Source: Pohlia nutans (lineage: Eukaryota > Streptophyta > Bryopsida > Bryales > Mniaceae). Taken from it: a stretch of DNA of 64,000 nucleotides. Made by a program: the position numbers and the translations under genes. Of this stretch, positions 1-64,000 are shown one piece after another; position 1 is the stretch's first letter; the number at the start of each line of letters is the position of its first letter. The notes beneath the pieces were generated by a model. That model had not been told where the DNA came from, made no database searches, and saw only the letters and a list, made by a program, of their open reading frames with translations. Location of the stretch: the NCBI GenBank assembly GCA_022496805.1, contig CM040096.1, positions 11,223,501 through 11,287,500 on the forward strand, written 5' to 3'.

Positions 1-3000
1 ATGCTCGGCCGCTGTCAATGGCTTCTCTGGCTCTTTCCGCTGCAATGAGGGGAGTTTCCGCACCCACACATCCAAGTAAATGGTCGGCCACAGCTGCATT
101 TAGAATGATTCGATCATACGCAGGTCCCTTCTCTCCTCTAAGTGCTGCCATCCCCAGTTCTACGTTTTTCTCAACCTGCCAATATTTGGAACCAAATATC
201 AGAAGCTGTCACCAAAAAAACAGGCAAAAAAAACAGCATGCCTATATCATAAGTTTCTGAAAGATCTAGGCATATCCCACGCCAAAAAAGAAGAAGATGA
301 GCCACTATCTTTCTCTAAAACTATGCAAGGAAGCACCTACCGATCTATCAACGCGTGGTGTAGGTGACGGAGAAATTCCGTATTCTTTGGCATTCAACTC
401 AAGGGTGAAGGTTTCTCTCAAAACTCCTGCAGGAATAAGAAACATATCAGAAAAAACAATGCCACGGCTGATAATATTGATCATAAAACTCAAAACGTCA
501 AATAATATTTAATATAAAAGAGTTGCATCTTAAAGGTTATCCCCTAAAGGACCAAGAAGAGCCTCATGTATTTTTAGGAGTTTTGAGCAGGTCCTAATGT
601 GGATTCTTTTTTGGGTTAAAATTTATTAATTTTTTGACCAACATATGCAATGTTTTTCAAGGATTCCAGTGATATAAAATTTGGTCCTCACTGAATTATA
701 TTTTTCACAATGTGATCGATTGAATTTGTCATTTTAGAACGATGGATACTGGGTCCTTTTATGTGAATTTTTTTTTTGGTTGAAATTTATTTGTTTTTTA
801 ACAAACATATGCAATGTTCTTCAATGATATAAAATTTGGTCCTATCTGAATTATACTTTTCACAATATGATTGATTGAATTTGTCATTTTAGAACGATGG
901 ATACTTGGTCCTTTAGGGGTTATAGTGACAATCTTGACCAAAACGAATTAAATGCACAGACCTTCTGGATTACTAATGCCAATACTAGAGGTCTGTTGAG
1001 GCCTGAATCCAGCAATGTAGTTGACTGGTCTCCCCTTCACCACAGCGTCAGGCGACCGACCTTTCGTAGTGAGAGACAACGCGCCTTCCTCTCCCTGCAA
1101 TGTACAGAACATTCATATTTTAACATGGGTAAATCAAACACACAAAGCTGAAGAATAGCACAGAGTTGAGAAGATCACGATCAAAATCTGTGCTATTTAA
1201 CCCCTTAAAGGACCAAGAAGCCCAAATTGGGCTCCATGTTTTTTTACAGTTCTGAGTAGGTCCTATTTGGACTTCCTCTTGTTCAAATTTCTTTCCTTTT
1301 TGACCAACACATGCAATGATCTTCACTAGTTCTGGTGATATAAAATTTGGTCCCATCTGAATTATATTTTTCACAATATGATCAATTGAATTTGTCATTT
1401 TCAAACTTGAATACGCACCTTGATGACCAGGCCAGCCTGCACCCCTCTTCTACGTATAAGCATTAAGAGAGGATCCTCATAGCCCTCGTGATAGAAGCTA
1501 GCTACCATCGCTTCTCGACCTGTGGCCTGCAAAGAAAAATAGCATCAATAAATACTACAAACCAGTAAATTTTCCTCAATCAACTCAATGGCATGTCGGT
1601 TGATGCATTTGATGGAAGTTAACCCCTGAAGGACCAAGAAGCCCGAATTGGGCCTCATGTCTTTTTTAGCAGTTTTGAGTAGGTTATATGTTGACTTCCT
1701 TTTGTTCAAGTTTATTTATTTTTTGACCAACACATGCAATGTTCATCAGTGATTCCGGTGATATAAACCTTGGTCCCATTTGAATTAAGGTTTTCACAAT
1801 ATGATCCATTTAATTTGTCATTTTAAAACCATGAATCCTTGGTCCTTTAGGGGTTAATACAGATTAGATTTAATGAAGCTGTAAGAAAGACACGTTGACC
1901 TATAATTCAATACGGTAGAAAGAAACCTTTATGTAATGCTGCACTTTCTCAGTGGTTGCAATAGGTGGTCGTTTCTTGATGTGCTCCCTCAAATCCACAA
2001 GAGAATACCTGGACGAATAAACTCAGCTGTCATTCCAGATACAGTACCTTCTAATAAAGATATGGAACTCGCGAATCTCGACATAAGCAACACCCAATCA
2101 TCAACAAAGAAATTTTGATCTGTCCTCAGTTGAACGTAATCAACATTCATAGACATAGACCAGTACTAGTACGTGCTCAATCGTCTACAAACTCCAAAAA
2201 GTCAATTATCTTTCAAATGTTATATCTGCAGCAGAAAGACAAATTTCGGTCGAAACCACAGCAATGCTCTCCAACTACACCGATTATTGCCATTACTGTG
2301 AGTCACAGTAATTTAGTATTCTCACAGTAATTGTGGTATTAGAACAAAAGTGTGAGTCACAGTAATTGAGAGTATTTGAGAAGTCTTACAATAATGTACA
2401 TTTGAGATGTATGTACTGAAATTAGTGTGAAGATTGGTGTAAAGTCTCACTAATTCTGTGACTCACAGTAATGGCAATAATCGGTGTACTTGATTTCCAT
2501 TCGTGGGTAAGATAATTTTAGTAAGATTCTCATGTTATGTGATTTTCACTTCTTTTATTCTGCTCATTTCTTTACCACCAGATATGCAAGCATTCCGAGC
2601 ATGTTTCACACAACATAAACTTTGCAAAAAAAAAGTGAAAATATCAAATAATCAAAATACCACTTCGAGATGCATTTCAAATCATTATAGCAGATGTATT
2701 GTAACATTAATATAAATTTAGACACTACATATCAAATTGTTTGATTCTGCATTACGTTTCATATTATCGTAAATGATATAAACATAGTATTTGTCAAAAC
2801 GCTTACAATGATGGTCGAGCTTCTCGTTGGCTGATGTAGGCAAATCCCACGCCTTTATCCTGTGACCCACGGGATAAGAAATACTTCAGGAAAAATTGCC
2901 ACTTTTAATACTTCGGATTACCAGTTCAAGACAGAAAAGAGGTCCATATCGACAACTATATAAGCTATCACTGGTACAGAAAAAATATATTACATTGACC

Positions 3001-6000
3001 AGTAACCAAAAGTGACCATTGACCCTTAAAAGGACCAAGAAGCCCAAATGGACCTCATGTTTTTTTTAAGCCTTTTTGAGTAGATCCTATGTGGACTTTT
3101 TTTTTGTTTAATTTAATGTTTTTCTTGACCAACACATGCAATGTTATTCACTGATTCTGGTGATATAAAATTTGGTTCAATATAAATTATTTGATTTTTC
3201 ACAATATGATCGATTGAATTTGTCAATTTAATACCATGAATCCTTGGTCCTTTAGGGGTTAAGACACAGATGGCAGATATTCCTACAATTGACACGAACC
3301 TCAAGAAGTCTCACTGCTTCTTTGGGCATCAAGCTGGTGTTTGCACCCAAATGCTTCAGCATCTGCTCCTCCGTAACACCGCCCTGCATATTGAATGAAC
3401 CAATTCAATAAGGATTCAACTGCAAAAACTGTTCTCTCAATAATAAATTCTCCACAATAGCAATCTCAAACACAAGACCTGTAACATTACCTTAGGAGGC
3501 ATCCAAGGAACTCCATGCAGAAGGCAAGCCTCCCCATAGCTAGCACGCACAGCTGCTACAAAGAGAGAACTCCGGAAGAACCGTGTGTTCCCATCATACG
3601 GCTCACCATAATGTGTCAATGATTTCACTTTGGCAATTGGTAATGCACCTGCAATTGAAGGAGAGTACACTGGCTTCAGATAGGTCAACATAAAACTGAA
3701 TGCGTAATATATAACAAGGTTTTCAGTAAAATTAGCTTGTTTCCAACAACGTCATAAAGAGAATCTGGTCACAATAATCATCCCCATGATGCATAGAAAA
3801 GATCCTGTCTAAAAGCTCCTAAAACAACTGAAAACGTTGTTACAGTACTCCCTCTGTCCCGAAATAATTGTCCTAGTTTTTGGCATTTTTCTTTTCCTAG
3901 TTTTTGTCCTATGTTTTATACTTCAAACGTGAGCCGTGTCTACTTCAAATGGGGCAATAATGAGAGCGACACAAAAACTACATCCTACTAGCAAAGATAA
4001 ACCATTTTCCGAGTACTGAGACGGCTTTTTTTTGGCAAAAAGAACGTTAACCCTTAAAGGAAAGGACCAAGGAAAAAGTCAATCAATCGTATTGTGAAAA
4101 ATATAATTCAGATAGGACCAGATTTTATATCACTGGAATCAGTTGAGAACATTACATGTGTTGATCAAAAGAAAAAAAAAAATTGAATAAAAGGAAGCCT
4201 ACATAGGACCAATTCAAAACTGCTGTAAAAAACATGAGGCCCAATTTGGGATTCTTGGTCCTTTAGGGGTTAAGTTGAAAAATGCCAAAAACTAGGACAG
4301 TCATTTCCAAAGAACTTTACATTCCACGAATTTCAAAGATAGATTTCACCAGTGTACCTAGTTCATCATCGAAAGCCATGCAGTAAGCTTTGAGTTCTCT
4401 GTCTGTTTCACCATTCATACGAGAACAGATGAGAAATGCCGCAAGTAAAGCATCATTGACATCACCCTTAGGGCCTTGAAGAGGAAGAACTCGCTTGAGC
4501 AACATCACCACTTCCTCATGGCCCAAGTGACCCCCTGCAAGGACTTCTCTCAAAGCACCCACCAGGCGGACATCAGGAGGAGACTTCCCTGAAAACATGG
4601 GACCTACGTGGGACGAGCCTCCAATTATAGTCCCTTCCGGATCGGCCAGGAACAGCACCTGGGTCAAAGCACACTATAATGAGCCACATTATGGAGGTCC
4701 TTAATGGCATGTCCTACCAAAATCTATTGCTTATTCATCCAAAACGAGTCCATAATTCACTCAATAAGGAGTGGTTACAAGTACACTTTTGTCCTTTTAT
4801 TTTTTTCCAAATGCTTTCAATTTTATTGTATAATACATCCATAACTAGAAAACAATGCTATGTAGTTATTTTCTATGTTTCAAATCAAATTTTAAGAAAT
4901 ACAAGAAAGATTCTCCAAAACAAAGCAGTGGTTATGCTCAAGTTGGCTCATTATAGTGTGCTTAGACCCACCTCCTCCGGCAAGCACTTGTAGAGAGCAG
5001 GCCAAAGCTCAGCCATGGCCTTCTGCTCTCCTTCGCTCCACCGAGTTGGCGGTGGAAAGCAGTTGGCTCGCAGTGCCATTGCACCAAAATAAGCCCCCAT
5101 CTGTGCCTTGGACACTCTCTCAGCCTCTGGCAGCTCCCCTCTTGCTGCAGCAGCCACAACTCATTTCCATCAGCACGTTCCTCCTATCATCACAAATTGC
5201 CAGAAACCAAAATAATTCTAGCAAGCATCAAACGAATGCATTCAAATTGTGATTATCATCGTGCAATCTTTCTTGTTTTGTTCAACTATGTTCCTTTGCT
5301 CACATACTTCTAATTCTAATAGTTGAAGTCGATGCACAAAATCCTACTAATGAGAGAACCCCGGTTAACCCCTAAATGACCAAGGATTCATGGTTTTAAA
5401 ATGACAAATTCAATCGAATTCAGATGGGACCAATTTCTATATCGTGAATGACATTGCATGTGTTTATGAAAAACAAATAAATTTAAACAAAATGAACTCT
5501 CACATAGAACCTACTCAAAAATGCTCAAAAAAACACGAGGCTCAATTTGGGCTTCTTGGTCCTTTAGGGTTTAAAGCCGAAGCACAAAACCCTACCACTA
5601 AATTTAAAAAGGAAGTGCGGTTGAAGTTAAAGCACTCAAAGAGAAACAAAACTCGACCGATGAAATTCCAAACGGGTCACCAATGGAGACGCTCAAGTGT
5701 CAACAGCATAGATTCAAGTAGAAACGACATCATGAATGCTGGTTACCAGAAAACCCCAGGTTTAAACACTACTATTTTAATCCATTTTGAGCCACTATGC
5801 AATCATTCTTATTTTGTTCAACTATGGTCTTTTGCTCACAAACTTTCATTTAAACTTTCAGTGATAAAAAATACGGGATGCTGGTCTATTCCAACACTAA
5901 GGAATGTGAAATCCCTTGTTCAACAAGGTTAAACCTTAAAGGACCAAGAAGCCCAAATTGGGCCTTATGTTTTCTTTTAGCAGGTTTGAGTATGTCCTAT

Positions 6001-6599
6001 ATGGACTTCTTGTTCAAATTTATTTGTTGTTTGACCAACACATGCAATGTGCTTCACTGATTCCAGTAATATAAAATTAGGTCTCATCTGAATTATTGAT
6101 TTTTCACAATATGATCAATTAATTTTTTCATTTTAAAACCATGAATCCTTGGTCCTTCAAGGGTTAAAGGCAGTGCTATCGAAATTTAACTCTATTATAC
6201 GAAAAGAAAGTGACTCTTACCTGATTGTAGAATAGTATTCAGCACTTTAAAAGCTTGCGCTTCATCCAGGGGCCGTGTTTGTGTAGGTCCAGTGCACACT
6301 TTGGCCTGTGCCTCAAGCAGCGCCTTGTTAGGCCCAACAGCATCTTGCAACAGCTTCACTCGGTGCTCATCATCATCATCATCATCTGATGTCATCAATC
6401 GTGATGGTTTGCCAGCAACAGCATGCACACGAGTAGCCAAACCTAATCGGAGGGATCCAATTGACCTTGAGCTGCTGATGGTACATTCGACTCTCAATGG
6501 CCAAGGACCAAGCTGCTGTTGATCACTGTAAGTACTCTCACAAGGACAACGAGAGCTCTTCCATGACAGAGCAAGCGTACTTCTATGGAGCGCTTCCAT
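1..6599 (-). CDS. TrpD2-like glycosyltransferase family 3 protein, plastid-targeted, 3' end missing
   Basis: Eleven spliced exons on the minus strand (high to low): 6599-6221, 5144-4972, 4658-4358, 3648-3491, 3383-3300, 2860-2808, 2008-1927, 1526-1419, 1094-962, 426-341, 175-1. All junctions are GT/AG and phases join without a break (577 codons seen). The product resembles the plant 'anthranilate phosphoribosyltransferase-like' protein (Arabidopsis At1g70570 type), for example LREHIKKRPPIATTEKVQ and FYHEGYEDPLLML. The start at 6599 is chosen because a Ser/Arg-rich transit-peptide-like stretch follows; an upstream Met at 6635 is possible. The helical N-terminal domain includes HLGHEEVVMLLKRVLPLQG. 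The PRPP-binding GTGGDG and NIST motifs of true TrpD are absent; THYGEPYDGNTRFF stands at that place, as in TrpD2/YbiB relatives. Anthranilate transferase activity is therefore doubtful. The last residues and stop lie beyond the left edge. Confidence 0.9.
541..919 (+). mobile_element. TTAA-type MITE, family A, partly duplicated copy
   Basis: Terminal inverted repeats start CCCCTAAAGGACCAAG and end CTTGGTCCTTTAGGGG. The flanking bases are TTAT at 537-540 and TTAT at 920-923, a direct repeat. About 170 bp of the right part is duplicated in tandem (first junction near 752), making this copy longer than the usual ~230 bp. It lies in intron 9 of the TrpD2-like gene. Confidence 0.8.
1201..1402 (+). 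mobile_element. TTAA-type MITE, family A, right end lost
   Basis: The left end is TTAA (1197-1200) followed by CCCCTTAAAGGACC and the usual family A interior. The homology stops about 17 bp before exon 8 of the TrpD2-like gene, so the right inverted repeat is missing and the splice donor (1417-1418, minus strand) sits beside the truncated element. Confidence 0.75.
1623..1853 (+). mobile_element. TTAA-type MITE, family A, complete
   Basis: Flanked by TTAA at 1619-1622 and 1854-1857. The ends CCCCTGAAGGACCAAG and CTTGGTCCTTTAGGGG are inverted repeats. The interior has the family's GCCCGAATTGGGC palindrome near the left end. It lies in intron 7 of the TrpD2-like gene and has no coding capacity. 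Confidence 0.85.
2278..2486. mobile_element. Short palindromic MITE with TA duplication
   Basis: The ends CACCGATTATTGCCATTACT and its reverse complement are perfect inverted repeats flanked by TA on both sides (2276-2277, 2487-2488). Copies of TGTGAGTCACAGTAATT recur inside. Size and TA target fit a Tc1/mariner-type MITE. It lies in intron 6 of the TrpD2-like gene. Confidence 0.7.
3023..3258 (+). mobile_element. TTAA-type MITE, family A, complete
   Basis: Left flank TTGA (3019-3022), right flank TTAA (3259-3262). The element begins CCCTTAAAAGGACCAAG and ends CTTGGTCCTTTAGGGG, with the family interior. It lies in intron 5 of the TrpD2-like gene. Confidence 0.8.
3848..4308. mobile_element. 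Stowaway-like MITE interrupted by a TTAA-type MITE
   Basis: Starts CTCCCTCTGTCCCGAAATAA after TA (3846-3847), the classic Stowaway terminus. The right arm (GAAAAATGCCAAAAACTAGG, 4277-4296) is the complement of the left subterminal region, but the final bases of the right end are lost. A 219-bp family A element (4051-4269) is inserted in its right half. A second copy of this Stowaway family lies at 37605-38254. It lies in intron 3 of the TrpD2-like gene. Confidence 0.8.
4051..4269 (-). mobile_element. TTAA-type MITE, family A, nested in a Stowaway copy
   Basis: Flanked by TTAA at 4047-4050 and 4270-4273, in reverse orientation relative to most copies. The host sequence reads AACG-TTAA-element-TTAA-GTTGAAA, whereas the uninterrupted Stowaway sibling reads AACG-TCAA-GTTGAAA (38201-38213). 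This fixes the duplication at four bases. Confidence 0.9.
5369..5570 (-). mobile_element. TTAA-type MITE, family A
   Basis: Flanked by TTAA at 5365-5368 and 5571-5574. Begins CCCCTAAATGACCAAGG and ends TTGGTCCTTTAGGGT. Reverse orientation. It lies in intron 1 of the TrpD2-like gene. Confidence 0.8.
5933..6163 (+). mobile_element. TTAA-type MITE, family A
   Basis: Flanked by TTAA at 5929-5932 and 6164-6167. The left end is ACCTTAAAGGACCAAG and the right end TTGGTCCTTCAAGGG, so the inverted repeats have a few substitutions. Second copy in intron 1 of the TrpD2-like gene. Confidence 0.8.
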
Positions 6600-7600
6600 G
6601 GATATTATAACTTTTCCTTCACAACAACAAACCAACGAGGTACCTCATTGCAACACCGCACAATTAACCCTTGGATGCATGGTTTTAAAATGACCAAATT
6701 CAATTGCTCATATTGTGAAAAATCAATAATTCAGATGAGACCAAATTTTATATCACTTGAACTAGTGAAGGTCATTGCATGTGTAGATCAAAATACAAAT
6801 AAATTCAAACGAGAGGAAGTCCAATTAGGACCTACTCAAAACTGTTGAAAAAACATGGTGACCAGAGGACGCTTAGGGGTTAATAGATATTGATTTTTGA
6901 GAATGTGTACCATTAGGTCACCCACCAAGCAAAATTTGAACTCTACATATATAATATACAAATACCGGTAATGCATTCTGTAGCGCATTGGAATCGTCTA
7001 ACAAAATCTGATTATGCTCAGTGGAGCTACCTTAAACCCAAAACCCAGGTTGTCGAATTTTTGCCCTAAATAAAACCAGTCAGCTTAAACCCAGGTGGCG
7101 CTCGTTTGGAGACAATTCATGGAAAAGGACGAACCTCAAAATCATAAGCGTAAAGAGATGAAACTTGATTGTTTTTCAAGTAGGATTCTCGGCTTGCTCC
7201 TGAAGGATCGGTGAGTACTCCACGAAATGGGAATATCTTGTCGAATTTTTGCCCTAACTAAAACTAGTCAGGAGTTGTGAGAAGACCTCAGATGAGTCAT
7301 GGATCGCCAATTGCAAGGTGGTGGTGAGTGGAGAAGAGGTATTGGGAGTGAAGATGATGAAGAAGAAGAAGATGAGTGCTGTGGGCAATCTGAGGATTGA
7401 GGAGAACAATAATCTGGAGTGTAGGCATGGCATGGAATCCGATGTCGGCGATGGCGGGTGGGTGGCCCTGCCGTGCATGGGAAGGGCAGGCAGGGCGCGA
7501 GTGTGCGGGGAGCTGCCTCCGAGGAGGACGAGAACTGTAGTGTAGTGTGGTCCTTACCGGTATACTGTGGATGGCGTGGTACATTCATCCCTTTTAACAA
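6600..7600. other. Upstream region of the TrpD2-like gene with a MITE and a 35-bp direct repeat
   Basis: This stretch lies before the start codon at 6599 and should hold the promoter and 5' UTR. A family A MITE occupies 6668-6879. The motif GTCGAATTTTTGCCCTAA begins a ~35-bp direct repeat at about 7051 and 7238. A GC-rich block at 7290-7560 has several short overlapping reading frames on both strands, none recognisable as a protein. Confidence 0.5.
6668..6879 (-). mobile_element. TTAA-type MITE, family A, just upstream of a start codon
   Basis: Flanked by TTAA at 6664-6667 and 6880-6883. Left end CCCTTGGATGCATGG, right end CGCTTAGGGG, with the family's reverse-oriented interior. The terminal repeats are more diverged than in intronic copies. 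It lies 68 bp upstream of the TrpD2-like start codon. Confidence 0.7.
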
Positions 7601-8657
7601 AATTTCATCCACATTTCATCCAGGTTGGATGAAATTTACCACAGTATTTTGAAAAAAAATTACTAGTAAAGCCTCTCGTAAATAATGTGGGCCACAGTAT
7701 ATGGTAATTTTAGTGTAATGAGTGCCATATATATAGAACTCCGGTACTACAACTGGCGTGAATAAAGAGCCCGTTCGTCTGTAAGAGTGATGTTGGTAGG
7801 CCCTGTGGCCTAGACAGACTCTTCTTTGGAGTACTGCCACCTTTCGGTGGTGGGACTCTATAAATTACAATCTACCTACTGTAAGTTATATAAATGCAAT
7901 ATACTAGTCCTAAATATAATAAATGAATACAATTATGTCATTTTTTACCTGGTAATGATATAGGTTAGTGTAAAAGATATTTATAACAACTTAGGGTTTG
8001 GATGCTTGTTTTTTAAATATTTTAGTTGGGGATATTTGTACACCTATATGTGGATATTTAGAAATGTTGTTTCGTGAGTTCAAGTTCGATTTCTTTGGTT
8101 GTTACTACTGCTAGTAACTTACTATTGGTAACTTTAGTAACTTACTACTGGTAGCAGATAGATATGAACTCCGGTCCTCTTTCGAGGCCGGCGTGAATAA
8201 AGTGTCTGTTCATCTTGACATTGAGCCAGTGCCCACCGGACAAAGGGCCATTGGTACAAGACTACTCACCTCTTTCGAGAATAGACACTTTAGTGACCAG
8301 AGATAAATACTAGTAACACTAGTAAAATGCATTAGTTAGAACTAGCGCGGGTATAAATTGGTGTTTGTTTTGCTGGTGGTCTCCAAATCATGGTTCCAAG
8401 GTTAGTTGGAGAAGGACATTTATGTTACAATTGTACGGTCAGGGTTCGATTCCCGTTGGGTCCGTCTGAGCGTTTATTGTGATATACGTGGCTTGGTGCT
8501 GCTAGTGAATTAATCATAGGCAGGAAAGTTTGTACCAACCAACCGGCCCCGTCCCATCTACCTGAGACAAGTGTGTACTTTGAGCTAAACAGAAAATACA
8601 AAGGAAATAAGTAGTGGTCTTCACCATTACCCTCCTTTTCTTTGAGTTTTGTTTTAT
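7601..8657. other. Non-coding spacer, possibly retrotransposon 3' tail
   Basis: No gene is visible. Two related segments begin AACTCCGG at 7738 and 8167 and both contain GGCGTGAATAAAG, so they are diverged direct repeats about 430 bp apart. The second can fold through TAAAGTGTCTGTTC and GAATAGACACTTTA. A perfect pol III B-box-like GGTTCGATTCC lies at 8449-8459, but no matching acceptor stem or A box is convincing. The 3' untranslated end of the minus-strand retrotransposon probably falls in this region; no poly(A) tail was found. Confidence 0.4.
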
Positions 8658-11027
8658 TCAATAATCTATTGGTAATGATTGGTTATTTTCTATTTTTCTT
8701 TTATGCAGAATAATTGATCCGGCATGATGTATAGCAATGGTATTTATTTCTTTGAATGTGTGTTTAATGGCGGTTTCTGGTAGCTTAAATTTTGTTTCAA
8801 GGAGTTTCATCGAGGGAACATGTGTTGTGCCTCTAGCTCCTGCCGTGATGACTATGAGAGCTTCAACTTTCCATCCTAAATTAATAATGTTGTTGATAAG
8901 TGGTTGGTATTTCTGATTTTTGATATCTATTGTTTCTTGTGGGAATCTGTCATTACAATATGTAAATTCAATAAATTGAATTGTGAGGTTGTCTGATGGA
9001 TGTGATGGTGGGTCATTTTTGTATGGGAGTCCCTTTACGCAAAGGATGACTGGTTTGAATCTAGCGTTGCAATGACATCTTTGTTGTTCACATGAACATG
9101 GTAGTAGCCATGGGGGTACTGTGTTTTCTTGGGGGTTGTTGTTGAATGTTCCTGCGTTCATGAGGGTGTAGCATCTAGATTTTTGTGATGAAAGGATTAA
9201 TTTCCTTAGTTCCCATACTGCTTTATTATGTCTTTTGACTCTAATGGCATGTATATGGTGATGGTTGCATTTTAGAAGTACGTGTAGCCATGTGTCTGCA
9301 TCTGCAGAGTTACAGATGGAACATGTGATTGAGGGGAATCTTTCTCTACCAAAGAATAGTTGTTTTCTAGCATTACCCATGTATTGGCCAATACGAAGTT
9401 TTAAAATAATTGTTTTTTGTGACTCTGTGATTGTAGGATTGGACCAAAATGCATTGGATAGTTCATTATCGATGTTTGGGTTCATAGTCCATTTGCTAAT
9501 GTTAGGAAATTGGGTTGTCATTATTTCAAGGTTATTTTCTTGGTCGTATTTGGTTAAATATGTTTGGAGACATCTAACAGGGCCTTTGTCTGGTCGTTTT
9601 ATAGGTCCTGGCCATAGATCCTTTTGAAAATAGAATGGTGTTGTATGTGCAAATTCATATGATCTTGTGGCTCTAAAGTACTCTTTTCTGGCTCCCATTT
9701 TTGCAAGTTTATCCGCTTGTTCGTTGCCTTCAATGTTAATATGTGCTTTGACTTTGTAGAATGTGGTGGGTTGAGTACAAGTTTTTAGCATTTCTACCAT
9801 GTCTGTTAGTATGGTTTTATCCACATGATTGTTGTGCATGGTTGGGTGTTTAATATGTGTGTTTAGATTGTATAGGCAGTTGAGGCAATCTGTAAATATA
9901 TGTGCCGGTTCGTCTGGGTATTTAGTAGTGATTAAACTAAGTGTTTTATGGATAGCCATTAGTTCTGCTCGAAAACTTGTTTGTAGGCCTGGTAGTCTTT
10001 CTGATATTTGCATGTCATCCTTTGTAGAGTTGTATATTCCGTACCCCGGCTTTTTCTTTTTTCCAGTGTCCGTCGGGGGCTTGTTCAGGAGGTATGAAGG
10101 ATCCATCGGTATAGTAGCTATGTTGCGGTTGGAATTTAGGTGTAATGTTTGTCACAAAGTTTGGTAGAGGTGGTGTGTTTAAAGTGGTCGGGTTGATGGA
10201 GGGCGGGTATATGAGTTTGTGCCATTTTTTATTTTTATTGACTGGTGTGTTGTGGGGGGTGCACGGGGCATTTTGTATGTGATATTGTGGAATTTGTAGG
10301 TTTTCAATTTCTGCTTTAATTGTATTTATTTGGTATGGTGTACCAATGTTGTGATCTTGGTGATGAATGCATAGGACGCGGATTGCAAGTGGTTCTGTCT
10401 TTGGTTTATGGAGTTCTTGTGGGATTGTTGGTTCTTCATATGTGATGGAATCTGCGGCAAAGTGGGCAATTATATGGGTGTCTGGAAATGGCCCCATGTG
10501 TGGGGAGAAGTTTTGGTACCAATTTGTATTTGGTGTTACTAGTTTAGTGACGTTATTTGGGTCGGTTTTGGCTGCCAAACGTGCCCAGTGAATTGCTTGT
10601 TGGGTTGTTTCTTCATTATGTGGGTGGGCGTAGCCTATGCCTTTCCATTTGTATTGGAAGGCGGTACCGAGTGATCCAAAGACTTTATCTCTTGCAAAGG
10701 GAGAGTAAAATTCTGAAATTTGTGTGGAACATGTTATTGGTGAGGAGAAGTATGAGTGGGAGATGTTAAAGGTGGTTGTAATGGAGTCAAGAATACTTGT
10801 TGGTAGGGTATGTTGTGCTGCTTTTAGTGGGTCTTTTCTGGGGATTTTATGGTTGTATCTTTGATAGAGCCATATTACTTCTTTTTCAAATGATTGTGTT
10901 TGCGGTACTAGGCCGTGTGAGCTATAAATTGCTTTATTATATTGTTGCCATAGCCATTTTAGTCTAGTGGTTGGTATAGTGATAAGGTGTCTACCGGTAT
11001 CTTCATATAGGTGGGTTTGTTCATTAT
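8658..11027 (-). pseudogene. Retrotransposon ORF2, 3' part: RNase H, CCHC motif, restriction-like endonuclease domain
   Basis: The open frame 11027-10015 runs into the frame ending at 8658 through a one-base insertion near 10041, where a run of four G (minus strand) replaces three. RNase H residues are all visible: TDGS (about 10125), AEL (about 9965), FTDC (about 9893) and NEQADKLA (about 9700). Next comes C-x2-C-x9-H-x4-C (about 9262-9318) followed by a TH..RI.RHN-like stretch, which in R2-class elements precedes the restriction-like endonuclease. The C-terminal part has FIEFTYC and KNQKYQPL followed by GARG, the spacing of a PD-(D/E)XK fold with E in place of D. The RNase H call is firm; the endonuclease call is inference from motif order. 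Confidence 0.7.
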
Positions 11028-13718
11028 TTATTTGTATGGTATCGTAGTTGGAAATAATGTCTTTCTCCGGGTTACATTCTTGTATGTGTATGTGTGTAAG
11101 TGGGGTAGATGTGGGTGGGGGGATGAATCTTGCATCTTTGCTTTGTTCAGGGATGAAGTGTGTGTTAATAATTTTTTATAGTGTCTGTGTTGTAGTTTTG
11201 TGTAATATTCTGTTAGTAGTTTAATGTTATGTGCAATGACTGTTGGGTGGTTGAAGGGGAAGAGTTCTCTTTGTGGCATCCATTTGTTGTATGTATCGTT
11301 GTTTTGGAGAGTCCATTGACATAAGTATGTGTTATATTTTTTTGTTATTTTATATTTATCTTTTGAGGTATTTGTTTTGTGGTCTAATATTATGTCGATG
11401 GGAAATCTTAGAGGGTTGTTTTTGATGTTAGGGGGTGGGTTTGGGTGGAGGTGTTGTTGTGGGGCTGGGAGTTGAGGTGGGTTATCTGGTGCTCTTGGTA
11501 ATAGGTTTTGGTTGTCTGAGATGTATCTCGCTTTAAGCGTTCGAGCGGGTGGATGTCTTGCACATGGGTTTGAGCAATTTGGTGTACAGCTTGGGTAGCA
11601 AAACAGTTGTTCAGCTATTTGAAGTGCGCTTTTTTCTAGTTTGGTTGGCGTTTTGTAGTATGTTTTGAAGTTTTCTGGTGTCATAAGGGTTGTTCCGTTG
11701 GGGAGGGTGATGTGTTTTATTTTGTATATGTTATGGATTAATAATTTGTGTAAAAGTTTGAGTGATAGTTCGGGGTTGAGATGTGGAAGTTCGTTTGTAG
11801 ATTGTGTTCGCCATTCTCGTTCCAATTCTGTCATATGTAGTTGAAAATTTTCATTTGTACTTTTGATGTGAATTCCTCCAGCTTTTTTTAAGAGAAATAA
11901 TGTACGTATGGTTGGTGATCTAATGCAATCATGTTGTATTATTCTTGGGATTTCTTCCGCGCCTCCATATTTAGCTAATATGTGGTGTATGAGTCCTTTA
12001 TATATTATACCTAGTCTCCCTTGGTCATTAAGAGCATTCCTGAGTTGTTCACCAATGCAACGTAAGTATGCGTTTTTTAAGGAGAATGCTTCGAGTCCAA
12101 ATAGTTCATGTGGTAGTTGGGATATTACATTTGCTGTGCATTTTGGTAATCCACATATTATTTTTTGGATTCCTATGATTTTTTTATCAAGTTTTTTGAT
12201 GGCTGGTAAAGAGTATGGTACTGCATAGAAGCTGTATGCAATGCCTGCTCTAATGACGGTGTCAACCATGCTAATTTTTTGTTTGATTGTGGCTGGGCAT
12301 TTTGTTAGTTGTTTGCATTGGTCTACTACTTTGTTTGTGGTGATGTGTGTTTGGAGTTTCCATTTAAGTGAGGGTACTAGTTGAATGCCTAAGTATACGT
12401 AGGGTTCGTTTTGATGTAAAACAGGTATTGGTTGGTTTCTGTAAGATATGTTCTGGTTTTGAATTTGGGTTTTAAAAGTTTCAGGTTTAGTTTTGGACTT
12501 ATTGGGACATCCTGTAATGGCGCATTTTTGTACTCCTAAGTCCATTCCTGCCCATTCACAATATTTGTCTAGTTTTTCTAGTTGGATTTGCAACGATTGA
12601 AGGTTATTTGAAATAGCTGCTAGGTCGTCTGCATGTGCTGCAGAGCTAATGGTCAGTTTGGATGTACCAAATGTGTATCCATTTTTCCCTCTTTGTAACC
12701 AGCGCAGTAATGGTTCTAAAAATATGAGAAATAAATATGGGCTTAATGTGTCTCCTTGGATGGTGCCTCTTTGTATCGGTATTGGTTTTGTTTTTCCAAA
12801 GTGTTCGCCAGTAAATATAGTGGTGGATTGTGAGTATATATTTCCAACTAAAGTTACCGCATCTACAGGATATCCAAGGTCTTTCATTATGGCAAGGAGT
12901 CTTGCATGATCGAGGGAGCCGAATGCATTTTTTAAATCTATGTATAGTAAGTATATGTTTTGGTTTGTAAATCTTGCGTCTTCTAGAGCTGCTATAAGTA
13001 GTTGGAGTTGTCTAGATGTGCTTCTTTCTGCTCTGAATCCTTCTTTGCTATCGTGAAGTATTTGGTGTTTTTCACCATATGTTGAGAGTATTAATGTTAG
13101 AGTACTAGTGAATAGTTTGTAAATTGTGTTTGCTAATGCAATTGGTCTATGGTTGGGTAATTGTGAGGGGTTGCCTTTTTTGTATAGCAATATAGTTAGA
13201 CTAATTTTCCATGAAGCTGGTATTTGTTTTTGTTTGTAGCAGTGAGTGAAGAATAGAAATAGTAGTCTATGAAAGCTTTCAGGCATGTTTTTTAATATTG
13301 CATTTGGGATTTTGTCTGGGCCAGGTGTTTTGTTATTGGCTAAGTGTTTTAGGCATATGTCGTATGTTTCGTGGTCTAGGTATTCGTGTAATGGGGTTTG
13401 TGGATTACCTCTTTTATCTATAACAAATCCATCTAGATCATGCCATGGGTATTGTCTAACTCCACAAGTACATTGTGGTGGGTGCTCAGGTTGGAAGTAA
13501 CATGTTGGGACTGTGGGTCTGTTGCTAATTGATTGTTGTATGTGGATTTCATTTGCTATGTCTTCTGGGCTAGTTAGTATGTTATTATTTCTGTCCATAA
13601 TACAGTCTAATGGTGGTACTTCTTGATTTTTGAAGACTTTTTTATTCACTTTCTTTGGGCTTTTTTCATATAGTTGTCTATATTTTGATATGGCTTTCTT
13701 GATACAATCTTGATACAA
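11028..13718 (-). pseudogene. Retrotransposon ORF2, middle part: reverse transcriptase and chromodomain-like segment
   Basis: An 896-codon frame. RT motifs in order: NNKTPGPDKIPN (about residue 128), HRPIALANTIYK (190), GFRAERSTSRQL (227), YIDLKNAFGSLDH (259), IQGDTLSPYLF (320) and AHADDLAA (361), the catalytic box with His where Tyr or Phe is usual. Residues about 773-840 (11199-11402) resemble a chromodomain: IILDHK, then TYLCQW, then NKWMPQREL and a helix LLTEYY. The frame is entered through an 11-bp tandem duplication at 13708-13730 that shifts phase, and is left through a one-base loss in an A run near 11175. Residues after about 850 in this frame are shadow sequence. Confidence 0.85.
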
Positions 13719-13779
13719 TCTTGGGTGTATTTTGTAGTGATTTTACGGGCTTGTATGTTTGCGGTTTTGGCCAATTCTG

Positions 13780-15027
13780 CTAATGTTTTGATCCATTCTT
13801 GTTGGTTTTGTTCTTGGTTCGGAGGTGGGGAATGGTGATATGGGTATGGGTTTTTATTTCTTCTATTATTGGGTGTGATTGCCAGTTTGGTGTGTTTTTT
13901 GTTATGTAAATTACTTTTCTGAGTAGGTGGTAAGTGGCTAGGTGTTTTTTCCATTTTTTTTGGAGTTTTCTTGGTAAGAAGCCTCCTTGTAAAGAGGTGC
14001 GATTTGTTAATGATGGGAGGGGTGGTGCACTACAGGTTTCTTGGATCTTGTCTAATATTTTTTGTATCATATGATCTAATTTTGTACAAGATGTTTGCCA
14101 CTGGATGTCTGTTAGTTGGTCATTCATTAGTATTGTGGTGAGATCATTTATTTGAAGAGCATTTTCTTCAAAAAATTCTGTTTTAAATTTTTCAATATTC
14201 TCTGCTGAGATGGGGTTTAAAATTCTTGGTAGTTTCTTTGTTGTTATTGGTGTGGGCCGTGCTAATAGTGTATTTGGTGGTATATGCAGTGTGACTGGTG
14301 AGTGGTCTGAGTTTAGATTATGGTCATTGTCGGTGGTTGATGTGTATAGAGCATTATTTGGTGATTTGATGTAGTATCCATCAATTAAACTTGTTTGGTT
14401 ATAGTTTAGGCCGCCTTGTCTAGTGTATAGACTATTTGTTGGGATGTATGATAATTGAAGGTTGTCTGTGAATGTACGCCACTCTATGTCTTCTGTCTGG
14501 GGCGGGGTTGTGTTAAATTCATTTTGTCGTCCTATTAGGGCAATGTCTCTATTAAAGTCCCCGCATAATATATATGTGTGGTTTGAATGTATTGTAATTT
14601 GTTGTGTTATGTTTTGTTGAATTATTGGTATACAATGAGTGTCTTCTATGTGTGAAGGCATGTACATGTGTATAATTAACCACGGTTGTAGGGGTTCGTT
14701 ATTGATTTTTATTATTTGTAAGTATGGTGATATTTCTGTTGGGGTAGGGATTTTAGTAATGTTACCTGGGTACGCATATTTTTTATTTACAAGTGTTAGG
14801 AGTCCGCCTCTTGCAGGAGTGTATGGCCTTCTTTGTTGCATACATCTTGTTAGTGCGTGTGTGTTATTAAATATTAGTTTGTATTTAGGAAATAAATTTT
14901 GTATATATTTAGTGGATTTTGTTGCGGTTAATTTAGTTTCTTGTATTGTGATTATTGCGGGGTTATTTGGTGTGTTAGAGATTAGGTTTTGAAGGCTTGG
15001 GAGTGTTGTGTTTAAGGATGAGGCATT
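13780..15027 (-). pseudogene. Retrotransposon ORF2: APE-type endonuclease
   Basis: The frame continues directly from the 2A region after a single TAG at 15028-15030. It begins NASSLNTTLPSLQNLI, then IITIQETKL (catalytic Glu), a Gly-rich GLLTLVNKKY region, YILCGDFNRDIAL, and ends the fold with SDHSPVTLHIP, the conserved SDH motif. These are the hallmarks of AP-endonuclease-like domains of LINEs, which nick target DNA. The TAG lies where WNxxSL is common, so a TGG-to-TAG nonsense change is likely. The frame shifts near 13850 and then continues toward the RT. Confidence 0.85.
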
Positions 15028-16630
15028 CTAAGTAATAATGTGTGTGCTGTGGTTTGTTGTTTGTATCTCTTGGTTTTGGCGTATGGGTATGTCGGGTAGT
15101 GGAGGGGGGTGAGAGTATTCGTGTAATGGTTCGTTACCTTTTAATGTTTCTTTGAGTAGTTCTACTGGTAAGTATGGGAATTTATTGATCATTATTTGGA
15201 GATTTAATGGTTCATTATGTTGTTCGATGAATTTGTAAATTTCTTTGTGAATGGTATTCGGTGGTTTGATTATGTTTTGGTGTAAGTTTGTAAATTGTAT
15301 ATATGGGTGTGGTGTAGCGATGTGTCTTTCAGGTGGGTTTTGTAGTGTAGACATTCTTTGTAAAAGTATTGTTGTCCAATCAGGGTCTGGTATTTGTATT
15401 AACATATTATCGCATGTTTCTAGTGAAGGATTGATTGTGGTAATGAGTGCGTATAGTATTTGAGGTGGTGGGTGGTCTTGTTTTTGAGAGATGTATCGAG
15501 AGAGGTGTGGGTAGTTTATGGTTGTTTCTTGATGGTTTGGGTGTGTATTCTGTATTACAGGTGAAAATTGTTTTGTTAGGTGTTGATATTCTGGTTGAAG
15601 TTTAATTGTGCAGGGTATAAAGTATGTTTTACAGCGTCTTTTGTGTGTAGATGGGTGTGTTGCGAGTATGTCTGGCATAGGTCCTGGATTAGTTTCGATA
15701 TCTCCACATAATAAGAGAAGGTATAGTAGGACTGGGTTTTTTATAAGCATTTTATGTTTGTGTGAATGGTGGTTTTTATATATAGTCTTTAAGCGTATCG
15801 GTTTATTGTTTTGTTTGGTAAAGTTATCTTTATTTTTATAAGAAGTGTACAAAATAAGAGTTTTTTTGGTTTTAAAGGTTGTTATGTGTATTTGTAGGAG
15901 AGACATTCTTTGTAAAAGTATTGTCGTCCAATCAAGGTCTGGTATTTGAATTAGCACATGGTCACATGTTTCTAATGATGGGCTAATTGTGGTAATGAGT
16001 GCGTATAGTATTCTAGGTGGCGGGTGGTCTTGATTTTGGGAGATGTATCCGGAGAGGTGTGGGTAGCCTGTAGTTGTTTCTTGGTGGTTAGGGTGCGTTA
16101 TTTTTAACATGGGTGAAAATTGTCTTGCTAGATGTTGGTGTTCTGGTTGAAGTTTAATTGTGCATGGTATGAAGTATATTTTGCAGCGTCTTTTGTGTGT
16201 AGATGGGTGTGTTGCGAGTATGTCTGGCATGGGTCCTGAGTTAGTTTCAATGTCACCACATAATAGAAGTAAGTGTAGTGGGACCGGTTTGTTTTTAAGT
16301 ATTTTGTGTTTGTGAGAGCGGTAGTATTTGTTAAACATAGTTTGTAGGTTTAGTGGTACATTGTTTTGTTTTATAAAGTTGTCTATGTTTTTGTAAATAT
16401 TGTTCAAAGTATGTGTTTTTGTGGATTTGAGTTTTGTTATGGTTTTTGGGTGTTGTTTGTATGTGTTGTATGTTTTTTGTTGTATTTTTGCTTTTATGTT
16501 AGAATTTTGTGTATTTTTTTGCTGTTGCTTAAAGTATTTTGTTATTAGTATGTTTATGGTTTTGTTTATTGGGTAGAGTAGGAGGGATTTATTTTTTCGG
16601 TGTGCTAATTCTTTTTTATAATTATAATAA
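15028..16630 (-). pseudogene. Retrotransposon ORF2 N-terminus with two 2A-like peptides
   Basis: The frame is open from about 16630; the first in-frame ATG is near 16340 (MFNKYYRSHKHK). Two in-frame repeats follow, each with a Leu-rich run and a 2A-like box: LLLLCGDIETNSGP (about 16230) and LLLLCGDIETNPGP (about 15680). The second fits the D-x-E-x-NPGP consensus that makes ribosomes release the chain before the final Pro. The first has Ser in place of the first Pro and should be inactive. The residues after each box (MPDILATHPSTHKRRCK) are nearly identical. The tail reaches the APE domain in the same frame after one TAG at 15028-15030. Confidence 0.85.
15351..16440 (-). repeat. 552-bp in-frame tandem duplication in ORF2
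   Basis: The segments beginning ACATTCTTTGTAAAAGTATTG at 15351 and 15903 are repeats with a period of 552 bp, exactly 184 codons. Each unit holds one 2A-like box. Scattered substitutions between units indicate that the duplication is not very recent. Confidence 0.8.
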
Positions 16631-17172
16631 TAATAGTATTTTTATTTTTATTTTTTTTTGGCGAGGCCGGGAGGCCGAGCCCGTTTTAGGTTTATTTGGT
16701 TAGTAGGGCTTGAGTAATGGTTTAAGTATTGTGTTTTTTTTGGTTATGTGGTGTTTTTTGGAGGTGTTTAGTGGGAATTTTTGTGGTGATGGGTTGTTTG
16801 AGTATAATTGTTGGTCTTTATAATTTATAGTGGGTTTGTATGTGTATAAGTATTTGTTTTTTTGTTTTGGGTTTTTTATATTTATATTTGGGTGTTTTTT
16901 TGTAGGATTCTGGGATTTTTTTATTGTATTAAGAAATACTATAGGTAGGTTATATTTTTGTTTATTAGTAGTTTGTAGGATATTCAATTTTTTAATTTTT
17001 ATAATTATTATGTTTTTGGGTTTTTTGCTAAGATATATTGTTGTATCTATAGATACTGTATATATATTTTCTGGTTTTATATTTTTCTTCTTTTTATTGT
17101 TTTTTATTGTTTTAGTATATATATATACTTGTCGGGTTGGGGGTGTTTTTGCCGGCGCGTTGTTTGTCCAAG
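16631..17172. other. A/C-rich spacer between retrotransposon ORF1 and ORF2
   Basis: On the minus strand this is rich in A and C, with short A runs and AT repeats (around 17050-17130). It holds no convincing reading frame. The composition matches ORF2 rather than ORF1. Confidence 0.5.
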
Positions 17173-20100
17173 CTAGTTTGACATGTCCATGTTGCCTTCG
17201 ATAGATGTGCCTGCTCTTGTCATGTCAAGAGCTTGCATGGTTGTGGCAAGTTGCCTTTTAAGAAGTGTCATTTGTGTGTTGAGGGTTGATGTTGATTTCT
17301 CAGCTGCCCTTTCGGCAATTTGTTGTTGCTCACTGCGAAGATCTCTTTTCATAGTGGTAATTTCTTCTCTAATTCCGACTATCTCTTTCATAAGATCTTT
17401 TTGAGGATTCTCTTTTGAGGGGATGTTTCCTAGTGCTTCTATGGTATTTGCAAGGGCAGTGTTTACATCACTAAACCCTAGTCTAGTGAGTTCTGCTGCA
17501 CTAGGTGCATTTGCTCCATCAAGGCTCCTAGGGTGTGGAGTAAATTCTACATGTTTGCCTAGAAGTTTTGCAGATTTCTTGACAAATGTCTTGTACACCG
17601 TTGCGTTGAGGCATTGGATGTTGCAAGATCCAAGATGTTTGCCATTATTGTCATCACGTTTGAAGAAAAAGTTGACTGCATTCTTCGGTCCCATATGTGC
17701 TTCGATGCTCTTCTCAATCTCTTCTACACTCTTCACTTTGTTGAGATTCTTGGCAATTAGAATGAGGGCATTCTTCTTTGCGATGTCATCCACCGATACG
17801 CGTGCTCGGTCTGCTAGCTTTCCATCTAGTATCTCGTGGTTATAGGTGATCTTGTGCTCCTTCATCTTCTGGGCTTGTTCTGGTGAGGATGCTACTACCC
17901 AAGCAAAGAGGTTTTCTTTCTTCTTTTGAATGTTAGTTATCTCATACTCAATCCCTCTTTTAAAACTTTCTATTACGATTTTTTCGTACAACTCATACCA
18001 CTCCTTAAATTCTAGCTCTTCACTTGTGATTTTGACAGATAACAAGTTGTTAAGAGCAAGAGCATCATAGGTCTTACAAATCTTCCCTCTTTTTAGTTTG
18101 TTATCATCAAGCTTGAGGATGAAAGGGCGTAGCCCTTGGAGAAGTCCAATACCATCAAATTGGGGGGTTTTCAAGTGTAACTTGATCACTCCGCTCCAAT
18201 TGGTGGTCTTGTGATAGCACATGAGAGCAACGGGCTCTCCAATTACATCCCCAAGCTCAATGTCCATTTCTTTGAGCCTTAGCAAAACTAGGTCCATGAT
18301 TGTTTCTTTAGCCCATTCTTTCTCCCCCATTTCAAAATGAATAGCTATTTGGTAGTCTAGTGAAAAGCCATACTTGTCAACCTCAACATCCAAAGGGATC
18401 TGTGTGAGGTTGAAATGTTGTCCTTCCTTCCCATCCTCTCTAGAGTTGGGCCATTCTTCCTGGATGACGAAGGGAAAGGACGAAGTGGTGTGTTGACACT
18501 CATTAGCTTCCTTCTCACTCATGCCATTTTTAACAAGCACCGCTACCGGTTCGTGACTATCTATAGGCAAGCCTTTACCCCTATTAGTCCAATTCATGGC
18601 TTGGAAGCCAAGCCAAAAGGGAGGACGTTTCAAATCATCAATTGATTTGCCCTTAGCCTTCTTTTGGCTTGACGTTCCTTGTGAGACACTTGACGAGCGT
18701 TTTTGAGTAACAAACATTTCTACATCGGGATTGTTTTCTAGGGCTAGGAGTTTCTCTTTGTATCTTTGAGAGGAGGAGGAGCTTGTATACTTCTGAGACA
18801 TTGTGAAACCATACAAAAATTGTGTTAAAATTTGTTCAATTTTTTGGAGTAAGAGGTTTCTTCTTATGACCTCAAGATCTGCCCCTCCCCACAACTTAAT
18901 TTGTGGGGCCGCACGGGATGTGACCTTTGAGAAGAAGGTATTGGTTTGACTTGATATATTCACATTCCAAGCATTGTTGATATAGTGATTACAAAGGTAA
19001 ATGGTGTAATATTTGCACATCGTAAAGCTACTCAAATACTTATCTCTATTAACATCCAGACACGAGTTAAGCCAATTATAATTATTCAAAGACAGCCAGC
19101 AATTGTTAAGCCAATTGTTATCATTCAAAATGGGCCAGTAAGCAGCAAAATTATTGAGAGTTCCATACAAATACATTTGCTGGTGAATTTTAGCACTATC
19201 AGGCATGCATTCGTAAGTGTAATGCATATAAAGCTTGGTATACTTCCCAATACTGTCATGCAAATTAGCGAGCATGCACATCTTAATATTAACGCCGTAG
19301 CCATCAACATTATCAGGATTGAGATGTAAACTATTCATCAATACAGACAGGTAATTAATTCCGATGTTACAACCAGGATTCATTTTCCAATCTAACATCA
19401 CGCAGTCACTGTTCATACACACCAGGGCTGGACCGCCTTTCATGATGGTTGGAACATAGTCGTAAAGGCTTGCAAAATAAGCCTTAGAGAGTTTGAATTT
19501 CATGTCTAATAAATTGGAACTAATAGTAAGAGCAACAAAAGTACCTTGTTTGCTGGGATGACTCTTGCTGAGACAGTTCCTTGAGCGGTCCCGTTGCTCC
19601 TCGTCTCCTACAGCGGCTTCACTTTCGCTCTTTTGCTGTAGCGGGGGTCTTCTTCCAAGCGCGTCTGCTTCAGTGAGGCTCGCAGTTGTCCCCTTCGTGC
19701 TATTAAATTCTTCTGCGTCCGTCGTTTTCTGCTTCTCAGGGCTCTGTTGATGGTGGTATTCTACTGTGACAGAAGTTTGCAAGCCAGGAGGGCGCTGCTC
19801 TGATAACATGAGAGCTTTGGGACAAGGGGGCAGATGTATGGACAAAAAGCAAGCTACCGGTCTAGGGTTAAGGGGGTCTCCCGGCAGAGGGTAGACATAA
19901 TAGGGAGATACAACAATGAGCTTCAGTTCTACTTGGAGCATGTGAGAGTGAGAATTTTGCAGAGCAGGAAGAGATGAGGAGTGAAAGAACTTGGGAGGCT
20001 TATATGCTGGATAATGGTGTTGGGGGTCGACGATAATTGGCGTTGTTGAAAACGCCGTTTCCACCAAGATTAGCTGAGGTGCGCTGTTGACGTTTCGGGT

Positions 20101-21798
20101 AAGTCTTGGGTTGGTTCTTGTGTCAGATGGGTGCTTGGCGTGGTTTGTTGTTGTCATCCTGGTGTTTTTTGTGGCAAGATGAGTCATGCTTTTACAAAAG
20201 CCATTATGGATTTGTCGTTTAGGGTCAGGCTTGATTTGGTAATCAGTGTCTTTGGTGTGACGTGCCTGTAATCCCAGTGGTTGGCTTGGTAGGTGAAAGG
20301 TTTTTCTGGAGGTTGGCGGGCTCCTGGTTGTTCTTGATGCGAGGGTATCGACTATCTTTGGGTGTACAATTACACCGTGTGAAGGAATCCTACAGGTGTG
20401 TACTGTTGTTTGGGTCGAGAGGCAACGGCTAGGATATGGTGGCCGCTTCCTATTCCGGGGTCGAGCTTGGTGGTATGGACTCCGTCTCCTGGGCATCTGG
20501 AGTTGCTTACGTCTTGTTAGGGTAGGTTGTTGTCGTTTTCTTCTAAATCGTTGTTGACGTTCCTTCACGTGCTGCTTCTTGGCTCTGCAAACTGAGTTGG
20601 TCTGCCGGTTTTGTTGCGACCCTCCTACCCGCGAATTGCCGTTGATAGTACCTTTGCGTGTTGACATAGCTAGGGTGGGCAGATGGTACCTTTGCGTGTT
20701 GACTTTACTATTGGTGTTGTTCTTCGCATTGTTGTTGCTCCAGGGAGTGGCCTTTCTTCTTCTTCTTCTTGTCCATCTCCCTTCTAATTTGTGCATTTTG
20801 TACTCCACAGCATCATGGTCCTTTTCTCTACAACGCGCTCTCCTTTTGCCGAACATGGTTGCCTCTCGGTCCTTGCTCCATTGGCTTGATTGCTGTGGCT
20901 GATTTTTAGCAGCAGCGCATTTTTTTGCTTCGATCAACTGCTTCAGATGGTTGTGCTGGCGGTGTTGGTTTGGTCTGCTATGCTTTGGGTAAGCGCAGAA
21001 TATGCGAACGATTTGAAATCGGCCGCTGTTAATATTCCTCCATGCTGGCATTTTTGAAATTGGCGTTGGCTTACCTGTTTCATGCATGTGCAACCAGATA
21101 CAAGTGATGGTTAGAAAGAATCTGATGGAGGGGGCTGTCTTGTTTACCTGATTGTAGGCACTGTGCTGGTGCAGGGCTAGCTTGTTGCAGTTGTACCGAC
21201 GAGCATCGAAGGCACATTGTTGCTCACTCCTTACGGTGCTGTGGCGGATTGGTACTGCGATGGGGCGGTGTGAGCTGGAGGTGCAGTCAGTGTTGTTGCT
21301 GCTGTGCTTAATGCGTGGGGCAGTTCTCCTATGTTGTAGCAATGAGATTCGATTGTGAGGCTTGGTTAGATTGTACCCTATGCAGTTGACCGCATACTGT
21401 GTTTTCAGTTGAGTCGTGTAATCTGCTTTGGATCTGGAGGCATAGCAACATGACGAGGAAGACGACAGATCTAGATCTAGATCTAAGGCGCAAGTAGTAA
21501 GAGTTGTTAGATCTGTCACGGCAGTTCTAAAGCAAAGGATGTAATGCAAAATTGGAAAAAGAAGGTAAAGAAGGGCAAGCCTGTGTGGTGTTTTCGGTCT
21601 TGTCAATGACATTGAAAATATTCCTTGAATACGGTGTGGAGAGAGAGAGTTCTTGCGATGTTGGCTTTGTGGTGCGCAATGTAAATTGTGCATTGTGGAC
21701 TGGCTACAGATCATGGAGGTAGCCCAGCCTACCTCTCGGCACAAGTGACCTTTCAGATCTAGTGTGGTACCAACATTACAACATGAGGGCAGATCCAA
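17173..21798 (-). CDS. Retrotransposon ORF1-like protein, 1541 codons open
   Basis: One uninterrupted frame. The best protein-like part starts at MSQKYTSSSSSQRYKEK (about 18800) and runs to 17173. It includes a globular region (FWLGFQAMNWTNRGKGLP), then ALILIAKNL-helix-NFFFKRDDNNGKHLG (17530-17800), which has the strand-helix-strand pattern of an RRM as in many LINE ORF1 proteins, and a C-terminal coiled coil (MKRDLRSEQQQIAERAAEK). About 1000 codons upstream are also open, low in recognisable motifs and rich in Ser, Thr, Arg and Pro; they may be true N-terminus or open by chance. The protein would bind element RNA. It could instead be an unrelated gene beside the retrotransposon. Confidence 0.55.
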   Translation of the reverse strand: MDLPSCCNVGTTLDLKGHLCREVGWATSMICSQSTMHNLHCAPQSQHRKNSLSPHRIQGIFSMSLTRPKTPHRLALLYLLFPILHYILCFRTAVTDLTTLTTCALDLDLDLSSSSSCCYASRSKADYTTQLKTQYAVNCIGYNLTKPHNRISLLQHRRTAPRIKHSSNNTDCTSSSHRPIAVPIRHSTVRSEQQCAFDARRYNCNKLALHQHSAYNQVNKTAPSIRFFLTITCIWLHMHETGKPTPISKMPAWRNINSGRFQIVRIFCAYPKHSRPNQHRQHNHLKQLIEAKKCAAAKNQPQQSSQWSKDREATMFGKRRARCREKDHDAVEYKMHKLEGRWTRRRRRKATPWSNNNAKNNTNSKVNTQRYHLPTLAMSTRKGTINGNSRVGGSQQNRQTNSVCRAKKQHVKERQQRFRRKRQQPTLTRRKQLQMPRRRSPYHQARPRNRKRPPYPSRCLSTQTTVHTCRIPSHGVIVHPKIVDTLASRTTRSPPTSRKTFHLPSQPLGLQARHTKDTDYQIKPDPKRQIHNGFCKSMTHLATKNTRMTTTNHAKHPSDTRTNPRLTRNVNSAPQLILVETAFSTTPIIVDPQHHYPAYKPPKFFHSSSLPALQNSHSHMLQVELKLIVVSPYYVYPLPGDPLNPRPVACFLSIHLPPCPKALMLSEQRPPGLQTSVTVEYHHQQSPEKQKTTDAEEFNSTKGTTASLTEADALGRRPPLQQKSESEAAVGDEEQRDRSRNCLSKSHPSKQGTFVALTISSNLLDMKFKLSKAYFASLYDYVPTIMKGGPALVCMNSDCVMLDWKMNPGCNIGINYLSVLMNSLHLNPDNVDGYGVNIKMCMLANLHDSIGKYTKLYMHYTYECMPDSAKIHQQMYLYGTLNNFAAYWPILNDNNWLNNCWLSLNNYNWLNSCLDVNRDKYLSSFTMCKYYTIYLCNHYINNAWNVNISSQTNTFFSKVTSRAAPQIKLWGGADLEVIRRNLLLQKIEQILTQFLYGFTMSQKYTSSSSSQRYKEKLLALENNPDVEMFVTQKRSSSVSQGTSSQKKAKGKSIDDLKRPPFWLGFQAMNWTNRGKGLPIDSHEPVAVLVKNGMSEKEANECQHTTSSFPFVIQEEWPNSREDGKEGQHFNLTQIPLDVEVDKYGFSLDYQIAIHFEMGEKEWAKETIMDLVLLRLKEMDIELGDVIGEPVALMCYHKTTNWSGVIKLHLKTPQFDGIGLLQGLRPFILKLDDNKLKRGKICKTYDALALNNLLSVKITSEELEFKEWYELYEKIVIESFKRGIEYEITNIQKKKENLFAWVVASSPEQAQKMKEHKITYNHEILDGKLADRARVSVDDIAKKNALILIAKNLNKVKSVEEIEKSIEAHMGPKNAVNFFFKRDDNNGKHLGSCNIQCLNATVYKTFVKKSAKLLGKHVEFTPHPRSLDGANAPSAAELTRLGFSDVNTALANTIEALGNIPSKENPQKDLMKEIVGIREEITTMKRDLRSEQQQIAERAAEKSTSTLNTQMTLLKRQLATTMQALDMTRAGTSIEGNMDMSN

Positions 21799-24060
21799 CT
21801 ATTTTGCGCCTCTTTTGACCTGATCTTGTGTCCTTTCTCCTTAGTTCCTACAGCAGCCCAGCCTGCTTGTCTGCGTTAGCCCTCTTGCACAATCTCCACT
21901 GAATCCCTACGCAGCTACCATCGCAAGCAGCAAGGCTACCATCTTTCCCTCAAACTCTCCACACCGCATGTTGCGGACCTCAGCAAGCCATTCCCCGTGC
22001 TCCCCTACTGGTAGCACATGTTGTTCTTTTGTTCTTTCCCATTGCAAGTCATATTTTCCTCACTTCAACTTTATATAAGGTTTTTTTTAGCCCTTGTAGT
22101 TGTACCAAGGAATAAGAATTGTTGTACAAGTATCGTTGTAGCAGATTCTAGAATATTGGACATGCCACGTCATTGTTTACCTAAAGAATGATGATGGAAG
22201 GTTGGAAGTCCACACTAGCTCCCCCTCAAAGATCACATGTTTTGAATTTTTAATCTTTCATGCAGTGAGAGCAAAAGGGTGAACCTTGGTAAGGGTTAAA
22301 GAACCTTATGTAGTATCCGTTCTTATTTAGATTTTGATTCTTTTACCATTTTATTCTTTTGTTATTATTATTAGGGGTGTCATACCTCATAGCATAATCT
22401 CTAAATGTTAGAGGGGGTAAGTGTAAAACCTAGATGCGTTATAAAATCTTACTTTTGCAACTTTGATGAAGTTTGGTCCAAACGAGAAAATGAGAAGCAT
22501 GATGTTTAGTAATTATTTGTACGTTCAAAATTTTAAAAAATGTTTTAGATACTCATTTAATGAATTTAGAAGCATTTATTGTTGAATATTCACTAAAATT
22601 ACAAATTTTATTTTTAGAATTTGAAATTTGGTATGATTAGTTAAAACTAGACATCTATTACAAAATGGTTGATGGCAAAATTTTCAAAGGAAAGAACATC
22701 ATTATTTTCCTTAAATAGTATATTTTATGACACTAGGACAATGTTGAATTGTTTTGTCTTTGGAAAATTCTCCTCCGTGGAGTTTAACTCGGATTGACAT
22801 GATTCAAATTGGTCGTTTGGCCACAACTTCCGTATGGAGATTGGCCAAGATTAACTCGACGATTTTCTCCCCATGTTTACAATCATCATAGAATCAAACT
22901 TTTCAGAAGAGGTGTGATACCTTCTATTGCTAGTGTGGTCATGTGCTGCTGGCCCAAGTGTACCTCATAATTTAGTCATGCTTCTATTTTTTAATTCTTT
23001 TTCAAAACAATTTTTCCATAATTTGATTCAATTTATGGTGACGAAATTCAATTAAGAATCCATAACTTTCACACCATAGGTCCAAAAATCACAAAAAACA
23101 CCTTAGTGCACCCCTTCTTGTGAAGAGCTTTCCGACAATACCAAAAACACATCTAGTGGCCCCACAGTCTAGGAGATTTCAACATACACAACAAAACAAC
23201 ACAAACAAACAAACCAACTTGCTTTATGTATAGTTTTAAATTGTTGTGGCCAAATTTTAAGTAATCATGGTAAAACATCAAGTGGCTATAGTCAAAGACT
23301 ACGTAGTCAAAATTAAAGACAAAAATGTAAAAGCCAGAAACAAAACAACATTTTACACGTTCATTGATAATAAATAAAAGTTGTATATTTGTAACTTTAT
23401 GTTGAATTAAATCTAAAATGAAAAAAAGTATGAAGACTATGAAAACAATCGCAATTACAATTTCTTTTATTAAAAAATTAAAAAATTAAAGAGTGCAATA
23501 ATATATAAGCTAGCAATTATAAAAAATAGCATCACTGTCATGTAATACTATCAAGTGTTTTCCTTGTTTTTATTATCATTTTATATTTGACAAACTAAAA
23601 AACACTAAAAAATACAACAATAAACACCCAATTCCCTATTTTTGCACTTGGCCAAGTGCAATCATTTTAAAACCTAATTGTGCAAAAAAAAAAAAAAAAA
23701 CCACAAAAAAAAAAAAAAAAAAAAGACGAAAAAACATCGATTTCTTTCTTTGTTGAAACTTGTAGTATATTGCAATAAAAGACTAATATTTCGAATTTTT
23801 CATAACAAAAATTTGAATTTCCTTTATTTTTAAAATTGCAAGAGTGATTATTTAAAAAATAATACAAATTATGAATAGATTAAGACATTATAACACCGTT
23901 GCTAGAGTGTATGGGAGAAGGATTTATTTTATTTTATTTTATTTTTTCTTATTTCCCATTTTCTTTTTTCTTTTTTTGTGTGCCAAAAAGTACTTAAGGC
24001 GGCGTTTTTCTCCTTCCTCCATCCTTCAAAACAACATTTGAATGCCGCAGACCTTGAGCC
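21799..24060. other. AT-rich intergenic stretch, no gene seen
   Basis: Neither strand has a convincing coding region. It contains poly(A) tracts at about 23684-23723 and T-rich runs at 23930-23980. The first 300 bp may include the 5' untranslated end of the retrotransposon, but no boundary is visible. Confidence 0.5.
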
Positions 24061-24076
24061 CCTCAGCCACGCCCAA

Positions 24077-24081
24077 AAATA

Positions 24082-24106
<25 letters not shown>
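24077..24106. repeat. (AT)n microsatellite
   Basis: About fifteen AT units followed by a T run. A shorter (AT)n tract lies at 24632-24650. Confidence 0.95.
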
Positions 24107-24112
<6 letters not shown>

Positions 24113-24199
24113 CCCTTTTTCTCCGAGATTTTCAGGATTTCTGAAATTTATGGGATTTCGGGGGCTAAGGGTCCATGCGCGCGGACCCCATTCTATTTT

Positions 24200-24620
24200 C
24201 TCTATGGGAGAACACAAATATGTTCTCACATACTCCCATGGCCGCCTTATTTACTCTTAAGGCGACTATGGGAGGGTATGAGAGAACTTAATTTTGTTCT
24301 CATGAGGGTTGGAGGACAGAGGAAAGAGGGTGTGTTGCCGTGTACCCTCCACCACGCTCAATTTCTTTTAAGAAGTTTTTTTTTAATTTATTTTAATTTA
24401 ATTTAATTTAATTTTTTTATTTTACGGGTTTTCGGGAGTATACGGTCCTCGCTTGCGGACCCTCTTTCGTCCTCACCTCAAGTGACTCCTTAAGAGAACA
24501 TCTATATGTTCTTCCATTATCCCATGGTCGCCTTATATACTCTTGAGGCGGCTATGAGAGGGTATGCAAGAACATATGCATGTTTTTGCATACAAAGGCG
24601 GCTATGTATCATTAGCGACC
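24200..24620. repeat. Two diverged copies of a hairpin-forming repeat
   Basis: Segments near 24205-24300 and 24495-24600 share CCCATGG(C/T)CGCCTTAT followed by an inverted GGCG(A/G)CTATG, so each can fold. Both are followed by GAGGGTATG and an AGAAC motif. The period is about 300 bp. They look like fragments of an inverted-repeat element. Confidence 0.5.
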
Positions 24621-24834
24621 CGCAAAAAGTATATATATATATATATATATCATATATTATATTTATTTATTTATTCATAAATGGACAGATAGATAATTGT
24701 TGAATAATTTTTTTGTTTTATTTTTTGTGCAAGTGGTTGAGTGTACATGGTCGCACATTCTTTTTTCCCTTTTCTTAGTGCATTTGGAAGCCTGTTGGAG
24801 TTGACAATGATGTTGTTCATGTGGAATTTCATAG

Positions 24835-25104
24835 ATTCTGTATAGGGGAGTGAATCGCTCAGCTCGTTGTTTTGACGAGTTTGTTCGAAGAAGTTGGACA
24901 ATCTATTTTGATAACATAGTAAAGAAATGTCATGGTGGAGTTGCTATTTGGAGGGAGGAAGCAACAAATGCAACAGTGGCGCTACATGATTACGTGCGGA
25001 TGAAGCAAAGCACTATTCCAAATGAAGCAAAGTTGTACATACTTGAATGTGTTGCAATGCAGATTGAAGGCATGGGTGACAAGAGGTTGCTAGATGCTTA
25101 CTAG
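24835..25104 (+). CDS. Unrecognised possible coding fragment
   Basis: The frame holds about 84 residues with normal composition (FVRRSWTIYFDNIVKKCHGG, KLYILECVAMQIEGMGDKR) and ends at 25104. An in-frame stop precedes it at 24832-24834 and there is no good ATG, so it could be a last exon or a decayed transposon fragment. I do not recognise the family. The following 300 bp hold no further coding sequence. Confidence 0.3.
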   Translation: MLYRGVNRSARCFDEFVRRSWTIYFDNIVKKCHGGVAIWREEATNATVALHDYVRMKQSTIPNEAKLYILECVAMQIEGMGDKRLLDAY

Positions 25105-25777
25105 AGTACTTGAGTATATTACTATATAGTATGTGGTAATATATATCTGTGTGTGTGTGTGTTTTGGCAATCTTCAATGTGTTTGTATTTAGAATTTTAC
25201 TTTGTACCAGAAGTTATGCTTGAATTTAATAGATTAGTGTTTTTTGACCTTTTAATTATGGGTTTTTGGGGATTTTGCTTCACTTGCTCGATATTTAGTG
25301 GGCAGAATTTAGTGGCACTCTTTATAGAGTTTTCACATAGTTTTCTTTGGATGTGGCCAAGTGCTAATTTTATGAGTGAAAATTTATCCCCTAGCTAACT
25401 AGGAGTAGAGTAGAAGTGTAGTGGGAGAAAAATTGAATTTAGTGAGAGTAGAACTTTGGATGAATGTATTTTTGGAAGGATGTAGTGAGGATTGGAATTT
25501 CAAATCTCCTTCTCTGTAGTATTAAGGTAGGGGTTTTTTTTTCTGTCGTAGGGAGAGCTCGTGTGAAGGATGGCAAAGCCCTGCCGGTAGACAGACTAGA
25601 GAATTGGATCGGGTGTGAATTTTTGTTGAGGTAGCAACAAGTTAGTTCGTAGTGGGGTGGTGAAGAGTGACGAAACCGATCAGGTGGGCTAAAATCAAGT
25701 CGTGGTGCGAGCAATGTGCGGACAGTGCAGTGGTGTGAGCAACGCGCGGGATCTGGCAGCGTCGTGGTGCAAGGCAA

Positions 25778-26108
25778 CACTAGTAGAAAACATGGTCGAA
25801 AAGAACCGCAGCCAAAATCGGTTGCGGTTCTTTTGACCACCCTGATCTGCAGTTGCTAAGCGACTGCAGATTTTTCTTTTTTGATTTACGACTGCAATTT
25901 TAGGAATTTCAGGGCGTGTAATGTACCGTTGAAAAGTTTTTTTCAAGACCTTTCCAACGGTATATTACACGCCCTGAAATTCCTAAAATTGCAGTCGCAA
26001 ATCTAAAAAAATAAATCTGCAGTCGTTTAGCAACTACAGATCAGGGTGGTCAAAAGAACCGCAGCCGATTTTGGCTACAGTTCTTTTCGACCATGTTTTC
26101 TACTAGTG
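25778..26108. mobile_element. CACTA-type palindromic MITE
   Basis: The ends are CACTAGTAGAAAA and TTTTCTACTAGTG, flanked by a 3-bp duplication CAA (25775-25777, 26109-26111). Both are typical of CACTA (En/Spm) elements. Almost the whole 331 bp folds on itself: for example GGGCGTGTAATGTACCGTTG pairs with a near-complement around 25953-25974. No coding capacity. Confidence 0.9.
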
Positions 26109-26111
26109 CAA

Positions 26112-27120
26112 GGAAAGCGTTGGTGCGGGCGACGTGAAAGGGGCGCCGGAGCGTGTGGCGCGGGAGTAGCCGGCATTGGCAATGCGACCACTACGACGAC
26201 GACAAACGAAGATCGTGACTGGCGCGAGCAGGGCGACCAAGGCGACGGGGCAACTGAAGGCCGCAACCACTGCGATCAGGATGAGAAGGCGACCAAGGCG
26301 ACAATCACGATGGATACCAGTACGAGGGAGCTAATCCGCAACGACGGCGAGGAAGATGGGACCAGAAGCAGGGGCGATACTACTTTTGGAGCTGCGATTT
26401 GTGGGAGGATCTTCGGTGACAAACATCGTTATGCTAGTGCTGCAAACTGGCATCAATTGCCAAGGACGGCAATGGTTACATGATGATCCAGAAGCGGGAG
26501 AGTGCCTCAAGGATCGGGTTCGTGTTCTTCCAGTGCACGATCAGAGGGAACAGGAAGATTTGCTTGGGGTGCGCGTGGGGTGTGTTCTCGCGCATGATCT
26601 TCTGCTAGTGCTAGCAACGTTCAGAATCGGCGTGGCGACGGTGCTGGTGGGAGGCTAGAACGCGAGTCAGCAAGGGAGTGATGGCGAAGCTCCGGGGGGA
26701 AGTCGATCAACCTGCAATCACCCCTGTTTTTTCCCAGTGATATTGTGGAGGGACAACATGGTGACAATACAGAGGGAGGTCCTCATCACCCCCCCCCCCC
26801 TTCTCCAAATTTGTGCAATTTAGCTTGGTCTTGACTTCTCGAGGCTTAGGAGGACTATTGGGAATTTGTAGTATTGAAATAGCAATTGTAATTGCCTTCT
26901 TGATGCACTTGTTTTGTGAACTCCTCCAAGTGTTTGATGTTGAAATTTGCTTTGGTATTGCCCTTCCTTGGAGAATTGGATAGTATTGTGAAATTTTAAA
27001 CCCGATGTGCGGTATAGCGCGGAAGCGTTGCCAAAATTGCACCGGGCTAAGTTCCAAGTAATGGGAAAATTAGGTGAATTGATAGTTGAGTAGGGTTGAG
27101 ATTTCTCTTTGTTTGCTAAA
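26112..27120. other. GC-rich to mixed spacer, no recognised gene
   Basis: The first 550 bp are GC-rich with short frames on both strands, repetitive in Gly, Arg, Asp and Thr, unlike a conserved protein. A C run lies at about 26790-26801. The same GC-rich sequence continues on the left of the CACTA MITE, so the element interrupts an older segment. Confidence 0.4.
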
Positions 27121-27129
27121 CTTTGATCA

Positions 27130-27560
27130 ACCAACTCCAATTTGAGGTACTTTTAGTACCTAGAGTTGTTTGTGGGGAGTTTATGACAATCTTTTGGCAT
27201 TTTTTAGACTCATTTAGGGTCATGTTTTGTGCTGCCATTTCCAATTGAGGTTACAATTTCACCTCATGTGCTCATTTTTTGCCCATTTAGAACCCATTCA
27301 GAGTATCTTGGGTAATCGTGGCTATTTGATGTGAATTCATAGTACTTTTGGCAATTTTTAGACTCATTTAGGGCCATGTTTTGTGCTGCCATTTTCATTT
27401 GAGATTGCAATTTCACCTCTTGTGCTCATTCTTTGCAAATTTAAACCCCATTTGGAGTACCTTGAGTACCTAGGACCATTTGGTGTGAATTCATGGTACT
27501 TTGTACTTTTTAGACTTGTTTTAGTACTAGGTTGTGTGCTGCCCCTCTTTTGCACGGGTC
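27130..27560. repeat. ~153-bp tandem repeat, about three units
   Basis: The motif TTTTTAGACTCATTTAGGG(T/C)CATGTTTTGTGCTGCC recurs at about 27201, 27355 and (diverged) 27507. Units differ by many substitutions. Confidence 0.75.
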
Positions 27561-27903
27561 GATTTGACCGATTATCGCGTGATATCTATTCTTTCATTAC
27601 CCTAACCAAATAGTACCTTTCATCCTCCTATTCATAGGCGTCCATTGCTTGGTCCATTCATCACCCACCCCTCGGCCCAATATTATGACACGTTGACTGG
27701 TTGCACAGTAAAAGTGCTCATAACATGAATCCCCAATTAAACCTTACTTCTTATATAACTAAGAATGTTTTTGAAAAGAAAATTTCAAACGAAGTTCATC
27801 TTTGAAGCTTTACGATCAATTACAATATCATAGGAAATATATTGTATGTGGTAAAAGTGAACTTTTTACATTTCAATGATAGAAGGCCAATTTTAGAAAT
27901 TCA

Positions 27904-27975
27904 GGAAAAAAAAAAAAGAAAAAAAGAAAAAAAGAAAAAGAAAAAAGAAAAAAGAAAAAAGAAAAAAGAAAAAAG

Positions 27976-28026
<51 letters not shown>
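27904..28026. repeat. Compound microsatellite, (GAAAAA)n then (AT)n
   Basis: A run of GAAAA/GAAAAA units (27904-27978) is followed by about 24 AT units (27979-28026). Confidence 0.95.
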
Positions 28027-28029
<3 letters not shown>

Positions 28030-28168
28030 CATGTACATGTACATGAGGGGTTTAAGTTTAAAATTTGCTACGTCACATAAATTTACCACTCAAAACACCC
28101 TTCCCATATTTTAGCCTACTTTATTCTTTTTCAAGAATATAAAAGAATATTTTTAGAAACATGACTCC

Positions 28169-28186
28169 AGGGCACTAAAGGGTTAA
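28169..28186. repeat. Solo terminus of a TTAA-type element
   Basis: GGGCACTAAAGGG followed by TTAA matches the right end of family D. No partner end was found within about 1 kb to the left, so this is a remnant just upstream of the MRL1 promoter region. Confidence 0.5.
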
Positions 28187-28717
28187 GGTGCGAGGATAAA
28201 CAATCGTTACCGAAACGAACGAATCTCTTACGACGAAACACAAACGAGAAAGACAGGGGGGGCATTTCTCGTCCAAAAGCGCGGGCCCATCCCATCTGAC
28301 CCACCGAAACGGCGGGCCACGTTGCCCGACCCGACCCGGCCTGACCTGACCTCGGCGGATGAGCCTGGGGGCGGGATGAGAGGCCTAGCTACACAGCGGA
28401 AGGCGCTGCTGCAGCGTTGCGTGATCTGCTCGCAACTCCTCACCAGCATTCTCCGATCACCCAACATACAACACTCACAACTCCCCCAACCCACAATCAG
28501 GATCACGTTCTCAAAACCTGACCGTATTCACACAACAAACCCCCTCTCAATTCACCCGAACTCAATTCCTCGTCTCATCTCGCACCTCGAATTCGTGGTT
28601 GCATCATCTATGTCGCCGCCCACAGATTGAGGCCACACTGCTTTGCTCTCTCTCTTTTGCGACTTGGGTTTTTGGTTTCTTTGGAGCAATGTGCGCGGTC
28701 ATGTGAGTCCTCCTGCC
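28187..28717 (+). promoter_or_regulatory. GC-rich upstream region of MRL1
   Basis: Base composition changes sharply to GC-rich with many CpGs, ending at the MRL1 start codon. It should hold the core promoter and 5' UTR. No distinct TATA box is evident. It lies immediately after a solo TTAA-type terminus at 28169-28186. Confidence 0.45.
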
Positions 28718-31700
28718 ATGGCTTCGAGTTCGTCCCTGCAATTGCGTCCCGCGCGGTTGGGCGCGTTCCCGTCGTCCACCGTCATCCCGCCCTCGTTGCT
28801 GCTCCCCTCGTCGCGCTCTTTGCAACCCGCGCGCTGCTCGTGGTCGAGGATAACCTTCGCGACGCCGCGGGAGGACGTCACCATCAGTCGACGACAACAA
28901 CAACAACAAGAATTCAGTAGTCCGCAGGAATCTTCTTCTTCTGTCGGCAATGGAAATGGAAATGGAGCTGCAGCGGTGGACAGAGCCAATGGCTCCGTGA
29001 ATGGGAATTCGTGGAGGCAGGACGAGTCAGGCAGGGTGGTCGTGGAGGAATTTCTGTTCACGCAAGACTACTTGGAGTGGTTAGATTATGACTCTGTGGA
29101 CAGGAATCATCAGAGTACCGAGCGTCGCAAGATTTGGGTGAATGCCGATTCTTCCTTGAGACCGAAATTGGTGAGTACTCCCAATGCGGCGAAACGTGAA
29201 CGGAAGACGTTGCCTGCGTCCATTGCTGAAGTGCTTCCGTTGAAGCCTGAGATTGGATTCAAATTTTACGCTCATTTGTATGCGTCCTGGTTGAAGGCTG
29301 GCAGGTACTTTCTTTCCGTGGATACCTAATTCACCACTCCATTTCTTTCTACGCTTGTTGAAAATTTTGAAACTAAACCTCAAACTTCACGAATCAGTAG
29401 GGTTATCACTTTGCTTTCAAGATTTTAGCCATCACAGTTTTGAATATGCTAAGCTTTCATACCAGGGTTTAAATTTTTTGGAGTTAAAGGATAACTTTAA
29501 TGCATCTTATTTTCCTCCGTATGATCATTACAACCATACAGAAACCTTTCCATGAATCACGGAAAAAATTCTCTTTATGATGCTGTCTGGAAACAGTCTG
29601 ATTCTACTAAAAGCCCTGTTGATACGAAGAAATCCCTAGAACTAGATCCATGAAGAAATGTCTTCACTAGATTCATGGTATACGTTCCGGCTAAAATTTC
29701 ATACTCAGGGTTTAAAACTTTTGGAGTTAAAAGGATAACTCTAATGCATCTTACTTTCCTCCTTGTAACCATACAGAGACCACTCCATGAATAACGGAGA
29801 AAATTCTCTTTATGATGTTGTCTATAAGTTCTTGGAACAGTCTGATTCTACTAAAAACCCTGTTTAGGTTGAAATGAATCGAGTAGGTGAATTGAATTGG
29901 AGAATTGAATGTTGCAGGATCAAAGACTGTCTTACACTGTTGGGAGAGGTGGACAAACTGGGTAAACTTGGTTCGATGAAGGTAGTGTGAATTCTGCTAC
30001 AATCGTTGTTCTTTTTTCTGTTTTGTTTTTGACTGCTGTAGCTCTTGAGATGATGAAAGAAATTTGAGAGGCTTACAGGAGTCTTGTTGTATTAGGTGAA
30101 TCACTCAAAATTTTACGACGCGTGTAAAACGAGAGGATCTGTGGAACATGCGTTTAGTTTTGTGACGCTCATGCGACCTTATTCAACGTTACAGCATTAC
30201 ACGATGCTTCTCTCGGTCTGTTGTCATGCAAAAGACATCGATGGTGAGTCTTTCTTCTGCTCATATTTTAGATTGCACAGCCGAGTTGATATCTTTAGCT
30301 TTTATTACTGCTAGATAGATGCCCTCATCATTGTTGGAAACTTTGGAATGGAAAGAGCGAATAACATAACATTCAGTAGCCCTCCTGGGCTGCCTTTTCA
30401 TTTCATCTGGCTTCATCCAAACACAGAATCGGCATGATAGAGACCTCCATTACTCCCTCATGCCTCGCCCCGCCATGTGTCTCTGTAGCTAATGATGGCC
30501 CCGTCGGGGATGAAATGATGTGAAATATTCCACATAATTTCATTGGGGGGAGGCAGAAGTTGTGTTCACTACTGAATGTTATGAATAACTTGAAAAATTC
30601 TTGTTCGGCAGGAGCATTGCGAGTACTTTCTTTAGTAGAGAACAATGGTTTGAAAGCGGATTGCATGTTTTACACCACTCTTATCTCTGCATGCGGCAAA
30701 GCTGGAAAAGTGGACCTTCTCTTTCAGGTGTGAACCGAAGAACCTTCTGTTCTGTTGACATTAAAGGTCTTTTAGGGATTAAAGTACAGGAAGAAGGTGA
30801 CTTTTATGATAAACATATCTTTGAAAATGGGGTCATCGTTGGTTTAGCAGTTGTACAGCTTGTGAACTTTAAACCCTATACAATGGGTGTCCTTTAAAGA
30901 GAATTTGTCCCGTGGCAGATATACCATGAAATGGAGTTGCATGGAATTGAAGCCAACGTTCATACTTTCGGAGCCATGATTGATGGGTGTGCCCGTGCTG
31001 GACAATTGCCCAAAGCCTTTGGTGCTTATGGTATAATGATGTCAAAGGTAATGTTAGTAAACGTCTCATTTTTCTGTTAGGTGTGTGTTTGTTGGAACAA
31101 CCAAACCATAAGGTAGAGGATACTATTAAGCATTTTAACCAACATGTAGGATTGTGATTTTGGGAAGATCAGTATAGAAATTGCTTGGGTACAGAGCCGA
31201 ACTCTCTTGAGATCAAAATTTTATCACCATGTATGAATTTCTTATGCAATTTCAAAGTGGGAGGTTGTAGATCACTATAAGTGACAACAGACAATTCCAT
31301 TTTCATTCAAAGATCAGTAGCCGTAGACATTTTTCCAAATCATGCTTATAAGTTCAACCAAGTGTATGAATAGATGAGTTGCTGTTGGTAACAGAGTGAA
31401 GTATAGGAGATGGGATTAGGTTTGGTATCCTCTACCTTAGATGTTTATTTTTCCTAGAGGTGAATTAACTTGGATGTAAGTTGTCAATCTTGTGTATGTA
31501 GGATGTGAAGCCCGACCGAGTTATATTCAATACGCTGATAAATGCATGTAGTCGGGCTGGAGCTGTTCAAAGGGCGTTTGATGTTTTAACGGACATGAAA
31601 TCGGAAGCAACTCCAGTGAAACCAGATCATGTCACTTATGGTGCTCTTATTTCTGCTTGTGCCCGAAATGGAGAGGTACCGCCCGAAATGTTTTTGATCA

Positions 31701-34700
31701 ATGGCTGTCTAGAATCTCAACAGGGTGTGTATGTTTGATGCACTCTGTTCATGAGGCATAGCATACAATTGTATAAATATATTTGTATCGGTTGGGTACC
31801 TCAAATATAGCTCACATGTAGTATTTTATGGGTACAGGTGGGCAAAGCTCTTGAGGTTTATCAGAGCATGCGTGAAAGCAATCTTATAGGTTCTCCCGAA
31901 TGCTACACTGCTGCTGTCCATGCTTGCAGTCAAAAAGGTGACCTGGATTATGCTCTTACAGTGTACGATGATATGAAGAAAGACGGAGTGAAACCAGATC
32001 AGGTAACTTATTGAGCAAATAGTCAGCTGCACTGATTGAGAATTGGAAGGCTAAGATAATTTTTTTGTTTTTGTCAAAGCTGAGATTCTCCTACATCATA
32101 ATATGCGTTTGTTGCGGGTAGTTTGAAATACTTTTATGTCGATGCTAGAACAAAGAATGTTGAATTAATCACTGCAAGGTGCATTTTACTTTGCGCAGGT
32201 ATTTTTCAGCGCGTTGGTAGATGTTGCTGGCCATTCCAAAGATATTGACAAGGCCTTCAGCATACTCGACAACATGAAGAAGGAGGGCATAAAGCCCAAA
32301 GCGATTGTCTACAGTTCTCTTATGGGGGTCTGCAGTAATGTAATTCACCAAAGCATCTTTTTCCTCTTCAACTAGACATCTAAATGGCTCATCAATGTTT
32401 TTAACCTCTAAATGCCCGACCTAAAACTGGAAAGTCTACTTTAGAAGCCAATGGTCAATTGTAGTAACTTTCATAACATATTTCTATCGTTAAAAATTGT
32501 AGGGTATGATTTCTTCTTTCCATTGGTACATTCTGTTACTTTCCTAAATGATTTATTTTAACTCCTATTGATATGGAAGCGGCCTCTTTTGGCCATTTAG
32601 GCACTTGGGGGTTAATGAAGGGGCTCCTGGTTCTCATGTTTGATATTTTGCCTTTCTTGAATTCCTTGCTTCTATTGGGAAAAATCTCATATTAAATTGG
32701 CTTAGGAAATTCTTATAAAGAGTTCTAGTTTCATGATGTAGTTTTCGAATTTGAACATAGAAAGATCCTGTTGCGATTTGATCTACTGACTTCATTGCTT
32801 TCTTTGGTGCTTCATGAACAGCTAGGGGATTGGGAAAAGGCACTAAAATTATACGAAGGAATTCGTTCTTCTGGAGTGCGGCCAACTGTGTCAACGTTTA
32901 ACGCTCTCATGACAGCTCTTTGTAAGTTAGTCACCCCGTGGCTGTCTTCTCGAGGGTTTTATGTTGTACGCTTTTTTAGAAGTTTATTTTTCTCCAATCT
33001 TATAGTTTCTGCCCAACAATGTGCAACTTTAATATTGCAATTCATCTCGGATCTTGTCCAATCTGCAGTGTTGACATGCCACTGACATTTAGTGTTTCCT
33101 TGCTCAGGTGAAGCCAAGAAATTTGACCAGACATATTCTGTTCTCAAAGATATGAAAGCATCAGGGATAATGCCCAACCAAATTTCGTACAGTATCTTAT
33201 TGAAGGCTTGCGAAAAGTAAGGAACTCTGCTACTTTTGGGTCCAATCTTCATGATCAGATGAGTTAAGGAAATGTTCTTACATTACACGAAGAATTTTGC
33301 AAGTATTTTCTCCTCATGGTTGGTGGTATTTCAGGATTGAAGCATTCACAGACCAGCATTTGTAACATTTCTAGTGTAGTTGTTGAGATTTCAAGTGAAT
33401 GTGCAGGGAGGGTAAAGCGGACATGGCTCTTGATCTGTTCATGAATGCAAGGACCGAGGGCATCAAGTCGAATGTGACCATTTGTGACAGCATCACAGGT
33501 ACGTGTCACCAACTTGATTACCTTAAATTTGATCTAAATCAGCAAGTGAGTTTGGATTCAACTAGTGGACTTAACCCCTCAAGGATAAAGATTTCATGGT
33601 TTTTAAATGACCAATTTGCTTGATCATATTAGGAAAAATATTATGCAGAGGGACTAAATTTTATATCACCAAAAAAATGGAGAACACTGCATGTGTTGTT
33701 TAGAAAACAAATAAAGAAGGTCCCCATATGAGCCACTCAAAAGTGCTAAATAAGACATGACCCCCATTTTGGGGTTAAAGCCTGGAGAACGAATCGCCCA
33801 CAGCTAGGATTGTCTTGGCCTTTTTTTACAAGTAGAGTTGTTGAAATCTCTTGTCTGTGTCAGTGCATTAAAGTGTAAAGTTAGTAAGGATTTTTCAGTC
33901 CATATTTATGATCTGGTAAATTCGTTTCATTAGTATTCTTGTATCCTACTGTGTTGTGATGAAGTAATTCTTAGAATTTGAGCTACAGATGCACAACGCA
34001 GATGAAAACTCTTGGTGCTCTAGGAGAAGCATCATCTCTATAGAGAACTAGGAATTATATGTTGTCTGGGTTTTGTGTACAGGACTGTGCTTACAACAAA
34101 TTCAAACCTCAGCAGCGGCGCCTCGAGTTTCACTTACCATGCTTCCTCCTGCAGATTTAAGCAGCATTGACCCTCGAGATCAATGGTATTACCTTCTTTG
34201 TGAAGCGCATAACGCATGGATTCTAATTTTTTTTGTGATCCTTTTACATGACAATCAATTCAGTGCAAAATCTAAGATTTAAGGGAGAACCAATTGATTT
34301 CCATTTTTTGACGGGAAATAACTCGCGTATGGAATGCCACCATTTACAGGTTGACATGGGCCCTTGCTATCTATCGCCAAACCATAGAAGCAGGTGCACT
34401 TCCAACAATGGAGTCTCTCTCCAGGTTGCTGGGCTGCTTGCGCAAGCCAGAAATTTCTAGAAGTGACCCAAAAACCAGCTTTGATGACAGCCACCATTAC
34501 CCCACTGGTTTTGCTCAACCTCAGCCACCACCAGTTCCCTCGACATCTTTTGATGGCTTTGGCATTTACGATCCTCGTGCCCTTGCTCTCTTTGAGGTGC
34601 CATTTCTCACTTCTCCTCGACATGCATGCAAATTATCACTTAAACAAAGTCTTTAGACTGTTTCAGGCACTTTTAGATATCATCATAAAGAGAATGTTTA

Positions 34701-36571
34701 CCCTGATTTACGGGGAGATATACCTAGGGTTACAGTGATCAGACATAAGACTCCCCACAATATCTGATCACTATGACCATTCTCTTTATGGTGTTGCCTA
34801 AAATATAATAATAATATTTTATATATGTGCGTCTATGTAACCAAATACATATTTTATATATGTGCGTTCATTTGATATATGTGAATCCATTTGATATATG
34901 TGCGTCCATGTAACCAAGGGAGAAGTTTGTAGCTATTCAAGGCTCAGCAAAGGTTTCGTTTGCTATTTGTCAGCTACTTACTAGTCATCCTAATCGGTGT
35001 TGCAGGAGGCATCAGCGCTTACTATTGCACCGACGTTTAATTATACCACTGTTCAGCCAATTGTCATTGAGGCAGAGTTGATGCCAGTATTTGCAGCTGA
35101 GGTACTTTGTTGCTTCTCCTACATTTGAAGTGTAACTCGTCGTTATTTCCTTAGGTTTGAGTGGACGAAATGAAATTGACACATTGTCTCCTAGACTCCT
35201 TTGAAGAAGCCTTTGGTTTTTACATCTTGGAGTGGTTTATTGTAATTTACCTCGATGTTTTTGGTTTCCACAGGTTTGCTTGCTTACTGTACTGAAGGGC
35301 CTCACGCAACGGCATGCTGCAGGTAATATTGCATTTCACTAAAAGGCTAGAATTATGTGACTCTATCTTACTAAACACATGAGGTTTTCATCCCATGCTG
35401 TCTTTATCTTCAGAGATTATTTTCTGCTTTTTCAATTTTCAGAATGCATTCAGTAGAGGAAGACATCAGTTTGAGAGCCGAACATTATTTAGCTGGAAAA
35501 ACCGCTCTCCAATTTTAGTGGCATTAGAGGAAATCTTTGCACACTTGGTCCCCGAGTTTCATTCAATTCCCAAGTAGATGACTATACTCTTATCAAGATT
35601 CAGAGTCTGTGCCAACAAAGTGTTATTTGTCACCTAGTGCATTTGTCATCATGCAGGATCAAAGTTCAATAGTGAATCCAAGTATTTAAAATGACTGGGA
35701 TATCTTCTAATGAGGTTTATTCTAAACAATGTTTTCTGTTTGTGAATGTTCAGGTGCACGTGTACCAGCGATAACCATCAAGTTACATGTAGAAAAGAAG
35801 GAGACTTACAGACCAAAAGGAGGCCTAATTTCTTTAACTGTAGCAAATAAGTACGTACTGCCCTCTCTTAAATAACCATCACATCAATATTAGTCTCCCA
35901 TGTGTCATCACAACCTGCAGATATGTTGCTTAAATCACATGTGACTTTTCATTTATTTGTCAAGTGCGTGAACTAAAACTATAAAGTCCATTTTCGAAAC
36001 TTATAGCCAAGAATAACAATTTCTAGAACACATCAAATACACAAGGCATGGTCTTTCTTCCTATTAACATATTTTTCTACCTTCCTAAATGATTTCACTT
36101 TTGGCTTATGTTTTCAAACAAGTGATGTATGTGAATAATGTACCATAGCCATTTTATGATGCATGATTGTGGTCCATTTTCCATGTGAGCAGGACTGGTC
36201 AAGCAGTAGCAGCACTTTTGAGACGATTACGACTCAAAGCACAAGGGAATGAGAGCTCAGGCGAGCTGCGTCTCACAGTGTTGGAGCTACAGAAGTGGCT
36301 GAGACCCAAACCAAGCACCACCGCCACCACGCCAGCTTTGAAGAACCCGTTTGTCCTCCCTCAGAAAGGGCCCTACTCGTTGCTGGCGAAAACCATAGCT
36401 GACCAGCAACGCGCCATTCGCATGGGTACTGTGGCTCCCCATCACCGTACTCTTGACATGATGACTGACATGGATATGAGGCAGGGCCATTTTCACCAGG
36501 AGGATTTCAGTTACGACAGTGCTCCCTCGCGCTCGCAGAGGGGCTTTCGCAAACGCCCCAGCAGCTTCTAA
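28718..36571 (+). CDS. MRL1: Pentatricopeptide repeat protein MRL1 (rbcL mRNA maturation), chloroplast
   Basis: Seventeen exons: 28718-29304, 29918-29981, 30096-30243, 30612-30727, 30919-31047, 31502-31675, 31838-32002, 32199-32339, 32822-32921, 33108-33216, 33407-33498, 34083-34185, 34350-34596, 35006-35101, 35274-35322, 35754-35850, 36193-36571. Junctions are GT/AG, phases agree, and 931 residues result. A Ser/Arg/Pro-rich plastid transit peptide is followed by consecutive PPR repeats, e.g. FYTTLISACGKAGKVDLLFQ, DRVIFNTLINACSRAGAVQ and VYSSLMGVCSNLGDWEKALK. The C-terminal region (ALAIYRQTIEAGALPT, QAVAALLRRLRLKAQG, ADQQRAIRMG) is specific to MRL1, which stabilises the 5' end of chloroplast rbcL mRNA in Arabidopsis and Chlamydomonas. 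The ATG at 28718 is chosen for its CCATGG context. The gene appears intact. Confidence 0.93.
29455..29875 (+). repeat. Direct duplication inside MRL1 intron 1
   Basis: Two ~175-bp segments (29460-29628 and 29700-29873) align throughout: CAGGGTTTAAA, GGAGTTAAAGGATAACT, TTCTCTTTATGATG and AACAGTCTGATTCTACTAAAA occur in the same order in both. The period is about 240 bp. Confidence 0.8.
32405..32611. mobile_element. TTAA-type MITE-like element, family C
   Basis: Flanked by TTAA at 32401-32404 and 32612-32615, with ends CCTCTAAATGCCC and a GGCACTTGGGGG-type right end. Its interior (AAAACTGGAAAGTCTACTTT...CCTAAATGATTT) resembles a segment at about 35960-36110 in the last MRL1 intron, so this is a repeat family. 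It lies in MRL1 intron 8. Confidence 0.6.
33575..33774 (-). mobile_element. TTAA-type MITE, family A, in MRL1 intron 11
   Basis: Flanked by TTAA at 33571-33574 and 33775-33778. Left end CCCCTCAAGGATAAAG; the right end CCCATTTTGGGG has lost part of the inverted repeat. Reverse orientation, with several indels, so an older copy. Confidence 0.7.
34665..34805. mobile_element. Small inverted-repeat element in MRL1 intron 13
   Basis: CATCATAAAGAGAATG near 34680 is complemented by CATTCTCTTTATGGTG near 34780, and between them GTGATCAGA...TCTGATCAC also pairs. A similar TTCTCTTTATGATG motif occurs twice in intron 1. Ends and target duplication are not clear. Confidence 0.45.
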
Positions 36572-37602
36572 TGCCAAGTCCAAGTTTCAAGGCAACTCTC
36601 TCTTTGACTCGTCAGAAGAAGGATATAAAACTCATATTAACCCGACTTGGCATTATGTTTGATGTATAACCTTCTCTTGCAGGTTATTAGTCCATATCCA
36701 ATTTGTCGAAGTGATTTTACTGCGTAGGAAGAAAAACAAACAGTTGATTTGCATGTTTGGATGTCATGACATGCGTCATTTCAAATGTTGACATGGTTGA
36801 TGGTGTGATCAGCATTTGTGTCATAGGAGACTTCGACTCTTTTTTTTCCCTCTGGCAAGGGGTCCAAATTAGGCCCTGGACTTCCTGTAGTAGCATGGAA
36901 GGTAAAGAGAAACTTACTTACCCAAATGAGCTTCGACCTCATCACATTATTATGTCTTGTTAGCTACAGTTCAAATAGAGTGGTGCTCCTCCTTTTGAAG
37001 GGGACCTGAAATTTCATCTTGTAAAGAACCTAATTATTTACACGTAGGATGTCATAACATTTGGAAGTGAATTGTAGACTTGTAGTGTTGGTGTTGGACT
37101 GTGTTTACATTCAATGTGACATTTTTCATGTTATTTCTACCGGGGTTTTTATTATTGATTCATTTAAGGTCTCATGTCATGACCCACGAGACAATGAGAG
37201 ACGACAATTTGCCATCAAAAATATGTGTCATTCAGATGCAATTTCCACACAAAATATGCACATTGGCATATGCATCCCTCAATCAAATGACAAGTGCTCT
37301 TTTAAAAGCCCCAATTCCGTTCACCCACAAAAGCTTCCAATTAGCTCACAAATGAACGGTGTTAAATTCTAATAGAATTCATTAAGCCCTAGACTTTCTA
37401 CCCTCCAAAGTTTCCAAGATTCTCTTCGATACTCTTGGACATTCTTTTCTTCACGTCTTTAATAAGTTTTCATTGCTTGATTCTTATTGAATTGCCTCAT
37501 ACAATGCTAAATGTCCTCTCACCATAGTTCCAAGAAAAATTGTTGTATTTGTAAAATTTTATCCAAGCAGTAGGGGGTTGGAACCCTATTGCTATAAAAT
37601 GT
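36572..37602. other. MRL1 3' UTR and spacer, no gene seen
   Basis: AT-rich sequence after the MRL1 stop. Short frames at 37061-37372 lack recognisable features. No canonical terminator is expected in a plant; a polyadenylation site was not identified. Confidence 0.4.
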
Positions 37603-37604
37603 TA

Positions 37605-38254
37605 CTCCCTTTGTTTTGTAATAAGAGTTCACATTTTGAACATTTTTTTCCCCTAGTTTTTGTCTTATGTTTATATTTCAAAATGTGAGCACTAGGGTTG
37701 ACTGTCCTATTACCAACCACTTAAGCAATCTGACCTATATTTGGCAGTGGTAAATCTGGAAAAAAATTATGACCGCGTTCGAAATAGGATTTCATGAGGA
37801 TTGCAAAAAATTGCAATTTATAATTTGCATTTCTCAATTTTATACAAAATTCCAAAGTGGAAAGTAACCTGCGACCCAAAACCGATCACTAGGTTTCCCC
37901 ATTTCCACACCATGTGGTGCTAACTTTCACTCATAATGATACCCAAAACCACCAACTATTTCTTCGCAATGCTTGGCGTGCCATTGGTCTACTTGAATAG
38001 TAAATTGGTGGTTTTGGGTCTCAACTGTGGTGGCCCCAAGAAAAGTCTACATCTCATATTTGGGGCAGTGGTTGGTAATAGGACAACCAACCCTATTCAC
38101 TTCAAACAAGGCGAACAATGAGAGTGACACAAAAACTACATACTACTATTAAAGATAGCCCATTTTTTGAGTATTGAGATGACTTTTTTTGGCAAAGGAA
38201 ACGTCAAGTTGAAACATGCCAAAAAAGTGGACTCTTATTATGAAACGGAGGGAG
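37605..38254. mobile_element. Stowaway-like MITE with a nested element
   Basis: Flanked by TA (37603-37604, 38255-38256). The ends CTCCCTTTGTTTTGTAATAA and TTATGAAACGGAGGGAG are inverted repeats with the Stowaway signature. The interior shares GTGACACAAAAACTACAT and the GCCAAAAA arm with the copy at 3848-4308. A 399-bp element (37695-38093) is inserted in its left half. Confidence 0.9.
37695..38093. mobile_element. TA-flanked MITE nested in the Stowaway copy
   Basis: The ends GGGTTGACTGTCCTATTACC and its near-complement (two mismatches over ~27 bp) are flanked by TA at 37693-37694 and 38094-38095. An inner palindrome pairs ACCCAAAACCACCAACTA (37941-37958) with sequence near 38003-38020. The Stowaway sibling at 3848 lacks this insertion. 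Confidence 0.75.
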
Positions 38255-38259
38255 TATGT

Positions 38260-39225
38260 GTTTGAAACATGAAAAATTACAGAAAAATCCCTAGTTAGAG
38301 TGTACTATATAGTGCCTGACCATAAGTTTCCATCACTTCCTTTTAAATGAAAAATAAACATGAAAATTGATAAAATTAGAATCTTTGAGTGAGATTTGGA
38401 CAAGTTGGAGAACACAAGATACACTACACATACATATGAGTTTTGACAAAGAAATATTTCATTTTGAACAATTTCTACTTGAAATTAAAACCCATTTTTT
38501 GACCTACTTAATTCAAACATATGTAGAAACATATTTTATTGCTTAAAAGATATAATAATCATTATAGAAAGAATGGGGATCCTTTTTAGAATCATGTGCA
38601 AAAAAGAACATGCATTTCAAAGCATTATTGACTAAGATATCAAATTTTGAAGTTTCAAATCCAAAGTTGCTCAGTTTTAATCCATTTTTTTCTTTATTTC
38701 ATATCTCATACAAAAATTCTCAAAATATTGAATTCTCTTATAATACTATTAAAGAAGACTCAATTATCTCACCAACGCACTTTACGGTTTCAAATTTGAA
38801 TAATTTTACCACCTGTAGTGTCATTTCGAAATTTGGAATTTGCAGTATTTCTGCCTGTGTAAGAGACATTGACGAAAACTTTTGACCGGTGACTGTACAG
38901 TAGAGAAGGGGATGAACGACTTGTGCGCAATGGATGAATAATGGATGAATAACGGATGCGATTTGCATTCGTTAGTAGGATTCATAGTTCGGCTCCCTCG
39001 AAGGCTTGCAGTAGTATGCTCACGTTTGCAATACGATTTCACTCCTAAACCAATTGTTTTTTCAAGCAGGGAGTGTAGAGAGGATTGTAATTTGTTGCGA
39101 CGCAACGCCTTCTCTGAATTTTCCCGGAATTTTTTGAGTATAAGGATGCATTGGTTGTAGCAACAGAGTTATAGCGGAAAGAATCCATTTCATTTCATTT
39201 CATTTCCACGGAGCAAGAATCAGTG
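38260..39225. other. Spacer and THO3 upstream region
   Basis: No gene is seen. GAATAATGGATGAATAACGGATG near 38934 is a short tandem motif. The 5' UTR of THO3 ends with a triple CATTT repeat at about 39188-39206. Confidence 0.4.
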
Positions 39226-42200
39226 ATGTCGACGACCGCGGAGGTGGTGGATGTGTCGCCGGGGTCATCCGCCCCGCTCCCTGGAAAAGAAAAGTTCCGG
39301 AACTTGCACACGCGGGAGTTTCTAGGTCATAAAAAGAAGGTACATTTTTTCAGTAACCCCTAAGTGTATTTTCTGTAGTGTAGGAAAATTGAACCCCTTC
39401 CTGCAAATCATCTGTTTTGTGTGGAAATGACTTCAGTTTGACACGATCGACACTGTTGTTGATCTTGTAGTATAGAACAAGAGCTTTAAAATGATGTATT
39501 GCAATCAGAAAATCGAGGTAAAATGAGAAAATGCCACTGCTGCAAAGTTCAGTGATGCAGATCATGGCCATGTTGGGCGTTTTAGACGCTTAGGGGTTAA
39601 TTTTCCTCTTTGCGTGCTAATACGTTATGTACATCTTAGCAAAACCCTAGGATCCTTCAAATATAACTAATCACATACTTCAAGCAGACATTGCCAATTC
39701 TCCTCATATTGTGAGATTCCTCAGCGGAGCCATCCCTAAAGGTAATAAATACAATGAGGTTGAAGCGAACACAGATTTTGTTAATCTCTTGTGAAATCCT
39801 ACAATGATCATATTAAACCCAGGCTCATCACTGTAGAACGCATATTGCACCAGTGGAAGGTACCACTCATGGTTTTAGGGTTTAGGTAGACGACTGCTCG
39901 GCCATAGGGGTACATACTCTGGGTTTAATCAGGCAGTTAACATGATCTGGTTGTATTTGGTGGTTTGCAATGAGGTTGAAATTGTGGATTGGATGCATGT
40001 TCATGCATTATTTATTTCACCTTTTTATCCACTTGTAGCGAGTGAACCCTCGGGTGTCGTTTTGTTAATGGTTCTAGTGCTCCATTAGAGAGAGCGTGGG
40101 ATATGTTGAGTCTTTATTTTCGTAAACCCTAAAACTCATGCAATGGGTGAGAATAGCACCTGGACAGATATTACTGATGCAAGCTTCTGTTTATCTATTG
40201 TAAAATTGGTGAGCTAACCAGACTCCAGGAATGGGCTTGAGTAAAGACGAATTGTTAGTGGCTCATGGTATTATACATTCATATCACCCGGATTTCCACT
40301 GTCTTTGGTACATGTTCAGGTGCATTCAGTGGCATGGAATTGTTCTGGCAAGAAGTTGGCGTCGGGCTCTGTGGATCAGACTGCGCGAATTTGGCATATT
40401 GAGCCTCATGGTCATGTATGGAAATTTTCCTTATAATTGGCGCAATTGTACCCTCTCTTCTAATACCGTGACTTGCTAAGTTCTTGTTGATTAACCCCTA
40501 AGGGACCAAGAAGCCCAAATTGGGCCTCATGTTTTTTTAGGAGTTTTGAGTAGGTCCTATTTGGACTTCTTTTTGTTCAAATTTATTTATTTTCTGAAAA
40601 ACACATGCAATGTTCTTCATTGATTCCAGTGATATAAAATCTGGTCCTATCTGAATAATATTTTTCACAATATGATCGATTGAATTTGTCATTTTAAAAC
40701 CATGAATCCTTGGTCCTTTAGGGGTTAATAGAGGGTTGTTTATGGGAACAGAGTAAGGCAAAGGATATGGAGTTGAAGGGGCACACGGACAGTGTTGACC
40801 AGCTATGTTGGGATCCCAAGCATGCGGATTTGTTAGCAACGGCATCGGGTGACAAGACAGTGCGTCTCTGGGATGCCCGCAGTGAGTATTTATCAATGTA
40901 CTCTCTAGCTTTACCTACCTCTTTCGCTTTTATTAGCTGCTGTTCAGCACTGCTCTTTCTTTCCTGAGATTTGTTGTTGTGATTGTGTTTGACTAGACTT
41001 GTGGTCTCCTTTGCACTCATCATCTCTATGCACTTCCATTTTGATTTTTGAGCTGGAAAATGAGGGGTTTTTAATGTTTATGATGATGGATGTGCTTGTT
41101 GCAGCTGGGAAATGCTCTCAGCAAGTTGAATTGAGTGGGGAAAACATCAACATTACTTATAAGCCTGACGGTAGTCACATTGCTGTTGGCAATCGAGTAA
41201 GTACTGATTCCGCTGTTTCATTTTTGGCAATGTTAAGTGGCACTCTGGGCAGGTTGTAGTGCTTTCTACTTTGGTTGAACAAACAGTGGGTTTTCTAGTC
41301 TGTTAACTAGAATCGTTAGATTGATTCGTGGTTTTCTTTTCGTGGAACCCCGAAAGAGATTTCCTTGACTCCTTAGTGTCTCTAGCTCCACCAGTGCAAG
41401 TAATAGCGAGCTAATGACACTAAGGACCTTTTCTTACTCAATGCTAAAGCTACATGTATTTATTTGCAGGATGATGAGCTGACTATTATTGATGTTCGTA
41501 AATTTAAGGCTATCCATAAACGAAAATTTACTTATGAGGTAGGTTAACTATAACCCATTGGTGTACTTCTTGTGATGTGGGGGGGCGTTATCTCTGCTGT
41601 TTATTTTTCTTCATTTTCATTTACATTCATAGTGTAAGTTTGGCTTAATATGTTGAAGGTTTCGATGCACCAGGAATTTGTACGGATCTTTAAGTCAGCC
41701 CTGAGTAGCGATCTGACCAAAGCTTGGCTTGCACAGGTTAACGAAATTGCATGGAATACAACTGGCGAGCTCTTCTTCCTCACAACAGGGAATGGTTAGT
41801 TGATATTTTAGCCCAAAGCACTTGCAATTGTAACATATGATGTCCAGATCTTTCTAAATTTCTTCATGTAGAAATCCAATTCTTCTATTTTTCCTCAATA
41901 GCAGCATTGGTCTTTAGAGAGTTTGGTTTTTACGATTTTTTTACTATTATCATTGTTCTCTTCATAGCCATGAATACTTACTTTTCGCTTCCATTACACA
42001 GGGACTGTGGAGGTTCTTGAGTATCCCTCTTTACAGACTTTACAAACACTGGTTGCACATACAGCTGGTTGTTACTGCATTGCAATTGATCCTACTGGAA
42101 GGTCTTTCCTCGAATAACCTTTGCTCAATCTAGATGCTTTCTCCTTGCTTTATTCCCTGAATTACCTTCCATGTCTGACTGGCAATTGTTTGGCTAGTGT

Positions 42201-43483
42201 TTGACAACAATGGTTGCAACTTTTTGGGCCAGGTACCTAGCTGTTGGGAGTGCAGATGCATTAGTTAGTCTATGGGATGTCTCTGAGATGTTGTGCGTGC
42301 GGACTTTTACCAAGCTTGAGTAAGTTTTGTCTATTTTTCCTTTTGTTTTTTTCTAGTTGTCTTTGGTTAGTGAAACACAACTTAGAATAGGCTTTCTTTG
42401 AAGAATTTTGTACCAATGCCTGAAGACTTGGCTTATTGTGTTTTAAAAAAATCTTACCAGTTCATATTGGTCTTGAAAAGATCTAGAATAATGTAGACGT
42501 GTAAAGAGGAAGATTAAATTTTACAAATCAATATCCGCTGAGTTTGTCACTTTGCTGACATTCTTGTATCTTTATCCTTTTTGTCAAGGTGGCCCGTGCG
42601 CACAATTAGCTTCAACCATGACGGTCAATATATCGCTTCTGCGAGTGAAGATCTTTTCATTGATATCGTAAGTTGTCTACATCTATAGGAATTATCCTGT
42701 CTGTTCAGGCTATTCAGCTGTATTACGATGTTGAGGATTTAGTTTCGATTAGTTCAATTTTTATCTAGGTTTCTCTTTCTCTGTTTCTATATCTGTCACG
42801 CGGGTCTTCATTCCCTTGATTCAGGATGGATTCCCTTATGGTCATGCCTGCTGGTTTACATTCATTCACAAGTGTAACTATGGTGCAGGCCGAGGTAGAT
42901 GTAGGACGGTCAGTGTACCAAATACCGTGCCGGGCAGCCATGAACAGCGTTGAGTGGAATCCAAAGTATAATCTGTTGGCATTTGCTGCTGATGACAAGA
43001 ACAAGTACCAAACTGATGAAGGCATGACATTCTTGCTACGCTTATTTCTCGATATGTTGCCCTTTCTACGATCTTATTTACTTCTTTAACCTTTAAAGGA
43101 CATGGCTTTCCTGATTCCCACACCCAAAATCTCTTTTAAACTCCATTTTAAGCATGATTCTCTTTTTAATTTACTTTGGATCTATTCTAAAGAAGTATAG
43201 ATGCCTTAAATATGTACGTTTTGGCATTTAAAAAAACCCCATTTGGTTCAACGAGTAGAAGTTATGAGCAAGATTCTCCAAAAGAAAAGTAAGCCCGTGG
43301 GGCTTAGTATCTCCTTTAAGGGTTGAAAGTGTTGATTCCTCTTGCAATTTATCAGGTACCTCTCTTAGACTGTTCTTGGGATGGGGTGGATGTTTCTTTA
43401 TAAATTGGATCAATTGAGACCTAACAATTGTGTACTTTCTGATCACAGGAGTTTTTAGAGTTTTTGGGTTTGAGAACCCATAA
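39226..43483 (+). CDS. THO3: THO complex subunit 3 (TEX1), WD40 protein
   Basis: Eleven exons: 39226-39339, 40320-40415, 40752-40881, 41105-41196, 41470-41538, 41737-41794, 42002-42101, 42233-42319, 42589-42667, 42889-43021, 43449-43483; 330 residues with all phases consistent. It begins MSTTAEVVDVSPG and reads REFLGHKKKVHSVAWNCSG, GHTDSVDQLCWDPKHADLL, SGDKTVRLWDAR, NEIAWNTTGELFFLTTGNG and YLAVGSADALVSLWD, ending QTDEGVFRVFGFENP. These are WD40 blades of THO3/TEX1, a nuclear subunit of the THO/TREX complex coupling transcription to mRNA export and small-RNA pathways. Intron 10 appears to use a GC donor (43022-43023) with a normal AG acceptor. Introns 1, 2 and 10 each carry a TTAA-type MITE. 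Confidence 0.95.
39357..39596. mobile_element. TTAA-type MITE, family B, in THO3 intron 1
   Basis: Left flank GTAA (39353-39356), right flank TTAA (39597-39600). Ends CCCCTAAGTG and CGCTTAGGGG are inverted repeats matching the family A terminus, but the interior differs. The element starts 18 bp after the splice donor. Confidence 0.7.
40495..40724 (+). mobile_element. TTAA-type MITE, family A, complete, in THO3 intron 2
   Basis: Flanked by TTAA at 40491-40494 and 40725-40728. Ends CCCCTAAGGGACCAAG and CTTGGTCCTTTAGGGG. It is one of the best preserved copies and ends 27 bp before exon 3. Confidence 0.9.
43090..43322. mobile_element. TTAA-type MITE-like element in THO3 intron 10
   Basis: Left flank TTAA (43086-43089), right flank TTGA (43323-43326). 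Ends CCTTTAAAGGACATGG and CTCCTTTAAGG. The interior is not family A. It lies within the GC-AG intron. Confidence 0.6.
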
Positions 43484-44310
43484 TCTTTACCATCAATGTG
43501 GAGCCGTGGCGGCAACAGTCTCAACTCAAGCCAGGTAGGTGTAGCTATGGCTCACATTTAAGAATTTGACATCTAGATGATTAGAATTCTCAATGCCACA
43601 GGCAACAAGATTTATGTGCTGTTTATGAAGGCTGACCAGTACTACATCATCTGCAGCAATAAATAGTGTTCAAGGTGATGAAGCTGCAGGACTTTCAGTT
43701 GTAAGCTATCGATTTTTACATGCTTAATAGTTCATGTATTTTTCACATTCCGAACTGGTAATATTGTTGTTATTTGAGTCTTATGACTGTTCCACTATTT
43801 GAATCTCATCAAATAGTGGACCCCTCGAATTATTTCCTTGTTACAAACTTACATCAGAAGCCAGATGGTAGTTCCAATCAGTCTGAACTTGTTATTATCA
43901 CTCTCCAATATCACATTCCAGTATCAGTAGAGTATTTACTATTGTGTAGACATGTGATTTGACACTTTCCACATGTCAAGTTCTAAACTCAAGTTGGTTA
44001 CCAAAGGTGTTATATAAAAGAGTTCTGAGTGTAGACAGTCCTTCAATACTGCATAAGAGATCAAGTTGCCCTGAAAATAGAAAATGAAGACACTTACATC
44101 AAGGTAATTACATTGAGGTAATTATCAGTGGTGGGCGTGTATGGCATCTTCTGCATGAAATGAACACAGCTTGAACAACGTTCTACAATATACTGTAACT
44201 CCAAATCAAGATTTGTTTATTTTTAGTTATTTTTATTAAATACATGTCCAACTTTGGTAATTACGTTCTATCTTGAAATACACCAAGGCTCTTTGATGCC
44301 ATGGGCTAAG
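43484..44310. other. THO3 3' UTR and spacer
   Basis: No coding region is recognised. AT-rich sequence with short shadow frames. Confidence 0.4.
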
Positions 44311-44313
44311 GTA

Positions 44314-44437
44314 CACCAACCTATCACCACCATGTTTTCAATTCTGCCCTCATGTTATGGTGGTAGACATTTTTTGGTTTGGAATGTACACCAAAACATG
44401 AGGGTGGAATTGGATACATGGTGGTAATAGGTTAGTA
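44314..44437. mobile_element. 124-bp hairpin MITE with TA flanks
   Basis: Flanked by TA at 44312-44313 and 44438-44439. CACCAACCTATCACCACCAT at the left pairs with a near-complement at the right end; the arms also share a CCCTCATGTT motif. Too short to code. Confidence 0.65.
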
Positions 44438-44607
44438 TACTCTAGTGCCTAAAATGCATGTGATTGTATGGAATTTTGTAACATTGAGATATTACATTCT
44501 AAATTTCTTTTTTCATCATTATCTTGTGTCACATTTTGGTATGTGCATGGAATATTGATTGTTGTGTGGTTGGAGGATTTTCACATGTCATGTTTTGAAC
44601 TAATGTA

Positions 44608-46450
44608 CAGTAGGGTACAACATGCTTACGAATTTTTGACCCCTCCCTGGTGGATATTTGGGTCCGTTGCTATGTCTTCCCTTAATTCTACAGTACTCGT
44701 TATGGCACCAATTGCCCTAAAAATTGGTAGGGACATTCCTACTCTAGTCTTATACTAGAATAAATTTTTTTGGGCCATGCTCGCAGCCCTCAGCATTTAT
44801 GCGACCGCTTGATTTAGGAACTACCTATTTTCCACATTGACAACGCCTCATCACACATGGCAGCAATGCACTTCCCACAATTTTTTCCTGCCGCTGGTCC
44901 AATTTGCGCCGTCCACCACAGTCTGATCATTTCCTTTCGTTCCAGCTACTGAGACCGATTATAACGACTCCGCTCCCATCCGGTTTCACCACTTTTTGCC
45001 TCGAACGCGCAGTTCTCTCGACTCCGTGCTTTTGTCCAATTCGGTTCCTGAATCCCTTTAGCTTGCTGTCATCCTCACATCTGAATTCTTATGCCCATCT
45101 ATCTTATCATCCAATCTGAATTCGCTTATGCACATCTCGTTCATCATTCGTCATTATTCTTCTATCTTGTCTCATTCCATTTATCATTTCCACATATCAT
45201 AATCCTTAAGTATATTCTCAAAATGCGGCAACGCACTTTGACAAACAGAGAAAGATTTTACATTGTAACAATGCGAGAGAAAGGACTGAAATGTAAAGAC
45301 ATTGCAGATGTGCTGCAAATGCCTCGCTCTACTATCTCCACTGTCCTCACAAAATATAGATTAACAGGTTGTATGCAAACTGAATCAGCAGGCCACGCGC
45401 CTCAAAAACTCACAGTTCGTGCATTGCGTGATTTAGCTCGTCTCGTTTGTGATGACCGCCAGCAAACTCTCGCAATGCTTGCTGATCGTTTCCATGTGCA
45501 TAGAAACACCATATGCACCTATATCCGTAAGCTTGGATTTTGCAATAGGATTGCCCGTCAAAAACCCTATTTGATCACAGCTCATAAAGCAAAGAGATTA
45601 GCATTTGCAAAAGAACACCGTCATTGGACTGAGAATGATTGGAAGAATGTGATCTGGACTGATGAGTCCTCCTTTGAACTTGGAAAAACGTCATGACGGA
45701 TTAGAGTGTGGCGAAAGCCACATGAGGCATATGTTTCTAAATGTTTAGCACCTACTTTCAAATTGGGTAGGTCTTCAGTAATGGTTTGGGGGGCTTTTAC
45801 CGGCTTTGACAAAAGCCCATTAGTTCTCATGCCAGAGGGTGAACGAACAGCAAACGATTTCATTCAAAATGTCTATGACGGCACTTTAAGTGCCATCTAT
45901 TTCATGCATGATCATCCTCATCATCTCACACTCATGGAAGATGGTGCGCCAGTCCACCGTAGCAAACTTGCACAACAATGGAGGATAGCTTATGGTATTC
46001 AAAAACTAGAGTGGCCTCCAAACTCGCCGGACCTCAACCCCATTGAGAACTTATGGAAATTGATCAAAGATTTGCTCCGCCACCACAACCGACCAAGAAA
46101 TAAACAAGAAATGATGCAGACTATTGAAGCAGTATGGAATGAAGTCTCCATGGAGCAATTACAAAGTCTCATTGCAAGTATGCCCAGACGAATAGAAGCA
46201 ATCATTTCAGCAAAGGGGGGAAGCACCAAATTGTAGATAGTATGTAGAAAAAGATAATAATTTTATTTTTTTTCCATATGTAAATGTACATATTTATCAT
46301 AGTTATAAAGCTTTCTCTTTTGTGATTCCAACGCAACTTTCGGTTTCCAAATTGGATCATTTTTGCACCTCCTAGAGCTCCTCAAAGTTCCTACATATTG
46401 GGCTGAAATTTCAGGGCCAAAAAAATTCGTAAGCATGTTGTACCCTACTG
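44608..46450 (+). mobile_element. Tc1/mariner transposon, full length
   Basis: Terminal inverted repeats of about 30 bp (CAGTAGGGTACAACATGCTT at the left, its complement at the right) are flanked by TA at 44606-44607 and 46451-46452. The 1843-bp element holds one transposase frame (45223-46236) with a single stop. Length, TA target and gene position fit Tc1/mariner. Confidence 0.92.
45223..46236 (+). pseudogene. Tc1-type transposase (DD34E) with one in-frame stop
   Basis: It starts MRQRTLTNRERFYIV; N-terminal helix-turn-helix regions (DIADVLQMPRSTISTVL and LADRFHVHRNTICTYIRKLG) would bind the inverted repeats. The catalytic triad is in WTDESSF, LMEDGAPVH and PNSPDLNPIENLW; 34 residues separate the second Asp and the Glu, the DD34E spacing of Tc1 elements. 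A TGA at 45694-45696 splits the frame after the first Asp; since RIRVW follows, a CGA-to-TGA change is plausible. No frameshift is present, so inactivation is probably recent. Plant mariner elements usually have DD39D. Confidence 0.92.
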
Positions 46451-46494
46451 TACATTGATTGCCAAGGGCGTGACATAAAAGAGTTTTGAGTGTA

Positions 46495-47381
46495 CAGTCA
46501 CCTATAGAAAGTAAGGTAACCCGATAATCCTCCATTCTCTAAAATATTATCAAACTCACTACAATGATTTGCCAATCACCAAAATTTTCCCATAACATAG
46601 CTTGTGTATGATGCAATTTTGTGCCAAATTTGGTGCAAGGAAGATGACCGGAAGTTGCGATAATGTTAATTTACCAATTTTTTTGTCAAATGTGAAAAAA
46701 AGTGCATATCAATTACGCAAAACCTTCCAAGGATCCAACTTTTTTATAGAAGGTAGATGTCACAATAAGGAACAATATGGTGTTATAAAAAAGAATGGTA
46801 TTCCTAGGTATTTTTAAATTAAATGGTGACTACATGCAATTCAAAATTAAAAAAATAAGGCCAAATTTTAGTTTAATTATATAATAAAGTAATTAGCCTA
46901 CTTTTGTCACTTTTTTTGTGAGACCGTATTGTCACAGTCAGGAACAATATAATGTCATAAAACAATGACAAAAATAGATCAATTACTTTATTATATAATT
47001 AAACTAAAATTTGGCCTTACATTTAAAATTTTGAATTGCATGTAGATACCATTTAATTTAAAAATACCTAGGAATACCATTTTTTTTTATAACACCATAT
47101 TGTTCTTTACTGTGACTTCTACCTTTTACAAAAAAATTGGATCCTTGGAAGCTTTTGTGTAATTGATATGCATTTTTTTGCACATTAGGTATAAAAGTTG
47201 GTAAATTGACATTAATGCAACTTCCATTCATCTTCCTTGTACCAAATTTGGCACCAAAGTGCTTCATAAACAAGCTGTATTGTGGGAAAATTTTGGTGAT
47301 CGGCAAACCATTGTAGTGAGTTTGGGAAGCGTTTTAGTGAATGGTGGATTGTGGGGTTACCTTACTTTCTATAGGTGATTG
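46495..47381. mobile_element. Foldback element with ~400-bp inverted arms
   Basis: Flanked by TA (46493-46494, 47382-47383). The left end CAGTCACCTATAGAAAGTAA is complemented at 47360-47378. The arms stay complementary for about 400 bp to a centre near 46930, for example CAATTACTTTATTATATAAT near 46979 opposite 46860-46895. Short frames in the arms are mirror images. It starts 43 bp after the Tc1 element and has no transposase. Confidence 0.85.
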
Positions 47382-47389
47382 TACATTGT

Positions 47390-48250
47390 TGCACAAAAGA
47401 GTGAAATTGTAGACATAATCACATGGTACTAGCATGTGTAGTTTTAGTGTACCATGTAATTATGATTGAAGAAGTATTTGGGTTTTAGGAGTCATGTTAG
47501 GGCTACAAGTGCAAATGAGTTGGAAGTACGAATTAGGCTTGAGTTTTGATGTTGAGGTGGTGAAAATCAATACATGCTAATTGTGCAAGATTTTAGAGTA
47601 TCACGTTTAGGTAGGTGTCTCAATTGGGTGTAGTTACCTTATATGTTGAAGAGTTGAAAAGTTTTGAGAAATTATCTTTGCAAAGTTGGAGACAAGAAAT
47701 TATGCCAAGGTCACGTACATTCTTTGCCTAAACATAACCTCTTCACCATTTAAGCAACTAAATTTGTAAACTTGAGTTTATGGTACACTAAAAGTTGTTA
47801 TTTTGGAACAAAATTCCAATCTAATTGCCAAAATCATACATAGCTATTCTTTAACAAAACAAATCAAAATTATCACTTTCTTTCTGCAAAGTCTCGTTTA
47901 TTTAAACCCAATTGTAGTTAGTCCTTCAAGAAGGTGGTCTAGCACCCATTTCTCACTTGTCAAATTTCTTCAAGGCACATTTTTATGCAATTTCTTGTGA
48001 CATAATAAAATGTGATCAAGTGAAGTTCATCCATGCTTCAATTAGAATTTACTAACAAAAACATTTAGTGTCTTATAAACAATGCCATGGGAATTTGAGC
48101 AAATAGATTTTCAATGAATGCTAGTTTTAGTTCTAGGCCTATTATGGTGAAAATTACTTTGTATTAAAAGTTTCTAATTTTATAAGTGACATGAATTATA
48201 ATATGAAAGTAGTGTATATTCTCATGTACTCATTGTGCAAGATTTTGGAA
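47390..48250. other. AT-rich spacer, nothing recognised
   Basis: No gene, repeat or RNA was recognised here on either strand. Confidence 0.4.
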
Positions 48251-48261
48251 TGTCGCATTAG

Positions 48262-49365
48262 AAGAAGGGGCGGCGTAGGGATGTGGGTTGAAATATTTTA
48301 GGTGGTCTTGGATTGAAATTGGTTTCAACCCTGGGTCATAGAGGGAGAGTAATTTGAGCCCTTGAGAAAAACTTTCAATTATGGTCCCCCTCCCTTGGTT
48401 GAAAATTTACACTGGTAGTTTGGACGGTGCTTCCTTCCACTGTTCAACTAATAAAACCCAAATCTTGCCAACCCAACCAACTCCTTGTGCAGCCTTTGGT
48501 TGGCTTGAGTTTGGTTAAAAACACTCAACCCAATTCTATGTGCGACTTAGGTGTCACAATTAGGTGTGGTTATTTTAATTATCAACCAATTGTAAATTTT
48601 GTAAGTAAGTTGAAATGAAAGGTGCTTCATTTTTACACTTGTTAAATTTTTGTTCTTTCATTAAATTCAAATAAGTATATAATTCAGTTGCAAAAGAGAA
48701 AACTTCATTTTTACTATTTTTACACAAAGGATTTTTTTTTTTACCCAGTGCAGGCAAATACCTCACTTACAAGATTTACTGTTCTGTACAACCATTGCAC
48801 CAACCAGCCATAAATTCGATAAATTTAAATTTAAAGCCCCATATAGTAGAAACTGCAAATTATTTATTTATTTATAATATGAGGGTATTATTTGTTTCAA
48901 GCAATACACATGTGACAAGTCATTTCTGTGACTAATCTATGCGTGTCACCTTGAAGTTAAGACTTCCTAAACATGTCATAATAGAGAGGGACAACCGTAT
49001 AATCTCTATTCTATAGGGTGCTACATAGAGAGTTAAGTTGAGTTGAGTTTTTCAATTGGGTTGAGTGATTCAATCAAATTCAACCCAGTTGGGGACCGCA
49101 CATGAAGTTAGGTTGGGTTAAAATTGGGTTTACTTGAACGGTAGGTAGAGGCACCATCTAAAATAAAAATGTAAATTTTCAACTGAGGAAAGGGAACCAC
49201 GTACGGTTGAGAATTCTTCTCAAGAGGGGGACCATGGTTAAAGTCATTTTCAAGGGTTGAAATAACTCTCAGCCTATGCGACTCGAGTTGAAATCATTTT
49301 CAACCAAAAGCACCAAAAACTTTCAACCCAACCCCCTATGCGGCTCTCCTCCTATAATAGACTAG
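48262..49365. mobile_element. Degenerate long inverted-repeat element
   Basis: The outer ~170 bp on each side are imperfect inverted repeats: GGGTTGAAA...GGTTTCAACC, GGTCCCCCTC and GTTGAAAATTTACA near the left recur as complements near 49320, 49240 and 49180. A CAACCCA/TGGGTTG motif repeats through the element. It is about 1.1 kb, non-coding, with uncertain ends. Confidence 0.55.
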
Positions 49366-50106
49366 TTTGGCAATTTGGAAGTTTGGCTAGTGCCAAAGTT
49401 CAACACAATACTACTAGTGGCAGAATTGTTCTCGAGCATGTGTGCTTAGACATTCTATAGTATATGCGGACTAGGTTGATCAGTACCAAAGTCTATCATG
49501 ATAGTTCCAATGATAGAACTGTTTTGGTGTGCGTGTGTGCAAGGTCTATATTATACAATAGATAAGGTTGACTTATAGCCTATGCAGGTAGAAATATCTT
49601 GTACCGTGTATAGAAGGCAGGGTCGGCACTTTCATGTCGAATAATTAATAAAAGTTGAAACAATGGAGGTCGGTACTTTCAAAAGTAATTATTAAGAAAT
49701 CGGCTATTAATAGCTAACATTAAAAAAAAATCGCCAGCTAAACGTTTTATTTTATTTTTTGTCTACGATTTTCGTTGTGTGTTATGTTTTTATTCTTTTT
49801 TTTTGGCTTTTTGTCGACTTTATTTTTGTTGATTTTGACAAAATACTTAATAAATTTATTTATTTTCCGGCATTCTTTTGGGGAATTATTTTCTGCTGAC
49901 CTTGCCTTCCACGTACGGTAGTCTTCACAAGGTTGCAAATAAGGCTCCCATGCAAACAATTGTGAATATTTAAAATCATTTATACTTCATTTCTTTGTTG
50001 AAATCTCCGCTTCAAAAAATTCTTACAAAGGTCCAATTTTTTTTAAATCCTACTTTTTAATAATTGAGGTATCTTTGAATTTAATTTTTTGAGATTTTGC
50101 ACTTTC
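49366..50106. other. AT-rich spacer, nothing recognised
   Basis: No coding or structural feature was recognised. A Lys/Asn-rich minus-strand frame at 49747-49959 reflects base composition. Confidence 0.4.
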
Positions 50107-50110
50107 TTAA

Positions 50111-50913
50111 CCCTTTAGTGCCCAGCAAACCACATTATGGTCACTACAGCGTCCGAAATGCAAATAGCAGAGAATCCGTGAAGAATTGGAACTTCAGTTT
50201 TGAAGTTCAGATTTGCGCACATACATTACGCACCTTCCAGAAAAAGAAATTTTCAATTTGGAATTGTACAACTATCAAAATACCTATCAACAGAACGCAA
50301 AAATACTGCAAATACTTGAAAATACAGTAAATACTTACAAATACAACATATGTATTGTGTAGTATTTCTTGTGTTTGGAAGTTTGTTATCTTGTTTTATT
50401 TTTTTGGATTGTGTTCTCTTCTTCATCTTCCATTAGTGTGTGTAATCCGATCTTCACTAATGTACCCACTCCTGTCAATTTTCAACGTATAAAATTTTGT
50501 CCTAAACCGTACATGGACAAGTCACTTTCACTTATAAATCTCACAATAATTATGTGTGAGTCTATTTTTGATATGAAAGATTGCAACGGAGAGGTGTTGA
50601 CATAGGGCATAGCTGAACTTCTTTGCTTTTATTTTTGAAAATTTACCTCAAATTCTATTTAACTTTGAAGTCACACACCCCCCAAAATCTCGTTTTTGAG
50701 CGTGCATTATACAGTTCAAATACATACTATAATCTTCCGATCCCACCATCGGATGATTCTCAAATTTTAATAAAATGTGTGCTCTCGAGTTGAGAATAGA
50801 ATTGTACGGTTACTTTCTAATTTAATCCATTCTATTTTTGGTAGTCTTAACCACAGTGGAAAAACCCACTGAAATCCAGAGCTGTCTGCTACAGTACCCT
50901 AGGCACTAAAGGG
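50111..50913. mobile_element. TTAA-type inverted-repeat element, family D (803 bp)
   Basis: Flanked by TTAA at 50107-50110 and 50914-50917. Ends CCCTTTAGTGCCCAG and CCCTAGGCACTAAAGGG are inverted repeats. CCCTTT at the terminus is typical of piggyBac-type elements. The interior has no transposase frame. A related solo end is at 28169-28186. Confidence 0.75.
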
Positions 50914-51048
50914 TTAACTGTTCTCATACTTGATTCTTTTTTAAATTAAATTGTTATTTCTAATATATAATCTTCTCATAAATTTTAATATTGGCCTTAT
51001 TTAATCCCTAATGTTTAAACATTAGCCTTAAACATTGGCCTTATTTAA

Positions 51049-51615
51049 CCCCTAAACGCCTGAATGACCAATTTTGGTTGATCATCTTTTTCTGCAGTTG
51101 AAATGCGATTTAGCCCATCGAGATGATTTTTTTTGAATTCAAGCTTAACTAATGAAATGTTGCTTACAAAGTCTGGTTTCCACTCCATTTTGAAATTTTG
51201 AAAAATTCCTAAAATTGAATGATTTATAGCAATTACAAGTTCAGGGTGTATTACCGTGGCTCCTCCACAATGTTCCACGGTTTTAGGTTTTTCCACTGTA
51301 TTTTTTAATTTAGAAATATTTTTGAGCACGGTAAACAAACTAATGTTTTTCTTTGTAATTTAAAAATTCGGTAAATGTTTATATTTTTAAAATATATTTT
51401 ATAATTGATATGAATTTTCTTTGCTTTTATCACTTCAAAAAATCATGATAATTTAAATTTTGCATTAAAAAATTTGAAAAAATTATATATTGTAGTTGAC
51501 ATTTGGTCTCATGTAGGAAAAATATGAAATTTACTTTTTGATTCAATAATAGTGGTGAAAGATAGCCTACAGTCTAAAGTTTTCCACCACGGTGATAGGG
51601 TCAGGCATTTAGGAG
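51049..51615. mobile_element. TTAA-type inverted-repeat element, family E (567 bp)
   Basis: Flanked by TTAA at 51045-51048 and 51616-51619. Ends CCCCTAAACGCCTGA and TCAGGCATTTAGGAG are inverted repeats. The short minus-strand frame at 51045-51338 is not recognisable. Confidence 0.75.
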
Positions 51616-51619
51616 TTAA

Positions 51620-52780
51620 ACATTAGGGATTTAAACATTGGCCTTATTTTAAGGCAGAGCTATCTAGTCTATATTATTAAATGAGCAGTGTCACAAAATG
51701 TATCACAAATTCATCCAAATTGATGGCCACATTCTCATCCATATATTAATTTTTTCTAGTTCAATTTTTTTTCCTCGGCTGTTGCAGATCTTCCTGATTC
51801 CAATTGGAATGAAGATTCCACTGTACTACAAAATGTAATATTTGGATATTGTATGAATAAGTTATAAATTTTTGAAGTTGTGCTTTTAGCTAATACAAGA
51901 GCGTGAGTAAGTTGTGGCTCTTCAAACTCTCGTACATTTAGTCAAATGTATAGGTGTGTTTTTCAAACTTCATACACTTGTCCCTCTCTATTATTCCAGC
52001 GACGACCTTAAATCGGAGCTGGTTTAGAAAAAATGGTATTCATGACTATAGGTTCCATTTGTGGATTGTAAGGGTATGTAAGAGAGTCGGCAAGCCATCA
52101 GTCGACAATTTTAGGGTAGATTTTTCTATGATGTAACCTTTCTATGATGTAACCTATATTTTTACATCCTATGATGGTCTTCCCATAAATGTTTCATTCC
52201 GTCTTCGAAGTCCATTATATGAAGTAACCTAGCCTTTCATGTTTTTTCAAGTTAATGGCCTTTTATGTGCGGAGAAAAGCGAAACACTACTATTTATAAA
52301 ATGGTAACATATGCCAAATACTTAGTGTATGTCTCTTCCAATGATGTGTGGATATTGGTCAAAGGATCTCTGAATGAATTTTCATGTTGGCTTTGGAATA
52401 TCCACTCGAGTATGGTTGGGTAAGGGTCAAGTAAATGTAAAACATCAAATCCAACAACCTATATTGTACAAACCTATGGCATTCAGTATCCACCCATTCT
52501 TTTCCTGTACTTACATTAGTATTTTGTTCCGAGGTAAACACATCTAAAATCGACTACCGTACCTCACTTTCTGGTTCGGCAAAAAATAATTCAAAATGTC
52601 AAGAATTCTGCCATGTGTCATTTTCACATTGGTTGTGACCCGAGTGAATCCTAGATGGAAATTATCTTTCGGCACTCCAATTGTTCAACCAGAAAGTAAA
52701 GTATGGGTATATTGGCAAAATCAAGCCATCTTTAAGGTTTGCCAAAAATATATACCATCTGAATATGAGAACTTAGAGTT
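51620..52780. other. Spacer, nothing recognised
   Basis: The phrase TTTCTATGATGTAACCT is repeated directly at about 52123 and 52139. Otherwise no gene or element is seen. Confidence 0.4.
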
Positions 52781-52816
52781 ATTATACATTTCATTAAAAC
52801 TGAACTACCAAACTGG

Positions 52817-52938
52817 AAAAGTGATGGAGAGTGTTGCCCTTCTCAACAAAGATAGGTCCCCAATTTCACGAATAAGAGCACTGTAGAAAAATTGAGGACC
52901 TATCTCTATTGAGAAGGGCAACATTCTCCATCACTTTT
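52817..52938. repeat. Long hairpin, 50-bp arms
   Basis: AAAAGTGATGGAGAGTGTTG (52817) begins an arm of 50 bases; the opposite arm 52889-52938 pairs with it at about 46 positions, leaving a 22-base loop. Weaker pairing continues outward on both sides (to about 52785 and 52965). It could be a miRNA-type precursor or the core of a MITE. Confidence 0.7.
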
Positions 52939-52999
52939 CTAGTCTCGTAGTCTAATTTTAACGAAATGTGGTTCAATTTTAATGAAATATGTGTTAGTT

Positions 53000-53950
53000 G
53001 ATGTTGGGTACGCCTATAATCATTACTTTGAAATTTATAGTGCATTCGAATAGTGTCCCAAAATACATGCTACAAGAATACATAATTCTCTTTATGTTGC
53101 CAAAAAGATTCAACAAAACACAATTATACAATTCAATAATAGGAATGACACTCAATGCTTATTGGGACATTCTTAGGTTAATTATTACCTTACACTCATA
53201 ACTCTTTTATACCACCAATTTATATGAGTTCAAAACTTGATATCAAGGATTTCATCCCTTCACCTTTTTAAGGTTTGGCTAAACCCAAAGGGTACACTTA
53301 GGTGACTAAGCCCTCTCCCTTTAACTCTTAGCAATAACCATCATTTGCTATAGTTCCAAGAGTCTCCACGTCTTTCATCTCCTTCTATCGAGACACATGG
53401 TTCAATACTATAGTCACAACCTTGTTTCATTCCTCTGAACCAAGGCATAAGTCCCATTCCATTGAAGGTGTCATTGGGAACCTTGAGTGGCCCACCCTCA
53501 ATACTCATTTATAAGTCTTAGGACACTGCAAACTTTGGAGAGCTTAACTTTAACTAAGACCTCTGATTCCCACGTTCTTTAGATCCCTGGATGTGCCACG
53601 TCACTAGTGTGCAATGAGATGGGTTTGTCCATTTCATAGACATATAAGATCTCTGGGTTGTTCATCCCATGGCGTCCAAACTAAAGGTTAGAGAGAGGGT
53701 GTGGAATTTTTCACGGATAGCCTGGAAAATCATAATTAGATTCTCATCTTGATCCAAAATAGTTCTTTTCCTTTACATTTGGCCAGATTGCCTTTTTTCA
53801 AAATTAAATTTTAATATTAAAATTAAAATTTAATTAGTGAAATTGTTTGGGTTCGAACCGAGTCTCTTTGGTGATAAGAGATATATAAAAGAGCTAAACA
53901 TCAACCCCTAACCCTTTCAATGACCATAAATGATTTGTAACCATATTTTA
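53000..53950. other. Spacer, nothing recognised
   Basis: No coding region seen. An AT palindrome of TTAATTTT-type repeats lies near 53803-53838. Confidence 0.4.
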
Positions 53951-53953
53951 AGT

Positions 53954-54084
53954 AGAGAGTAATGTTTAATTTGAGGAAGCTTGGAGGTTCTCAATGACGT
54001 TGCCGAAGTGCCCAATGACGTTCTCAACGTCCAATGTATGTCATTGAGAACTTCCAAGCTTCGTCAAATTGAATATTACTCTTT
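53954..54084. repeat. Hairpin with ~45-bp arms
   Basis: GAAGCTTGGAGGTTCTCAAT near 53975 is complemented by ATTGAGAACTTCCAAGCTTC near 54043; the arms extend outward through AGTAATGTTTAATTTG and CAAATTGAATATTACT. The loop is about 41 bases and repeats parts of the arm (CAATGACGTT twice). Confidence 0.65.
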
Positions 54085-54439
54085 GTTGGATGAAAGTATG
54101 GATGAAAATGCAAACATTGTATGAAAACACAAGTATTGGATTAGATCCTAGGAATGGAACAAAAACACAATTTATGAATGAAAAACAAGACAATATATGG
54201 ATTTTTTTTCTTACAAGCATATTCGATCCTATTCTTAGTTGCACGCGAACTATTGGATCTTTGTATGGAGATCTATTGTCCATATAGCCTCTTCTCGCGA
54301 AATGAACAACCATCTCAGGGCCCTAAGTGACAAGGATGGGCATGCTCTGATAAGGTTTCCAATCATGTATGGCACGTTCATACCTCGGCCTTCTAGAAAA
54401 CCCTATTATGAGTGTCCGTATGGGACACCTCTCAGTTTC

Positions 54440-54750
54440 ATGTTTCCCCACCGTGTCTCTTGCAAGGCCCCTTTCGATCGTCACCCTTGGAATCTGCCTT
54501 ACTCATCACGATTGTTTATGATGGAAGTTTGGTGTTCCACCTTATCCATCACGGCATTCTCTTGTAAATCCCCTCATTGCTCACTTCAAATTCTAATATA
54601 TGTCTTACGAGGTCCCTTTTTGCTCACCACGGACATTCAGAGTGTCTCTTGCAAGGCCCCCCTTGTTCACCACGGACTTTCACTGTGTCTCTTGCAAGGC
54701 CCCTTTTTGCTCACCGCGGACTTTCACCATATCTCTTGCAAAGCCCAGGC
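54440..54750 (+). repeat. Degenerate tandem repeat, unit about 50-60 bp
   Basis: The phrase TCTCTTGCAAGGCCCC with a following TTTGCTCACC(A/G)CGGAC occurs in several diverged copies, clearest at about 54648, 54688 and 54731. All three plus-strand frames stay open through it because of the repeat; I do not consider them genes. Confidence 0.65.
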
Positions 54751-54769
54751 ATCCATTTGAAAAGGATGT

Positions 54770-56240
54770 GATACTACCATATTTAAAAGAATTTTACAAT
54801 GAATTAGAGGTGTTAAAGTGCAAATTTTAGTTCGAGATTTTACAATGAACTCTTGCAGTCTTGCAAGAAGCTTTGGAGCGAGGACACGACCTTTGTCTCC
54901 TCGAACAAAACGTTATGATTTCCGAATTCACAAGTAGACACGAACAAATTTAGAGAGAGTCTTGCGAGATTATAGATGCCAATACAACCAAACCACCTCC
55001 ATGGCAAAGCTCCCAACTTTGACACCCCTTATTCTCTCCTAACACTGAACATGTAATTATAACGATCCCTCACGTTTTCTGCCTAATTTTTTTCAATAAT
55101 AATAATAATAATAACAACAATAATAATAATTATAATTATAATTATAATTATTTTATTTAATTTTTGAAACAAATGGACATTTTATTCGAATGCGAACAAA
55201 ACATACATCAAACCAAGGGATGAGCCCTGACAGAGACTTTTTTAAAATTATATATATATTTTTAATGTTTTTTGAATTAGAATTCTTTTTTGCTTTGTTC
55301 ATTTTGGGCATAAATCGAGAAGAACCCAATGAAAAAGGACAATAATTCCAAAAAGGAAGGAAGGCTCAATAAGGGAAAGAACAGGGAATGAAAAAACAAA
55401 AGGCAGTTTTGCACTTTTTTGTGAAAGCTTTTCCTCTTTCTGCAGCAGTGAAATAATTATTGGCGAATTTTCGCCTGTGTCTTACCTCTCATTTACCTTG
55501 GCGATTTTTTTACTTAGAAAATCATGGTTAAGTCTTCTTTCTGTCGCCTCAGTCTGACAATGGGTGATGTGGCTGGGGCCTCAAAAGCCGCCACCCTGGC
55601 TGTCAAGTTGCTCTCTCAGCTCCTGTTGGCCACTCTTTGGGAGGCTCACCCTCACGTCCATCTGCTCATTCATCGCCTGCCTTGATAAAAATTAGACGCA
55701 GCGGGATTAGTTTTTCAATGGCGCTCCCTGTGCGGTCTTCGCCTGCGCGCTGCGCCATGGGCAGGCGCTCTTGCCACCCTTGCCTTTGCACGGATCGTCA
55801 ACTCGCCTGGTCGCATGCTCTGAAATTTGTGGAGAGTGTGGGCGTGTTTTTTTGACTTAGGGCTTGCAAAATTAGGGGCGCCTGAGAGTTTTGCTTACGG
55901 ATGTTGGCATTACGGATGAGCGTTAGCGATGGAGTTCGCAACGCATTGGTGATGGAGATCGCAGGCGGTTTGGCGATGGTCGATCGGCGCATTGGTGTAC
56001 GGTGGGTTCTCAACAATATTTGAGCGCTTCAGGAGGTTTAGTTTCTCCACTCTTCATTGCAATCTATCGTGTGATGTTTTGTTTGTCGCGATCTGTGCTT
56101 GGCGTTGAGGGTCGCGAAGGAGTTGTGATTGCCGTTGGGTTTTTTGCAATTTCTGTGTTTCAGGGTTTAGGGCTTTAGCATTGGAAATTCACGATCCAAT
56201 TGCGATCTGCTCATTGCCAATTGCTTGTGCCTTGTTGCGG
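54770..56240. other. Spacer with (AAT)n microsatellite
   Basis: An (AAT)n/(AATT)n tract lies at about 55095-55151. From about 55520 the sequence becomes GC-richer and leads into the hAT-like gene. No independent gene is seen. Confidence 0.4.
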
Positions 56241-56242
56241 TC

Positions 56243-56364
56243 TGCTCGTGTCTTGTCGCGATCTGTGATTTGCGGTTTTAGAAGTGTAGAGGATTTAGAA
56301 AAATGCTCGTGTCTTGTCGCGATCTGTGCTTTGCGGTTTTAGAAGTGTAGAGGATTTTGAAAAA
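56243..56364. repeat. 61-bp tandem duplication
   Basis: TGCTCGTGTCTTGTCGCGAT and its following bases occur twice (56243 and 56304), nearly identical. It lies upstream of the hAT-like frames. Confidence 0.85.
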
Positions 56365-56428
56365 TTAGCTGGCTCACCCTGCGCTTTGTGTGAGTCAGGG
56401 CTTTGCCTGGGTTTAGGGTTGCAAATTC

Positions 56429-56953
56429 TTGTGGCCGCGCATGGCTCCTCATCAATCCATGCTGACGAAATTCTTGTACGGTGGGGTGTCCGATGGCGAT
56501 GGGGGAGAATTTGAGGGCGATCGGTACCAGCATGGCGATGGGGGCAATTTTGGTACAACGCAGGTTGCGTTGAGTAGCTCGGAAGGGAACACTAGTCCGC
56601 CGCCTGTTGATGCGTCCGACGGAGTCTCCGACCTACAGCACGCGCCGGTGTTATTAGGCGCCCCCGCGGCGTCAATACTGCAGCAAGGAGATGACGCAGG
56701 AGGCGTGAGGGGAGCACCTGCGCTACCCACGCCACAACGCATCACAGCAAAGGAAAAATATAAGTCTCCATGTCCCGTTGCAATGAAGGGTGATGGAGCA
56801 AGTTCATCAGGGTCCAATGTTGCACTTCAAACTGCATCAGGTGGGGTGCAGGAGGTGGTCATCTTGGACCCTCTGGTAACCTTGCCCGCTCATGACGCAG
56901 CAAGACGACGAAGAAGAGTTTATGAGGGCAATCGACATTGGCAAGATTCATAG
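56429..56953 (+). CDS. GC-rich open frame upstream of the hAT transposase
   Basis: A 174-codon frame rich in Gly, Ser, Asp and Ala (MLTKFLYGGVSDGDGG at its start). It ends just before the transposase start and is in another phase. It may be a low-complexity N-terminal extension or exon of the transposase gene, or chance. I do not recognise it. Confidence 0.35.
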   Translation: MWPRMAPHQSMLTKFLYGGVSDGDGGEFEGDRYQHGDGGNFGTTQVALSSSEGNTSPPPVDASDGVSDLQHAPVLLGAPAASILQQGDDAGGVRGAPALPTPQRITAKEKYKSPCPVAMKGDGASSSGSNVALQTASGGVQEVVILDPLVTLPAHDAARRRRRVYEGNRHWQDS

Positions 56954-56967
56954 GCAGCAAAATTACC

Positions 56968-59141
56968 ATGGCAGAATCTGTTGTGGGAAGTGATGGTACT
57001 GTGAAGCAAGTAAAATGTAGGGTTTGTTCTGAAGTTGAGGGCCGTGAGAAATTGCTCGTGCCCAAAATTGACAGTCTGTGGAAGCGTTGTGGCCGTAGGA
57101 AGGCCACCACAAGTTTTGGCAAGGTGGTGGCGGGGCAGTATTATTTTTTGACCACCAATGCTCACGTAAAAAATGAAAAAATATATTTTGCAAGGTTGGG
57201 GAAAGGTGGGGATACTATGGTGCAGCAGGTAGCAGCTGGTGCAGTACGTGAGAGGAAACACAAAGTTGTCCAATTTCGAGCAGTATTTTGGCTGCTCATG
57301 CAGGGACGGCCAATGACCAATTATGAGGAAATGCGGGAGTTGTTTGACGTCCTTACAGTCCCTGATTTTCCCAAGAAGCATTGGGCTACCCCTTGTGGTT
57401 GGGAGATGGCAGATCATTTGGCCAAAGTTTTGACAGATCACACCAAAAATGTCATTGGGGCAGCGGCCTTTTTTTCTCTATCAGTAGATGAGGTAACGTC
57501 TATTGATGGTCAAAGCTGGCTTTCGATTCACATCTATGTGTGCATTGGTTTCAAACGGGTTCCCATACTCTTATCGTTAAATAGATTGGTAGAAGGCAAC
57601 GGTGCTGATGCAGTGAAGCAATCTATAGAGGGTATGGTCACACACCATGCGGGGCTTGATCAAGTGCAAGTGGCGCAAAGGTTGGTTTGTTTTGGGGCAG
57701 ATGGGGTGTCTGTGTTTCAGGGCAGTAGGAACGGTGTAACAGTCCAAATGAAAGATACCATGGCCCCATTTATGTTTGGAGTGCACTACATGGCTCACCG
57801 AACAAATCTTGCAGTGGAACCACTTTCCAACTTGCCCGTGGTATCTAAGCTTGAGGCATTATGCTAAGCAATGCATTCATACTTTAGTCATAGTCCAAAG
57901 AGGCATTTGGAATTCCAAAAGCTTGCCGACATCATGGAAACAGAGGGCTTGAGAATGTTACAAAATGTCAAGACCCGGTGGATATCTCTTCTAGAGCCCT
58001 TAAGGAGGGTAATGGGTGAGTACAAGACGTTGATTGCTAAGATGTGCGAAGACGCAGCAGTGAAAGAGCTCGAGATGACATCAAAGCAAGCCGCGGCAAG
58101 GGAGACAGCTTGCAACAACTATGATTTGTTGTGCGACGTTGGTACATTGCTTGCACTTCCTTGCATTTTGCCTCTACTTGAATCGGTGAATTGTTTGATG
58201 AAGTTTGCTCAGTCTAACCACGTGTTCGTGAGTGACTATGTAGCCGCGGTCAAGATATGCCAAACAGAGCTATACATGATGTATAGTGATCGTGATACAG
58301 CATGGCAAAAGTCTCACTTTGAGATGTTCCATGACATTGTCAATGACCACTCATATGCAATCACCCAAGAATGGGTCATGGATCTCAACACGGGCTCTCA
58401 AAGCCTTGCATTCCGCATTGGAGGCCACACTTACCCGACTCATTTGATTTGCTCGGTTACGGGGCAAAAGTTGCCGGTCTCACAACAGGATTTTGAGGCC
58501 GTGGTGACTAGTGTGAAAGGGCAATGCAGGGATGCCGCTGAGATGTTAAGGCTTGAACTTGATGTGAGATTCCCGGAAGTGGAATTGATGAACGCATTGG
58601 GCGTAGTATTTCCTCAATACTGGTTGCAACCGAATTGTGAGGATTATTCCCCTTGCATATGAAGACCTTGAAGGCACACTACTTTGTGTGTCGCACAGTG
58701 AACTTTGGCACAAAGGTTGAGCCAATTATGAGGCAAATTGACCCCATCATTGATGCTCGTTTGCTTTCTTTGCAAACTTCATTGTTCAAACTCACAATGA
58801 AGTCGCATGCAAAGGCGGCTATGGAGGAGCCAAGGGACCAAAATCCGGTCACCAAGTTGTGGGTGAAGGTAGGACAAAATGCCTTAATGCTAAACCACCT
58901 TTCGGAGTTCATTAAGGTGGCTGAAATTGCTATCACGGCCGTGCTTGGGAGTGTGGAAGATGAACGCACGTTCTCTACACTTGCATTCATGAAACCCAAA
59001 CTCCGTAACCGGCTTGGTGGTCACTTAGATACATGTGTGAAACTATTTTCACAACAATTTTTCATTCTTCAATCCTTCCCTTTTAACTCCGCCATTAACT
59101 CGTGGCGTGATGATCGTGCGAGGAGGGGGGCTGATGTGTAA
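56968..59141 (+). pseudogene. hAT-superfamily transposase with BED-type finger, broken
   Basis: The start ATG at 56968 has a CCATGG context. An N-terminal finger (CRVCSEVEGREKLLVPKIDS) is followed by FFSLSVDEVTSIDG (first catalytic Asp), LVCFGADGVSVFQG (second Asp) and YMAHRTNLA. A TAA at 57865-57867 interrupts the frame between LEALC and AMHSYF; a CAA-to-TAA change would explain it. A frame change near 58640-58660 leads to the last part, which carries the hAT dimerisation region (VAEIAITAVLGSVEDERTFS, NRLGGHLDTCVKLF). Terminal inverted repeats and an 8-bp duplication were not found. The architecture resembles plant ZNF862/hAT-like proteins. Confidence 0.85.
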
Positions 59142-59222
59142 GTCCTTTGTTTCCATCATGACGGCAAGCTTTGAGTTACAAATTTTTTGAACACTTTACT
59201 AACTGGGTTGGGGGTGGGTGGG

Positions 59223-59279
59223 ATTGCTAATTGCGTTGGGCAAGGCCTTTTGGGCCGGGGTTCAACTCCCCTTAGCAAT
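59223..59279 (+). other. Compact tRNA-like cloverleaf
   Basis: Four perfect helices follow each other without linkers: acceptor ATTGCTAA/TTAGCAAT (8 bp), TTGC-GTTGG-GCAA, GGCC-TTTTG-GGCC, and GGGG-TTCAACT-CCCC with a normal T-loop and a B-box-like GGTTCAACTCC. At 57 nt it is too short for a standard nuclear tRNA, so a tRNA-derived SINE head or decayed tRNA is more likely. Confidence 0.45.
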
Positions 59280-60088
59280 TACTGAATTTTTTTTAAAGTT
59301 GCTTACAATTATTTTTTGAGGATTAGCCTTTTTGGCATCAACGCTGATTTTTCTATTGCTCGGGATACTCCCTTTAAAGTTTTATGGATGCCACAGTCCC
59401 ATGTTTCTTGACCATAAACTTGCCACATGAGTTGAAACAGTAAAAAAATTCTGAAATTTTGCCAAAGCATTGGGATGAGAAACTCGCCACTTTCATACCA
59501 TGAATGAGGTTACTGTAGCCTAAATTATTGGCTGAACTCACTGTGGAGGCGCCACAAAAGCACCTGCCTATCCCCTTAAGGTGCGTCTCGCTCTACCACA
59601 GTAAATCCTTAATTTTATCGTTGTTCTGCAGCTATTAGTTCCAAGAACGGACTGAACGTCAGTAGAGGGGGCAGAAGATTTTTAATTGAAAAATGTTCTG
59701 GAAGTCCCAAAGATATTCAACTGAACTGATTGAAATAGAATGGAGTTCTCAATAGTCTGAGAGATGGCCTAGTTTTACTGTAGGGAGTCTGTTCGTTTTT
59801 GGAGTTTTTAATAGTCTGAGAGACGGCTGGTTTTACTGTAGGGGTCTGTTCGTTTTTTTTGGTCTTTAATTTTTTCAATTTTTCAATTTTTCAATTTTTT
59901 CATTCAATAAGACGAAGGTACTATACTTCATAATTTCATGTCTTACGGTAATACAGAGTTGGGAAAAATCAATCCAAACATGATACTATTGTATTGCAGG
60001 TACAACATTGCATTCCAGGCATTACTTTGTTCTAGTTTATTGGCTTTGACCTTTACAGAAGAGACATTGCATGGACACCCATGTTTTG
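59280..60088. other. Spacer with a 59-bp tandem duplication
   Basis: AATAGTCTGAGAGA(T/C)GGC...TTTTACTGTAGGG occurs at 59751-59809 and 59810-59866 in tandem. No gene is seen. The end of the hAT element may lie here but is not recognisable. Confidence 0.5.
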
Positions 60089-60347
60089 GATTTCTCTGAA
60101 TCCCCCGGTGGTCTTGAATGAAGGGGGACAAAAGTGCCCCCTATTTTTGTCCAGTTCAAGGCCCACCTTAAAAAACAATCCCCTCCTCCAATGGTTTTTT
60201 ATTCCCAAATAGGTCCCCCAAGGGTAAATTTGCAAAAAAAATCCCAAAAAAAGCACCGAAGGTGCCCAAAATGAAAATTTCAGAAAAAGGAGGGGTGGAT
60301 GAATAGTGCCCCGCATTCAAGACCACCGGGGGATTTAGAGACGGGAC
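60089..60347. mobile_element. Mutator-like MITE, copy 1
   Basis: TCCCCCGGTGGTCTTGAATG near the left and its complement near the right are inverted repeats, with a short GGGGCAC/GTGCCCC inside. The 9-bp direct repeat CATGTTTTG flanks it (60080-60088, 60348-60356). A 9-bp duplication fits Mutator-like elements. A second copy is at 63173-63686. Confidence 0.8.
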
Positions 60348-60356
60348 CATGTTTTG

Positions 60357-61186
60357 GGCTAAATCCCACTATAACAAATATATTCCGTCCAAAAATTAGA
60401 TTTTGTTCAAAACTTTTTGTTACAAGTTCGCTCGCAGTGCAATACCCCTCGCTGAGCATGTAGGAAAATGTTTGCCCATTAAATGTGCAATACTGCTCAT
60501 CATATGAGGGTCATTTGAAGACCAAAGGAGAATATTGATTTTCAAGTACCCTCGGCTAGGGGTATCTCACAACAATATTCCTCACTAAACGTGCTAAAAA
60601 ATGCTCGCCCCTTATGTGTGCAATACCTCTCACATGAGGGTCATTTGATAACCAAAGAGGGCCTTTTCATTTCTAAGTATGTCGGTAAGGGGTATTGCAA
60701 ATGCTTTTTTAATTATGAATCTTGTAAAAACCTGTTATAAATCAAAACTTGGAAGAATAAATTTTCTCTTGCTGCATAAATAAATGTTGTAAGTTTTGAA
60801 TTTAGACTATATATTAATACAATTTATAGTTATAGAACACTTGTATATAACTTAGATTCCACTTTTTAAATAAAGGTATAATATATGAAATATTTATAAT
60901 TTGGGGGTGAATTTTGATATGATGTCTTCAATATTGAAATTTCAAAAGTGAGTTTTTTTTTATGATTTTTTACAAGAGATTTTGTTAAAATCCCATATTT
61001 TTTTTTGAAAAAGGTCAAACCTCTCATAGCAGAGCTGCTTATTACATAATAATGCACGTTGTGCCGCAGGTTAAGCATAGTCTTAATTCCTAAACGTCCT
61101 CATTCCTCTCCAAATTTGGAGAATTTGAAAGATGTCTTATAAAATGCAACTATGAGGGATATTTTGAATTTGATGTATAAATAAAA
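60357..61186. other. AT-rich spacer, nothing recognised
   Basis: Two diverged phrases near 60430-60510 and 60555-60650 (AATACC, GCTCGCCC, ATGAGGGTCATTTGA) form a direct repeat of about 125 bp. No gene. Confidence 0.4.
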
Positions 61187-61189
61187 GTT

Positions 61190-61527
61190 CACTACTAGAG
61201 AGTGTGTCAAAACCAAGACAAAACCAAGACACATCTGTTGGAACCAACAGAGAATGGGTTTAACGTAGCAAACCCGAATTCATTGCACAGAACCAACAAG
61301 TTTTCTCTTGGAACCAACAAGTTTTCTCGTTGTTTAGCGTGCATGGTCATTTCAATATAGTGGCTTCGATTACATAATAACTATATGTTGCGTTATGTGC
61401 TACTACCAAAAATCAAACTGCATTTTCTGTTCATTGTGATCCGGAATCAACTGTTCCTAACCCGCACAGAACCAACAGAATTTCTGTTGATTTTCTCTTA
61501 CACTGGAACCCCATTTCTCTAGTAGTG
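61190..61527. mobile_element. CACTA-type MITE, second family
   Basis: Ends CACTACTAGAGA and TCTCTAGTAGTG, flanked by a 3-bp duplication GTT (61187-61189, 61528-61530). GGAACCAACA repeats are seen inside. Its interior differs from the copy at 25778-26108. Confidence 0.85.
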
Positions 61528-61530
61528 GTT

Positions 61531-63172
61531 GTACATTATAAATTTTTGATTCTATCCATACAATTAGATCTATGATTGCTATCACTAATATTTCTGTATA
61601 AAATTTGAAACTTAAAATTCAAAATTCTTTTGTAATTCGGTGAAAGCATAGTAAACTGAACCACTTGTGATCCATGTGAGGAAGCGACAATGAAAGGTCC
61701 AAAAATCCATTAAAATTATATTTTTTGTGAAGTTTTTTTTTTGACAAAATAAAATATACAAATTTTAACAAAGTCTTACAATTTATTTTTGCAAAACTCA
61801 TCTTCAATAAGTATTTATGTGTGTTATAGTAAAGTTAAAGTAGTTTAAATTGGAAAAGTAACTTTGACCAAATTGAAAAGTAAATATAAAACAAGTTGAA
61901 ATTGCATTAAATATTTAATTTCTCAATATTTTTGTCTTTAGAGCCTTCAAATGCATAATGAACTTAAAGAATATATAATTTATATTCATATTGAACATGA
62001 TTCTGTTCATCAAATTTGCTCCCAAAAATTGATTTAGACCTCTATTTTCAAGCTTTACTTTTAGTAACCTTTTTTTAATAGTTTAATTTGAAACTTTGGA
62101 TTTAAGTACCTAATAGGACAATAGAGGACGCAACCAAATTAAAACTTAAATGTATGTGGCTTTTTAGTGATAATTTATAGTCTTTGACCAATAAAATTGT
62201 AATTTTAGCACTAAAGATGACTTTATTGGTTCGGTTTATCGTGCCTTTCACCCAATTGGATTACGAACATGATATTGACGATCTACATATGAAATTTGTT
62301 GTGATTGGTTGAAATGAAATACTCTAAGTGTAGTGATTTTTTGGAGATTTTTTGGTTGCTTAATTTTATGAGTTGACTTTTTCAAGAGCACTTTTACACT
62401 GAAATCTTTGAAATTTTGGATAAATCATTACAATAGGAAAAGAGGCATAAATTTTTCACAAATCATCCCCTTTCTAATTATATCACACATGTATGAAGCT
62501 AACTTCCCATAAAATATATAGTAAAAAATCCACTCTGCAAAAAGTGCATGATGGATGAGAAAACTGTGTTTGTTATTGTACAGTACCCGCCAATAAGTTT
62601 ACGTTCGTTCAGCTTTTCAAAGAATTGAATCAAATAATTAAATTTATAAAAATATCAATATTAATATTAAGATATCTTAAACCATTTGAAGTGTGCAAAA
62701 TTACTTCTTTGGAAATTTTTTGGATCAGATATTAAAAAAATACAAAATTTATATTCAAATTGAACATTTCTGAATTGAAAACTCCAAACATTGATATTTT
62801 AGTAAGTATGACCTCAAAACTCATGATTTTTTTTTTCCACGTGATTCTACAAAGGATTTGCATTCTTTCCATTGAAAGTTTTGTAAACCATAAGTAACAA
62901 AATTTGTATTCATAGTTGTTCGAATTAAGGATAAAAAATGAAGGTTTGAATTTCAAATAAAATTAGATTTAAAAAAAATCTTTTATTATCAAAACTCAAT
63001 TGTATGTGTAGTTCATCTTGTGTACTACAACTTGTCCAAATTAGGTTCAAAGCTTATAATTTTTGTAATTTTTATTGGCAATTCTATAAAAAGTTGAATG
63101 AATGTAAATTTGTTCGTGGGTACTGTACATCGTCCAAAATATGGAAGCTTTTTTTTGTAGGAGACATTTATG
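61531..63172. other. AT-rich spacer, no gene seen
   Basis: About 75% AT with only short frames. No repeat boundary or RNA was recognised. Confidence 0.45.
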
Positions 63173-63686
63173 GATTTCTCTAAATCCCCCGGTGGTCTTG
63201 AATGAATGGGAACAAAAGTGCCCCCTATTTTTGTCCGGTTCAGGGCCCACCTTAAATAACAACCCCTCCTCCAATGGTTTTTTATTCCCAAATAGGTCCC
63301 CTAGGGTAAATTGCAGCCGTAGGCCCCAAATTTGCAAAAAAAAAATTCCAAAAAAAGCACCAAAGGTGCCTAAAATGGAAATTTCAGAAAAAAGAGGGGT
63401 GGATGAATAGTGCCCCGCATCAGGGCCCGGTAAGAACTAACAGTCAGTTAGAAGTCAGCCGATTAATTTTTGGAAATGGCTGGTTGATTTTCAAGAATAG
63501 AGGCAAACCACCGAACTAAATGACTAAAAAATAATTATATTTAGTATTCAGAGACGAAATATACGGGATATAATCTTTAAAAACCGATTGCTTTTGGAAA
63601 ATAAAGGACATTGACTGGTTGCCTCAAAAAGCTTCCCGAACAGTGCCCCGCATTCAAGACCACCGGGGGATTTAGAGACGGGGGAC
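63173..63686. mobile_element. Mutator-like MITE, copy 2, interrupted
   Basis: Same family as 60089-60347, with AAATCCCCCGGTGGTCTTGA at the left and its complement at the right. A 225-bp element plus an 8-bp duplication splits it at 63421. The flanks ACATTTATG and ACATTTTTA are an imperfect 9-bp repeat; the right limit is uncertain by a few bases. Confidence 0.75.
63421..63645. mobile_element. hAT-type MITE nested in the Mutator-like MITE
   Basis: Flanked by a perfect 8-bp duplication CCCCGCAT (63413-63420, 63646-63653). The left end CAGGGCCCGGTAAG and the complemented right end CACTGTTCGGGAAG are short imperfect inverted repeats. Copy 1 of the host MITE is the empty site (GTGCCCCGCATTCAAG). 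An 8-bp duplication is the hAT hallmark. Confidence 0.88.
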
Positions 63687-63770
63687 ATTTTTATTTATTT
63701 TTGACACAAATAGAACGAATTCCATTGCAGGAGTTGAAAAAACAAAACCAACCCAGCCGGAATCGGGGGA

Positions 63771-63932
63771 CATTTACAACTTCCTGATCATTTGTCTTGT
63801 GCCTATTGTGGGCACGGAATCAAGGGTGGGTCAAAGAGACACTTCAACTCTCATTTCTGCTTTGGCTGTGCGAGGAAGGTTCGGCTGCAGGATTCTTTCA
63901 GTCGGATGGAAATGTTACCTTATAAAAACTGA
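63771..63932 (+). pseudogene. BED-type zinc-finger fragment
   Basis: A frame too short for standard tracks reads CAYCGHGIKGGSKRHFNSHF, then CFGCARKVRLQDSF, and stops at 63930-63932. C-x2-C-x10-H-x3-H with IKGG is the form of BED fingers at the N-termini of plant hAT transposases. It may be an exon of a gene continuing past the right edge or a decayed copy. Confidence 0.45.
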
Positions 63933-64000
63933 TGACCTTCCCATTCTTTCCAGAAATGCTCCTTCAAAGTTGCATTTGATAGCAAGGCCTCCCTTTCATT

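Follow-up and report, generated by a model that had tools for sequence, protein, structure and literature searches.

Dualen/RandI LINEs were reportedly described by Kojima and Fujiwara in 2005, and Dualen has a cysteine protease. R2 is without an APE endonuclease and inserts at one 28S site, and 2A motifs are said, going by the title of a 2013 paper by Odon, to occur in APE-type LINEs. In the sections of PMC4640811 that deal with dual-endonuclease LINEs, Dualen/RandI elements combine APE and a restriction-like endonuclease (RLE) with reverse transcriptase (RT) and RNase H, and such LINEs are discussed as a step between RLE and APE LINEs; the clade is also cited in PMC3636483, 3′ simple repeats other than poly(A) are given for all eight RandI families in the relevant part of PMC3747384, and a 2015 table lists the clade from green algae only (PMC4438587). 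The element analysed here, from the moss Pohlia nutans, agrees with Dualen/RandI in all these features of domain content and 3′ repeats, but its ORF1 and ORF2 frames yielded no protease family in Pfam searches, the cysteine protease included, and it contains a domain resembling PCIF1/CAPAM that is not named in the descriptions of Dualen/RandI we found. With R2 it shares the C-terminal linker-CCHC-RLE fold, and R2 has the closest solved RT, but it carries APE and its copies are dispersed. With 2A-bearing APE-type LINEs it shares the NPGP motif in a polyprotein, although it belongs to a dual-endonuclease clade. With PCIF1/CAPAM it has in common the fold and the SPxxC and FGS segments, whereas NPPF is replaced, Pfam scans give no WW domain, and the domain is embedded in a LINE polyprotein. 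The literature searched, whose coverage excludes most subscription papers, contained neither a dual-endonuclease LINE in a moss nor any LINE with a PCIF1-like domain.

The window is a 64,000-nt stretch of the genome of P. nutans, an Antarctic moss whose assembly, according to the genome report's assembly data, measures 698.20 Mb and was built from PacBio HiFi reads (PMC9247546). Taken jointly with the mechanism proposed below, the element in this window is very probably a decayed full-length copy of a LINE of the Dualen/RandI clade. It occupies positions 8157-22004 on the minus strand, as do all features given below. The initial annotation had assigned it about 8 kb; the 12-bp target-site duplication TGCTACCAGTAG, which is found on both flanks (22005-22016 on the 5′ side and 8145-8156 on the 3′ side, where the first T may instead belong to the tail as its final base), places the 5′ end at 22004 and corrects the length to about 13.85 kb. 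The domain order, read from sister copies whose open frames are long, is APE-RT-PCIF1-like-RNase H-CCHC-RLE, and the presence of two types of DNA-cutting domain and a cap-methyltransferase-like domain in one element is an unusual combination. The 5′ untranslated region (18802-22004) lies partly inside an open frame without coding signal, and the 3′ end consists of a hairpin, GCCGGCCTCGAAAGAGGACCGG (8171-8192), and an (ATCT)n tail (8157-8164). In the 697.8-Mb assembly (332 contigs), a 401-base probe found at least 39 further matches with 96-98% identity on 11 scaffolds, a lower bound given that 40 matches, including the window, were scored from 1255 first-look candidates. Our copy sample comprises 20 fetched copies and the window copy. 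One of them, L016 (L029 is the same copy), is bounded by a 12-bp duplication of its own, and its 5′ end lies no more than about 10 bases from that of the window copy. The 3′ end corresponds to position 8155/8156 in 14 of the 20 fetched copies, to 8158 in L010 and to 8152 in L013, and is not shown in the other four (L009, L014, L018 and L020).

Duplications of at least 10 bp were found in 11 of the 17 copies in which both flanks were examined; eight are 12 bp long, and the others measure 10, 11 and 14 bp. Those of L011, L013 and L023 may be read as 13 bp, one base being common with the first base of the element, and that of L010 is the least sure, with a second 10-base match in the same flanks. 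The remaining six copies lack a duplication of this length: L024 and L028 have only 9-base flank matches, which were left out of the count, and L012, L017, L018 and L019 have none. The duplication is preceded by G in 9/11 cases, by T in L026 and by A in L022, and its first base is T in all 11, which is partly an effect of the method, as the tail also ends in T. Read on the opposite strand, these 11 sites suggest a loose A^C site. A single fixed target is ruled out, since the 3′ flanks differ among the fetched copies.

ORF1 (17173-18801, 542 aa) is marked by a drop in pN/pS downstream of its Met: when the window copy is compared with L016 in 60-codon steps, pN/pS is 0.49-0.95 over the nine upstream steps, which reach to 20601, is 0.45 in the one that includes the Met at 18801, and lies at 0.04-0.30 over the nine that follow downstream. 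No Pfam family was found in ORF1 at its cut-off. In the window copy, a single nonsense codon at 15028-15030 and some four frame changes interrupt the ORF2 region (8658-16641); these breaks are unlikely to be read errors in an assembly described as based on HiFi reads (PMC9247546). In L027, a single 2215-aa frame encompasses the 2A region, APE, RT, the chromodomain-like region, the PCIF1-like domain and RNase H, while L025 (1126 aa) and L024 (1076 aa) have one frame each, extending from the post-RT region through the PCIF1-like domain, RNase H and CCHC to RLE. Since L027 reads through from it into APE, frame 15028-16641, with its 2A motifs, represents the N-terminal section of ORF2, severed here from APE by the nonsense codon, and its assignment to ORF1 is ruled out.

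Three of the catalytic domains are recognizable in the sequence itself, as the initial annotation had stated. The APE domain (14293-15036) bears the motifs QETKL (14929-14943), GDFNRD (14545-14562) and SDHSPV (14293-14310); it matches PF14529 at 1.1e-5, just below the cut-off, and PF03372 at 7.8e-4, and is above a cut-off in the sister copies L022 and L027. RT (12129-13352; PF00078, 2.5e-25) and RNase H (9690-10116, with a frame change inside it; PF00075, 2.2e-13) each occupy, as does APE, a different frame in the window copy, where the RT motif is altered to HADD (YADD in 13/18 rows). The C-terminal part contains a CCHC finger followed by RHN (9216-9323; CCHC from 9323, RHN at 9216-9233), IEFTYCND (8949-8972) and KNQKYQ (within 8904-8924). 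The second endonuclease, which the initial annotation had put forward by inference, gave no RLE match when the C-terminus was compared with Pfam and PDB by sequence; it was recognized by the fold search that had been suggested there, in which linker, CCHC and RLE match R2, and is now backed by this match together with conserved D, E and K positions. In the RLE (8680-9095) of the window copy, the first of these positions is altered, its motif reading KPV (9048-9056), followed by E (8967-8969) and K (8919-8921). The motif is KPD in 17 of 20 rows, KPE in two and IKF in one, and D, E and K are jointly intact in 16/20, counts that omit two more distant extra rows, L018 (KPY) and L025 (KPN); L020 stops short of the motif. 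In close relatives, at about 58% identity, D and E are kept in 6/6 and Lys in 5/5 of those reaching them. The structure model containing RLE has a mean pLDDT of 59.9 and a pTM of 0.38, and single domains alone are trusted; the two models are both of the same region of L025, made with different alignments, and are not independent. A clade profile of CCHC and RLE also finds the R2-joining sponge rows P0033 (1.1e-12) and P0034 (1.1e-9), and the RLE profile reaches 17 of 30 clade proteins, several of which end before RLE. These results support the interpretation that a land plant harbours a LINE with both endonuclease types.

In a 41-row RT tree, the moss RT and P0004 belong to a 27-row clade (99/99) that includes nine rows from Haematococcus lacustris, with two R2 rows, human L1 and the APE-RNase H rows P0036 and P0041-P0043 outside it; the I-like rows were given their clade names from domain content, and long-branch warnings concern L1, P0035, P0037 and the Ephydatia-R2 join, among others. 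P0003, P0018, P0031 and P0032, which have partial RT, are omitted from the tree and counted among the 30 clade proteins by overall alignment only. Among PDB sequences, R2 is closest to the moss RT (8.9e-30), L1 reaches about 1e-18 to 1e-17, and Bombyx R2 5.9e-15. The phylogeny envisaged in the initial annotation therefore stands as to the position outside the R2, L1 and I-like rows, while the putative affinity to Dualen is expressed as grouping with Haematococcus elements of Dualen layout, in a tree that has no Chlamydomonas Dualen. Of the Dualen/RandI traits, the moss element has APE in ORF2, RLE and CCHC in the same ORF2, and RNase H. Membership in the R2 clade is ruled out by the presence of APE and the differing 3′ flanks of the copies, and membership in the L1 or I clades by the RT placement and the RLE fold match. 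The H. lacustris elements (P0021 and its kin) have the same APE, RT, PCIF1-like domain, RNase H, CCHC and RLE, with 2A in seven proteins, but differ in that many of them carry a Josephin-type protease (PF02099) and that NVP is found in the NPPF position. P0021 itself combines the Josephin protease with APE, RT, RNase H, CCHC and RLE, a layout which we take to fit the definition of Dualen.

The PCIF1-like domain, a methyltransferase-fold domain absent from the initial annotation, is located at 10303-11049, between RT and RNase H. In frame 10018-11175 it matches PF12237 (PCIF1_WW) over 10582-10926 at 2.4e-11, with 44 bits versus a cut-off of 31.1; the PCIF1 fold is found by both profile and structure match, and a single-sequence PDB search with this domain gave an E of 0.96 at best. 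It is the wider surprise here, beyond the dual-endonuclease LINE in a land plant. The domain is present in 24 of the 30 clade proteins and in none of 11 proteins outside the clade; the profile was built with 18 of the 24 positives, and the six outside its alignment (P0016, P0019, P0022, P0024, P0028 and P0030) score 4.5e-20 or better. It is also present in 49/49 further proteins with RT and RNase H, from a search that scored the best 1716 candidates by shared words and in which 66 of the 69 further proteins come from H. lacustris and are thus not independent lineages. The position of the NPPF motif of PCIF1 is occupied by HPHN (10615-10626), which is also found in moss copies; catalytic NPPF occurs in none of the proteins whose motif was read, with NPEY (five clade members) and other variants in relatives. 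AHP is kept in 12 of 13 close relatives aligning there, and the core identity of 0.61 equals that of RNase H.

Coding constraint extends across ORF2. Calculated from copies without gaps in the given stretch, pooled pN/pS is 0.14 for APE (13 copies), 0.13 for RT (11), 0.24 for the chromodomain-like region (18), 0.33 for the PCIF1-like domain (18), 0.29 for RNase H (16), 0.19 for CCHC (20) and 0.25 for RLE (16); it is 0.22-0.34 in the inter-domain stretches and 0.14 in the stretch directly after the RT core. The copies were chosen by closeness to window positions 10000-10400, which may partly explain low pS near the 3′ end. Neutral changes gathered after insertion raise the pN/pS values. The entire ORF2, including both endonucleases, is maintained as coding sequence. 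Since the linkers are as constrained as RLE, the values for RLE and the PCIF1-like domain show a translated, selected ORF rather than a tighter hold on those two domains, for which conservation in relatives at 40-60% identity is the better sign.

In the mechanism that we propose, the element mRNA would give rise to ORF1p and ORF2p, with 2A separation near the ORF2 N-terminus, and ORF2p would bind its own RNA at the 3′ hairpin and the AUCU repeats. The first strand would be nicked by one of the endonucleases, at a loosely defined site A^C(A/T)(A/T); the freed 3′ A would pair with the AUCU tail and prime reverse transcription, and cutting of the opposite strand at a distance of about 12 bp would produce the near-constant duplication. 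An explanation of the underlying match by faulty assembly, by contamination or by an algal source is next to inconceivable: algae do supply the nearest named relatives, but the copies sit on 11 scaffolds with distinct flanks at 96-98% identity, 11 of the 17 examined have duplications, and the assembly was made from HiFi reads. Because both domains have been kept, our leading, if tentative, choice is that APE and RLE split the two cuts between them. A relic RLE without function seems improbable; the altered KPV of the window copy, the KPE and IKF rows and a pN/pS not below that of the linkers would suit it, but pN/pS falls to 0.21 in pairs with pS above 0.1, and the close relatives retain D, E and Lys wherever they reach them. 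A fairly strong contender is integration by a single endonuclease, RLE acting as in R2 with APE retained for another task, for instance cutting at repair sites or processing RNA/DNA, or with the two roles exchanged. Duplications of nearly one length, such as the 12 bp seen in eight of 11, could come from a single R2-like complex, and APE is held tighter than RLE (0.14 and 0.25), but both domains are under coding constraint, and the RLE residues are jointly intact in most rows. A multi-copy moss family whose constrained ORF includes both endonucleases, and whose insertion sites can be measured, makes it testable which strand is cut by which enzyme.

With respect to the PCIF1-like domain, we lean, with considerable reserve, towards a role in holding the capped 5′ end of the element's RNA, not methylating it, which would favour full-length copies. 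It is doubtful that the domain instead methylates adenine in RNA or DNA with an altered motif (NPEY/HPHN) and so marks the element RNA or its target. The retention of AHP, the core identity and the nearness of NPEY to NPPF would speak for such activity, but the absence of NPPF from all motifs read speaks against it, as do the use of N553 and F556 mutants as dead human PCIF1, mentioned in PMC10544176, and the suggestion in the Drosophila section of PMC9479742 that a change of F to H could explain the missing m6Am in that organism. Returning to cap holding and shared cuts, one may speculate that the ancestor of the clade captured a PCIF1-type cap methyltransferase, which acquired a new, conserved site for catalysis or binding and became a part of retrotransposition, the element reading or marking its own 5′ cap while its endonucleases share the two cuts; we regard this combined scenario as possible but somewhat unlikely. 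A clade-shared cap-methyltransferase-like domain links LINE copying to the RNA cap and could explain the choice of full-length RNA, and, if the scenario is true, a captured cap enzyme and shared cuts would constitute a copy-and-cut scheme not known in other LINEs, surviving in a land plant.

The 2A part noted in the initial annotation is borne out by two 2A-like motifs near the ORF2 N-terminus, the first of which (16231-16272) ends in the altered NSGP, while the second, LLLLCGDIETNPGP (15679-15720), fits the core given in the motif description of PMC12846837, (D/G/C/N)(V/I)ExNPGP. Of the 21 stretches scanned, one from the window and the others from the 20 copies, 14 contain this putative 2A core, L017 and L024 each with two occurrences; several of the seven without it are 5′-truncated. 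The 2A motif as a replacement of the Dualen protease is ruled out by the seven Haematococcus proteins, which carry both. In model 2, the chromodomain-like region (11190-11408) is predicted with pLDDT near 80 as three strands plus a helix at the C-terminal side, and in model 1 it is poorly predicted; it gave no Pfam or PDB sequence match, and the fold search was filled with methyltransferases and barely probed this region. Some algal-type kin, including Haematococcus P0019, have weak PHD-finger matches near the chromodomain-like position, the best at 2.9e-4, below the Pfam cut-off.

Divergence among copies of the dual-endonuclease LINE is uneven along its length. Compared over window positions 8156-15900 with 20 sister copies from the P. 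nutans assembly (L009-L028), the window is about 88-90% alike to several of them over 7.5 kb, yet these copies are near 97% alike to it at the 401-base 3′ probe (window 10000-10400), and synonymous divergence (pS) among copies drops from 0.35 in APE to 0.06-0.09 in the 3′ part. The sister copies were picked with the 3′ probe; even with such selection, however, a single common history would be expected to yield even divergence. The unevenness along these copies is compatible with exchange between subfamilies, which, judging from these sequence comparisons, may have swapped parts.

Some algal-type relatives of the element yielded PHD-finger matches, all below the Pfam cut-off, between RT and the PCIF1-like domain: P0018 (2.9e-4), P0017 (9.7e-4), and P0014, P0019 and P0032 (weaker than 9.7e-4). 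Another relative, P0020, carries PF00628 in its precomputed annotation, and chromatin readers may be widespread in this clade. Annotated proteins of Haematococcus lacustris include, by the dozen, retrotransposon ORFs of the same clade (P0021 and its kin), some of them fused to domains from other elements.

Elsewhere in the window, a Tc1/mariner-type transposase frame interrupted by a stop occupies 45085-46236 on the forward strand (Pfam HTH_Tnp_Tc3_2, 1.2e-13; DDE_3, 2.4e-13). Three adjacent forward-strand frames at 56926-59141 resemble, by eye, a broken hAT-type transposase and gave no Pfam match at 0.01; a tRNA-Ser (gct) gene lies at 59196-59279 (+). Immediately upstream of the LINE, positions 23621-24500 hold a separate repeat, for which about forty other places were scored, mostly 75-88% alike.
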